This document shows positions 1 through 64,000 of a stretch of DNA of 64,000 nt, one piece after another. The position numbers were made by a program, and so were the translations under genes. Position 1 is the stretch's first letter. Every line of letters begins with the position of its first letter. Origin of the DNA: Cinnamomum chago. Taxonomy: Eukaryota; Streptophyta; Magnoliopsida; Laurales; Lauraceae. Under the pieces are notes generated by a model. It had not been told where the DNA came from, ran no database searches, and saw only the letters and a program-made list of their open reading frames with translations. The stretch is from assembly GCA_038049695.1 (NCBI GenBank), contig CP142453.1, forward strand, positions 15,442,001-15,506,000. The letters are read 5' to 3'.

Positions 1-687
1 AGTCTCAACAGCTAACTATTTTCACAATCAAATAAAAATCATCATTACTCACCTAAATCTTCGCACCTGAAACCGAGCTTTTCGTTCCTCAAAAGAACTA
101 CTATAATCCTTTCCCAGCCACCCAACCATCTCACCTTGAATCTTCAAAACTTCTTCCATCTTTCTCTCATCACAAAAAAACTCCTTAATCTCATTCCATC
201 AAAGAACAAATTTTGCACTCCCACCTGAAATCCCGCCCCGCCAGCACAAATACAAAGCAAGTGCTGAATGAAACCACTGATTAAACATATGCTCTCCCAT
301 CTCCCACATTTCACAGAAACAAGCACCACCGATTGAATGCATCAGATGGGCCGAATGAAAAGGTTCTAATGGCTCCAATGCAATTTATGGGAGCTGCTAT
401 CACTAACTACTATGAGCACATCCCTTCTCTCTACACACTCAAAGTAGGTGGAAAAGGAGGAGAGATGCTGATGCCACAAACACCCACCCACGCCACCCAC
501 CAACCACCGTCCCCCCCGGCAGCGCCGCCGGAGGGGGAGAGGGAGAGAGGGCAGCGGCATGGAGAGGGCGTCGAGCGAAGGGCGTCAGTATGGAGAGGGA
601 GGGAGAGAGACTGGGAGAAGGAAAGAGGGCGGCGCGGCGGCAGGAAGAGGGGGAAGAAAGGGAGTGAGCTGAGAAGAGAGAAGGGAG

Positions 688-800
688 CCCCGGGGTGACT
701 GGGGTCCGTTGGATCCCACCCGCCTCTGGGATCCAACGGATCCCAGTCACCCCGGTGTCCGTCCGGGTTCCGGATCCCGGGGTGTGTAGCTTTTTTCATT
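688..800. repeat. GC-rich foldback insert present only in copy A
   Basis: Arms at 690-718 and 727-755 are inverted copies matching at 28 of 29 positions with an 8-base loop, followed by a GC-rich tail to about 800. Copy B lacks the whole stretch at the equivalent site near 50750. It may be a small foldback transposon; no target duplication is clear. Confidence 0.8.
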
Positions 801-1370
801 TTGTTAACAACGGGTGTGTAAAGAGATGTTTTGGAAGAAAGATAAAAGGAGCTGTCGCATGGGCAGCTCTCAACCCATTTAAGTTAAAAAGTTATCAAGA
901 TTTCTGTATACACACTCTATTGTTTTCAAAATACGCAGACTATCTACCCTCATTTTTTCAGTCACTCCCATTCACTTACTCTCCCTTTTACTTATTCTCC
1001 CTGCTACCCGCACCCTCTCTCCCTGTCTCTCTCCATCTCTATGCCCGTTGCCGTCTCTCCCTGTCCCACTCGCCCTCCAGTGGTGTTGTCGGAGGGTACG
1101 GTGGTGGCTGGGCTGGACTGAACTGGGGTAGGTGAGTGTAGAAAGAAGTTGGCGAGAGACTTTTGATAGATGTCATTTTAGGTAATTTTACGCTGAATGA
1201 CATATTGATCATAAAAAAAGAATGTGGAAAGAGAAGCTTGGATTGCGGCATTAGCAGCTCTCATGAGAAAATTTCCAAAATTTCTCTCTAGACACCTCCC
1301 ATTGTTCCAAAAACACCTCTCCCTCCACTCTTATTTTCTCAATTCACTCTCATTCTTCCCCCCTCTCCAT

Positions 1371-1890
1371 ACCCTTGTTGATGCCTTCTCTCCCTCTCTT
1401 TCTCTATCCCTCTCCCTCCCTCTCTCTTCCCGTCTTCTGTTTCTTCTCTCTATCCTTCTCCATGTCTCTCTCCCTCTCCCTCTCTCTTCCCGTCTTCTTC
1501 TTCTCTCTCTCTCTCTATCCTTCTCCATATCTCTCTCCTCTCCCTCTCTCTATCCTTCTCCATGTCTCTCACCCTCTCTCTATCATTCTCCATGTCTCTC
1601 TCCCTCTCCCTCTCCATGCCCATTGCTCTCTCCCTATCTTCCTTTCTCTCTCTCTCCCTTTTCCTGTCGCCACCCTCTCTCCCTCTGTCCCTCTCCCTAC
1701 CTCTTTCTCTCCCCCTCTTGTAGCCGCCACTGTCTCTCTTCTTCTCTCCCTATCCTTCTCCATGTCTCTCTCTCTCTCCCTGTCCACCACCCTTTTTTTA
1801 TCTCCTTGTCTCTCCCTCTCCTTCTCCTTAACTCTTTATCTCCCAGCCCGCCCCCCTCTCCCTCTCCCTCTCCCCCTCCCCCTCCAACAG
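1371..1890. repeat. Pyrimidine-rich low-complexity tract in intron 1, copy A
   Basis: Long runs of TCTCTC, CCCTCTCC and TATCCTTCTCCATGTCTC units. On the gene's coding strand it is polypurine. Apparent open frames through it are low-complexity artefacts. Confidence 0.85.
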
Positions 1891-2158
1891 TGCTATTGGA
1901 GTGGCTGATGGTGACTGGGTTAGACGGTTGGGGTTGGGGTGGGGGGTGGGTGTAGAAAGAAGTAGGGGAGGGAGAGACTTTTGACAAATGTCTTTTCAGG
2001 TAATTTTACATACGAATACATTGGTAAAAAAAAAAAAAGATGTGCTCAAAGAAGCTTGGGTTGTGGCATTAGCAACTCTCGCAATTTATTAGACTCAGTT
2101 TTCACTGCCAATGGGCTGATTCATGCCTGATTGGGCCACTTGTATAAGGAGCTCGTTC

Positions 2159-2672
2159 CAGGGGTGCACATGGGTCTGGACAGACTGGGCTCGAACCACG
2201 CCCAGCCAGATCTGGGCCGAGTTCAGGCTTAGGTATTAGTACTCAGGCCAGGCTTGAATTAAAAGTTAGAAAGCCCAAATGAGTGGTAGCATGTTGGGCC
2301 CAACCTAGAGGATATAGCTTGGGCCTGTTTAATATTTGGGGCAGCCAGGTTTGGGCCGGGCTTAGCTTCAGTTGTAGAAAGTCCCAAGGGCGGACCGATT
2401 AAGAAAGCAAAAACAATGCATTTTTACTAAATTTGGGACTTAAACACATAGATGACTACACACATCAAGGACAACTAAGCTACAACTCTTTGTAGTTCAT
2501 GATACCCTTTGAAAAAATAAATAAAAACTATCAACAGGTTCGGGCTTCGCCCTATTTTTTGCGGGCTAGGCGCTTATGGCCCTATTTGGGCTAGGGCCAA
2601 TGGTTAAAATTCAGATCGGGCCTATATATTGTTCAGCCCAGCCCAGCCCAACCTGGCCCACGAACATCCCTA
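2159..2672. mobile_element. hAT-like MITE, GGGCC-rich, copy A
   Basis: Begins CAGGGGTGCACATGGG and ends with an imperfect inverse, CCCACGAACATCCCTA; the interior is full of GGGCC motifs. These ends resemble non-autonomous hAT elements. An 8-bp target duplication is not evident, so the exact ends are approximate. Confidence 0.5.
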
Positions 2673-3428
2673 ATTATTTTAGAGGCATGCTAAAGTTGGA
2701 AGTTATTCTTAGGCATGATAAACACGGAGCATTGGTGTGAGTGGGCTATTATTATTTTAGAGTCGGCGTTGAAAATTAAGTTGCCCCGGAATTTTTGGTA
2801 CAATACTTCGATGGTGAAAATGAGTCATGCTAAGAATTAACATGTGGAGGGGAATGGAGTGGACCCAGGTACAAGGGTCTAGCTAGGACTAAAGCCCCAT
2901 TCATACCTAAGAAATCTTAAAACTTCTAAAATCCCTATGCAAGTTGTAAAACTTTATATGGTCTTTTATATTTGTCTCTTCTCCCAACATTTCTTTTCAT
3001 TGAGGCCCCAAGTTAAATTTCCTAGTTCGACCGAGGGTGGGCAAATACATGTCTTTCAATGAGAAAAAACATGTGAAAAGGTCTTTTTATAGACAAGTGG
3101 AAGCCAAGCTCCACTAGATTATCTTCGCCATTGATTTATCGGTCTTAAAATGTAAAAGCATCTTAACCGTAAATTTTTTTAAGATTCAATCCAGCAGTAA
3201 CAGCGGGTTCAGCGATTGCAAGATTGATCCTTTTATCAGATCATGGAATGCGAAGAGTACTGATCAAAGTGGGGCCCAAATAACTCCTATTCATCATTGC
3301 CAAGGCCCATTTATGAGGCCGCTAAACCATTTAGCCTGCTTACTACACTACACATGATCATTAATTCATTATTCACCTACCACCGTGACTTGTGCTAGCA
3401 AGACTCAGAATGATCAACGAAGAAATAC

Positions 3429-3824
3429 CTCTATGTACACAAGGAGTGCTTTGAAGCTAGGAGCAAAATCAACCATCAAGCCAGCAGCATCCAAGTCGTC
3501 AGTCAAGTCCCCCTCATCCCCTGTATAAACGAAGATGGGAGAGCTTGTATTTGCACCACCCCAGTATCTAGAGTTCACCACATATCTCTGCTGGAAGGTG
3601 GTGTAGCTTTCAGGCCTGTAGCTGAAGTGGTCAAGGGTCTGCGTGTAGTAATATGTTACAAAGTCTCCTTCGGCCATAGGCCGAGGCTGAGCAGCACTGC
3701 TCTTCGCCCTTAAGCCTAACCTTGGACGAGTCCATGGATGAGCTTCACTCATGCATTCTATGAAGAATACAAGGAACCATGCAACCAATAGCCATGAGAG
3801 TCTCTCAGAATTACTACTGCCCAT
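3429..3824 (-). CDS. PRCP-like gene copy A, exon 1 (rest of gene off the left edge)
   Basis: A 396-bp exon colinear with copy B exon 1, with the same start ([11 protein letters not shown]), signal peptide and phase-0 donor GTATTT after VYIE. It codes 132 residues with no interruption. The sequence from 3428 down to position 1 matches intron 1 of copy B, so exon 2 onward should lie left of the window. Replacements against copy B are concentrated in two places: around residues 20-25 (signal peptide end) and in the segment after IFVYTGDE (GDLTDDLDA here, VGLNDDLEA in copy B). Whether the rest of this paralogue is intact cannot be seen here. Confidence 0.88.
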
Positions 3825-3904
3825 CTCTCTCTCTCTCTCTCTCAAAGAAAAGTGAAGAATGAAATGGAGAGAACTCCAAGGTTGGACAAGAAGACCAGCC
3901 AAGG

Positions 3905-3916
3905 TTCTATATAGAA
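3905..3916 (-). promoter_or_regulatory. Probable TATA box of PRCP-like copy A
   Basis: Same TTCTATATAGAA motif at the same distance from the start codon as in copy B. Confidence 0.48.
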
Positions 3917-6510
3917 AGCCGGCCAAGATTGGAAATTTCAAGTCTGAAAAGAAGTCAAAATTTAACGACCCTATAATTATTTTTAGGAGATATTTTGGGT
4001 TGGTCAAATCTGAACCCTGGTGTCTTGTCAGAAGAAAGTTAACTCTGGGTTGGGCTTGGGCTTGGGCTTGGATTTTGGAACTTCCGTCGGATCAAAGGAA
4101 AATATAGGTACTAAAACCAGACCCAGATACCCAAATACATAGTATATGCATATCTTAAATTTGAAATAGGGGTATTTTGAAATAAAGGCCGGCTTGAATG
4201 GGCATAATTTGAAATTAATATTACATGCACAATAAATCCAATATATTTGGGACAAGGCTTTGATGATGATGATGATGATGCTGCTGTTGCACAACACAAT
4301 GCCACATTATGGAGAAAACAAACATTCCCTATAAATAAGCAGTTTGGGTCTGAGTCAGATCCTCCGTTTCTCAAAAATATTTTCGAATATTTCTAGTTGT
4401 GGGGTTTTTTCCCAGGATCATGAAAAAATCATAAATAACTAAACAAAATATACAAAAAATATAAAGCATTGTTAAAATTTATTTTATTTTCCATTTTAAT
4501 CTGATAATGTATAACATTCTGACTTTTCACAATCTTCTCACAACACTTTCATAATTTGCAATACTATTATTAGGAAGTTACCTTCCCCAATTTTGAGATT
4601 ACTTTCTGGGAATTACCATTACTTTGATAATATCGTGATATATATGGACCCAGGCCTGGGCCCAATAGACTCATGCACACATCATTAACCCAATTACGGT
4701 TAACTAAGCTATTATTATACATATAGATATATTTTTAATATGGGCATTTAGGCATGGTCATGCCAGAAACAAATTAAATCAGTCCCAATTATCAATCTGA
4801 ACCACAAAATGGTCCGTGATTGATATCTTGGGACGGATCTTTCCGTACTCCGATAATCGAATTCCAGTCCAACCTTATTTGATTAGAAATAAAGCTGACC
4901 CTCTCTACTTCTACTTATTCTGTACCCCACTGAATGGAGGCCAATCATGACATAAACCATATTGGAGCTAAGGAATATGTGGAAGACTATAGAGATAAAA
5001 AGATAATTCCACTTCTGACTTTGAATGTGGAGATGAGGTTGTCAGATGAAAGAAAGAGATTGGAGGGCTATTGGGAGAGTAAGGCCCACCCTTGATCCAC
5101 AAAAGGACCACTGAAATGACCCTTCTCTTGTGTTCATGGGATGCTTTCTTTATCTTCCATCAATTAATGGATTTTGAAAGGGTGACAGCAGGGAGCCAAT
5201 TGCTATGTAATGGACCATGGCCCAATACTAAAGGCGTTGAGTCAGGGTCTGGATTGCCTGAGTGAGTGGGAGGAGTGAAATTATAGGGTGGGGGCAACCT
5301 ATTAAGAATCTGAACTGCTCAAAATATTTGTTCTTTCCATGAAATGGATTTCCTCATAGTTTACTATAATTGGTCTCACAACGAAATTTTGAATATGATT
5401 AAGAAAGCGAATGATTCATAAAATTGTGTTGATCGCATTCTTAATCATATGCTCTTGTTTCACTCGGGTCTCCTTTTTTCTGGTGAACGTCTTCTTCAGC
5501 TTGGTCGTATTAGCAACATCAATCGACTTGACTTAGCTTATCCCTTTCAATGAAGACTTTTTTGATAAATTATTTCACAAATTGATGACATTCTAACTTT
5601 AGAATTAATTTTCTGAGCGGAACCATGGCAAATTCTTTCTTTCATTTTTACTAAATCTAATGCAACTCTCACTGAATGAAAGTGACGCACACTATCCTCC
5701 TTTATTTGAATCGGAATCTTCAAAGTGATTGAAATTTCACAATGAGGTTTAAAAATCTGAACAGCTCATAATGAAACAGTACCTAACACCCCAATTTGGG
5801 ATGGTTCCCAACATAAAATTGGGAATGTGATAAATAATGCATGAGACATGAACTTTTGAATTATTAATCATGTGCATTTAATCAAAAGGTTGTTAAAACC
5901 CTCATGGTTGATTGGTATTGGCACATTAGTATCACACATGTACCCGCGGATGGATCTCTAGGCCTTCAAGTTAGAAGTATCACTCTTGTCCCGTCGGCCA
6001 ACCTAGTAAATATAAAATAAAATAAAATAAAATAAAATGATAAGAAGGTTGTGCTTCAGGTGCTACTTGTTGAAAATTCAAATCGCTCTTTTCCAAAACT
6101 TTTATTGTAATAGGAGTTGGGTCTCTACATAAGATGAAATTGATATGATTAATGCATGTAACTTATAACTGATGGCATTGTATGAATTCTACTGTAGATG
6201 TTCTCCAATTCCAATGTGGAACAACAAACGATCCAAGGAAAGTTGACCAAGACGCAGAAACACGATCTAAATGAGAACCTAAATTTTCAATTGAATTTAA
6301 ACTGTAAAACACCAACTGTTATCAATTGCATATATCAATGCTCAAAAGATGTTAATACAAATTAGAGAGGGAGGGTGCAACCGAGAGAATTTGGTATGGA
6401 TCCACACAAAAAAGAAATATTCATATCTAATCCAGACATTTTATCTGATCTAGATGTGAAAACCCAGACACAAATCAGCTCTGTAAAAAAAACAATTAGT
6501 GGCCATGTTT
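3917..6510. other. Upstream spacer of PRCP-like copy A, no gene seen
   Basis: AT-rich sequence with a GAT triplet repeat at about 4262-4279 and an AAAAT repeat at about 6009-6037. No coding potential or RNA gene was recognised. The copy B counterpart (54025-58510) differs mainly by the hAT insertion. Confidence 0.6.
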
Positions 6511-6563
6511 ACTCTAATATATCCTAGATCCGTATGCAAATATGGATTTTGGTATATTAGAGT
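6511..6563. repeat. Short imperfect palindrome, MITE-like
   Basis: Perfect 11-bp inverted ends ACTCTAATATA enclose a weaker inverted core. The surrounding 6500-6740 reads like a small MITE remnant. It is also present in copy B near 58515. Confidence 0.45.
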
Positions 6564-7248
6564 GAATCTAAAGCGATTGTTAATTCCAAAATCTGAACAG
6601 GCCTATTAGAGTCTGAATCATCTAAGTTAACCCACTAAATTCTTACACTCTAAATGTGCTTATTAAAGTTCAAATCTAAATCTGAATACGCTAAATGGAA
6701 TTATATTAGATCCTGTATTTGAAATTAGACCATCCTATAAGGGTCCAATGGGCCCAACTATTAGGATTTGTTTCGGGGTTTTGGCCCATTTGAGTCCTCG
6801 AAGATAAGGTCGTTATCCTTATACCACCATCTTCTAATAAAAAAAAATGTAACCTAAAAACTGTGGAAAATGACTCAGTGCATTCTGCCACATGTTTAAA
6901 TCAAACCACTAACCACCCAAACTCGATTATTAATAGACAAAAATATGGTAAGTCCATACCTGATGGACCCAGGACTAGTTCATTTACCTGATTACTCCTA
7001 AAGATGTTGCTGAATAAATTATAATGATAATATAGTAATGAATGTTTTTTGGTTGTTTATACCGGGACCAATTACGTAAGGACCACTTTAATAAATAGAG
7101 TCAATAGAATGAGCGGCAATCATGTGTTGTACTTGGACAAATGACAAATTGGCTATGATTCAATGCTAGAACTAGACCTGTCCATGATTATTAGTTGGGC
7201 TCCATTTATAGACTCGCATAGGGAACACTAGTGATTAACCATCTTGTT

Positions 7249-7561
7249 TGGGAAGTAAAAAAGTAGGGGGAATGAAAGTGAAAAAATATAATTTTGTTTG
7301 TTTGTGAGGTACATAGATAAAGACTATTTTACCATTGCTTTTGAAAAAAAAAATTCAAATAGAGTAAAATGACAATTTAGTCATTTCATCACTTTCCCCT
7401 CATTTTCCCCCTGTTTTGGAGAGAAATTTTTTGAGGGAAAATCATTAAATTTTCCCTCCATTTTTACTCCCCCATTTTCCCTCCCCCCTTCCCAAACACC
7501 TCCCAAAATCACTTTCCCCCCTTTTTTTTCCTCCCCCCATTCCCCCTCTCCAAACAGAGGG
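7249..7561. mobile_element. Tourist/Harbinger-like MITE, left end missing, copy A
   Basis: The right end CTCCAAACAGAGGG followed by TAA is present, but the left end is absent: the sequence enters in the interior at about 7249. Copy B keeps the left end instead (59323). The TAA flank and CCCTCYGTTTGG ends fit PIF/Harbinger MITEs. Confidence 0.55.
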
Positions 7562-8119
7562 TAACAGTAACAACAGGAAAGGAGCGAGTCAAAGTCAGGA
7601 CGGCAACAGCATCTTCTAATTCTTCTCATCATGTCCCATTAGAATACCACCAAAGTCTCTTGTGGCAACCTAAAAGAACATATATATAGAGATATCTAAT
7701 AGGCCAAGAGTTTTGCTATCATCACGTCGTTTTCCACCCTCAGCGACTTGACTTGGTAGTGGACTTGACTCATCAATCCATCCCAATTTTACCTTTCGAG
7801 AATGCCACCAATTCAATTCCACTATCATGAGGGCATGTTCGTTCATTCCCGTTTGAGAGAGAGAGAGAAAGAGATAGAGAGTGATGAGTAATTTTTGTTT
7901 TAATTTCAGCATATATTTCAAGTGACATTCACAAAATATATTATAGAGGATTTTATAGGAAAAAACCACTTTTAAGTGGCCAATGGACAATAAAAACGCC
8001 ATTTTAGCAAACTTCACACCATAGAGGCTTTTCTGCCCATAAATATTTTATTTTTTTACCTATTCTTTTAGGGTTGATTTATCAAAATAGGTGAAGGTCA
8101 ATATCAATTCTCTATAAAG

Positions 8120-8540
8120 GAAAAAAAATAAAAATTCCTCTTCCCCAGCTCAATCGGCGGGGAAGACCAAATTGAGAGAAAACTGGAATCGCCGTATGGC
8201 TTGCGGTTGCGTGCAATCGAATGAAGACAGACGCAGCTGATGGAAAAGTCGGTTCCCGCGTTGGGTCAATCCAGACACGTTGCACAAACCAGAGGAAAAA
8301 AAAAAACACGCCAGGAAGCCTTTGAAAAGAAGAGTTATCAAGAAATTGATTACTAGAAGAATAGCGTCCATAGTACGTCTTCCAAAAGAGTCCTGCTATA
8401 CGGCTCGACTGGGTCCCTCAGGTCAGGCGGGGTGAGCTTTCCCCTCGCCAAAAGCATGACAAACTATTGGAAAAACTGTGGATCCTCTAAAACCGATATG
8501 GTCTTTTCCATTGAATTGGATTTGGCACAGAGATAACAAA
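8120..8540 (+). other. GC-richer unique-looking block upstream of the PRCP-like gene, copy A
   Basis: A patch of higher GC in AT-rich spacer, conserved in copy B (60720-61215). Copy B keeps about 80 bp more near 60910-60990. The plus strand has a short arginine/lysine-rich frame, but no family, splice pattern or start is convincing. It could be an old exon or promoter fragment. Function unknown. Confidence 0.3.
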
Positions 8541-8597
8541 AAGGAACATGGAAATTATTTCTTGTTTGAGATTTTCTAAAGTGACTTTTTTTTATAG

Positions 8598-9501
8598 TGT
8601 TAGGAATTTTAATGTTGACTAAATTCATGGGTTGGACAAAATTCCAGGTGTTTTGAGTTGTATTTTTTATTTAGAAAAGGACTATGTAGAATAGAAGGTT
8701 GGAAGGACTCAGAAGAAGAAAGTAAGAAGAAAGCTGGAGAAAAGAGTGTTGAATTTCCGAATCAACCAGAGAGGGGTCCGCTCGAGCGACCATCATATCC
8801 GCTATAGCGAACAGGTCGGTTTGCCCCAGCGCTGAAACAGAGGCTTGTCCGCTCGAGCGCACCCAATGACCACTCGAACGAACCAAGCGCAGTATACTAC
8901 GAATTTTGGAAACTGCTATTCTAATTGTGCTCAAACTGCTGGTTTTAGTCCTAATCATCTTAGGCATCTTTAGGCACGAATTTGGGGCTATTTATAGGGT
9001 GTTACTCTCAACCCTATGGGTACCACAATCACAACTCTCATTGATTTGAGTCAGAGATATCTTAGAGAGAGTTTATTCTCTAGAGCCATTGAGAGTTTAT
9101 TCTGAAAGGCTGCTCTAGAAGGTTGTTGCTGCTTCTACTTTTCTTGTAGAAGATTGATCATCTTAGTTGACAAAGTGCGAGGAGATAAAGTAAGGAGAAC
9201 GGGACGCGGTGGATGTCGTGTCAGTGGATTCTTTACAAGAATAACTACAGTCCTTCGGTCGAGGTACAGACTGAGGTAAAGGAGCTTGTGAGTATATCTT
9301 GTAACTGTTCGTGAACTCTTGATTTCTGGTTTATGGTTTTTCTCCCTAGATAGGGTTTCCACGTTAAAAATTGTGTCTGCCTTCTTGTGGTGTATGATTG
9401 GAAGATAGCTAGTTTTATATTGTCTGATTGGTTTATTTCCGCTGTATTGATTGGTTAATTAGAATTAGTAATCCATTCTGGTAGCCCTCATAAAATTTTC
9501 A
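8598..9501 (+). mobile_element. Solo LTR, copy A only
   Basis: A 904-bp insert beginning TGTTAGG and ending TTTTCA, flanked by TATAG and GATAG (near-match 5-bp target duplication). Copy B has the uninterrupted empty site at about 61275. It contains a TATA-like CTATTTATAG and repeated CGCTCGAGCG palindromes. Its first about 50 bases resemble the minus-strand start of the LTR at 35152-46675, so both belong to one family. It is a fossil without internal region. Confidence 0.8.
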
Positions 9502-9659
9502 GATAGAATATCAAAAGTGTTTTTTTTTTTAATCCCCTATTATTAAAAATATCACTATATTAGAGGGTAATTACAACTTCTCGTAACGTTACGATCATAT
9601 GTGTATTTAAAGACATCGTTAGTACTTATGGCACTGCTAACCTGATTTTATTATCATTA

Positions 9660-9890
9660 AGGGCCCCTCCGTTTGTATATTAAATTCCTAGGAACTAAAA
9701 TAATAATCTTCTTACCAAAGTGGCCATCATCAAATCAGTGGAATGCTTACCCAGCCCTGACCTGTTAAATCAAATAGTCCTGTCTTCTTTTCCACCTTGC
9801 ACACTTCACCCCACGCCCCCACACAAACCTCTTATAACCCATTTTACCATGAATTTCTATATTCATTTCCAAACAAACAAACTGGCCCTA
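9660..9890. mobile_element. MITE-like repeat, copy A
   Basis: Begins AGGGCCCCTCCGTTTGT and ends with the loose inverse AACAAACAAACTGGCCCTA. It is shared with copy B (61431-61659), so it predates the duplication. Superfamily uncertain. Confidence 0.4.
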
Positions 9891-9979
9891 AATGGAATGT
9901 ACATCAGTATTTTCTGCAAAAATAAGAAACAATGAAAAATAATAATAATAACCTTCTCTATGTTTCAGCTCAGCTACTT

Positions 9980-10001
9980 TTTTTTTTTTTTTTTTTTTTT
10001 C
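9980..10001. repeat. Poly(T) run
   Basis: Uninterrupted T run; copy B has a shorter, interrupted version near 61747. Confidence 0.8.
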
Positions 10002-10837
10002 TGAAATAGGCAAGACTGTACAAATGATTGACTGTTTAATCTTCTGAAGTTAAAACCGTTTCATCTCATACGAAAAGCATAATAATAAGTACAAATTGCC
10101 TGACTAACGTTTGACAATTTATTAAGTTAGTAAAAGTAATATAAAGTCTTCATTTTTCAAATAAGGGATTACATCAAAAGCATACATCTTCAAAATTCTC
10201 AATTTCCTCCTTAAAAAATAATAATAATAATTAAAAAACATCCTTTTTCCACTAAAAAGCAAAAAACATTCACTTTTTTAACAACAAGTAAAAAAGATTC
10301 CCTACCAATCAATTAAAGACAAAATACCATAGCAACCCCTTATATTTTATTCTCTTGGTTCTATGCTTTACATTACTTTTATTTTAATAGTAAATTGCCA
10401 TGCGGAGACTGCTAGATAGTCCAATGCTCAGATAGCAGCAAGGAAATGTACAATGATTTTTCTTCTACATATTCTTCTTTTATTTTCTTTCTTTGGGGCA
10501 GTTGTTGCAATGCTCCAATGGAGGATTGTCACATAGCACGTTTAATATTTTACAAAACTTTTATTACCCAATAAAAGCACTTAACGCGATGATTGAACAC
10601 CAAAACAGCCAGTTGACCCAGGCTCTATAGCATGTTGGGTTAAGGCAAAACCCAGATCTTGTACAGTTGTACGAACATATATGAAGCATACGTACATACA
10701 GACCATACAGCAGAATTTTCATATGCAAACCATCCTCATATACACTAAATGAAACATTCTGGGGCCATACAGACCATATGAGCATTGGTTTCTCTTTAGC
10801 AACTAGGACAAGATTTAGTGGCCTCTTCATAGCAACT

Positions 10838-11302
10838 ATTTGAAATATTTGGTAAGTTAAATATTCTCATTGTATTTTCAAATTATCTGCTGAATCTAGA
10901 TGTGGTTGCATATCTCTCATCAAGTTTAGTTTTATGTTTGTGGTGAACTGGTGATACATCATATATTTTTCAATTTTTCTTGCATCAACCCACTTCTATT
11001 TGCTGAATTAAGGAGCCCTACTTTGTAAGTGTAACACAATATCACTGAGGGCAATTTAAGCATCAGATTATTTCTAGTACAAACAGGCACTACCCACTTA
11101 ATTAAATTTTGGACTATGGTATAGCGTATCCAATAAATAAGAAGAGGAGAACGGCAAGAAGAATGTACTTTCTTATCATTCTCGCCAATTATGAGACCTC
11201 TCAAAAGCACAGACTTACAAAAAAATAATTGAGGAGATAATGAAAATTATCATCATAAAGTACAACCAAGCCATCCACCAATACACAGTCACTCACCTTG
11301 AC
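10838..11302. other. Spacer between duplication copy A and the CACTA flank repeat
   Basis: AT-rich, nothing recognised. The corresponding sequence of copy B lies beyond the gypsy element and is not in the window. Confidence 0.5.
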
Positions 11303-11648
11303 TAGTCTCAGAAAAAACGCACATTGGAATGAAGTCTTTAGCCATATTCATTGAGTAAGTTTTTGGCACATTTCCAGGCTCATGGCTGGCCAATTCCATC
11401 GTGAACTAATACCATTAAGAAAGATCGACATGAGTTTTAAGGAAGCATTTGGTGAAGAGAATGAAGACAATTAACACAGTAAAAAAGATTACAAATTCAT
11501 AATGCAATAACATAAATTGAACAAGGAATGAGATCAATAATCATGAGAAAAAAGAATAACCAAATTTAATTCAAGATCTGACTATTATCCTCAGGCCTAC
11601 TATTTAATTCAACTGGAAAAAAATCCACAAGCACAGCCCTTAAATCAG
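11303..11648 (+). repeat. 346-bp direct flank repeat, left of the CACTA element
   Basis: Starts TAGTCTCAGAAAAAACGC and ends CCCTTAAATCAG. It is nearly identical to 18830-19166, which is 9 bp shorter through two small gaps. On the minus strand it contains an exon-like stretch (SHEPGNVPKTYSMNMAKDF, then donor GTGAGT) of unknown gene. The ends are not TG..CA, so these are not LTRs. Confidence 0.9.
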
Positions 11649-12399
11649 CAAAAATAGGAACGGCCCAAAACCGTTCCTAACAAAAATAGGAACGGTCTTA
11701 AACCGCTTCAAATACCCCTGTTCCTAACACATTGAAACGAATCAAAACCGTTCGAAATGAAATTTTCTGGAAGTGTTAAAAACCGTTCCAATATTCTTAA
11801 AACCGTTCCAAAGTTGAAATTTTGAAACGGTTCTTGACACTGCTAGATTTCCCTTTACCGTTCTAAATTCAAATGTTTGAAATGGTTTGTAGTCCTTTTT
11901 GGAACGGTCCTAAAACACTTTTATAGTTTCTAAAACCGTTCCAAATTTAGAATTTTGATACGGTTATAAATACTTCCAAATTTTGTAGAACCGTTCCAGT
12001 TTTAAGTGTCCCAATTAGTGAGTCTATTTTTGGTACGGCTTTAAACACTTTCGAATTTTCTAAAATTGTTCCAAATTCTAATTTTTGATATTGGAACGTA
12101 TTTTTACTATGTTAAATGACGGTTTGGAACCATACCTAATTTAATTATTATTATCATTTTTTAAATAATTTTGCAGTAATTTTTTTTATTTGCCTAAATT
12201 CATTTTTTAAAAATCACAAAAAAAAAACCCATAAATGGTAGCATTCACACATACACATTAATATCACACATCATCAGTACTTTATTTAAAAAAGCAATGT
12301 ACTAGCTTGAATTTAAATGTGCAATTTACAATATTTAGAAATACATAAATATATAACACAAAATCAACCCACAACTTTCTGAGAAGGTTTATCCTTGGT

Positions 12400-12623
12400 G
12401 TCTATCACCGTGCTGACTCCATCTTCAAAGTCAACACTCCACGCTTCTGCGAAGATGATAATTGGCACTCATTCACAGTGACCTGGTTCCTAAGGTCAAT
12501 ACATGCTCTCTCCATTTTTAAAGCAGCCATGTGCCTTTCTTCTGATGTCTGATTGATAGATTTTCTCAGACTCCCAAGGCCATACCTTAACAGCACCACC
12601 TTCAGCCCCTGACCAAATGTCAC
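12400..12623 (-). pseudogene. Captured fragment of type II inositol polyphosphate 5-phosphatase (FRA3-like), WD40 region
   Basis: After acceptor AATCCAG the frame reads DIWSGAEGGAVKVWPWES, then after a one-base frame change KSINQTSEERHMAALKMERA and CIDLRNQVTVN. These match the conserved join between the WD40 repeats and phosphatase domain of plant FRA3-type 5-phosphatases as I know them. Downstream the frame decays. It is one exon only, with no phosphatase domain, inside the CACTA element, so it is not functional. Confidence 0.7.
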
Positions 12624-13319
12624 CTGGATTTCACAAGTAAAACAAAGAATAAGATTTACAATAAAAAATCAGTAGATCATTGACAGAGAAAGGACCATGG
12701 CAAGTGATTCACCTCCTAATAAATTTCATAGTGTTAGTACAAATCTCATCTATGGACCTATGGTTAACAGGAAAGAAACAACATGGCAAAAGGCTCATGG
12801 GCCATAGTTAACATGTTGGTGTTAGTACCAAATAGAAGAAATTATTCCATCATGTGTATCATAAGCATATAAAGTATACTGATGCGCCCATTTGTGAGAG
12901 CAAGGAATGCACTCATAATTATACCAATGCACCAGGGGACACATTTAAAGATACCAATGCAGCAAGGGACACATTCAACACCTAAAGGCAACATATATAG
13001 AAGACATCAGAAACAAAACAAGTATCACAAATCAACTATATGTGCCAATAAATATCAATAATTCCTTTTTCTGCAAACCTAATTTTAGATGAGATTACTC
13101 GACAAAGGAGAGAACTAAACTGTCCAGTCAACAGTCCACAGAAATACAAGCCAACCAGAAGAAAGGACAAACAAGAGAAACACCCTAGGACCCAGTAAAT
13201 TCCAAGAGGAAAAAAAAAAAAAAACCATTTAAGAGGACAGCAGTGGCTTTTAAAGTGACCGAAATTCAATAGTATATACTGATGCCACAGTCAAAAACCT
13301 AAAAGGATGACATCACAAT

Positions 13320-13460
13320 TCACAGCACACAAAAAGATGAAGCTGAACTGACCACAATGCCTTCAGCATTTAATACATGTTTCAAATATTCCATTGTTTG
13401 ACCACAACTTGTAACGGTGTCCTTGTCAAGTACCCACTCCACAAATTTGTGCAGACAGAA
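13320..13460 (-). other. Exon-like stretch of unknown origin in the CACTA element
   Basis: The minus-strand frame reads HKFVEWVLDKDTVTSCGQT then MEYLKHVLNAEGIV. The composition is protein-like and it sits among captured exons, but I cannot name a family. Confidence 0.3.
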
Positions 13461-13520
13461 TTACCAATAAAAAAAATAAATTTACTCCAACTTGCTCAAG
13501 AGATAGAGGAGAAGAAAGGA

Positions 13521-13638
13521 ACCAGATTAGCATTTGCTTCAATGCCTTGCAGGATGTATTCCCATGTAAATTCTAACCCTCTGGCACCTACCCAGAGAGG
13601 TGCCAGCCTATGAAGAACAGAATCAGCAAAAGCCCAAC
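13521..13638 (-). pseudogene. Captured exon of TMEM147-like membrane protein
   Basis: After acceptor TTTGCAG the frame gives GWAFADSVLHRLAPLWVGAR, GLEFTWEYILQ and EANANLV, a very close match to one exon of plant transmembrane protein 147, an ER translocon-associated protein. The exon looks undamaged, but the rest of the gene is absent. Confidence 0.75.
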
Positions 13639-14056
13639 CTGCAAACAATAAAGAAATGACATCATTAGGGATTAGAGGGACAAAATTCACTACCAAAGCT
13701 ACATTAGCTTACCATTGTCAAGTCACCAAATTTACACAGAGCAGTCACAAGTCAGAACCAATTATTTGAATGATCCTAAGCAACTAACTCCTTGCATCGT
13801 GTCTAAAACATTGGCCATTACTTTTTAACTTTCCAAATTGATATCAACCGATCAAACGGTGATGATCAACTGGAATTTCTCTCTGTAAACTAAAATCAGT
13901 GTCATGATTGTGTAAACTAAAATCAGTGTTAAGACAACTAACATTGGCAATGAAAATGTCCTTGGTTTTAGTTACAACGAGTTGTGGCCTGCCATACATT
14001 CCCAAAAGGCAATTAAATGTATAATTCCACATTATTAAAGCCAAGAACAAAGTTAC

Positions 14057-14312
14057 CTGAAGCAAGTATCTTGTGTGGCAATAACAATGATGGGGAGGGT
14101 TTCATCAACTAATGCCAATGGGCCGTGTTTCATTTCGCCTGCAAGTATTCCCTCACTGTGCGTAAGTGCCACTTCTTTCACCTTCAAAGCACCCTGTAAA
14201 GCTGTGGCATAGTTGTAACCTCTGCCAAACATCAGAAGCGACTGCTCATCCATTAACAATTTAGCAAGATCCTTCATTTCATTGTCAAGTCTCAAAGCCT
14301 CTCTAACTTTAT
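14057..14312 (-). pseudogene. Captured exon of glutamine:fructose-6-phosphate aminotransferase (GFAT), SIS domain
   Basis: Bounded by acceptor TTTGACAG and donor GTAACT. The frame contains LAKLLMDEQSLLMFGRGYNY, ATALQGALKVKEVAL and SEGILAGEMKHGPLALVDE, diagnostic of the second sugar-isomerase (SIS) domain of GFAT, the first enzyme of UDP-GlcNAc synthesis. The 256-bp exon is open throughout. No glutaminase domain or other GFAT exon is seen, so it is a gene piece. Confidence 0.88.
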
Positions 14313-14775
14313 CTGTCAAAAGAACCAAGAGCAAGAGTCGTTCAATATCTGATGCACATTTTCCATATGAGAGATCCTAATGTGAGTCACCTTTCTCCGT
14401 AGTTAAACATGATATTAACTTCATTCATGTAGCACATGGCAAGATCTGAACCATTCATTTGCATGGGCACCACAACTGATGGGATGATTCCTTGATGGCA
14501 AAAGCTCCTCACTAGATGATAAGAATCGACATTGTGATGATAAACATGGACAAATTGTTTTACATGTTTATATGCAAGCCATCAAACAGATACATAAATC
14601 GTCCAATATGGGATATATCAGTGCTTAGTAGATCTCTGAATTCACATGGTGATTCCTTGAACTAGACTGCAGGAAGATTTGCACAACTTGCAGTTTCAAA
14701 TACTGCTTAACATCAGTTGAACATTAAACAATACAATTATGAGGTAAAATAATAGTTTTGGAACATATGTAATAC

Positions 14776-15139
14776 CATGGCAGCAGAATATTGCATGCCA
14801 AATGCCATGCCATGTGATGGAGCACTTTGCCAACCCCGCACTGGTACAGGTGCAGGTGAATAAGTAAAAGTAAAGAGGTCCTGCAGACCATTCAATATTT
14901 ATAAAGAATGTTAAGAAACAACATATATGAACCACATGCTATCTATGGATGAACTCATGGGAAAACAGAAATACTGCTGGAAGTTCTTTTCTTCCAACTG
15001 GTTTTGCTTCTGTGGGAGGAGCCTTTGAAGGAGACGTAGCAGTTGCTTCTTGTGATGGATTAGGACTATCTTGAGATGGTAGTTTGGGTTGAGCAATAAA
15101 AGATCCTCGAGCATTTGGAACAAGTGAAGAACTAAATGA
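14776..15139 (-). pseudogene. Captured two-exon fragment of AGD14-like ArfGAP, with intron
   Basis: Exon 15139-14975 codes SFSSSLVPNARGSFIAQPKL and ends KPVGRKELPA; exon 14880-14776 codes DLFTFTYSPAPVPVRGWQSA and ends MAFGMQYSAAM. The intervening 94-bp intron keeps GT-AG ends and phase 0. The GRKELPADLF and GWQ..P.HGM motifs recall the C-terminal half of plant AGD14-type ADP-ribosylation-factor GTPase-activating proteins. The ArfGAP zinc finger is not present. Confidence 0.6.
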
Positions 15140-15242
15140 CTGTGGATAAAAAAAAAAAAAGAAAAAGAAAAGTAAATAACAATTTCACTATGTAACAGAA
15201 AACATTTACAATACATAAGAGCCAAATGAAGTGAATTGCCTG

Positions 15243-15400
15243 ACTACTTGGAGCTCCAGAGTTGTTGTGGAATACTCTGTGGAACACCAGACTGAGTAGT
15301 CTCATAAGCTGTGAAAGAGGCAGGCTGATTCTTCTGTGTGGTCAAATGCTGCCCTCCATCACCAGCTTTGACAGCAGAATTATCACCAGCTTTGATCTAC
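15243..15400 (-). pseudogene. Probable further AGD14-like exon
   Basis: The frame reads IKAGDNSAVKAGDGGQHLTT and TQSGVPQSIPQQLWSSK, low-complexity Ser/Gln-rich sequence like the AGD14 tail. It lies upstream of the previous fragment in the same order and strand as one gene would. Confidence 0.4.
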
Positions 15401-15957
15401 TATTGTCAATCAGCACATGAATATTACAACAACAAAACACATAGAATACCAAAAACAAATCAATCCACATCAAAATACAAGACAAAATCATAGCAAGAAA
15501 GAAAGAAACTATCACAAACTCAAAAAAAAAAAAAAAAAAAAAAACCCTAGCTACACAGTGCCAGATAGATACAGAAATCATCAAATAGATTACAACAACA
15601 ACAACATAAACTAAAGCTTGTTGAAGAAGATAAGAAACAATCAACAAAAGCAAGGAAGAGTATTACAGCGACTAGAAGGGAGCTGAGACAGATCAAGAAT
15701 TGTGCCTATGGTGGGCCAGTTGAGTGACAACTTCTCACCAATACAACATATGCATAAATTTTACAAATGGATTTAAAGAAGAATTAGTAAATTGACTGAA
15801 GCCAAAATCTGCAACAATTTAAAAACATCTGAGGTCCTTCCAGACAAGTTCAACAACCCATATGCACAACGAGAGAACAGGGGCAGCCACATTCCTTTAC
15901 AGAAAAAGGTGCACCAAACAAGGTACAAGTATTACACCAGTGGCACCTTAGTTTCAC

Positions 15958-16044
15958 ACTTAGTTATGAACTAGACCTCATAATTTTGGTACAAGATTTA
16001 TTACAGAGAACTCTCTTAGTTATGAACTAGACCTCATAATTTTT
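15958..16044. repeat. Short direct repeat, 58-bp spacing
   Basis: The stretch TTAGTTATGAACTAGACCTC with following TAATTTT occurs twice, 58 bp apart, inside the CACTA element. Confidence 0.7.
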
Positions 16045-16364
16045 CAACATGGGAAATGCAGAATGCCTGTTTTACTTCAGCCGTTGCTCTCTGTTCATTC
16101 TCATCTATATATAGAAATTGCTGAAATTGTTAAGGGATTGAAAAGCACAGGTTTTTAAAAAGTCCTAACAGTTTCATTCATACACAGCATTATATAATAA
16201 TTTAGCACATATAATTTTCTAAAAAGAAATTTTGTGTACATTAGCTTACATGTGGGATCAAGCAATAAGGCAATTTCAAAAATTCTATTATCCTTTGTCT
16301 TTATAGCCAAATTTCTAGTGAACAATACTATTTAATTTCTACTAGTTTCTATTCATAACTCACC

Positions 16365-16500
16365 AATCCCGTTGAGTAGATGCTAGAGTTTGGCTGTCCA
16401 GAACTTGAACCATAAACGCGAGAGAGGCCAGAGCTGGCAGAACCACCAAATGAATCAGGAAGACCAGCAGTAACAGCATTTGAACTCTGGGTTGACTGAT
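16365..16500 (-). pseudogene. Possible AGD14-like exon, Ser/Gly-rich
   Basis: The minus frame reads SSNAVTAGLPDSFGGSASSG then SRVYGSSSGQPNSSIYSTGL, followed by GTGAGT-like sequence. It is compatible with the same captured gene but low-complexity, so the link is weak. Confidence 0.35.
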
Positions 16501-16595
16501 TTTGCCATCGAAACCTAACAAAATTCTAATATACAAGTAAAAAAGATAACTAAATCTCATGATTTCCTAGTGACTAATCTACTCTTATGATCGCT

Positions 16596-16745
16596 CAGGT
16601 GGTCCAGGAAACAATAGAACCAAATGCCTGGTTTGTGTTCCGACCCAGCACGGAGGATGGCCCTCACAAGAGGAAGCTTGACATCTCCAAGGAAAAGGAA
16701 CTCCTCGGATGGGAGCCCACTATTCCCCTGTGGAAAGAGCGGTGA
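16596..16745 (+). pseudogene. Captured 3' fragment of UDP-glucuronate decarboxylase (UXS)
   Basis: The plus frame reads QVVQETIEPNAWFVFRPSTE, DGPHKRKLDISKEKELLGWE and PTIPLWKER, ending in TGA. This is the C-terminal region of plant UXS enzymes, which make UDP-xylose from UDP-glucuronate. It stops earlier than normal UXS. It is the only identified capture on the plus strand, implying a separate capture or an inversion inside the element. Confidence 0.8.
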
Positions 16746-17020
16746 TGTGGAATAAACTCCCGGTGTCTCTTCCCCACTGATGGACGATCATGATAAGGCT
16801 CTTCTCCTTAGGGAGAAGAGTACTGAAGTGGAAGAAAAGGAAGGTGGTGTGTTCCTTGGATCATCATGAGATGCGAAAACAACATCCATTGATCCCTACT
16901 GCACTCATCTGATCTTTCAATTCTCATGGTTCAATCTCCAAATTCAGAAATTTCATTCTTTCTCATTTGACGATTCAAACTTTAAACATCACAAACAATT
17001 AATTCACAATTAACCAAATC

Positions 17021-17110
17021 CGGGGCGGTAGGCGTCTGCAAAGTCCCAGCAGCGGAAGCCGCACTCGAGCCCGGCCCAGATCTGGTTGCCGGAGCAGTCA
17101 ATGGTGCCAA
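17021..17110. other. GC-rich island of unknown origin inside the CACTA element
   Basis: Strikingly GC-rich against AT-rich surroundings. The minus frame DCSGNQIWAGLECGFRCWDF and the plus frame KVPAAEAALEPGPDLVAGAV are both open. It is probably another captured exon, but I cannot assign gene or strand. Confidence 0.35.
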
Positions 17111-18190
17111 AATAAATTGAACACCCCCTTTCTTCTACACTGATCTCAATGATCATTCTCTTTTCAGAATATAACTAAATGCAAAATTCTAATATTAAAT
17201 GATTATGCATGTTGCAGACACAATCTGAGAAAGAGCTACTACCTCAATTAGGGAGAAGCTTTTGGTGATTAAACTTTAGAGAGAGCAGAAACATATGTGA
17301 GAACCATTATCTGGAAAAGCTCTAACAAGCAGATCAGCTGCAAACTTCCAATCAGCACCACTGCAGAAGGGGTAAAAGAACCACTTTCAATAATGAGTGA
17401 AGTGGATAACTTCAACAGAAGAAAGGTCTTTAACTCAAGTCTCCTTGACAACAATAAAATTTCTTGCTCAGCATGAACATTCACTACCAGACCAAAATAT
17501 ACTTTGTGTCGATCTTCGCAGACATGAGTCCAACTGTTAATAATAACTATCCATGAAAAGAAGTCAATTCAGTACCAAAACAAAATATACGTTGTTCTTG
17601 ATCTTAGCAGACATAAGTTGGACTGTTATTAATAATAATAAAAATAATGAAGAAGACGAAGCCATCCCTATCTCCAAAAAGCCCTGTTCTGATTTCATCA
17701 CAGGAAATCCAAATGGCCATGCTGACAGGGTAGTAATGAAAAGTCCACTTGACACAATTGGAATGCAAATGAGGCAAAAAGAATCTAAACTGATTCAACA
17801 GATGTGCAAATTCATCAACACTTTAGTGTCTTGAAAAAAGCAATAATAATCACTGAGAATTAACAAGAACTGAACAATCTAAGAAGAAGCTAGAAATTCC
17901 AAACCAAGAGAGGCAATCTTAAAACAAGATCCATGCACATAAAACTGCACATCCATCTGTACATGCTGCTAAGAAGAAGGAAAAGGAGAAAGAAAAGAAG
18001 GCAGCTTTGCAGCGGAAGCTGTGGTAGTGGATGCAACTGAGGAAGTAAAGCAAGAAGAAAAAAGAGTAGGGTTTCTGATCAAAATATCCCAAAGCATGTA
18101 CGAGATATGCAGGAGGCGCTGGCAAGGCATAAAGTAGCAGAAGAGAGAGGAAAAAGAGAGAGGAAGAGGGAGGGGGGAAGAGGAGCATCG

Positions 18191-18470
18191 CAGGAACCCA
18201 CACCCACAATCCAGCAGAAACCGAAAATCTCCATCTCCCCCATCGTCTACATGCCCCCACCACGAAACCCACTCCCATAATCCACCCCCAAAATCTCACA
18301 GCACCATGGAACCCACTCCCACAATCCAGTAGAAACCCAAAATCTCCATCTTCCCCATTGTCCACATTCCCTCACCGTGGAACCCACTCCTACAATCCAC
18401 CCCCAAAATCTCCCTATCACCATGGAACCCACTCCCACAATCCAGCAGAAACCATTAATCTCCATCGTTT
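18191..18470. repeat. Tandem repeat of about 113 bp, roughly 2.4 units
   Basis: Each unit has two related halves containing GGAACCCACTCCCACAATCC or a variant, with AATCTCCATC and CACCATGG between. It lies inside the CACTA element between the captured genes and the right terminus. Confidence 0.75.
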
Positions 18471-18829
18471 AAAACCCAGACAGCAGAAAGATAAATAGCT
18501 GAAAGAAGAAGAAGTAGAGAGAAGAAGGAACCTGCAACTGTCGATCGTCTCAGACACTCCTCAAAGAGATCGGTTGGATTCGTTGGGTTTTTTTGGGCGC
18601 CAAGGGAATGAGGTATGGAGGGAACGAAGGGATGAGATATGGCACTTTTTAGAAAATTGGCGCGAAATGCAAAAAAAGATGGAGGGAACGATGCCCTGTT
18701 TTGTTAGAAAGGGTTTTTATTCATTTGAAGCGGTTTTTTGCTCCTGGAGCGGTGTGAGACCGCCTCAAAATTGAAACGGGCAAAGGCCGTTTCAAACCAG
18801 CGTTTCAAATTTCAAGTTTTGGTGTAGTG

Positions 18830-19166
18830 TAGTCTCAGAAAAAACGCACATGGAATGAAGTCTTTAGCCATATTCATTGAGTAAGTTTTTGGCACATTTC
18901 CAGGCTCATGGCTGGCCAATTCCATCGTGAACTAATACCATTAAGAAAGATCGACATGAGTTTTAAGGAAGCATTTGGTGAAGAGAATGAAGATAATTAA
19001 CACAGTAAAAAAGATTACAAATTCATAATGCAATAACATAAATTGAACAAGGAATGAGATCAATAATCATGAGAAAAAAGAATAACCAAATTTAATTCAA
19101 GATCTGACTAAGGCCTACTATTTAATTCAACTGGAAAAAAATCCACAAGCACAGCCCTTAAATCAG
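18830..19166 (+). repeat. 337-bp direct flank repeat, right of the CACTA element
   Basis: Directly abuts the right terminus of the CACTA element; its first three bases TAG fit a 3-bp target duplication. The sequence continues into unduplicated spacer (TTCTAAGTGAGACTG), so this copy is likely the original flank on that side. Confidence 0.9.
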
Positions 19167-21005
19167 TTCTAAGTGAGACTGATTTCACACACAAAAAGTA
19201 CCCAGCGGGTGATGTGCCGTGTGCAGCCACTGTCCAAGCTAGTAGAAATCAGATATATGCAGCGTACGCAGTTCAATCAATACTGTTATTCATGTGTTTT
19301 TTCTATTCTATTTTGTGAAGAACAAAAAGGTTATTTGATGCTCATTTATGAAAAGTTATCTTGACCTTCATTTTTAACCTATTGTACTATGAAATATGAA
19401 TCCCATTTTCTCAAATCTTATGTATTCGGATGCAAATAATCAACCCCAATGAGACAAGTTTTATGGTTCTAGAAAGGCATCGTTTTTCACGATTTCAACC
19501 CAAAGTGAGTACCAGTTCTATCGTGTTTTTTTTTTTTTTTTTACAACTTATCCCCCGGGTTGGCAATAACAATTATATGAGTGTTAAATTCCAGCTTGCT
19601 GCACTTCACGGGAGGATAGTGTTTGCCCTGCTGTGACCCAATAATTCATTAGTTACATCTATGAATTTTACTTGATTGGTGAGTTTGGATCTTCTCTCGT
19701 AGTTGTTATATGCTCTCTATAAATAGATCAATAACAGTGCGCCACGCAGATGCAATATCACATGCAGGGCTGCTCCCATTTCATTCAAAAAACCTCTTAA
19801 AACTTCAAAATCACGGGCATTTTGTGTAGAAGTGGCCCACCTTGAATGGTCTTATCCACTTAAATATCACTTGGCTGGAGGTTGGACTCATCTACTTTAT
19901 TCGATCAAGTCTTGTTCTAAATAAATGGCGTTGTAAAAGAGACCGATGCTGCAAGTGCAATGATACAATCTCCACGTTCCCAACGTTGTACTGGACTAAT
20001 GGACTTAAACTTCCACCGTATGGGGCCAAAGCTCATTTATGCACAAAAGACAAGCTGAATTGGCCCATTTGATGGGTGGGTCTAGGACGTTTCCATTGCA
20101 TAATTTTCATGTTAGAAGTGCATTTTGTAACGGTGGGAGTCTAAGCTCATTTACCGTGAAAATACTTCTATAATTGAAAGTAGAATCAATATGATTTTAA
20201 AATTTAGATATTGATTTATTTATAAGTTTTGAGAAATTATTTGAGATAGTTTGGACACTTCCAACACAAACCGCAACGTCGCCGGTGAAAAATAGTTTGG
20301 GCATGCAAGTTAATGGCCCACCAAGAAAAAATGATATGTCGAAAAGAGTGTGCATGGATATAGTATAAATAGATTTGAAAGAGTGCAACTTATTTGACTC
20401 AAGATAGATGGAATAGAGAAACAAAATTCATATAACCAACTCCCAACTCCCAACATAGTTGGGAAAAAGATTTGATAACGATGATGATGATGATGATTTA
20501 TTCATAATTAAGTCTAACTGTATCTTGACAGAGTGATTGCTGGTATTCATTTCTAATTTGCCCTTTGATTCAGTTTCCTTGAAAGGAGATGCTATTTGAT
20601 GGTGATTTTGGATGTTCACCTTTGATTATTCACTTTTAACCGCTTACAGAAAAATAAAATCTTAAAACTCCTAGCAGTTCAAGTACATGAAAAATAACAA
20701 TTTCATGTTTCTGTTGATATAGGTTTTCAGTTGTCTGAGATTCAAATAAGTTTGTTTCTCTTTTTTATGGCTAATTGCCAATCTGAAGAAACATATCCAA
20801 CCACATTCAAGGTTGAAAGATGTTAATATTATAATTTGGTTGATTTGGTGTGGATCCAGATGAATACATATCTAGGCTCAGATGGCATCAGAATTTGAAC
20901 ACCCAAACAAAAAAAAATGCAATTCAGTTTAAGAAGAAAATTTTAGAGCTCAATTTCACACTACTAAAGATTCACACTTGAATTTGGACTGGTTATGAAT
21001 TTTAA
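19167..21005. other. Intergenic spacer, no gene seen
   Basis: AT-rich; holds a T run near 19527-19542 and a GAT repeat at about 20479-20496. No coding or RNA gene was recognised. Confidence 0.5.
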
Positions 21006-21009
21006 CTTA

Positions 21010-21309
21010 GCTCCTTAAAAATCAGCATTAACATTTTGGTAGCATTTTTTTGCAAAATGCAAATGCTGAAAAAGGGAGCATTCTTGTAGCATTTAAAATT
21101 TTTAACCCCTAAGATGACAAAAGTAACCCTGTTTTTTTTGTAGCTGTTTTATAACATTTATTGTTTTATGTCCTTTTATGTAATTTGACACCCATTTAAA
21201 TGCTACCAGCTAATGTCCAACCAAACAGCATTAGCATTTTAAATCAACTTTAGCATTTCAATCAGCATTAATGCTGATTTCCAAAATGCTACTACCAAAC
21301 GGACCCTAA
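21010..21309. mobile_element. MITE-like palindromic repeat built on AATCAGCATTAA
   Basis: Left part contains AAAATCAGCATTAACATTTT and right part AATCAGCATTAATGCTGATT plus GCTACTACCAAACGGACCCT. The inverted TAGCATTTTGG units and a terminal AGGGTCCGTTTGGT read from the right are MITE-like. No clear target duplication. Confidence 0.45.
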
Positions 21310-21685
21310 GTACATGAAAAGGTTATCAATAACATTTTTCACAGCTGGGATATTTATGATTTTAAGCATTCTGGGATATTTATGATTTTAACCAAGTTTC
21401 CTGACTTTTAAGTCCTGTTTGACTGGGGTTTCATCGAGTTAAATGAAATTCATTTTTATGAATTGCAATCTTTGCATACACTTTACCTTAAAATTGATTT
21501 GGCTGGAGTGAGTGGATTTATTTATTGATTTTCAACGCCATGGAGCAGGGCATTAAAACCCATTTGATTTCTTGATGCTCTTAGTTTTGTGTCAATCTTT
21601 TGTCCAAGCTTCCTGTTATTGCTCTTCATATTCTATTTTTAGTGAGTTTGATATTATTAGTTGTTGTGCGCCACCACCCACCACA

Positions 21686-21708
21686 CCCCCCCCCCCCCCC
21701 CCCCCCCC
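21686..21708. repeat. Poly(C) run of 23
   Basis: Pure C homopolymer at the 3' edge of the SINE. Its exact length is likely unreliable in any assembly. Confidence 0.8.
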
Positions 21709-21862
21709 TTCGGAGGGTTCCCAACCCTTTTTGCTGAACTAATCCCTCCGAGCCCAGAGGAAAGCCGGAAAAACTCCCTTATAGCCCTAGTGTGGTAGTG
21801 TTCGAACCTATAACTTTCAGGTGCAAACCGTGGTCCTAGACCAACTAAACTACCCCTTAAGT
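21709..21862 (-). mobile_element. tRNA-derived SINE
   Basis: Read on the minus strand, a pol III A box TAGTTTAGTTGGT (21852-21840) is followed about 32 bp later by a B box GGTTCGAAC (21808-21800), the spacing of tRNA-derived SINEs. Downstream is GC-richer SINE body ending at the homopolymer. It has no tRNA cloverleaf, so it is not a tRNA gene. Confidence 0.65.
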
Positions 21863-22841
21863 TTTTGTTGTTGTGTCCTTAGTCCTTACTGAAACATAGC
21901 ATCAAGAAAAGTGGTGACTAGTCTCAATGCCTGTTGAGCCCAAAACGTCAGCCTCAAAGCATTTTGGAGTTCCAGGTCTCCAAACGTACTTGTGTGAAAT
22001 TAGGTGCCAGAAAAAAAAAAAAATAGAGCTTTTAATTTTAGGATTTTTTATTTGTTACAAATAGGCACCCAGATTACAAAGCTGGGCCTGGATTGAGAAG
22101 TACCTGTGGCAAATGGGCTCATGAAACTATACATGAGCTGTGCCCATCTACCTTGAACTTAGGTAGCATTTGGTTCGAGACAAACATCAATAATTGGAAA
22201 ATTGAATTGATGATTCAACAATGCTCAAACTTAAAAAATTTAGTTGGAGTAAATGTATTATTTTCGTTTCTTTCCAATTTTCGTGAGTAGATTTACGCAA
22301 TGAATTACTCACTTTGTCCAGTATTCATGTTACTTTCTTCGAGTTTCTTCAAGACAAATGCAATGGCTCTGATATTAAATATGGATGACCAAATGATCAG
22401 ATGGTTTATGGTTACAAGCATCTCACCAGTGTGGCTTTAGGCAAGATTGATGGCATGCACACCTAATGTACCAAAAAGTAAACGCACTAAGTAAGGGCCT
22501 ATTCAATTTGGAGAATTTATGCGGTTTCACTGGAATTCCACAAATGGTACCATTCACTGGAATTAATGCGGTTTCACGAGAATTCTCAGAATCCGTGGAA
22601 GCCGTGTGAAATAGAGCATGGTGCTTTGATACCATATAGAAGCAGAGTATAAGTATAAATCTTAGTATTTTTATCAAACCCCTATCGGACGATGGGAGTA
22701 AGCAAATTGCACGGGTATTATGACAACAAGGGTTATTGCTAATGTAAAAGAGTAATTGGTATGATTGGATTAGCTAATATACATGAGTGACTCCATATTA
22801 CATATGGCTTCTTAAAGCTACAGGGAAGTTAAGAGCCTAAA
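21863..22841. other. Intergenic spacer, no gene seen
   Basis: AT-rich sequence without recognisable motifs. Confidence 0.45.
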
Positions 22842-23090
22842 ATGGCAAAAGGAATCCAAATTAACAGACCACAACCAATGAACGGAATCATTCCCCAAGT
22901 CTCAACTATCTTGGCCAACCTACAAAAAGCCTCTACTCTCAATGGAGCCAACCCTATCCAGACAAGTGTGCAAGGGTATCTCTCCATCGAAGGCGACTCC
23001 AAAGCCTTGTATAAACTACCTTTAAGTAAACTTTCCAGAAGGGTTCAGCTTCCAAATGCAAGAATTTGTCTCATCCCTGCAAACAAACAT
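22842..23090 (-). mobile_element. L1-type LINE remnant, zinc-binding RT-adjacent (zf-RVT) domain
   Basis: Minus-strand reading gives CIWKLNPSGKFT and, after frame changes, VWIGLAPLRVEAFCRLAKI, matching the W-.-PSGKFSVKS ... W...PP+VE.FCWL pattern of plant LINE zf-RVT domains. Several frame changes show an old copy. Confidence 0.55.
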
Positions 23091-23699
23091 GTTAGCAAAA
23101 GGACTCAAGAACAACTCATACTCTCATAACTCCAATTGTTGAAGGGCTCTCCTAAATTGAATTCCCAAAGATACATTGTTCCCCTCAAACATGGCAATCT
23201 TTAACATAAGACTCTTCATTACACAAGCCTCCTTAGTTTTATAGTCGTGCTTTAAATGTTGTTATGTTCCCTTATTGAGTTCCGCTTTGGCAAATAGCAA
23301 TCCATTTGTGTCCTATTTAATATATTCTCAAACATAACAAGATAATGTTCTTTCTTGCTAATGATGTAATAGCTACTACAAAATCCCCCCATTTCATTCT
23401 TTTCCCCAAACCATACCCCACTTCTGTGAAAATATCTCCCAATAATTAAAGTATCTCCAATAGGTATATCTTGTACAAACTCACTGTTCGAGCTTCAAAT
23501 TTTACTGAAATCTTCAAATGACACACCAAACTCCAAGTACATGCTAAAAAGAAACAACGAAGATAAGATTTTTCTTCCCCCAACAAAGAAATTTTTTCAG
23601 TCTAAAAATACAAAACCAAAATACAGAGAATAGTGGTATAATAGTACCATAACAACAGCACAACAGAACACAATAATAGCCAGCCCACTACAAAATTAG

Positions 23700-24480
23700 A
23701 CTAAAGGTCTCACACATTAAGAAAGCCTATCTAATCCTCGTTTCACTAAAGTATTGGCTACCTCAATTGCCTCTCTAGAAATGCCGAATTTTAGGATACA
23801 TCTGTGCAGAGGAGTTTCCGCAGAAGTGGAATGGGAGTTTCGATTCCGTATGAAAGATAGACTTGTTCGATGCAATTCAAATCACTATGAAAAATGGCTG
23901 AAATCTCTCTGGCTTTTCTCTCTAGCATGGAAAGTACAGTTAGCGGAATCACATCAACTAGTCCTTAAATTCAAGCAAGGAACATCAAAACCATTGACTT
24001 CATTTAGAAGAAGTCGTATTTCCAAGTGTCCCTTCGTTTGACAAGCCGAACTAATAGCTATAAAAAAAAAAAAAAAAAAAAAAAGTTTCCACTACAAGAG
24101 GGCCTGAGAAAGAGTGCATAAACATCTTTAATGCTCTTCTTGGTGGCCCAGATTTCAGCTTCATTGGAGACGATAACTCCAAGGAGATGAGAAAGAAACC
24201 AACATTCCCCATAACGCATCACCATCGACACCACCAATTCTGACCGGGCTATATGTTCCACCCAGCTACCCCATCCAAGTTAATTTAATAAGTGAGCTTG
24301 ACAAAAGAGAGGTCAATCAATATTCTTTCTATTCTAGCTTTTTCCACCACCAAATCCCGTGCAAGCTTCCCATCTAACATAAAATTGCTAATGTTTAACT
24401 CTGTCAACTCTTTTGAAAGCATTGTCCACTTGCCAATCTTGAGCTTATGACATCATTCAATTATTTCTCTTAGGAGTTAG
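23700..24480 (-). mobile_element. L1-type LINE remnant, RNase H (RVT_3) domain
   Basis: Pieces in different frames read KLNLDG, LLGVIVSNEAEIWATKKSIK and ISREAIEVANTLVKRGLD, the start, middle and end of the plant LINE RNase H domain (KLN.DGS ... SNEAE..A ... REAN..AD.LAKRG). It is badly decayed and interrupted by an A run at 24061-24084. Confidence 0.55.
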
Positions 24481-25290
24481 AGGGGCCCGTCAAAGGGCCA
24501 AGCCGGGCCAAGCCTAGGGTTGTCCTTAGCCTACCCTCAATATATGCAGGCCTACAAGGCTAGGCCCGGGTGAGCCAAAGCCCTCGAAGGGCCTGCTCTA
24601 CTCAAGCCCTTATCCTAACCTTGAGGGCTAGGGCTAGGTTAGGGCAGGGAAGAGGGCCTGAAAAAAAAAAAAAAAAAAAAAACAACCAAATTTTAATATT
24701 TTTTCTACAGTGCCATCAAGCATCGATAGAGTGCCATACAATTATAGTTGACACTGCCCAAACTTAGAAAACAAAGAACACAAAGGTGTAGACCTACCAA
24801 TAAAGAAATGCACTGAGACTTTCAAAAAATGCGAAGAGATTGATACATATATAAAATTTAAAAATAGCCCTATTGCCACATTTAGATATCCAGAGCAAAA
24901 TTAAAAATTTCAAACTTTTTGGAGACTGTAGTTGAAAAAACTAAAGAATAAAATAAAGATCAACATTTATTGGCACCATAGATGTTAAAAATTTAGAAAA
25001 TAAAAACATTGGAAATCATTGTTGATTACAATTATTGGTTCTTTCCTATTATTTTTTATTTTTTGTTTTTCACCACTATCAATAATATTACCACTGTCTA
25101 CCCTTATCCCCATTTTCTTACAATTATTCGACTGTTATCAGGGTTTTTTAGGCTATTTATATATATATACATATTAAAAAATAAAAAAAATACAAGGGTT
25201 GGGCCAGGTCTGGTACTATCCTATCCAAGCCTGGCCCTCAAATTAGAAGGCCTGCAAAATTCGGTCCAAGCCTGGAAGATCCTTTTAAAA
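24481..25290. repeat. GGGCC-rich repeat with internal A-rich interior
   Basis: Both ends are rich in GGCCTG/AAGCC motifs (24486-24660 and 25196-25280) around an AT-rich middle that holds an A run at 24661-24682. This resembles the non-autonomous hAT-like repeat at 2159-2672, but clear terminal repeats were not found. Confidence 0.35.
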
Positions 25291-25362
25291 AATATCTGGA
25301 GAGAGAGGAATTGGAGGTGAGATTGGGAAGCCCAGAGAATATATCATCAACCGGGCCCATCG

Positions 25363-25560
25363 GATTGATGATGTGTAAAATTGAGGGACCATTTGTTGGA
25401 ATGGAATTGAAGAAATAAAGGTGAATATTCATAAATGACTGTCAAATAATTTGCCCATTAAGATTGATGATGTGTAAAATTGAAGGACCATTTGTTGGAA
25501 TGGAATTGAAGAAATAAAGGTGAATATTCATAAATGGCTGTCAAATAATTTGTCCTTTAA
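25363..25560. repeat. 99-bp tandem duplication
   Basis: Two head-to-tail units starting GATTGATGATGTGTAAAATT, differing at only a few positions. Confidence 0.9.
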
Positions 25561-26085
25561 TGGAAATTGAATTATCGCTATAAGCTGATAGTTATAGTGT
25601 ATAAGGGTACGTCACGAATTATTGATGGCATAATGCTAATATAATGATTATGATCAGTAATGAAATTGGTTCTTTACTTCTTTTGCATTAAACCTAATTT
25701 ACTGTTAATGTTTCTTGAAAGCCTTTCTTGGTTTTTAACCTCATGCCCCCCTATTGAGAGGGAATGCCTATCTGGGTAGAAACCAAAAGGAGAAGCTCAG
25801 ATCAATTGATGATGATTGACAAACATATGGCTGATCTAAACCGCGCCATATCACTGTTCCTTGTGAATTAATTTGCACTGGGAAAGATTTCGCGCTAATT
25901 GGTGTTGTGCCAAAAGTAGTACACAAGAATAATGACATTTTCATCTACATTATTCCAGATTTAATAGTCAAATAGTACAACTCGTAAAGAGGATTTGATA
26001 TTGATAGGAAATGATAATTGATGAAATCATTTCAGTTTTATCTCTCCTCAAAGATCCAAAGTTCCAAGTTTAGGTGCTACGGCTT

Positions 26086-26243
26086 TCATATGCCATTTTT
26101 AGGTTTGTTCACTGCTGCCCGAGAAAAGTTGGCATTGTAGTCTGCAATCCATCCTTCCATGATTTTCTTTTCCATATTCCGTTGCGAGACTAACCAGTCA
26201 GGGTCATTCGGCAATGCAGACATTAAATCCAAACAATGGGCTC
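26086..26243 (-). CDS. PRCP-like gene copy B, exon 9 (terminal)
   Basis: Acceptor ATTCAG, then [19 protein letters not shown] with catalytic His457, and a C-terminus ending in NKPKNGI and TGA. No clear AATAAA follows within about 150 bp. Confidence 0.93.
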
Positions 26244-29200
26244 CTGAATAGTTTAGTATGAAATTTGATGTCAATTTATATGCTGAGTAACTCTAGTGTG
26301 TTAATAATCCAAGTAGCAACATTCATACCTTGGGTTGTGTATATGGCTACAACGCTGTCAGATATATTCTGAAGCACTCTGCAATCGCAATAGTCAATCA
26401 TTAAATATTTCTCAATAGAATCAAAACCGGCGAAGGATTTGCTCAATAAAAGTAGTCCTACCCTCCAGAACTGTAAGGGTCTCTGAGTCCGTTGGAGAAT
26501 ATAATGTTGCTTGCAAACCGTTTTAGTACTGATTTTATATCCTGCGTTGTTCAGTAAGATTTAATAGTAAGTTCATAGAAGAGACCAATTCCTTTTCTAG
26601 GAATCAGAGAACTCATTGTAATGACAGATAAACCACACTACCAAAAATGTTGATCAGTCTGTAACTAAACAAGATGGATATCATACAGCCCAGGGAATAG
26701 GAAGAAAACAATATTTTCAAAAATATGCATTTTTTCTTCTTCCTTTTTTACCCTTCTATTAGCAAAATGGGGGCATGCATTGGCATTCTATATGAACACA
26801 TGCGGAAGTGTGAAAACAAGTTTGTGCTTTCCTGTCCAAAAATAGAAGTTATCAATGTAACACATATTTTCTTAAAATTACCAGTCTGTTGAAGCAAGTT
26901 ACAAAGGATTTGGTATTTATAAGTTTGAAAGGACATCATACAGTTGGGGTGTATTCCTTGTCCACCACTAACTTTTAGCACATACTTATATGATGTATAG
27001 TTCATAGAAAATGTGTTGCATTCCTTATTTACTTCTTTTTTTTTTTTTTGCTTAACGGGTTCATTCTTCTTCTACATGTCATCATTTTTAACAGTAATTT
27101 TACATCATGTTTAGTCCATGCATAACTGTTTAGTCGGTTTGTTTTAGCCACTTCTTATTTTGAAAATTACTTCCTCAAATCGAAAATGTTGGAAGTACTG
27201 AAAATCTTGAATGGCTGTGTTCTTTAAAGTATCTTAGATGTAAATACTATAATATATACCTTCCTCTCTGTGTGAATACATATATGCATGTGTGTTCGAG
27301 ATTATCAGGGATGGTAGGCCATCCCCAAGCAAGGAATAGCTTGTTAGGTGGGCATGGATGGTAGGCCATCACCTGCCCATATTGACTTGCTCAAGAGAAA
27401 ATTCTCTCCCACTTAAATACCTTGGTCCATGGATTTTGGTTAATGATTTCTGAATAGTTATGATAAGGGATGTCTCGGTGAAATGTCCAGGACAACGTAT
27501 GGAGCCCACTTAGATGGATAGTCCAATCAAGAAGGTAGGGGAGATGGAAATGCCCTCTTTATGGATGATGAGACTGCAACAAATCTAAGGACCTAGATTT
27601 TTAATGATTTTTTTCCATTTTTGTGCACTCTTTTTCATCAATCCAATGGAGAATACAATTCCAACTAAGCAGGACTAGTGCCAATTCAAGAAGTGGGGGG
27701 TGGGGGATAGTAAGTGCAAGGAGGGTGTATGTATTAGAGATGGGCTGCACTGGAAAGTGTACATGCATTGTTCATGAGGGACATCCCTCAGCAAAAGAAA
27801 AAAGCCCTGATTATGTTATATTGGCAATCTTTATGTGTGAAGTGATCACTGATAAAAAAAAAATGTGTCAAATGTCCTTCCATTATCTAAATGAAGTAAT
27901 TAACACCGAACCAAAGTTTGTTTTTTTAAAAAAAGAAAGAAATGATCCAGAGCACAACTAAATCATCACATTCAAACATTTAGCATTTTTCCATTATTTC
28001 TTATTTTCTAATTTTTGGACTTTTGTAATTTTTAGACCCCGCATGAGGCACCAGATTTCTTTTCTTTGAAGTTTTAAAAATGAAATCCTATCTTGAGCAC
28101 TTTCATCTTCAGCTGTCATACTCATGTTCCATTTAGTTTGACATTAAAAAAATCCAGCAAATTTTTTTATTTTAATATTGAACCATCTGTCATTCCAAAA
28201 AGTAATACCTTGCAATCTGCAGTTAATCACTTATACGATAATAAAATGAACATTTCATTCAATTCATAAAAGTAAAACATGAAGATACGTTTTAATTTTA
28301 TTTAAATAAGAGTTCTACACTTGAATAGAACAGTCAAATCCTACACAAGAAAAGATGAGTTACATCACCAACCAAGGCAACCATCTGTTAGTATCTATTG
28401 GTTCAACAAATTGAGAGTAACAAAGATGGTCCTATGGACTTCCAATCTACCATGTATGGGGGAATATAATTTCCAGTGACTATTAGTGTATCATAGGTAA
28501 ATTAGATTAGTGCAAATCCTTAGATCGAGATTATAACCTTTCAAAGGAGAGATTGTAGGGGATGGTGATTGATCTGTGATAACTCACCTTGTAAAATAAA
28601 TTTAAGGGACCTATCTCAATGAAGGGCACCAAAATTCATCTCCATTACCTGTTCTCCTCCTTTGCAATTGCTTGATTTGTCAATGACATCCCTTTGTCTG
28701 TCTTTTATAATGTTCAAGGTGTACATGTGGCAGATTATAGAGGTTTGCCTCAGATGCATTTGTTTCACAGAATCTTTAACTGATGATGATTATGCTGATG
28801 GTGATGATGATGAGTAATCAAAATAGAGAAAGATGATGATGAGTAATAAAATTAGAGAAAGGAGCCCGGGTTTGTGAGAAGCTCACATGTCCGCCAAATT
28901 CTGTTGTTATCCAATGAGGCCTAGGAATGACACCAAATGCACCCTTGCACTCATCGCTAAAAGCTGTCAGATTAAACGGTGATCCCTGGAACATTGTATC
29001 ATTACTACCACGGCCAATGGGCATTACGATTTCGGAACATGTCTGAATCAAAAGTCAACATTTGTTAGAAGATTGTTTATGCAAAAATAAACATAAACTG
29101 CAACTTTTAGAGAATGGATAATGGTTGGTATGTGTTAGGAAATATAGTTACATGTTAGGAAATAAAAACTCTATTTCCTAGTAAGTCATCACTCATAACA

Positions 29201-32200
29201 TGGAAGATATATACTATCCTACTAGCACCGTTCACCTAATGGGTGCCTTCATGAAGATGACGTAGCTGAAATAATTGCCTCAGTTCAAACAATCTCAACA
29301 ACGTGACGTGTAGGCTACACATGGATGCTAAAATCCAAAGATCAATCAGCACCGCATTCAATAGGCAAAAGTCTGGTCAAATATCTAAGAATGTCTGAAC
29401 ACTGTGATTTTTTGAAGTATGGCTTCTCCATTTTGAGTGAAATGATTCAATTCTTGTGCATAGCCAATTCTAGATTGAATATATACATTTCATTTTTCAT
29501 AAACATAAACTTCCAGTTTTGCAAACTGTATTTAGTAGATAATATTGACACTAAAGATCTTTTAGAAATTTCTGAATAAAATTTAGTTCACAAATGCTCA
29601 TTTATGCATTAGATCACTTGGTTTAAAAGAATCAATGTGGCTCATAAAATAACTATTTGGATTTAAGTGAGTTTGGATGTTTGAAAGTTAGAGATGTGAT
29701 ATGAAGTTGAAATAGAGCAAAATGAAGTGCATACTAGTCCCACCTGAACAATTGACTTCAAACATAAACTATAAATTTAAGTATTATGACTTCGAGAGAC
29801 AACCAACATGTGATTGGTAATATATTAAATAATTCACTTCTAATTTTATCATCATTGTCGTAGTCAAAGCTTTATCCCAACTATGTTGGAGTCAGCTACA
29901 TGAATTCTGCTTCAACATTCCAATTCAGCTTGAGCTAGATTTTTGGATTGGTTACCCTTCTTCAAATCTATCGTAACTACATCCATCCATGTCCTCTTTA
30001 GCTTTACCCTTTTTTCCTCGAAGGGCCATTAACCTAGATAAAAACAATTCTCCTAATTAACATTGTTGCTGGCCTACGTTGAACATGTCCAAACCATCTC
30101 AAACGAGTCTCTTAATTTGATGCTACCCTTAAATGCTACCAAATCTGCTCATTTCTAATTCTATCTTTCCAAGTTCTACAATATCCATCTTAGCATTCTG
30201 ATGTGGAATAGGGGATCCATGCAGAGCGGGCAAGGGAACATATAGTTGAATGGGGGATGGTCAGATCTCATGACTGAAGTGAATAGGCCTCACGCCATAC
30301 CTTTCACAGGAAAGGGAAAAGAGAGCAGAAAGCACTCGAGACATTCTTTCATTAATCAAAGTCTAAAGAGCCAAAGAGGCTTACAATGCTTTAAATAGGA
30401 AAAAATATTACTGTAAAGCTAATCCCAATCATCTAAACATTCATACGGTTGAGATCAAAGCATCTTAACTTAAATAAAAAAAAACATTAAAGCAACTCTA
30501 AATAAAATAAGATAAAACATGAATTGAATGGGCTGGGCGCAGACCAGTCATGGGCCTGTCCTGCATCACTGGTACATGTCTGGATAATTCGCTTTTAATT
30601 TGTTGTACTTATAGCACAACTAAGTCCATTTTGCATCCAAAGTTCATACACACTTATTTGTTTAATGTCATTGTGGAAACATGATGCAAACCACGCTCAA
30701 AAAGAGTATGAGCTACAAATGAAAAGGGCTGCTGCAGCTTATCAAACTACTACACTTAATCACTTCAATCATTAGCAATAAAACAAACAAAAAATCAGAA
30801 AGAAAAAAAAAAAAAAAAAGAAGAGCACAAATAAGCTTCAATATAAATGAAGAGACTCCCCAGTAGCCCATGCTCCAACTAGGATAAAAGGGAAAAAGAA
30901 AAAAAAAAGAAAAAAAAAAAAGGAAAAAGAAGAGAAGCAAGCAAAACACGCCCCAAAAGGGGTTTGTGCAAGTTGCAATGGAAGAAATCAAGTCTGAAGT
31001 GGTTGACTGGTTCAATGTTATCAAATACATATGTTTTGTACAAAGAGAATCCCTGAAATTAATCTAAGATGTTTCAATTGGGAAAAAAAGATCCATTGAA
31101 TACAAATGTTTCAATGGGAAGAAAATCCAGCCTGAAGTGGTTGATTGGTTGGATGTTATCAAATATACTTTTTTTTTTCAATGATAATGTTATCAAATAT
31201 ACAAGCCAAGAGCTAGCCCTGAAATCAATATATATAGGATGTAACATTGTTGAGATGTTCTGATCTTTCTCTTTTTTACTTTTTTTTTTTAAATATTCAA
31301 AATTGTTCTAGTCTCAGCCATACATAATATAATTAAAAGTATAAAGACTGACATGCCCTTGTAACTAAAGTTGTAGCTTATTTAACTAAATGAATAACTC
31401 AAGAAATAAAGCAAATAAACCAAGAGAATCAACAAATAACCAAGAGAAGTTTAGGTTTGGATGGCCCAACCTACATGACTGCAAAGGACAACTTATATGG
31501 TCCAAAGGACACTCAAGCATGGACCATTGGTAATGCAAACCCTTTTGGAGAGGGTTGGATCAGTTCCAATCAAGCCCTCACCAAAAGCATTTGCATCAAT
31601 TGGTCCCCAATATGGCTCCACTTCAGCTATGTGTTGTTGGTAAAGTAAAGCCCCACATCCCACATTGCCTAAGTAATGCCTTTGGCAACGCTTCATATAT
31701 ACCTGTATGGGCCTTTCACCTATGAACTTAAGCTTATGGGTCGGTACATGGTTTCTTCCATGGTATCTGAGCAGGTTCCGATCCCATCATTCTTGTGTAG
31801 CCCACGTGGCAGGCCCGTCCATGAAATCTATTGGGCCTTGCACATGGGGGGAGTGTAGGTAACGTAAAGCCCCACATCCCACATCGCCTAAGTAATGCCT
31901 TTGGCAAGGCTTCATATATATACCTGTTTTTGTTTGGGCCTTTTACCTATGAGCTTAAGCTTATGGGTCGGTACAGGGTTTCTTATAGCACCGTTCATGG
32001 GCCATGGGCATATTACGGTAGTCTTTGACCAGAATTGATATCTGTAAGTCATCTTCCCCTCTGCACAGTCAAACCTGCACATCTATGCTTCTAATATTGC
32101 TGTCACAAGATTTTATGCACTACTAAATCCGCATCAAGTCATGGCACTCATTCAAACCATACAAAGGGATAATACTGCATTGAATTGTGTGAAGCTCTCA

Positions 32201-35200
32201 TGGAAATGAGAAATGCTGATGCAGGAAAAAAAAGGATGCTGTGAGAAAAACAATGGAATGTATTAATAAAGGAAAATAATTCAATCTCATTTTGAATAAT
32301 GTTATCATGTGGCTCACATTTATTAATCAGATGGACAATAAATCAAACTGATTTAGGTGTTCATTCAGCCCAACTTACTCTCCAAAATTACAATGATCTA
32401 AAAAACTGAATACGTAATCGAATGTTATTAAATGGAAGAACAAAATTTGTAAAAATGAAATGTCCAACGTTGATAAGAACTTTCCATAATTTTTTGAACC
32501 GCCTTAATTTACCCTTGGCACTTTAAATCACTTTAATCAGGCAATAGCTAGAGTACGACTCTGTCTCCAAAATGAATAGTTATAAAACGAAAGGCTAACA
32601 ATTGAATGGTTTACTATTTGTTTGAACAGGGTAAAGTTAGCTTGATAGACATAAGTGGGCTGGATCATGAATAATATAAATGTATGAAGAAACTCACCAT
32701 GTGTTCGTTCAAAATGAGAATGAAACTGCACTGGAACTAGATCATTTTATATTCATTGAAGAAGATTAAATTTCCATTTTAAATTTACCTGCCATCTCCA
32801 CCCATCTAATGTTTCAGAGGAAAAAGTGGATTGATTTGTACTATAGCATGAATGATTCCCTTTAATAGCAACAACAGCAGCAAATATCTTGTCCAGAACA
32901 TCAGATTCTTGAGGTGCTCCATCAATGGCGTGACAAATCTTACTGACTGGATACCTTGGGTGATTATCATACTGGGCTGAATCAACGAACATATCTTCTA
33001 AATAATCCTTCAGCTCTTGAGCATTCTTCAGGAGGCTAACAAAAATTAGACAAAAGGGAAACATGCAACATTTTAGAGTGTTATCCATGAAAGCAGTAAC
33101 AGTTATAAATTGTTTAATGCTACCTGCAAGTTCGAAATTTATTGCTAAGCGCTGTGAGGCCATTGGGTTGGGAGGCGTTTTGGTCTATTTCGAACCATAA
33201 CTGTCTTATTGTGTTGTAGCAACTCTGGCTCATCTCCTACATCCAAAACAAAGATGACTTTTTCAGAATCTCAAAATAGCTATTCCATTCATTTTGACAA
33301 CCACCACACGTGCAGTTACAACTTCTGTTTTTACTGCTATAGTCATATACATTTTTTTTTTTTTACTTAATGTGGTTTTAGTCCCAACTCCCACGTCAAC
33401 ATGGAGGTGGGTGTGCAGATTTTCCTCGCCACATAAGAGGCTCCTAAACCCCAGCTTCCTCCTAGATATTAGGAATGCTATGTGAGCCTTTTGCAATCTC
33501 CTTCTTTATAGATGCAATATTCTCATTAAGCCAATTCATTTAAATCAGAAAAAAGAAAAACCTATAAATTCCATTAATTCAGCAAAAGGCTCACAACAGG
33601 TTGCAGAGAAAATTAATTTGACAGGTTTTGGAGGCAAAAGAAATGTATGACAAATGGTTATAATAAGATTACATAAAACATGTATGAAGGTGCAAAAAGA
33701 TGTAACATTCCTATAGTACTGTGGACCATAGTATCTACTAAATCTTTTTAATATCAATCCTCTGTGATCTAAGATAATCAGAGATTACTGTCATAATCTA
33801 GGATAGCCAAGGTTGGTCACACTGGTCCACTTTTAATGTAGTAGTTACAGAAACAGGTCTAAGAACAGTGATGAGTGTAAGAGCTGTGAAATGATTTTTT
33901 TCCCCTTTCCCTTTCCATTTTTTTATTTTTATGAAGAAGCAGCAATAAATTTATCAATCGAGAGAATTGTACCAATGGGGATGAGATGCCATTCGGTTAA
34001 CAGTTGGTACAGACAAAGAAGCTATACAACCAAATGTCTAGGAAACAAAAGCTCTACCTAGCTCTACCTACTCTGCATTGTCAGGAAAAGGTTATAGTAG
34101 ATGGAGTGAATCAAAAAATAACCACAAGAATGATGCAAAAATGAAAACGTGAATGCTCCAACAATCAATATAACAAAACTTGCAGTTATCAGAAAGAGAT
34201 CTCTTAATGCTTTCCATCTCACCGATCCCAAGCCAGCTAAGCTAGTCTAGATCACATCACATAGACAAGAAGATGCACACCTCAATCTTCTCAATCAAGT
34301 ATGAGAATTGGAAGGCATCTCTAAAATTCTATTACATGGCTCCAGTAATATGGCACATGAAACTAAGTGAGCAACAATGATAGGATTTTCATGATATGGT
34401 TGTGATCTCACTTAAAGGAGTGGGACTGCAGACTAGTCATAAATTTCAATTCACTTCAGGCGACTCGGTCAAATCTATTCGTTCTGGCCAATGGATCAAA
34501 TCAAAATTCGTTCTAGCCAATGGATTGAAATGGAAACCAAACAAAAAATTCAGTCCTGTTCGTACGAAATCCCCGATTTGGTTCCAAATTCAGAAAATTT
34601 GACCAAACGTGTTAAACTTTCAGATTTATGCGGAAATTTGACAAAGGCAAGGATTTTTCCTTTTCTCTCTTTTTTCTTTTCCAAAGTTTATGACCAATAT
34701 GTCCTCCATTATGGCTGAGTATGCATATTTTTTAAAAATCTTTTTCACTAAGTAGGGGCTCTTAGCTCTATTAGGGCCTTTTAAGCAGGAAGTATTTTCC
34801 TCCTTTAGGCCACTTCTTTGTTCTATTTCTTCATTTGGTTCCTCTCATCCTGCACAGCTTCTTGGAGGATTTTTACAAAGGGAGATAGAAGGAAAGAACC
34901 AAAATGTCATTGTGGGCCACAGAAATGATTTGTTGAGTAAGACGATCGAGCAGTTTGACAATTAAGAGATGCTTTCAGTAAAGAAAATGGCATCGTTAAA
35001 CTACCCAAGGTTGGAATATCATGGCTTGTCCAAACAAAACCATACAAAAGAATGTTTACGTGGTAATTTTAATAATATGAAGTGTTCATTAAAATTTAAA
35101 AGGAGTCACAACGAGTTTAGACCGATAAATCTTCTTTTGTGATCAAAATGCTGTTATGTACAAACCTTAAGTTAGGTTCATTTTGATTGATATTGACCTA

Positions 35201-38200
35201 GGTTGGAGGGTTTTGAACCCCTTACAAATTAGGGATTAAGGTCCCAAATTAGATCTCTAAGATGTAATTCAATCAGTCCAAGCCACAATAACAAAATCAA
35301 TCAATCAACCACACAAGACACAAAGAATTTACGTGGAAAAACCCAAACTCGGGTAAAAACCACGAGACCTGGAAGCCTCTCCAAGAAATCCAATCAAGCA
35401 CAATAAAATCGAAGATTACAAGAGTACTTACAACCCTTCCCCAGTTGTATCTCAACCTAAGGATTGCAGCCTCTCAAGCCGGCTACTCGCCGTTCATCTT
35501 CACCCGTGCTTGATCCTTTGTCTTCAACCTTGAAGCTGTTAGATAATAATGCAGAGAGATAGAAGAGGAGCTTGGAGGAAAAGTTGATACCTCAACAGAG
35601 GATCGACCAACCATTTTATAATGTATTTACCTCAATTACAAGCTACTAATCAGCAGCAATTACAATCTAATCAAATCTAATCACAATCAGAATTTAAGGA
35701 AAAGAATCCTAATCTCTCTATACATAGAAGTTCTCTATACATGGTAGAATATCTATATTACAAGCTGTATGATGTTTATCCCATTCCCATACGTGGGATA
35801 TTCTACATGGGCCTAGGTGGGCCAAGATTAGTGTACATGGGTCATGAGTTATCTTCTACACTCCCCCTCAAATTGATGTGGTAAGGCAGCAAACATCAAT
35901 TTGGAAGTAAGATCATGATGACGCATTTTGGGAAGAGCTTTGGTGAAGATATCTGCCAACTGGTTAAGAGTAGAGACATGAGGAAGGGATATCTTCTCAG
36001 TGACAACATGCTGCCGGATGAAGTGACAATCAATCTCAATGTGTTTCGTCCTTTCATGAAAGACTGGATTGTTAGCAATTCTGGTAGCACTAGTGTTGTC
36101 ACCATGAAGAGGTGTAGAACGACCAAGGAGAACACCTAATTCACACAAAAGACGGCGTAGCCAGATGATTTCGGCACTAGCAGAGGACATTGCCCGATAT
36201 TCTGCCTCAGCAGAAGACTTCGAAACTGTGGTTTGCTTCTTGCACTTCCACGAAATGAGAGAATCCCCAAGAAACATACACCAGCCAGTAGTAGAGCGCC
36301 GAGAATCGGGACAACCAGCCCAGTCAGCATCAGCAGATAAGCCCAAAGAAGAACCCGAAGAGTAGAATAGACCATGGTGAAGAGTGGCTTTCACATAGCG
36401 GAGTATGCGTAAAGCCGCTGCAAGATAAGGTTTGTGAGGATTGCTAACAAACTGGCTGACTGTATGAACAGCATGAGAAATATCCGGCCGAGTCATAGTT
36501 AAGTATATCAAACTACCAACTATCCGCCGGAAAATAGAGGGATCATCCAGGGGAGGGCCATCAGTCGAACTAAGTTTGCTGTTCAATTCCATAGGCGTAT
36601 CTACAGTGTGAGCATCATCAAGCCTTGCCGAGTTAATCAAATCTGTAGCATATTTGCGCTGATGGACCCGAATGCCAGATTTGTTACGCACAAACTCAAG
36701 CCCCAGAGAAAGTAAGTGAGAGGACCAAGATCCTTCATTCTGAAGTGGCGAGTAAGATGAAGTTTGAGATCCATAATGCCAGCAACATCATTGCCACTAA
36801 GAATCATATCATCAACATAGACTAAGAGAAATGTGTAGCCTTTCGAAGTCCATCTGATGAAGAGGGAACTATCAGAGTGACTCTGGCGAAAGCCAGCTTG
36901 AAGGATTGCTGTCCGAAATTTATCAAACCACGCCTGGGAGCCTGCTTAAGCCCATAAAGAGCTTTCTTCAATTTACAAACATGTTGTGGAGGACAAGCAT
37001 ATCCTGGAGGTGGTTTTAAATACACAGTCTCACGCAAGTCGCCATGAAGAAAGACATTTTTGACATCCATTTGCCAGAGGGGCCAGTTGCGAGCTGCAGC
37101 TACACAAAGGAGAGTGCGAACAGTGGTCATTTTAGCCACTGGTGCAAAGGTCTCCTCATAGTCAATCCCATATTCCTGCTTATAACCCTGGGCAACTAAT
37201 CTGGCTTTGTAGCGGTCAAGACTCCCATCAGAGTGAACTTTGATGGAATAGATCCATTTGTAGAAGATAACAAGGCAGGCCCATTACAGCATCCCACTCA
37301 CGTGGGTTGACTGTGTCAAAGATTGTGTATATATTGTATTCCTGATTTCTTTCTGATTGTATTCCTTGTATAGATTAGGATTGATTCTTTCTATTCTTTT
37401 ATATTCTAATTTGTACACTTGACATAATTAGTGCCTTGATTAAGGCCTAACATGATTATAAATAGAACAGTGGATCATCCAAGGATGTATCACGTTCTCT
37501 CCAATCTTTTATTCTCATTCTTCCTCAATCTAACATGGTATCAGAGCCCTGATAGTCTGTCAGATCAAGCATAAGAGGAGTTTCGATCGTGATCATCCTA
37601 GTTCATCTTCTGGAAATCAATCAGATTCTATTTCTGCCATCTGGTCGTCTGTGATCATCTCTGATCAAGACGTGGCCCACCTGCGATCATCATCAACAAA
37701 GCTGCGGGAGCAGCCCATGTTGGTCGTCTGGTTATTCTGAATTTTTTGGTGAATTTTCCAAGATTTTTGGGTCATCAGAGGTAGGATATCCACCCCATAT
37801 TGTGATATTTCAGTTTTGTGGCACAGTTTCAATCAAATCCGTTCAAATTTGTGGATTTTCATCCGTTTTGAGTGAGACTTTTTCCCTGAGTTGCGCAAAT
37901 ACTCTGTTCTTCCATCCCCAACCTCTGATCAGCTCCTTGATCAACTGCTGGAGTCCACGTCCATATCGATCCACTGACGGAACTGACGATATTGACGTGT
38001 TCTGCTTACTGCTTCACTGTGGCCCACTTGCGATGCTCACGACTTCACCAATCATCATCATTATGTTGGTCGACTGATTATTCTGGACATTTTGGTGATT
38101 TTTCCAAGATTTTTCAATCACTTTTGAGGTAGTTTCCATCCTCTTCTTCCTCTGACGGTTTTCTCAGAAAGATTTCATCACCACTGTCCAGATTTGTGGA

Positions 38201-41200
38201 TTTTGATCCAATTATCATCAAATTTTGCCCTGGCGGAAGAACTTTTGATCTTCTTCAGGATGATGTCCTCTGATCTGTGATTGAACCAAGTTGTGGGGCA
38301 CTCCTTCAAGATCTGTGGCTGACGACACAAGACGACTGGGTCGTCTGTGTTCTGTTTCTACATTTTCTTCTGGTATCTTCTGGTCTTGGAAATCTCTGCT
38401 GCTGTGATCATCTTCCAAGCATAGGAAGGTAGACTATGATCATCCATGATCCTCTGCTGTCTGATTTCTTTCTGATTATCTGCTGCTTTCTGCTTCACTG
38501 TTTATTATATTTCTTGGTACTACTTGCTGCTGGGTTTACTGCTGCTGCTGGGTTAACTGCGCCATCACTGCTGTGTGCATCTATTGTTGTTTGCTGTTGC
38601 TGCTCTTAGTCCTTGGTTGCTCCATGACTCCAGCCCCAATTCAGAACACGGTGACATCAGCTTACGGATCTATGGGCTTCCATGGTGGTCGGTATCAACC
38701 TCATTTTTCTCTAGCATTCCCTGCTTTTCATTCTTCAGTCTCTTTGTCTTCATTCATCACCCCCTCCACATGGTTTCTAGATTCAGGAGCATCTAACCAC
38801 ATGACTTCTGTAGAAAGTAGCTTTACAGCCTCTCATCCTTACCTTGGCAAAGACAAAATCACCACTGCGAATGGAGACCAATTAATCATCTCTGGAATTG
38901 GTACCATCACTTTATCTGGTGTCTCTGGCCAGTCTCTTCACCTTCCCAATGTCTACTTTGTTCCCAAATTATCAGCCAATTTACTTTCTGTCGGACAACT
39001 TATTGATGATGGGTACAACATTAACTTTTCTTCCACTGGTTGTGTCATACAGGGGCGGCAAACTGGAAAGGTGATCGCGACGGGGAGTAAACATGGTCGA
39101 CTGTTTCTACTGGACATTGGACATCACTCGCTCTTTTCTTCTTCTTCTCCTAAGTTAGATAAATTGTGGACAGTGTGGCATAGTCGTCTTGGTCATGTGA
39201 ACAATGCTTCTTTACTTTCCCTCTTTAAAATTGGTTGTTTAGAACCCACTTTTGATACTAAAATGATGTCCTCTTTACTTCAATCGAAGTGTGAAACGTG
39301 TTGTTTGAGTAAGAGTCATATCTTGCCTTTTCCTATTCATAGTTCTCGTGCTTTATCATCTTTTGATATTATTCACACTGATGTTTGGGGAATTGCACCC
39401 ACCTTGAGTAGGACAGGCTTTAAATATTATGTGACCTTCATTGATGATCATTCCCGTTTCACTTGGATTTATTTCATGCGCTTCAAATCTGAAGTACTTT
39501 CTCTTTTTCAAAAGTTTTACAAAATGGTTCAAACACAATTTCAAAAAGAAATAAAAATTCTTAGGTCTGACTCCGGTGGAGAATACATGTCCCATGACTT
39601 TTCTGCCTTCCTTTCTGATAAAGGAATTCTTCACCAAAAATCCTGCCCGCATACTCCACAGCAAAATGGTGTTGCGGAGAGGAAGAACAGACATATTCTT
39701 GAAACTGTTCGTTCTCTCCTCCTTGCATCCTTAGTTCCTCCCACCTTTTGGTGTGATGCTGCTCAGACTGCTGTTTATCTCATCAATCGTCATCCTAGCT
39801 CTAATCTAGGAAAGACTACTCCTTATGAAACTCTCTTTGGTCATGCCCCTTCATATTCTCACTTACGAGTTTTTGGCTGCCTGTGCTTTGTTCATCTTCC
39901 ACCTACAGAGCGCACTAAGTTGTCTCCTCAGGCTGCCAAATGTCTCTTTCTAGGTTACAGTACTGAACACAAGGGATTTCTGTGTTATGATCAATCCGAA
40001 AAACGCATGCGAATATCTCGTAATGTGATCTTCTTGGAAAACATTCCTTTCTTTTCTTTGCGATTGGATACTCACCCTGTTGCTGTGTCTTATATGCCGC
40101 ACTTCCCTGCGACTTCTCCACCTCCTATTACCAATGTCTATGTTCGGCGTAACACAGTTTCTCCTGTGGAGACTCCCTCTCCTGATCATCTTCCAGTGCC
40201 ACCTACTGCACCCTCAGGTATTAATGCTTCTTCTGATAATATCATACCCCTGCGACGCTCTAGTCGTCCATCTGTTGCCCCTGACCGTTATGGATTTTCT
40301 GCTCTCTTTTCCTCTTTAGATAGTGCTCCTATCCCCACTTCATATTCACAGGCCTCCAAAATAGCTTACTGGCAGGATGCTATGAATGAGGAATTGCTTG
40401 CTCTTGAAGCAAACCAAACATGGGACTTGGTACCGACTCCTGCAAAAGCCTCTGTGATTGGCAGCAAATGGATCTACTCTGTAAAAGTTAACTCGGATGG
40501 GAGTCTTGATCGCTACAAAGCCAGATTGGTTGCGCAGGGTTACAAGCAGGAGTATGGCATTGACTATGAAGAGACATTTGCACCAGTGGCCAAAATGACC
40601 ACTGTTCGTACTCTTCTTTGTGTTGCTGCGGCCCGCAACTGGCCTCTATGGCAAATGGATGTCAAAAATGCCTTTCTTCATGGTGAGTTGAAAGAGACTG
40701 TGTACTTAAAACCCCCTCCGGGATATGCTTGTCCCCCTCAGCATGTTTGCAAATTGCGGAAATCTCTTTATGGCCTCAAGCAGGCTCCCAGAGCTTGGTT
40801 TGATAAATTCCGGGCTGCAATACTTCAAGCCGGTTTTCGTCAGAGTCATTCTGATAGCTCCTTATTTCTTCGATGGACACCAAAGGGCTATACATTCCTT
40901 TTGGTCTATGTTGATGATATGATCATCAGTGGCAATGATACTACTGGCATTACAGATCTCAAACACCATCTCACTCGCCACTTCCGGATGAAGGATCTTG
41001 GTCCTCTCACCTACTTTCTGGGGCTTGAGTTCTTACGTAACAAATCAGGCATTAGGGTTCATCAGCGTAAATATGCTACCGATTTGATCACTTCGGCAAG
41101 ACTTGGCGCTGCTCACACTTTTGATACGCCTATGGAACTTAACAGCAAACTCAGTATGGATGATGGTCCTCCTCTGGAAGATCCCTCTGTGTTCCGGCGG

Positions 41201-44200
41201 ATAGTTGGGAGTTTGCTCTACTTAACTATGACTCGGCCTGATATTTCTCATGCAGTTCATACGGTTAGCCAGTTTATGAGCAATCCTCACAAACCCCACC
41301 TTGCTGCTGCTTTGCGCATACTCCGATATGTTAAAGGCACTCTTAACCATGGTCTCTTCTACCCTTCTAGCTCTTCTCTGCGCCTCTCGGCTTATGCGGA
41401 TGCCGACTGGGCTGGTTGCCCTGACTCTCGGCGATCCACCACTGGCTGGTGTATGTTTCTTGGGGATTCTCTGATTTCGTGGAAGTGCAAGAAGCAAACT
41501 ACAGTTTCCAAGTCTTCTGCGGAGGCCGAATATCGCGCGATGTCGTCTGCTAGTGCTGAAATCATTTGGCTACGCCGTCTTCTCTGTGAATTCGGTGTCC
41601 ATGTTGGTAGTTTTACACCTCTTCATGGGGACAATACCAGTGCTACCAGGATTGCTAACAATCCAGTCTTTCATGAAAGAACAAAGCACATCGAGATTGA
41701 TTGTCACTTCATCCGCCAACATGTTGTTACTGAGAAGATCATTCTGCCTCACGTCTCTACTCTTAACCAGTTGGCAGATATATTCACAAAAGCTCTCCCC
41801 AGAACACGTCATCAGGATCTTACTAGCAAATTGATGTTTTCTGTCCTACCACATCAATTTGAGGGGGAGTGTAGAAGATAACAAGGCAGGCCCATTACAG
41901 CCAAGGCCCAAGGCCCATTACAGCATCCCACTCACGTGGGTTGACTGTGTCAAAGATTGTGTATATATTGTATTCCTGATTTCTTTCTGATTGTATTCCT
42001 TGTATAGATTAGGATTGATTAGGATTGATTCTTTCTATTCTTTTATATTCTAATTTGTACACTTGACATAATTAGTGCCTTGATTAAGGCCTAACATGAT
42101 TATAAATAGAACAGTGGATCATCCAAGGATGTATCACGTTCTCTCCAATCTTTTATTCTCATTCTTCCTCAATCTAACACCATTTACTGCCGATTACAGA
42201 TGCACCTTCAGGGGCCGGTACCAACTCCCATGTGTTGTTTGCTTCTAGAGCAAGCAACTCCTCTGTCATAGCATCCTGCCAGTAAGCAATCTTCGAGGCC
42301 TGTGAATATGAGGTGGGTATAGGGGCACTATCCAAAGAAGTGAAAAGAGCAGGAAAGCCATAGCGGTCAGGGGTAACTGAAGGACGACTAGAGCGTCGCA
42401 GGGGTATGATACTATGAGAAGAAGCATTAATACCTGAGGGTGCAGTAGGTGGCACGGGAAGAGGATCGGGAGAAGGAGTCCCCACAGGAGCAACCGTGTT
42501 ACGCCGGACATAGACCTTGGTGATAGGAGGTGGAGAAGTTGCAGAGAAGTGCGGCATATAAGACACAGCAACAGGGTGAGTATCCAAACGCAAGGAAAAG
42601 AAAGGAATATGTTCCAAGAAGATCACATTACGAGATATGCGCATGCGTTTTTCGGATTGATCATAACACAGAAAGCCCTTGTGTTCAGTGCTGTAACCTA
42701 GAAAGAGACATTTGGCAGCCTGAGGTGACAACTTAGTGCGCTCAGTAGGTAGAAGATGGACAAAGCATAGGCAGCCAAAAACTCGTAAGTGAGTATATGA
42801 CGGGGCATGACCAAAGAGAGTTTCATACGGAGTAGTCTTTCCTAGAACTGTGCTAGGATGACGATTGAGGAGATAAACAGCAGTCTATGCAGCATCACAC
42901 CAAAAAGTGGGAGGAACTAAGGATGCAAGAAGGAGAGAACGAACAGTTTCAAGAATATGTCTGTTCTTCCTCTCCGCGACACCATTTTGCTGTGGAGTAT
43001 ACGGGTATGATTTTTGATGAAGAATTCCTTTATCAGAAAGGAAGGTAGAAAATTCATGGGACATGTATTCTCCACCGGAGTCAGACCTAAGGATTTTTAT
43101 TTCTTTCTGAAATTGTGTTTGAACCATTTTGTAAAACTGTTGGAAAAGAGAAACAACTTCAGATTTGAAGCGCATGAAATAAAGCCAAGTGAAACGAGAA
43201 TGATCATCAATGAATGTCACATAATACTTAAACCCAGTCCTACTCAATGTGGGTGCAATTCCCCAAACATCTGTGTGAATAATGTCAAAAGATGATAATG
43301 CACGAGAATGATGAATAGGAAAAGGCAAAATATGACTCTTACTCAAGCAACACGTTTCACACTTTGATTGAAGTAAAGAGGTAACCATTTTATTATCAAT
43401 AGTAGGTTCTAAACAACCAATTTTAAATAAGGAAAGTAAAGAAGCATTGTTCACATGACCCAGACGACTATGCCACACATGCCACATTTTAAAGAAAATA
43501 GAGAATGAAGTCCAATATCCAGCAGAAACAGTCGACCATGTTTACTCCTCGTCGCGATCACCTTCCCAGTTTGCCGCTCCTGTATGACACAACCAGTTGA
43601 AGAAAAGTTAACACTGTATCCATCATCAATAAGTTGTCCTACAGAAAGTAAATTGGCTGACAATTTGGGAACAAAGTAGACATTGGGAAGGCTGATAGAT
43701 TGGCCAGAAATACTGGATAAAGTAATGGTACCAATACCAGAAATGGGTAATTGGTCGCCATTAGCAGTGGTGATTTTGTCTTTTCCAAGGTAAGGTTGAG
43801 AGTTTGTAAAGCTACTGGTGGCAGAAGTCATGTGGTTTGATGCTCCTGAATCTAGAAACCATGTGGATGTGGTGATAGATGAAGACTCAGAGAGGGAAGA
43901 ATGAAATGCAGGAAATGCTAGAGGAAAATGAGAGTGATACCGACCACCAGTAAAGCCCATAGATGCATATGCCGAAGTAACCGTATTCTGAATCAAATCT
44001 TGAATCTGGGCAGGAGTCATGGAGACGGACCCAGAAGAGGTGCTGCCTATATCAGGAGAAGATGCTTGAACTTGGAATGCAGCTGGAGTATTCTGTCTGG
44101 GCATGTTGGAAGGAGTCTGCTTCTGCTGGGGTCCATTCTTTCGCTGTAAGCTCCGACAGTCATCAATAAGATGACCAGAGCGTTTGCAATACCTGCATAC

Positions 44201-47200
44201 CAGTTTCTTACGGCAGTTCTTGGCAATATGACCGAAGCCTTTGCATTCATAGCATTGAGTAGGCTTTTGATTGGGGGCTGCCAAGAGAGCAGAATCAGTC
44301 GGAAGAGGAGCTAGAAAAGCCTTTGGGTCTTCAACAAGGGCACGCTGTGAGTTCAGGCGAAGTTCTTCTCGAAGAACTTCTTGGAAGCAGGTATCCAGGT
44401 TCGCAGATACTTCTCGATTCATGAGAGCAGACCGAACTGATTCGAATTCGGCTCTGAGGTTCATAAGGAACTGACTGATGTGAGTTTCCTCTTGTAATTT
44501 AAGAGCCTCAGACAGAAATCCAGAAGAAACAGATTGAATGATCATGGCATCTCGCTCAGTCCATAAGGTGAGAAACCCATTAAAGTACTCCTGAACAGAT
44601 TTATCTCCTTGATTGAATTTAGCAATTTCACTATCCAAGTGAAATTTTCTTGCTTTATTCGTTTGATGATAAATTTTCTTGAGATGTGCCCACATATCAG
44701 TGGCAGCAGTATATGCTTGAAGAGCAATGGCAAGAGGAGGATCAATGGAGTTAAGAATCCATGTGATCACCTTAGCATTTTCCTTGGACCAGGTTGCTAA
44801 TGCTTTTGTGTCAGTAGTAGGTTTAGTTATTGATCCATCAAGATAACCAAACAGTCCTTGGCCTTCCACAAAATTCTTGAGATGAAAAGACCAGGCCATA
44901 TAATTATTCCCATTAAATTTAATTGGAATAACATCATATTTGTCCATTGTTATTGAATGCAGCAGAGCACACCCAGAAAGTAGCAGTGAACAGTAGCAGA
45001 GAAAACCAACAGCAGAGAACAGTATAGGAGCAGATCACAGCAAAACACAATGTAAAGAAGTGATATGCTATGATTTTTACTAACCAAGCATAAAAGATGC
45101 AACCAGAGTTGATGATATGTGATCAGATGTGATAGCAGGAGAAAACACAACAGAGAACACCCAAAACAAGAGCCAGACGAACTGGATTTTCAAGGCAGAA
45201 GTGGTGCGTGGGGCCCACAATGGTGTCCAATCTCTGATCAGAGTATATAATCCTAGAAAGGATCAAAAGTATGTTCTCCAGTCCAAGTTTGAGCAGATTT
45301 GGATGAAGATCCACAAATCTGGACGGTGGTGATGAAATCCTTTTGATAAAAAGGACCCAAAACCGTCAGATGAAGAATGGGTTTAAAAGTACCTGAATCG
45401 ATGAGTAAAAAATCCAGAAAAATCTTCAAAAATCCCTGAAGACTAGTCGATCAGAATACTGGGTGTTGTTGGTGATCAGTGATTGATCACAGGTGGGCCA
45501 CCTTGATCAGAGAACTCCAGGCAGAGTCAGCAGAGAGAAGAAAGAGACGATTCACCAGGAGAAGCACTCGATGATGTTTTTGGATAATCTCTCAGATTGA
45601 ATGAAGGAAAATCTCCTCATAACCTTCGCTCTGATACCATGTTAGATAATAATGCAGAGAGATAGAAGAGGAGCTTGGAGGAAAAGTTGATACCTCAACA
45701 GAGGATCGACCAACCATTTTATAATGTATTTACCTCAATTACAAGCTACTAATCAGCAGCAATTACAATCTAATCAAATCTAATCACAATCAGAATTTAA
45801 GGAAAAGAATCCTAATCTCTCTATACATAGAAGTTCTCTATACATGGTAGAATATCTATATTACAAGCTGTATGATGTTTATCCCATTCCCATACGTGGG
45901 ATATTCTACATGGGCCTAGGTGGGCCAAGATTAGTGTACATGGGTCATGAGTTATCTTCTACAGAAGCCACTTCAAGATGGGAGCGAAGAGAAGGAAGGA
46001 TAATCTGGCCTCTAGAGAAGAATCTCAAGCTCACAATCAGATGGTTTCTCTAGAGATGAAAATCTATCTCAAATAGGATAGCAGCTGCCTTTGAAATGTT
46101 GGAGAAAGTGTAGAAGAACTAAGAAGGCTCAATTAGGGCAAAACATACAACCCTTATATAGTGCAGATACTAGAGTTCGAACGCTTGAACTTGCATTAAA
46201 GATCGTTCGAACTCTTCAAAATATCTCTCTACACTTCAGCACATCGTGCATTTGAACAAAAGAATAGAACGTTCGAACCTTGGAGGCTGCGGGATTTTGG
46301 CTTGGAAAATCTGTTTGAACTCAGATGCGGTCCGTTCGAACTCTGGACGCCTCTGCCTCTTGGCTTGGAAAATAGGACCGTTCGAACTCTGATAAAACAC
46401 CCGTTCGAACTTTCAGGCTTGCTGATTTTTGGCCTGAGAAGGAAGTTCGAACGCAGATGAGAACCGTTCGAACTTTGGGCTTCGCTGCCAAATGGCTAGG
46501 AACTGCTCGCGGAAGGGAAGTTCGAACTGAAATAGGGGAGAGTTCGAACTTTGGTTGGAAAAACTTCATGTACTCAGAGAAAATTGCAGTCCATTCTACT
46601 AAAAAGAAAAAGTACATTGAGCAATCCCAAGTTTTGTCCAAACCCATGAATTATGCTAACACTCAAAACCTAACATAGATAATGTTTTTTACCTCTTATA
46701 TTTGTCACCCATGTCAAGGTTGTAGATTCTACTACTAAGTTTGTATGATTTCAATGGTCTTGCACTTATGGGCCATAAATGACCCACCAGATGGACAATC
46801 TGGAACCCTCAACTAAGTTCATATGATTCCACATGTACAGTGTAATGACAAATGAGCTCAATCGATCACTTGTCCTAACAAAAGTTTTTATTTCTCAAAT
46901 GAAGGATTTTCATTATGAGGCCCTAAGACCGAACTATCAATAAAGTAGACTCAAGATTTCTAAGGAAAGATTTATAAGGGCATGCATATGGCGAAATAAA
47001 TGAGAGATACTTGCATGTTCTAATTGTTACTCATTCCTAACAGCACATTACTGTCGAGCAAGAGTTCCAAGATTAAATTAAAATTTTAAGATCCATTTGA
47101 GCACCTAACCGTTTGAATTTGCATAAGGTTTATCAATATTTGTCATCCACCATGAATGGATTGTTAGGAACCATAGCTTGAGAAAAGAAATGGCATGACA

Positions 47201-50200
47201 TTCTATCTGTTGCTTACTTTGTAATCCTTGGTGACAACGCTGTAGTATCCATTTTCCGGTGTGATATCATCGAAGTAAAGAATCGGTGCTGATATTGCTA
47301 GTGCCCCAATGGCAATATGTGGGTATTTCAGACGAAACCAGGATGCAAGCACTAAACATAATAATAAAAATAATAATCAAGATGAGCACCAATTCGTAAG
47401 TAATTCAAGATTATGTTAAATGACTTAAGGAATAATCCAGTACTAAGAAGGCCTTTGCACCATGGGGTAGATGGTTGAAACAATGGACCCACCATGGATG
47501 CACTAACAAATCAAATTATCAATAGTGGAGTCTTCTCAACCCATGGATCTTGTGTGTTAGAAGTGGGCCACAATAACATTGGAAAATCCTCGTTTTGGAT
47601 CATCTCCCTTGCCTCACTTTCAATGGCACAGTTCAGAGTCACTTACTTCCACCGTAAGATCCTCCAATAGCAATCACTGGGCAATCAGCAGCAGACAAGT
47701 TTGTTTTCAAGTTCCTGATCAACTCCGCATAGTCTGCTAGAGCTTGAGCTGAGCTGAAGTATCCAAGAGTACTTGCATTCCGATATCCTTCTTCTCTTGA
47801 CCCAAAGGGCAAAGATTCTCCATAGTACCGGTGCTGTAAACAAAACACTACAATGTCAGTATGGAAAAATTACATGATACTGGTGTAGAGCATGTTGGCC
47901 TGTATGCAAGCACAAAATCACTCAAATATGGCATAATTGTGCATCACCTCAAACTGTCAAATTTGCTCATCTCCCCAGGGATGGAGGATTTTTTCTTCTC
48001 TCTCTCTCTTGAACAGTATAGGATGGAGGATAATTAAAAACCAATCTAACTTAAAAAGTCCTATGCGTGGCCTTAAGAAAAAAGAAAAGAGAATGGTCCA
48101 CAGTCCGGATTGTTATCAATTAGATGGTTAAAATATCTACATACAATGTTCATGACATGATTTGGATCAAATTAAATGTACGCTGCGTAAAGTAGGTGTG
48201 CTTTCTAATCCATCAAACTTGAGGATTCAGACACAAATTAGATCAGAAAGAAAATGACTAAAGGGATTTGGTGAGATGGTGAAATGGTGGACAACACGGA
48301 TGAGAGGATTAGATATAGTATTTTACAGAAGTATAGAATGAAAAAATTTGCTATCATGTAAGAAGCATCACAGATTCAGCATATATTGCTCACCTGAACA
48401 AGAGTCAAGGAGTTAAGGACTAATCCCAAAATATTCGTCATTGTTATCAAATTGCTTCTCATATCTAAAACATATTATTTCTACTAAAGAGAGCTCTGTA
48501 TTCATCAACAAATATCCATCAACAAACTAACTCACATTATTTCTACTAAAGAGATTTTTCTATTTCTGGACAAACTAACTTCCCATCTTGATCTGTAAGA
48601 AGTATACAATCGATAAGGTCACCGCCGAAGGGTTCAATTGTCAATCATACATTTCTTCAGCTGCTCAATGGCTATCTGAGGTAATCATACGTTTAATTCT
48701 TCTGGAGTTCTAGATTGGTTAATCATCAGTGGATTTCTATTTCACCACCTGTAGATCATGACGATCATCATTGTTAGAGATTGTGAAAGCATAAAAAATT
48801 GTTTGCATCTTGCCAGTATTTCCCAACAAACCCAGGATTGTAGCCCAGGAAAATGATAAAGTTAGTTTACACCTATGATGCACAGATACTTCAAAATGAG
48901 CAATGTATTGGGCTGTACTGTATCCAATACTTCACTTTTTACCTGTAAAATTCGTGTCCCTATCGTGTCCATGGTGTGTCCCTGCCGTATCTGTGCCGTA
49001 TCTAGGCATCTTAGGTTCTCACTGCATATGAAATAGACTGAACGGGTAGTAGAAAGATGGTGTTTATGTATCAAGGCCAAAATAAAGAAGATCTTTTCCC
49101 ATTGATAATTTGGCATCTAATTGGATAAAAGCAGGCGCAAATCTATGAATAGGAGATATTGTGCAAGTATCTACAAGACCTAAATTATCAACAAGCTCTC
49201 CAAGAACCTTGAGAATTCGTCCTAGAGTAGCTCCACCCACTGGAACGCTTAGAGGAGCTTGTTGAAGTCATCGCTGGCTCAACATGCGCACAAGAGGGGT
49301 TAGGCCGGTGGCACTATCTAGGGTAGAATATTATTATGATATTCTTTTCTTATTATGATTGTGTTTCCTATTTAGCTTAGGACTCTATTTAGCTGGGTTG
49401 CTTTTGGTTTTCTATATATCGGTGCTTGTAGTTCATAATACAAATAATACAATAATATGAGTTAGTATTTTCGTGTGTGTCATCTTCTCTCTCCCTTCTC
49501 CCCTCAACAGAGCTTCCGTGCTAATTACCTCCATTCCTCTCATCAGACCATGCACTCAAAGATACAGCTCTAACTTGATTATTCCTAATAATTGCTGAAC
49601 CTCACAAGTCACATTAGTTTGCGGACCGACAGTATGTCGACCCTTAACTACCAAAAGCCTTGTAAATATTAGGCATCTTGGCAGGGGATTGATTCTCATA
49701 ATAATGAGAGTGAAATATGTCAACAGATATCAACTATCTCCAAAATCATGAAAACAGATGAAGTTCCATGTGCTGACAATGCTTTTCAAGCACAAAAAGA
49801 TTTTTTGTTTTAATGGTATAGCCCAAAAGAAAATTATGCATGAAACTATTTAGAATGGTCATTATCCATTCTCTCACATTCAATAACACACTAATAATGA
49901 AATCTGAGCTTGGTTTTGAAAATGGTCTTAACATTCACATTGTTTCCTAAAATTTGGAAGAGAAAACAAAACACCTTTCCTCCATGGAACAAGAGTTGAA
50001 AGGAAATGAAGAAACCCCAACTCACATGCCTCTTCTAAGTCATCTGAGTTAAGAAGAAAAAGGGAAAGTTTCAACAGCTAACTATTTTCACAATCAAATA
50101 AAAATCATCATTACTCACCTAAATCTTCGCACCTGAAACCGAGCCTTTCGTTCCTCAAAAGAACTACTATAATCCTTTCCCAGCCACCCGACCATCTCAC

Positions 50201-51722
50201 CTTGAATCTTCAAAACTTCTTCCATCTTTCTCTCATCACAAAAAAACTCCTTAATCTCATTCCATCAAAAAACAAATTTTGCACTCCCACCTGAAATCCC
50301 GCCCCGCCAGCACAAATACAAAGCAAGTGCTGAATGAAACCACTGATTAAACATATGCTCTCCCATCTCCCACATTTCGCAGAAACAAGCACCACCGATT
50401 GAATGCATCAGATGGGCCGAATGAAAAGGTTCTAATGGCTCCAATGCAATTTATGGGAGCTGCTAATGCCACATCACTAGCTACTATGAGCACATCCCTT
50501 CTCTCTACACACCCAAAGTAAGTGGAAAAGGAGGAGAGATGCTGATGCCACAAACACCCACCCACCCATGAACCACCGTCCGTCCCCCCCCCCCCCCCCC
50601 CGCCACCGGAGGGGGAGAGGGAGAGAGGGCAGCGGCATGGAGAGGGCGTCGAGTGAAGGGCGTCAGTATGGAGAGGGAGGGAGAGAGATTGGGAGAAGGA
50701 AAGAGGGCGGCGCGGCGGCAGAGGGAGTGAGCTGAGAAGAGAGAAGGGAATTTTGTTAACAATAGGCGTGTAAAGAGATGTTTTGGAAGAAAGATAAAAG
50801 GAGGTGTCGCATGGGCAGCTCTCAACCCCATTTAAGTTAAAAAGTTATCAAGATTTCTCTATACACACTCTGTTGTTTTCAAAATACGCAGGCCCTCTAC
50901 TCTACTCTCATTTTCTCAGTTCACTCCCATTCACTTACTCTCCCTTTCACTTACGCTCCCTGCTACCCGCCGCCCTCTCCCTGTCTCTCTCCATCTCCTT
51001 GCCCGTTGCCGTCTCTCCCTGTCCCACTCCCCCTCCAGTGGTGTTGCCGGATGGTACGGTGGTGGCTGGGCTGGGGTAGATGAGTGTAGAAAGAAGTTGG
51101 AGAGAGACTTTTGATAGATGTCCTTTTAGGTAATTTTTATGCTGAGGAACATATTGGTCATAAAAAAAGAATGTGGAAAGAGAAGCTTGCGTTGTGGCAT
51201 TAGCAGCTCTCATGAGACTAGACACCTCCCATTGTTCCAAAAAATCTCTCCCTCCACCCTTATTTTCTCAATTCACTCTTATTCTCCCCCCTCTCTATCC
51301 CCTTGTTGATGCCTTCTGCCCCGCCGCCCTCTCTCCCTCTCTCTTCCCGTCTTCTTCTTATTCTTCTCTCTCTCGCTCTATCTTTCTCCATGTCTCTCTC
51401 CCTCTCCCTCTCTTTATCCTTCTCCGTGTCTCTCTCCCTCTCCCTGCCCATCTCCCTCCCTCTCTCTTCCCGTCTTCTTCTTCTCTCTCTCCCTCTCCCG
51501 CTCCCTCTCTCTATCCTTCTCCATGTCTCTCTCCCTCTCCCTCTCTCTATCCTTCTCCATGTCTCTCTCCCTCTCCCCGCCCATCTCGCTCCCTCTCTTC
51601 CCTTCTTCTTCTTCTTCTCTCTCTCTCTCTATCCTTCTCTATGTCTCTCTCCTCTCCCTCTCTCTATCCTTCTCCATGTCCCTCTCCCTCTCCCTCTCCC
51701 CGCCCATCGCTCTCTCCCTATC

Positions 51723-51754
<32 letters not shown>

Positions 51755-53930
51755 CCTTTTCCTGTTGCCACCCTCTCTCCCTCTGTCCCTCTCCCTACCT
51801 CTTTCTCTCCCCCTCTTCTAGCCGCCACTGTCTCTCTTCCTCTCTCCCTATCCTTCTCCCTGTCTCTCTCCCTCTCTCTGTCCACCACCCTTTTTTTATC
51901 TCCCTGTCTCTTCCTCTCCTTCTCCTTAACTCTTTATCTCCTTGCCCGCCCCCCTCTCCCTCTCCCTATTTGTCCCTCTCCCCCTCCAACAGTGCTATTG
52001 GAGTGGCCGATGGTGACTGGGTTGGACAGTTGGGGTTGGGGTGGGGGGTGGGTGAGTGTAGAATGAAGTAGGGGAGGGAGAGACTTTTGACATGTCTTTT
52101 CAGGTAATTTTACATACGAATACATTGGTAAAAAAAAATGAGATGTGCTCAAAGAAGCTTGGGTTGTGGCATTAGCAACTCTTGCAATTTATTAGACTCA
52201 GTTTTCACTGCCAATGGGCTGATTCATGCCTGATTGGGCCACTTGTATAAGGAGCTCGTTCCAGGGGTGCACATGGGTCTGGACAGACTGGGCTCGAACC
52301 ACGCCCAGCCAGATTTGGGCCGAGTTCAGGCTTAGGTATTAGTACTCAGGCCAGGCTTGAATAAAAAGTTAGAAAGCCCAAATGAGTGGTAGCATGTTGG
52401 GCCCAACCTAGAGGATATAGCTTGGGCCTGTTTAATATTTGGGGCAGCCAGGTTTGGGCCGGGCTTAGCTTCAGTTGTAGAAAGTCCCAAGGGCGGACCG
52501 AGTAAGAAAGCAAAAACAATGCATTTTTACTAAATTTGGGACTTAAACACATAGATGACTACACACATCAAGGACAACTAAGCTACAACTCTTTGTAGTT
52601 CATGATACCCTTTGAAAAAATAAATAAAAACTATCAACAGGTTCGGGCTTCACCCTATTTTATGCGGGCTAGGCGCTTATGGCCCTATTTGGGCTTGGGC
52701 CAATGATTAAAATTTAGATTGGGCCTATATATTGTTCAGCCCAGCCCAGCCCAACCTGGCCCACGAACATCCCTAATTATTTTAGAGGCATGCTAAAGTT
52801 GGAAGTTATTCTTAGGCATGATAAACACGGAGCATTGGTGTGAGTGGGCTATTATTATTTTAGAGTCGGTGTTGAATTGAAAATTAAGTTGCCCCGACAT
52901 TTTTGGTACAAGACTTCAATGGTGAAAATGAGTCATGCTAAGAATTGACAGCTAAGAATTGACATGTGGAGCGGGATGGAGTGGATCTAGGTACAAGGGT
53001 CTAGGGCTAAAGCCCCATTCATACCTAAGAAATCTTAAAACTTCTAAAATCCCTATGCAAGTTAAATTTGTCTTATATTTGTCTCTTCTCCCAACAATTC
53101 TTTTCATAGAGGCCCCAAGTTAAATTTCCTAGTTCCACCGAGTGTGGGCAAATACATGTCTTTTAATGAGAAAAAGCATGTGAAAAGGTTTTTTTATAGA
53201 CAAGTGGAAGCCAAGCTCCACTAGATTATTTTCGCTATTGATTTATCGGTCTTAAAATTTAAAAGCGTTTTAACCATAAATTTTTCTAAGATTCAATCAA
53301 ACATAACAGTAGGTTCAGCGATTGCAAGATTGGTCCTTTTATCAGATCATGGAATGCCAAGAGTACTGATCAAAGTCGGGCCCAAATAACTCCTATTCAT
53401 CATTGCCAAGGCCCATTTATGAGGCCGCTAAACCATTTAGCCTGCTTACTACACTACACATGATCATTAATTCATTATTCACCTACCACCGTGACTTGTG
53501 CTAGCAAGACTCAGAATGATCAACGAAGAAATACCTCTATGTACACAAGGAGTGCTTTGAAGCTAGGAGCAAAATCAACCATCAAGCCAGCAGCTTCCAA
53601 GTCGTCATTCAAGCCCACCTCATCCCCTGTATAAACGAAGATGGGAGAGCTTGTATTTGCACCACCCCAGTATCTAGAGTTCACCACATATCTCTGCTGG
53701 AAGGTGGTGTAGCTTTCAGGCCTGTAGCTGAAGTGGTCAAGGGTCTGCGTGTAGTAATATGTTACAAAGTCTCCTTCGGCCATAGGCCGAGGCTGAGCAG
53801 CACTGCTCTTCGCCCTTAAGCCTAACCTTGGACGAGTCCATGGATGAGCTTCACTCAGGCATTCTATGACGAATACAAGGAACCATGCAACCAATAGCCA
53901 TGAGAGTCTCTCAGAATTACTACTGCCCAT
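26086..53930 (-). CDS. Lysosomal Pro-X carboxypeptidase-like serine protease (peptidase S28), complete nine-exon gene, copy B
   Basis: Exons read on the minus strand: 53930-53535, 47833-47647, 47351-47218, 33236-33124, 33035-32789, 29042-28887, 26541-26462, 26378-26329 and 26243-26086. All junctions are GT-AG and the phases fit, giving 1521 bp including stop, or 506 residues, which is usual for plant S28 proteins. Residues about 8-28 form a hydrophobic signal peptide, so the enzyme should enter the secretory pathway and act in vacuole or apoplast. The family removes a residue C-terminal to proline. The catalytic residues are visible: Ser191 in GGSYGG, Asp432 in [11 protein letters not shown] and His457 in GAHCLD. 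Other family signatures are [23 protein letters not shown] and PHWITT. The start is the ATG before [11 protein letters not shown]; an in-frame ATG 19 codons upstream lies in a GA-rich leader and would spoil the signal peptide. The gene spans 27.8 kb because of transposon-filled introns 1, 3, 5 and 6. I see no break in the coding sequence. The substrate is unknown. Confidence 0.93.
26329..26378 (-). CDS. PRCP-like gene copy B, exon 8
   Basis: A 50-bp exon coding [16 protein letters not shown], bounded by acceptor ATTGCAG and donor GTATGA. It is too short to show as an open reading frame and was found by extending the family alignment between exons 7 and 9. Confidence 0.9.
26462..26541 (-). CDS. 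PRCP-like gene copy B, exon 7
   Basis: Acceptor ACGCAG, then [20 protein letters not shown] and DPYSSGG, which contains the charge-relay Asp432. It ends in phase 2 at donor GTAGGA. Confidence 0.92.
26542..28886 (-). other. PRCP-like intron 6
   Basis: A 2.3-kb intron. It contains a repeated phrase GGTAGGCCATC at about 27312 and 27360 and nothing else recognised; short open frames look random. Confidence 0.7.
28887..29042 (-). CDS. PRCP-like gene copy B, exon 6
   Basis: Acceptor ATTCAG, then 52 codons [18 protein letters not shown] through [13 protein letters not shown], donor GTGAGC, phase 0. The TCSE-VMPIG and PHWITT motifs are typical of plant S28 proteins. Confidence 0.93.
29850..30690 (-). 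mobile_element. RTE-type LINE, 3' end remnant, in intron 5
   Basis: Minus frames read [20 protein letters not shown] and [11 protein letters not shown], hallmarks of the C-terminus of plant RTE LINEs, and the 3' end contains GTAGCTGACTCCAACATAGT TGGGATAAAGC. It is split by the insert at 30199-30568 and carries several stops. Confidence 0.7.
30199..30568 (-). mobile_element. Probable solo LTR inserted in the LINE remnant
   Basis: A 370-bp segment running, on the minus strand, from TGATGCAGGAC to CCACATCA, interrupting an otherwise continuous LINE alignment. TG..CA ends suggest an LTR; no target duplication is visible. Confidence 0.45.
31635..31990 (+). mobile_element. TRIM (miniature LTR retroelement) in intron 5
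   Basis: Direct terminal repeats at 31635-31760 and 31854-31990 both contain AAAGCCCCACATCCCAC and CTTAAGCTTATGGGTCGGTA. The first is followed at 31761 by TGGTATCTGAGC, close to the initiator tRNA-Met primer site, and the second is preceded by a G-rich polypurine tract (31844-31853). The interior is under 100 bp and non-coding. Fossil; no flanking target duplication found. Confidence 0.75.
32789..33035 (-). CDS. PRCP-like gene copy B, exon 5
   Basis: Completes the split Ser codon and continues [35 protein letters not shown] and ends at WRWQ, donor GTAAAT, phase 0. It belongs to the cap domain. The acceptor is TTGTTAG. Confidence 0.92.
33124..33236 (-). CDS. PRCP-like gene copy B, exon 4
   Basis: Acceptor TGTAG, then [36 protein letters not shown], ending in phase 2 at donor GTAGCA. 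This is the start of the helical cap (SKS) region of S28 proteins. The next intron is only 88 bp. Confidence 0.92.
33237..35151 (-). other. PRCP-like intron 3, part downstream of the LTR nest
   Basis: Unremarkable AT-rich intron; no exon of the S28 family is missing here, since exons 3 and 4 join in phase. Confidence 0.6.
35537..35860 (-). repeat. 3' LTR of the minus-strand copia element
   Basis: 324 bp, matching the 5' LTR throughout on reading; preceded on the minus strand by GAGGGGGAG. Confidence 0.95.
37259..37535 (+). repeat. 5' LTR of the plus-strand copia element
   Basis: 277 bp, TGTAGAAGATAAC ... AATCTAACA. Shorter than its partner only in copy number of two short internal direct repeats. 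Confidence 0.93.
38573..41881 (+). mobile_element. pol region of the plus-strand copia element
   Basis: Protease ([12 protein letters not shown]), integrase ([33 protein letters not shown]), reverse transcriptase ([25 protein letters not shown]) and RNase H ([18 protein letters not shown]) in copia order. Fossil coding region belonging to 37259-42179. Confidence 0.93.
41870..42179 (+). repeat. 3' LTR of the plus-strand copia element
   Basis: 310 bp; holds an additional copy of each of two short repeats (built on GGCCCATTACAG and AGGATTGATT) compared with the 5' LTR. Confidence 0.93.
43451..44947 (-). mobile_element. gag-protease region of the minus-strand copia element
   Basis: Gag N-terminus of the copia (UBN2-like) type, two CCHC zinc knuckles ([14 protein letters not shown] and [14 protein letters not shown]) and the aspartic protease motif [10 protein letters not shown]. 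Fossil coding region. Confidence 0.9.
45640..45963 (-). repeat. 5' LTR of the minus-strand copia element
   Basis: 324 bp, TG..CA ends on the minus strand (TGTAGAAGATAAC ... ATCTAACA). Followed inward by the primer-binding site. Confidence 0.95.
46676..47217 (-). other. PRCP-like intron 3, part upstream of the LTR nest
   Basis: Plain AT-rich intron following exon 3; nothing recognised. Confidence 0.6.
47218..47351 (-). CDS. PRCP-like gene copy B, exon 3
   Basis: Acceptor TTTAG restores the split Met codon and gives [19 protein letters not shown], then [17 protein letters not shown] and VVTKDYK. The donor is GTAAGC, phase 0. It is followed by the very large intron 3. Confidence 0.92.
47647..47833 (-). 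CDS. PRCP-like gene copy B, exon 2
   Basis: Preceded by acceptor TTTACAG. It codes [16 protein letters not shown] through GGSYGG and includes the nucleophile Ser191. It ends one base into the next codon (A|TG, Met) at donor GTAAGT. Confidence 0.93.
47834..50066 (-). other. PRCP-like intron 1, part outside the duplicated block
   Basis: AT-rich. A patch of repeated GTGTCC/CCGTATC motifs lies at 48950-49010, and 49310-49510 resembles a worn LTR (TCTATATAT, then AACAG before G-rich sequence), but ends are unclear. Confidence 0.45.
51285..51985. repeat. Pyrimidine-rich low-complexity tract in intron 1, copy B
   Basis: Counterpart of the copy A tract, about 180 bp longer, with a higher-order unit built on TATCCTTCTCCATGTCTC repeated several times. 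The length difference indicates repeat expansion or contraction after duplication. Confidence 0.85.
52262..52775. mobile_element. hAT-like MITE, GGGCC-rich, copy B
   Basis: Colinear counterpart of 2159-2672 with the same ends, so the insertion predates the block duplication. Confidence 0.5.
53535..53930 (-). CDS. PRCP-like gene copy B, exon 1
   Basis: Codes residues 1-132: signal peptide, Arg/Ala/Ser-rich linker, then the start of the hydrolase domain ([20 protein letters not shown]). It ends in VYIE followed by donor GTATTT, phase 0. It is the same length as exon 1 of copy A at 3429-3824. Confidence 0.93.
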
Positions 53931-53954
53931 CTCTCTCTCACTCTCTCTCTCAAA
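53931..53954 (-). repeat. GA-repeat in the 5' leader of PRCP-like copy B
   Basis: A short GAGAGA tract directly before the start codon, interrupted by one base compared with copy A (3825-3842). GA-rich leaders are common in plant genes; any role in expression is inference. Confidence 0.5.
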
Positions 53955-54012
53955 GGAAAGTGAAGAATGAAATGGAGAGAACTCCAAGGTTGGACAAGAA
54001 GACCAGCCAAGG

Positions 54013-54024
54013 TTCTATATAGAA
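54013..54024 (-). promoter_or_regulatory. Probable TATA box of PRCP-like copy B
   Basis: The motif TTCTATATAGAA lies about 85 bp upstream of the start codon, leaving room for a leader of roughly 50 bases. It is the only good TATA-like match in the first 150 bp, and is conserved in copy A. Confidence 0.5.
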
Positions 54025-55365
54025 AGCCGGCCAAGATTGGAAATCTCAAGTCTGAAAAGAAGTCAAAATTTAACGACCCTATAATTATTTTTAGGAGATA
54101 TTTTGGGTTGGTCAAATCTGAACCCTGGTGTCTTGTCAGAAGAAAGTTAACCCTCGGTTGGGCTTGGGTTTGGATTTTGGAACTTCCGTCGGATCAAAGG
54201 AGAATAAAGGTACCAAAACCAGACCCAGATACCCAAATACATAGTATATGCATATCTTAAATTTGAAATAGGGGCATTTTGAAATAAAGGCCGACTTGAA
54301 TGGGCATAATTTGATATTAATATTACATGCACAATAAATTCAATATATTTGGGACAATGCTTTGATGATGATGATGATAATGTTGGTGCTGCTGCACAAC
54401 ACAATGTCATATCATGGAGATAACAAACATTCCCTATAAATAAGCAGTTTGGGTCTGAGTCAGATCCTCCGTTTCTTAAAAATATTTTGGAATATTTCTA
54501 GTTGTGGGGTTTTTTCCCAGGATCATGAAAAAATCATAAATAACTAAACAAAATATACAAAAAATGAAATATATATATAAAGCATTGTTAAAACTTATTT
54601 TATTTTACCGTTTTAATCTGATAAGGTATAACATTCTGACTTTTCACAATCTTCTCACAACACTTTCATAATTTGCAATACTATTATCAGGAAGTTACCT
54701 TCCCCAATTTTGAGATTACTTTCTGGGAATTACCATTACTTTGATAATATCGTGATATATATGGACCCAGGCCTCGGCCCAATAGACTCATGCACACGTC
54801 ATTAACCCAATTACGGTTAACTAAGCTATTATTATACATATAGATATATTTTTAATATGGGCATTTAGGCATGGTCATGCCAGAAACAAAATCAGTCCCA
54901 ATTATCAATCTGAACCACAAAATGGTCCGTGATTGATATCTTGGGACGGATCTTTCCATACTCCGATAATCGAATTCCAGTACTCCAACCTTATTTGATT
55001 AGAAAGCTGACCCTTTCTACTTCTACTTATTCTGTCCCCCACTGAATGGAGGCCAAATCTGCAACAATGCATGACATAAACCATATTGGAGCTAAGGAAT
55101 ATGTGGAAGACTATGGAGATAAAAAGATAATTCCACTTCTGGCTTTGAATGTGGAGATGAGGTTGGCAGATGAAAGAAAGAGATTGGAGGGCTATTGGGA
55201 GAGTAAGGCCCACCCTTGATCCACAAAAGGACCACTGAAATGACCCTTCTCTTGAGTTCATGGGATGCTTTCTTTATCTTCCATCAATTAATGGATTTTG
55301 AAAGGGTGACAGCAGGGAGCCAATTGCTATGTAATGGACCATGGCCCAATACTATAGGCGTTGAG

Positions 55366-57260
55366 CAGGGCCGGTTCTGATTTTTTCAGGGCCCAGGGCA
55401 AGAGTAAAAGTTAGGCCTCTTTAGCCATCATATATGATAATATCATTGGTGGGCTCCACTGATGTGAAAAATTGGCAATCGGTTGATGATGCCCAAGTAT
55501 AACTATTTAAAAAAAAAAAAAGAACTCAGACCAGAATTTAAGCATCATATATGGGGAATAAAAAATCATTGGTGGGCCCCAATAACAGATGAAAAGAACG
55601 GGTGAAGGGTTGAAGGCTTGATGATCTGTTTGTAAAAAAAAAAAGAGCCCCAAATCATCCCAACGCTAGACCAGATTCTCCCAGAATTTCAGCCATCAAA
55701 TGTAAAATATCATTGGTGGGCCCCACTGATGAATGCTCAAATCAGTGATGCAATAAGCACTCTCAGATGATTTGATGATGGGTCTATTGATGCCCAGGAC
55801 GATGGAATCCCTTGGATGAGCCCTGCCCCCACCAAATGATTGAAAAGAAAATAAAATGTAGAAGCCAGAAGGAGAGGGATTTTGGGCCCCCCAAGGGCAC
55901 TTACAGAGCCCCTGTTCAGGGCCGGGCCTGTTTTTGTTAATTGTGAGGAAAAGCAGAGAGGATTCCTCTATGAGGATTGTTACCAAACGTGCGGCAATCA
56001 TCTGTGTTGTGGATTCCTCGTTGTTTTTCCTTGCTTACGAGGAAAATCCAAGTTTGGCAATGGTTGCCTTGCCACCCTATAAGAGGAATCCTCAAAATAC
56101 GGACAAAGTCCTCATAAGCGTGTAGAATGAATGTGGGACCTCCCACATCGCATTCTGGAAATGCACGCCCACGCTGATTTGCGGATGAATAGTGACTCAG
56201 GTGGTAAAATAGAGGTTACCGCCTTTTGCTTTTGAAAACACATTTTATGAGTCCCACAATCATGATCTGAACCGTTAATAATGTTTATAAGGTCTAAAAC
56301 CAATAGTAAATGAGAAATCAGTTGTTGATTTCTCATATATTTTGAGATATTTTTATAAGATCTCAAACAGTTTGATCATGTGTTTTGGACTTTTGTGGGG
56401 CCCATTTTAAAAATCCAAACCGTCCAGGCCCTTAGGTCTTGTTTGGTACTTTACTAATACTATCAAAGTCAAGTAAAGTTTTCATTTTCCGGACAAGATG
56501 TCGCATCAAATGTACTTTATTCAAAACTCCCCTATCTTTTTCATACAAAAAGTCAAAAAGCAACTACCTTTATCCACTAAAATACACAAAAAAAACTCTA
56601 CTTTTTCATATAAAAAGTAAAAAATATTCCATAACAAACAACTAAAAAAAATACTATTATAACTCACTTATATTTTATTCTTTCTTCAAAATTAACTTTA
56701 CTTGACTCAACTATATTAGTAGAGTTTGGTTGTCTGATTCCTTTATGGATAACGAGAAAATTGAAGAACAAGGATGACTGTTGATTACCCATACAATACC
56801 TCTTCAGATGAACGGTAACAAGTTCAAATTGGTTTTAGAGAACAACGCATGCCAATACCCCGTTTGGCTGTGGAACCCTTTCTTATTGGTCCCATTTGGT
56901 TGATCTGAACCATTAATCTTCTTAGTAAGTTATGAAACGGTCATGTGGTCAATTTTCAACCTTTGATTTGCCATATATTTTGAGATATTTACAAAAAAAG
57001 TCCACCAAATTATTTATTTATTTATTTATTTCTGTGGGACCCACAATGAAAATCTAAACCGCTCATCATTTGTAGAAGGCCAACAATGATTAGTGGTTCA
57101 ATTTTGGGGATTGATTAATCAAGGATTGCAAGAAATGGCAAAAAACTTATGATCGTCGGAAGTAGCATACGTAAATCCACAGAATTATTGGTGTTGCCAA
57201 ACTGGAAAAATGGGCCCCACCCTGAAAAATGGGCCCGGGGCAAGGGCACTTACAGCCCTG
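55366..57260. mobile_element. Non-autonomous hAT element, copy B only
   Basis: 1895 bp between perfect 8-bp target duplications GCGTTGAG (55358-55365 and 57261-57268). Ends CAGGGC ... GCCCTG are short inverted repeats, and both ends continue into GGGCC/GGCAAG motifs. Copy A has the empty site near 5236. The interior holds no transposase; it has repeats of CATTGGTGGGCCCC, a GAGGATTCCTC inverted pair and a nested MITE-like segment. Confidence 0.88.
56447..56728. mobile_element. MITE-like element nested in the hAT element
   Basis: Left end GGTACTTTACTAATACTAT then AGTCAAGTAAAG; right end CTTTACTTGACT then ATATTAGTAGAGTTTGG, an imperfect inverted pair of about 35 bp. Confidence 0.5.
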
Positions 57261-59322
57261 GCGTTGAGTCAGGGTCTGGATTGCCTGAGTGAGTGGGAGG
57301 AGTGAAATTAAAGGGTGGGGACAACCTATTAAGATTCTGAACGGCTCAAAATAATTGTTCTTTCCATGAAATGGATTTCCTCATAGTTTACTATAATTGG
57401 TCTCACAACGAAATTTAGAATATGATTAAGAAAGTGAATGATTCATAAAATTGTGTTGATCACATTCTTAATCATATGCTCTTGTTTCACTTGGGTCTCC
57501 TTTTTTCTGGTGAACGTCTGGTGAACGCTTGACTTGACTTAGCTTATCCCGTTCAATGAAGACTTTTTTGATAAATTATTTCACAAATTGATGACATTCT
57601 AACTTTAGAATTAATTTTCTGAGCGGAACCATGGCAAATTCTTTCTTTCATTTTTACTAAATCTAATGCAACTCTCACTGAATGAAAGTGACGCACACTA
57701 TCCTCCTCCTTTATTTGAATCGGAATCTTCAAAGTGATTGAAATTTCACAATGAGGTTTAAAAATCTGAACAGCTCATAATGAAACAGTACCTATCACCC
57801 CAATTTGGGATGGTTCCCAACATAAAATTGGGAATGTGATAAATAATGCATGAGACATGAACTTCTGAATTATTAATCATGTGCATTTAATCAAAAGGTT
57901 GTTAAAACCCTCATGGTTGAGTGGTATTGGCACATTAGTATCACACATATACCCACGGATGGATTTCTGGGCTTTCAAGTTAGAAGTATAACTCTTGTCC
58001 CGTCAGCCAACCTGATAAATATAATATAAAATAAAATAAAATGATCATAAGGTTGTGCTTCAGGTGTTACTTATTGAAAATCCAAACTGTTTTTTTCTAA
58101 AACTTTTACTTAAATAGGAGTTGGGTCTCTCCATAACATGAAATTGATATAATTAATGCTTATAACTTATAACAGATAGCATTGTATGAATTCTACTGTG
58201 GATGTTCTCCAATTCCAATGTGGAACAACCAACGATCCAAGGAAAGTTGACCAACACGCAGAAACACGATCTAAATGAGAGCCTAAATTTTCAATTGAAT
58301 TTAAACTGTAAAACACCTACTGTTATCAATTGCATATATCAATGCTCAAAAGATGTTAATACAAATTAGAGAGGGAGGGTGCAACCAAGAGAATTTGGTA
58401 TGGGTCCACAGAAAAAAGAAATATTCATATCTAATCCAGACCTTTTATCTGATCTAGATGTGAAAACCCAGACACAAATCAGCTCTGTAAAAAAAAACAA
58501 TTAGTGACCATGTTTACTCAAATATAACCTAGATCCGTATGCAAATATGGATTTTGGTATATTAGAGTGAATCTAAAGGGATTGTTAATTCCAAAATCTG
58601 AACAGGCCTATTAGAGTCTGAATCATCTAAGTTAACCCACTAAATTCTTACACTCTAAATGTGCCTATTAAAGTTCAAATCTAAATCTGAATACGCTAAA
58701 TGGAATTATATTAGATCCTGTATTTGAAATTAGACCATCCTATAAGGGTCCAATGGGCCCAACTATTAGGATTTGTTTCGGGGTTTTGACCCATTTGAGT
58801 GCTCGAAGATAAGGTCGTTATCCTTATACCACCATCTTCTAATAAAAAAAAATGTAACCCAAAAACTGTGGAAAATGACACAGTGCATTCTGCCACATGT
58901 TTAAATCAAACCACTAACCACCCAAACTCGATTATTAATAGACAAAAATATGGTAAGTCCATACCTGATGGACCCAGGACTAGTTCATTTACCTGATTAC
59001 TCCTAAAGATGTTGCTGAATAAATTATAATGATAATATAGTAATGAATGTTTTTTTGTTGTTTATACCAGGACCAATTACGTAAAGGACCACTTTAATAA
59101 ATAGAGTCAATAGAATGAGCGGCAATCATGTGTTGTACTTGGACAAATGACAAATTGGCTATGATTCAATGCTAGAACTAGACCTGTCCGTGATTATTAG
59201 TTGGGGCTCCATTTATAGACTCGCATAGGGAACACTAGTGATTAACCATCTAGTGATATACCCACTGGCCATTACCAATTTTGCTTTCGTTGGCCACTGA
59301 AAGAGTAACAATCACACATTAA

Positions 59323-59635
59323 CCCTCCGTTTGGGAGGGGAGGGAAGGGGAGGAAAAATTTAAGAGGGAAGAAAAATGAAGGGGAGGGGAGGGAAAATTA
59401 ATTTTCTCTCCTTTTGCTTGGGAAGTAAAAAAGTAGGGGGAAGGAAAGTGAAAAAGCAAAATTTTATTTGTTTGTAAGATACAGAGATAAAGACTATTTT
59501 ACCCTTGCTTTTGAAAAAAAATTCAAATAGAGTAAAAGGGCAATTTAGTCATTTCATCACTTTCCCCTCATTTTCCCCCTGTTTTAGGGGGAAAATTTTT
59601 AAGGAAAAACAATTAAATATTCCCTCTATTTCAAA
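59323..59635. mobile_element. Tourist/Harbinger-like MITE, right end missing, copy B
   Basis: The left end CCCTCCGTTTGGGAG follows TAA; the right end is deleted and flanking sequence resumes at about 59632. It complements the copy A version at 7249-7561. Confidence 0.55.
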
Positions 59636-59854
59636 GTCAGGACGGCAACAGCATCTTCTAATTCTTCTCATCATGTCCCATTAGAATACCACCAAAGTCT
59701 CCTGTGGGAACCTAAAAAAACATATTTAGAGATATCCAATAGGCCAAGAGTGTTGCTATCATCACGTCGTTTTCCACCCTCAGCGACTTGACTTGGTAGT
59801 GGACTTGACTCATGGGGCCAATCCATCCCAATTTTACCTTTCGAGAATGCCACC

Positions 59855-60385
59855 CGATGGGTCAGGCCCAAATGACTCGGTCCGCAGTGACGAGTTAGGC
59901 CCAAACAGCTAGGTCCACTATAGCAGGTCAAGACCAACTGACCCAAGTCCATGATAAGCCCGGGTCGTCATCGGCCGGGTCCGGATCCACTGAAGGACAA
60001 AGTCAGCACGCGTCGTTTTACCTACCTGCTCATACCAATTCCCGCGGAGGATATCTTATCTGCTCGTCTGTTGAGGACGGTTCGGAAGACTCCACCAGAA
60101 TGGAGCGTACATCATTGGAGATCCCTGGAGAATCTCCCCACCCGTTGGAGAAAGAGTATAAAAGGAGAAGTCCTATCAGAGAAGCGATCCTCCTTGAATT
60201 CTTCACATCATTATTGTATCTGACTACTTTGTAATCTCCACCTCAGAGCAGTAAAGTGATCATTTAAAGTGGACGTAGGTCATACTGACCGAACCACTAT
60301 AAACCTTCTCTCTCTTCATTAATTTCTACATTAATTGCATATCACTTGACCGGTGGTGCCCGAAAGTCATTTTTTGGCATCATCA
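59855..60385 (+). mobile_element. Solo LTR, copy B only
   Basis: A 531-bp GC-richer insert between 5-bp target duplications CCACC (59850-59854 and 60386-60390). The start is close to TGATGGG and the end is CATCA; a TATA-like GAGTATAAAAGG lies at about 60155. Copy A has the empty site near 7805. Fossil with no internal region. Confidence 0.75.
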
Positions 60386-60719
60386 CCACCAATTCAATTC
60401 CACTATCATGAGGGCATGTTCGTTCATTCCCGTTTGAGAGTGAGAGAGAAAGAGATAGAGTTAGATGAGTAATTTTTGTTTTAATTTCAGCATATATTTC
60501 AAGTGACATTTACAAGATATATTATAGAGGATTTTATAGGAAAAAACCACTTTTAAGTGGCCAATGGACAAAAAAAACGCCACTTTAGCAAACTTCACAC
60601 CATAGAGGCTTTTCTGCCCATAAATATTTTATTTTTTTACCTATTCTTTTAGGGTTGATTTATCAAAATAGGTGAAGGTCAATATCAATTCTCTGTAAAG
60701 GAAAAAAAAAAAAAAATCC

Positions 60720-61215
60720 TCTTCCCTCGTCTCTTCCCCAGCTCAATCAGCGGGGAAGACCAAATTGAGAGAAAACTGGAATCGCCGTAGGGCTTGGGGT
60801 TGCGCGCAATCGAATGAAGATAAAGACCCAGCTGATGGAAAAGTCGGTTCCCGCGTTGGGTCAATCCAGACACGTTGCACAAACCAGAGGAAAAAACAAA
60901 AAACACGAAGTTTCAGCGTCATCAAGAGAAAAAGAAGGTTGTCTGCTTTTTTTTCTTTTATTTTTGTCCACATGTTCTAGAGAATGGCTTGCCAGAAAGC
61001 CTTTGAAAAGAACAGTTATCAAGAAATTGATTACTAGAAGAATAGCGTCCATAGTGCGTCTCCCAAAAGAGTCCTGCTATACGGCTCGACTGAGTCCCTT
61101 TAGGTCGGGCGGGGTGAACTTTCCCCTCGCCAAAAGCATGACAAACTATGGGAAAAACTGTGGATCCTCTAAAACCGATATGGTCTTTTCCATTGAATTG
61201 GATTTGGTAAAGAGA
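60720..61215 (+). other. GC-richer unique-looking block, copy B
   Basis: Counterpart of 8120-8540. A frame reading NEDKDPADGKVGSRVGSIQT then KKQKTRSFSVIKRKRR looks slightly protein-like but is not preserved in copy A, where it stops early. I do not call a gene. Confidence 0.3.
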
Positions 61216-61430
61216 TAACAAAAAGGAACATGGAAATTATTTTTTGTTTGAGATTTTCTAAAGTGACTTTTTTTATAGAATATCAAAAGTGTTTTTTTTT
61301 TAATCCCCTATTATTAAAAATATCACTATATTAGAGGGTAATTATTACTTCTCGTAACGTTACGATCATATGTGTATTTAAAGACATCGTTAGTACTTAT
61401 GGCACTGCTAACCTGATTTTATCATCATTA

Positions 61431-61659
61431 AGGGCCCCTCCGTTTGTATATTAAATTCCTAGGAACTAAAATAATAATCTTCTTACCAAAGTGGCCATCA
61501 TCAAATCAGTGGAATGCTTACCCAGCCCTGACCTGTTAAATCAAATAGTCCTGTCTTCTTTTCCACCTTGCACACTTCACCCCACGCCCCACACAAACCT
61601 CTTATAACCCATTTTACCATGAATTTCTATATTCATTTCCAAACAAATAAACTGCCCTA
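61431..61659. mobile_element. MITE-like repeat, copy B
   Basis: Counterpart of 9660-9890 with the same ends. Confidence 0.4.
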
Positions 61660-62599
61660 AATGAAATGTACATCAGTATTTTCTGTAAAAATAAGAAACA
61701 ATGAAAAATAATAATAATAACCTTCTCTATGTTCCATCTCAGCTACTTTTTTTTTATTTTTTTTCTGAAATAGGCAAGACTGTACAAATGATTGACTGTT
61801 TAATCTCCTGAAGTTAAAACCGTTTATCTCATACGAAAAGCATAATAATAAGTATAAATTGCCTGACTAACGTTTGACAATTTATTAGATTAGTAAAAGT
61901 AATATAAAGTCTTCATTTTTCAAATAAGGGATCACATCAAAAGTACGCATCTTCAAAATTCTCAATCTCCTCCTTAAAAAATAATAATAATAATTAAAAA
62001 ACATCCGTTTTCCACTAAAAAGCAAAAAACATTCACTTTTTTAACAACAAGTAAAAAAGATTCCCTACCAATCAATTAAAGACAAAATACCATAGCAACC
62101 CCTTATATTTTATTCGCTTGGTTCTATGCTTTACATTACTTTTATTTTAATAGTAAATTGCCATGCGGAGACTGCTGGATAGTCCAATGCTCAGATAGCA
62201 GCAAGGAAATGTACAATGATTTTTCTTCTACAGATTCTTCTTTTATTTTCTTTCTTTGGGGCAGTTGTTGCAATGCTCCAATGGAGGATTGTCACATAGC
62301 ACGTTTAATATTTTACAAAACTTTTATTACCCAATAAAAGCACTTAACGCGATGATTGAACACCAAAACAGCCAGTTGACCCAGGCTCTATAGCATGTTG
62401 GGTTAAGGCAAAACCCAGATCTTGTACAGTTGTACGAACATATATGAAGCATACGTACATACAGACCACACAGCAGAATTTTCATATGCAAACCATCCTC
62501 ATATACACTAAATGAAACATTCTGGGGCCATACAGACCATATGAGAATTGGTTTCTCTTTAGCAACTAGGACAAGATTTAGTGGCCTCTTCATAGCAAC

Positions 62600-64000
62600 T
62601 GTGTGGGGGCCATCACGTGAACCAACTCCTTTCGGTTTCGGCGAAGCACGTCCATATCAGTCTCGGGCATAAACCCATGCCACTTCGGTTTCGGAAGTAG
62701 ATGCTGATATCGGGAAAGCGATGTCCATTTCGGCTCGGCCACGCCACCCCGCCCAGTCTCGGCTACACAGACTATAACTGCATCCCTTGGCTACAGCCCC
62801 CATAAAGACGAGGCCCAAGAAAGGGGTCTGATGGGACCTCAGCCGTCAACAGATCAGGGTAAGATCAGGCCCAATGTGACTGGCATTAAATGCAATGTGG
62901 GCTGATCGGACCCTCATTAAATGCAATGAGGGCTGTGATGGACCCTCATTAATGACTATGTGGGCTGATGAGACCCTGGTCACATCACGAGGCCCACTGG
63001 CGCAGGCGCCAAAGCAATCTCTCATATAAAGCATAGGACGACCCAAGATGGAGGTATGCACTCTCTTACATACAAGAACACTCCTCCTCCTCCTTCTCCG
63101 ATCACTGCTAACTTGAGCGTCGGAGAGCCCTGCGCTGCCCCAGCCAGGGTCCTTTGACCGTTCTCTTCTTCCCTTTCAGGTTCACCAGACACGCAGCTCC
63201 TTCTCTGATACTTTGAGTAAGTCATTGAAGGCATCCGAATCTTGTCAGTATATTTTTCTGCACTTACAATTGGCGCCGTCTGTGGGAAACGATTTCTACA
63301 ATCTTCCCTATCACCATGACGAGGAGAGCTGCGAAAGGTGGAGAAACATCCAAGGCAAGGCGTACAGGACCGTCCTTTAACCTCCTCCCTGCTAAGAAGA
63401 GGTCCGGGAATGAACCAGTTGCAGAGGACGACGTCGAGCGTGGCATCGTCCGAATCAACGTTTAGGAGCGTGATCCTCGCTTGGAGTCTGCTCTCCGGAG
63501 GAGAAACTCTCAGCAGCAGCCCGAGGAAGACCTCCTGACGGGTCGAAGTCGGCGGAGCAAGTCTCCAGTGGTCGATGGACCACGTCCTTCTGATCAGACA
63601 AAGGACGCTGAGGATGCTGAGGACTTTGAGGATGAAGAATATAACCCTGATAATGACTTCGACTCCACCCTTGAAGAGATTAGAGTACAGAATGAGGCCA
63701 TTAAGGAGAGAGATGCTCTGATCCTCCAGCTCCAGCAGCAGCTGAAAAAAGCTACGGGTTCAGCAGGACATCAGCAGTCACGGCAGCAGCAGCGGTCGTT
63801 ACAACAGCGCTCACAACGACAGCACGAGAGGAGGATGTCTCGTGGCAGGCGCCCCGACTCCCCTGAGAAGGACTTGAGGGACCATCTGAATAAGAGAAGG
63901 CTCGACCGAACTCGAGACGAAGGCTCGAGTGCAAGCCATAGCTACTCGAGGAAGGCATCTGAAACCATTCCGGAGAGCAGGTATCATGATCAGGAGTGGT
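62600..64000 (+). mobile_element. Ty3/gypsy LTR retrotransposon, 5' part, running off the window
   Basis: An LTR of about 0.67 kb starts TGTGGGGGCC at the point where block copy B stops matching copy A and ends CTTACA at 63268. It is followed by a primer site TGGCGCCGTCTGTGGGAA (63270-63287) known from plant gypsy (Tat/Athila-like) elements. The gag region starts around 63316 and is rich in Arg, Ser, Gln and Glu with a coiled-coil-like middle. The LTR contains three degenerate repeats of ATTAAATGCAATG-type units near 62884-62960. It looks broken at least once; the remainder is not in view. Confidence 0.85.

Follow-up and report, generated by a model that had tools for sequence, protein, structure and literature searches.

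Positions 11649-18829 of the window, by which we mean the whole 64 kb stretch of DNA analysed here, are a 7.2 kb non-autonomous Pack-type CACTA element with a cargo from at least five ordinary plant genes. Taken together, the evidence makes it very probable that this cargo was captured stepwise and is neutral, and that the 5′ end of the element was later lost and repaired. Elements of such a kind are already known, and the present one adds another member and one instructive junction. What is new here is that 346 bp of host DNA are duplicated around the element, while paralogues of the empty site are without the duplication. The features are collected in Table 1.

Table 1. Features of the element and of the adjoining host DNA (positions in the window).
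Feature	Position	Strand	Match or remark
Host exon-like open frame, consensus donor AAG/GTGAGT	11292-11405	-	
Left copy of 346-bp host flank, direct repeat of 18830-19166	11303-11648	+	
5′ subterminal CACTA region, 16 bp terminus missing	11649-12394	+	common to other genomic places
FRA3 (inositol 5-phosphatase) piece 1, frameshifted exon + intron	12389-12910	-	PF23754
TMEM147 piece	12947-13716	-	PF09767; 94.4% to donor locus C4:29.62M
Block without donor	13717-14041		other copies have it together with the GFAT and TMEM147 blocks
GFAT piece	14042-14345	-	PF01380, PDB match; 86.5% to donor gene C1:121.698M
Block without donor	14346-14726		also in other copies; donor not found
AGD14-like ArfGAP piece	14727-15389	-	91% to donor locus C1:100.26M
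27-bp insertion, copy of upstream exon of the same ArfGAP gene	14932-14958	-	27/27 to L040 1341-1367
Mosaic of short blocks, each occurring separately elsewhere	15390-16555		
UXS (UDP-glucuronate decarboxylase) last-exon piece, early stop	16555-16849	+	PDB match
FRA3 piece 2, exon + intron	16850-17107	-	PF23754 profile 6-42
Block matching flanks of Myb/SANT-like genes	17117-17963		L053/L054, L063/L065
3′ subterminal region, 115-bp tandem array, exact terminus (13-bp TIR 18817-18829)	17964-18829	+	
Right copy of host flank, begins with TAG	18830-19166	+	

Termini and class of the element

The CACTA (EnSpm, DTC) superfamily is marked by inverted termini starting with CACT(A/G), a 3-bp target site duplication and subterminal repeats at both ends. 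Pack-CACTA elements carry pieces of host genes between such ends, have no transposase, and are mobilised by a matching autonomous element.

At 18829 the element ends in a CACTA terminus that matches CACTACACCAAAA exactly, without mismatches, on the minus strand. The 16 bp of the 5′ terminus, CACTACACCAAAAACA, are kept exactly by 13 related loci and are absent from the window copy, which has thus probably lost its normal mobility. Only the 3′ terminus is present in the window; both, in inverted orientation, are found in relatives, an example being a complete 4,143 bp element (C9:13132311-13136453) with a UXS piece and the target duplication ATC. Terminus-like matches number 32 in the window against 25.1 expected; of these, besides the 3′ end, three, each with 3 mismatches, lie inside the element.

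Subterminal repeats are found at both ends. The motif AACCGTTYC occurs six times in 11669-11997 and seven times in the window, compared to 0.60 expected, and none of 100 shuffles reaches seven; near the 3′ end there are related inverted units in addition to the tandem array. Of 170 candidates, 40 were scored, and among these the 5′ subterminal region is matched at 85-86% in 30 places and at 94% in another. The sequence-only reading, in which a CACTA terminus and subterminal repeats enclose the cargo, is therefore right as to the 3′ terminus and the repeats, but not at the left end, where the terminus is missing.

When all six frames of the element were scanned with Pfam, only FRA3, SIS and DUF2053 came above the cut-off and no CACTA transposase domain did; one hAT-like match stayed below it (E = 0.073). 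Neither Rfam (gathering threshold) nor tRNA searches of the window found anything.

We have also considered that a Helitron or Pack-MULE carried and assembled the mosaic, the CACTA end being incidental. This would fit the family-A relatives, which have the target duplication AGA and lie inside a larger repeat that carries kinase exons, but the flanks of family A are not those of the window copy. Moreover, the window copy stops on the 3′ side at an exact CACTA end adjoining empty-site sequence, and the C9 relative has both CACTA ends and a 3-bp target duplication, so that we regard this scenario as extremely unlikely. The assignment to Pack-CACTA, on the other hand, is confirmed by the exact 3′ terminus, the subterminal repeats and the gene loci found for five pieces.

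Origin of the cargo and history of the mosaic

Searching the same 1.06 Gb genome with the fragments recovered both donor loci and other copies of the element blocks, the element being diverged by 4-20% from the gene loci. A gene locus was found for each of the five sources named from the sequence alone (FRA3, TMEM147, GFAT, AGD14-like ArfGAP and UXS). These loci lie on C5, C4, C11 and C1, with those of GFAT and ArfGAP 21 Mb apart on C1, and the exon order of the element thus does not go back to a host gene cluster lacking CACTA ends. Four of the five sources were matched in protein searches. With the window peptides, the beta-propeller of FRA3-type 5-phosphatase (PF23754) was matched twice, in separate places (best values 6e-11 and 1e-8), TMEM147 by PF09767 (4e-16) and a PDB sequence (2.5e-11), and GFAT by the SIS domain PF01380 (2e-12) and a PDB sequence (2e-28); the UXS piece matches the PDB sequence of the UDP-glucuronate decarboxylase UXS1 (2e-5). 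The ArfGAP piece has no Pfam match of its own and is assigned via its donor locus, whose upstream part has the ArfGAP domain. One strand dominates, as had been proposed, except that UXS has to be corrected to the plus strand.

Some of the pieces call for comment. FRA3, with identities of 90-96% depending on the piece, is present as two separate pieces, which corrects the earlier description; the first is 90% identical to the donor gene at C5:16.96M over 12451-12910, and the second lacks about 400 bp of its interior, deleted at a 6-bp repeat. The UXS piece is 80% identical to a UXS-like exon at C11:41.48M and 93% to another element at C1:67.18M, and at 80% the C11 exon is perhaps not the true donor. 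Within the block to the right of FRA3 piece 2, 17117-17315 is 87% identical to L053/L054 and 17307-17865 is 83-86% identical to L063/L065. Two of these four loci, L053 and L063, were scanned, and in both PF12776 lies about 1 kb from the matching block; the flanks of Myb/SANT-like genes may tentatively be taken as a sixth donor.

For 13717-14041, 14346-14726 and most of 15390-16555, no donor was found in the genome. Part of the first block (13852-14016) occurs at three more genomic places at 81-82%. The last contains an exon-like open patch (16367-16516, minus strand), and among its 36 listed genomic matches, itself included, no host gene was recognisable.

Blocks of the element recur in dozens of other genomic places, where they are joined differently, and most pieces were therefore probably captured earlier and then shuffled; a 10 kb relative on C12 (L069) showed no match to the element. 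The earlier suggestion of recent capture finds no support, as the donor identities range from up to 96% (FRA3, depending on the piece) down to 80%, a spread that makes the captures look stepwise and mostly older. The recent part of the history is the event at the C3 site rather than the captures.

The joints resolved on both sides have overlaps of 0-6 bp, and the 27-bp ArfGAP insertion is out of order relative to the surrounding block. On this basis, we infer that pieces were added and exchanged as double-strand breaks were repaired between related elements and genes, and that the mosaics would then have spread via transposition or within other repeats, a CACTA transposase recognising the terminal regions of the element in trans. 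Template switching with short microhomology has likewise been described for gap-filling (FoSTeST) Pack-TIRs, which are animal elements (PMC8277862). For the Pack-CACTA elements of Arabidopsis, maize and rice, in which CACTA ends surround captured coding DNA as here, the proposed route is that neighbouring insertions are re-mobilised (PMC8903248). A search of the present element found no internal CACTA ends at block joints, the 3-mismatch sites being the only ones besides the 3′ end. The tandem-insertion route is thus not recognisable here, which neither supports nor opposes it.

Coding potential of the captured exons

Four complete exons on one strand keep both splice sites, in agreement with the earlier reading: two of ArfGAP (14776-14880 and 14975-15139), one of GFAT (14057-14312, open) and one of TMEM147 (13523-13638, with the splice donor GTTCCT placed by the donor-gene frames). 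The GFAT and TMEM147 exons are indeed undamaged. The third ArfGAP exon (about 15240-15389) is damaged, its splice donor being changed from GT to GC and extra bases being present. With four such exons on one strand, a spliced read-through chimeric RNA would be possible. For the chain of these four exons, ArfGAP-ArfGAP-GFAT-TMEM147, a single chimeric protein was rejected, because the frame is lost at two of its three joints.

The closest known case is Tgm-Express1 of the soybean wp allele, a 5.7 kb CACTA element in an F3H intron with exon/intron pieces of five unrelated host genes, from which 12 alternatively spliced cDNAs have been isolated (PMC1947982). It is alike in size, in having five gene pieces and in the kept splice sites. 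Unlike Tgm-Express1, the present element has lost its 5′ terminus and has the 346-bp host repeat on both sides.

It is important to consider whether the captured exons could be recent and under selection, yielding a functional chimeric transcript or protein. The four exons with both splice sites and the chimeric cDNAs of Tgm-Express1 speak for this, as does the GFAT exon: of its 34 genomic matches, with the window and the donor counted, 12 stay open for 83 residues or more. However, 15 of the 34, each of them over residues 18-85, contain a TAA, and the window exon has two amino-acid changes unique to it among the compared copies. The TMEM147 exon is almost identical to its donor (1 difference in 102, against 26 in 579 for the intron), but the same pattern would be expected if the element were under no constraint.

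We compared private substitutions among the window copy and ten other copies, several of them partial and the donor rows left out, at positions covered by four or more other copies that agree with one exception at most. Such substitutions number 70 in 5725 (1.22%) in the four complete exons and 220 in 17211 (1.28%) in non-coding DNA, the rates being equal (p = 0.78). Of the coding changes, 67 could be classified, and the 47 nonsynonymous ones are close to the neutral expectation of 76% (p = 0.25). The constraint suggested earlier is thus not borne out. With the frame lost as well, selection on the exons is very unlikely; judged from their substitutions, they appear to be neutral passengers, with no constraint seen.

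The duplicated host flank

The long direct repeat around the element is absent from the earlier description. Its two copies differ by 1 substitution in 337 aligned bases, with 9 gap columns. In the two empty-site tandem paralogues fetched (L078 and L079), the flank is single copy and colinear through the insertion point. The TAG at the start of the right copy fits a 3-bp target duplication, the original left junction being lost in the window.

At the 5′ joint, the host flank reads CAG, as do 11 of the 13 relatives with an exact left end. The remaining two, which include the closest one there (L002, 94%), read CAAC instead of CAGC. Adjoining the joint, there are two additional A bases in the window. 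The 3-base CAG overlap is thus a weak candidate for the joining site.

A host exon-like frame also overlaps the flank, complete on the left and interrupted by the element on the right. Its resemblance to TFIIF-beta is weak (PF17683, E = 0.093, below cut-off) and no PDB match was found, and this identity was not adopted. No Pfam match came from the minus-strand frames on either side of the element (flanks 4001-11650 and 18820-28000); a genome search with PF17683 gave zero matches and is uninformative, since the controls likewise gave zero.

We read the junction as the probable outcome of an aberrant, one-ended CACTA excision that was repaired from an empty-site template. The element would have inserted at TAG within a tandem host array on C3, and a later cut at its 5′ end would have failed to excise it fully. 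The host end set free in this way would then have copied 346 bp from the empty-site template and been joined, probably at CAG, to the shortened element, which would leave a 5′-truncated copy between long direct repeats. This order of events is drawn from a single locus. A further-reaching version, which we put forward tentatively and hold to be less than probable, is that the template was an empty-site chromatid and that the joint, besides truncating the element, rebuilt next to it an intact copy of the host exon broken by the insertion. In rice, repair copies likewise serve as filler after excision of DNA transposons, with fillers of 1-123 bp at excised sites (PMC4423477), whereas here the copy is 346 bp and the element is still in place.

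Another option considered was that the direct repeat is older than the element. In that case the element would have inserted at the junction of the two repeat copies, its 5′ end being lost later. The region does have tandem duplications at other scales, but both fetched paralogues are single-copy, and since the right copy begins exactly at the 3′ terminus, at TAG, the insertion would have had to take place precisely at the junction. We consider this option unlikely.

How CACTA elements acquire several unlinked gene pieces is still debated. With related elements of recombined blocks, five gene loci and empty-site paralogues at hand, the sequence here allows captures, exchanges and end repair to be put in order. 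The outcome of the neutrality test is a caution against taking intact captured exons as functional. If the further-reaching version of the one-ended repair is true, the locus would be direct evidence that aberrant end repair yields the terminal deletions that the Pack-CACTA capture model requires, and that the same repair can heal an exon interrupted by an insertion.

Terminal structure and captured gene pieces

The element at 11649-18829 was compared with the whole genome (1.06 Gb in 14 contigs, with the window at C3:15442001-15506000). Its right end is an exact CACTA terminus on the minus strand, CACTACACCAAAA at 18817-18829, and its left side carries six copies of the subterminal repeat AACCGTTYC in 11669-11997; the whole window has seven against 0.60 expected, and none of 100 shuffles gave seven or more. 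The 5′ terminus is absent: where relatives have CACTACACCAAAAACAGCAAATAGG or similar, the window has host sequence ...TTAAATCAG followed by CAAAAATAGG. The CACTA terminus and subterminal repeats proposed in the sequence-only reading are thus borne out by the right end and the left-hand repeats. A complete relative of 4,143 bp (C9:13132311-13136453) has both ends, a UXS piece and the target duplication ATC.

Within the element Pfam recognises TMEM147 (PF09767), the GFAT SIS domain and, in two places, the FRA3 beta-propeller (PF23754), and PDB sequence searches are concordant with the GFAT, TMEM147 and UXS assignments. The genome search returned a locus for each of the five gene sources that had been named, the last as UXS-like (see table). 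The FRA3 gene has its beta-propeller exons in order, the TMEM147 locus two stretches of the family, and the GFAT gene adjoining exon frames and two SIS stretches. The ArfGAP locus, which we take to be AGD14-like, contains the ArfGAP domain in its upstream part, and the UXS-like last exon gives a Pfam GDP_Man_Dehyd match below the cut-off (E = 0.0086). The stretch 17117-17963 is similar to sequence flanking genes that encode a Myb/SANT-like domain, tentatively a sixth source of cargo. For 13717-14041, 14346-14726 and most of 15390-16555 the same search found no donor.

Captured gene pieces of the element and their identity to loci of the same genome
Piece	Window position	Matching locus	Identity
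FRA3 piece 1	12451-12910	C5:16.963-16.966M	90.2%
FRA3 piece 2	16850-17107	C5:16.963-16.966M	92.9% and 95.8%
TMEM147 piece		C4:29.62M	94.4%
ArfGAP piece		C1:100.26M	91%
GFAT piece		C1:121.698M	86.5%
UXS piece		C11:41.48M	80%

The start of the FRA3 beta-propeller (profile 1 to 25-31) also occurs alone at ten further places (e.g. C2:97507022, C12:47883331, C7:44028826), perhaps as another gene-fragment repeat.

Splicing, frame and constraint in the cargo exons

Four minus-strand exons retain both splice sites, as the earlier reading had held: ArfGAP 15139-14975 and 14880-14776, GFAT 14312-14057 and TMEM147 13638-13523. In a chain of these exons in this order, reading on from ArfGAP runs into a stop at the seventh GFAT codon, and reading on from GFAT ends soon after TMEM147 begins.

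The idea that the undamaged GFAT and TMEM147 exons are under constraint was not supported. When the window is compared with ten copies, the four complete exons prove to have private substitutions as often (70/5725) as the remaining sequence (220/17211; p = 0.78), and 47 of the 67 classified exon changes are nonsynonymous, against 76% expected (p = 0.25). Nine other copies have all or nearly all of the GFAT exon (the tenth has 32 bases), and in pairwise comparison the window exon is 1.2-3.1% different from these, similar to its surroundings. Against the donor, 1 of 102 bases differs in 13542-13643 (nearly all TMEM147 exon) and 26 of 579 in 12917-13541 (nearly all intron). This contrast would count against neutrality; it is small, and would also be expected if the donor exon alone were constrained. 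We conclude from these comparisons that the cargo exons are probably neutral passengers.

Shared blocks and the origin of the mosaic

Blocks of the element recur elsewhere in the genome, joined in other combinations. Its 5′ region is common to at least 30 places at 85-86% and to at least one on C12 at 94%, these counts being lower bounds from 40 of 170 candidates scored. A shorter form, here called family A, consists of the 5′ end, 12628-15226 and the 3′ end, about 95-96% identical to the window; five copies have both ends (L010, L011, L013-L015) and a sixth (L016) is without the 5′ end. The left flank is nearly identical in all seven places having the left end, and the right flank begins AGAAATAGAA in all nine having the right end, with target duplication AGA. 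Since the copies share outer flanks, they represent one insertion copied along inside a larger repeat. The sole right flank scanned, at L010, contains protein kinase exons (PF00069, 1e-20).

At C1:67.18M, UXS and the 3′ end lie 11 bp apart, against 1,114 bp in the window, where FRA3 piece 2 and the Myb/SANT block stand between them; that stretch is whole at two C1:95M places and partial at two more on C1:95-96M. FRA3 piece 1 is 95-96% identical to C12 elements, which is more than to the C1:95M copy (89.5%) or to the FRA3 gene (90.7%), and piece 2 is 94.6% identical to C1:95M, with a deletion of about 400 bp in common. The two pieces differ in their closest relatives and therefore have different histories.

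In addition, 14932-14958 is an exact 27-bp copy of an upstream ArfGAP exon, out of order. Together with the shared blocks in new combinations, this fits repair with template switching. The cargo may instead have been gathered by neighbouring insertion and then re-mobilisation, the published Pack-CACTA capture model (PMC8903248 section 9; PMC13317346 section 7), against which stands the point that no internal CACTA ends remain in the element.

Among further repeats, the TMEM147 and GFAT module (window 13526-14250) is present at 11 more places at 96-97% (e.g. C2:35051619-35052343), with a longer form at C2:107.41M, and 15 of 34 GFAT matches genome-wide span residues 18-85 and contain TAA. A larger repeat surrounds short relatives (L010 2717-3906 and eight other places with the same right flank); at five loci of short relatives the left similarity starts abruptly some 720 bp outside the CACTA end.

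Insertion site and related elements

The element stands between direct repeats of the host, 11303-11648 and 18830-19166, which differ by 1 substitution in 337 bases, one 1-bp gap and one 8-bp gap; both gaps fall in the right copy and the substitution in the left. L078 and L079, two tandem paralogues of this host locus situated some 55 and 106 kb to its right, are uninterrupted across CTTGACTAG-TCTCAG, have one copy of the repeat unit and show 5-8 substitutions to the window copies. A minus-strand exon-like frame in the repeat, 11292-11405, with weak TFIIF-beta likeness (E = 0.093), is whole on the left and interrupted by the element on the right.

We infer an order of events in which the element would have inserted at TAG and later been cut at its 5′ end only, after which the left host end would have been extended by 346 bp on an empty-site template and then, near CAG, joined to what remained of the element. 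Support for the CAG overlap is weak: among the 13 relatives that keep the exact left end, 2 do not have CAG, and one of these is the closest relative.

The surroundings contain a tandem segmental duplication (1-10837 and 50067-62600, 82-98% identity in pieces), whose left copy includes the beginning of a serine carboxypeptidase S28 gene (3417-4091, minus strand, PF05577, 2e-10); the ORF listing has a similar frame at 53523-54014. Right of the window are two further copies of the locus that hosts the element. Copia-type retrotransposon frames, named by ORF appearance, occupy about 35500-46000 in both orientations (e.g. 38465-41878 plus, 43454-45034 minus); there, 35537-35860 recurs unchanged as a 324-bp direct repeat at 45640-45963.

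Literature listings and abstract openings yielded no description of a 5′-truncated Pack-CACTA between long host repeats, which does not prove its absence. The framing repeat is longer than the excision fillers reported from rice, which measure 1-123 bp (PMC4423477). In maize, Pack-TYPE elements are reported often to combine coding sequence from two or more loci, Pack-CACTA most of all (PMC8903248). The nearest counterpart is soybean Tgm-Express1, a 5.7-kb CACTA element with five unrelated gene fragments and alternatively spliced chimeric cDNAs (PMC1947982); the window element would be nearly the same thing.
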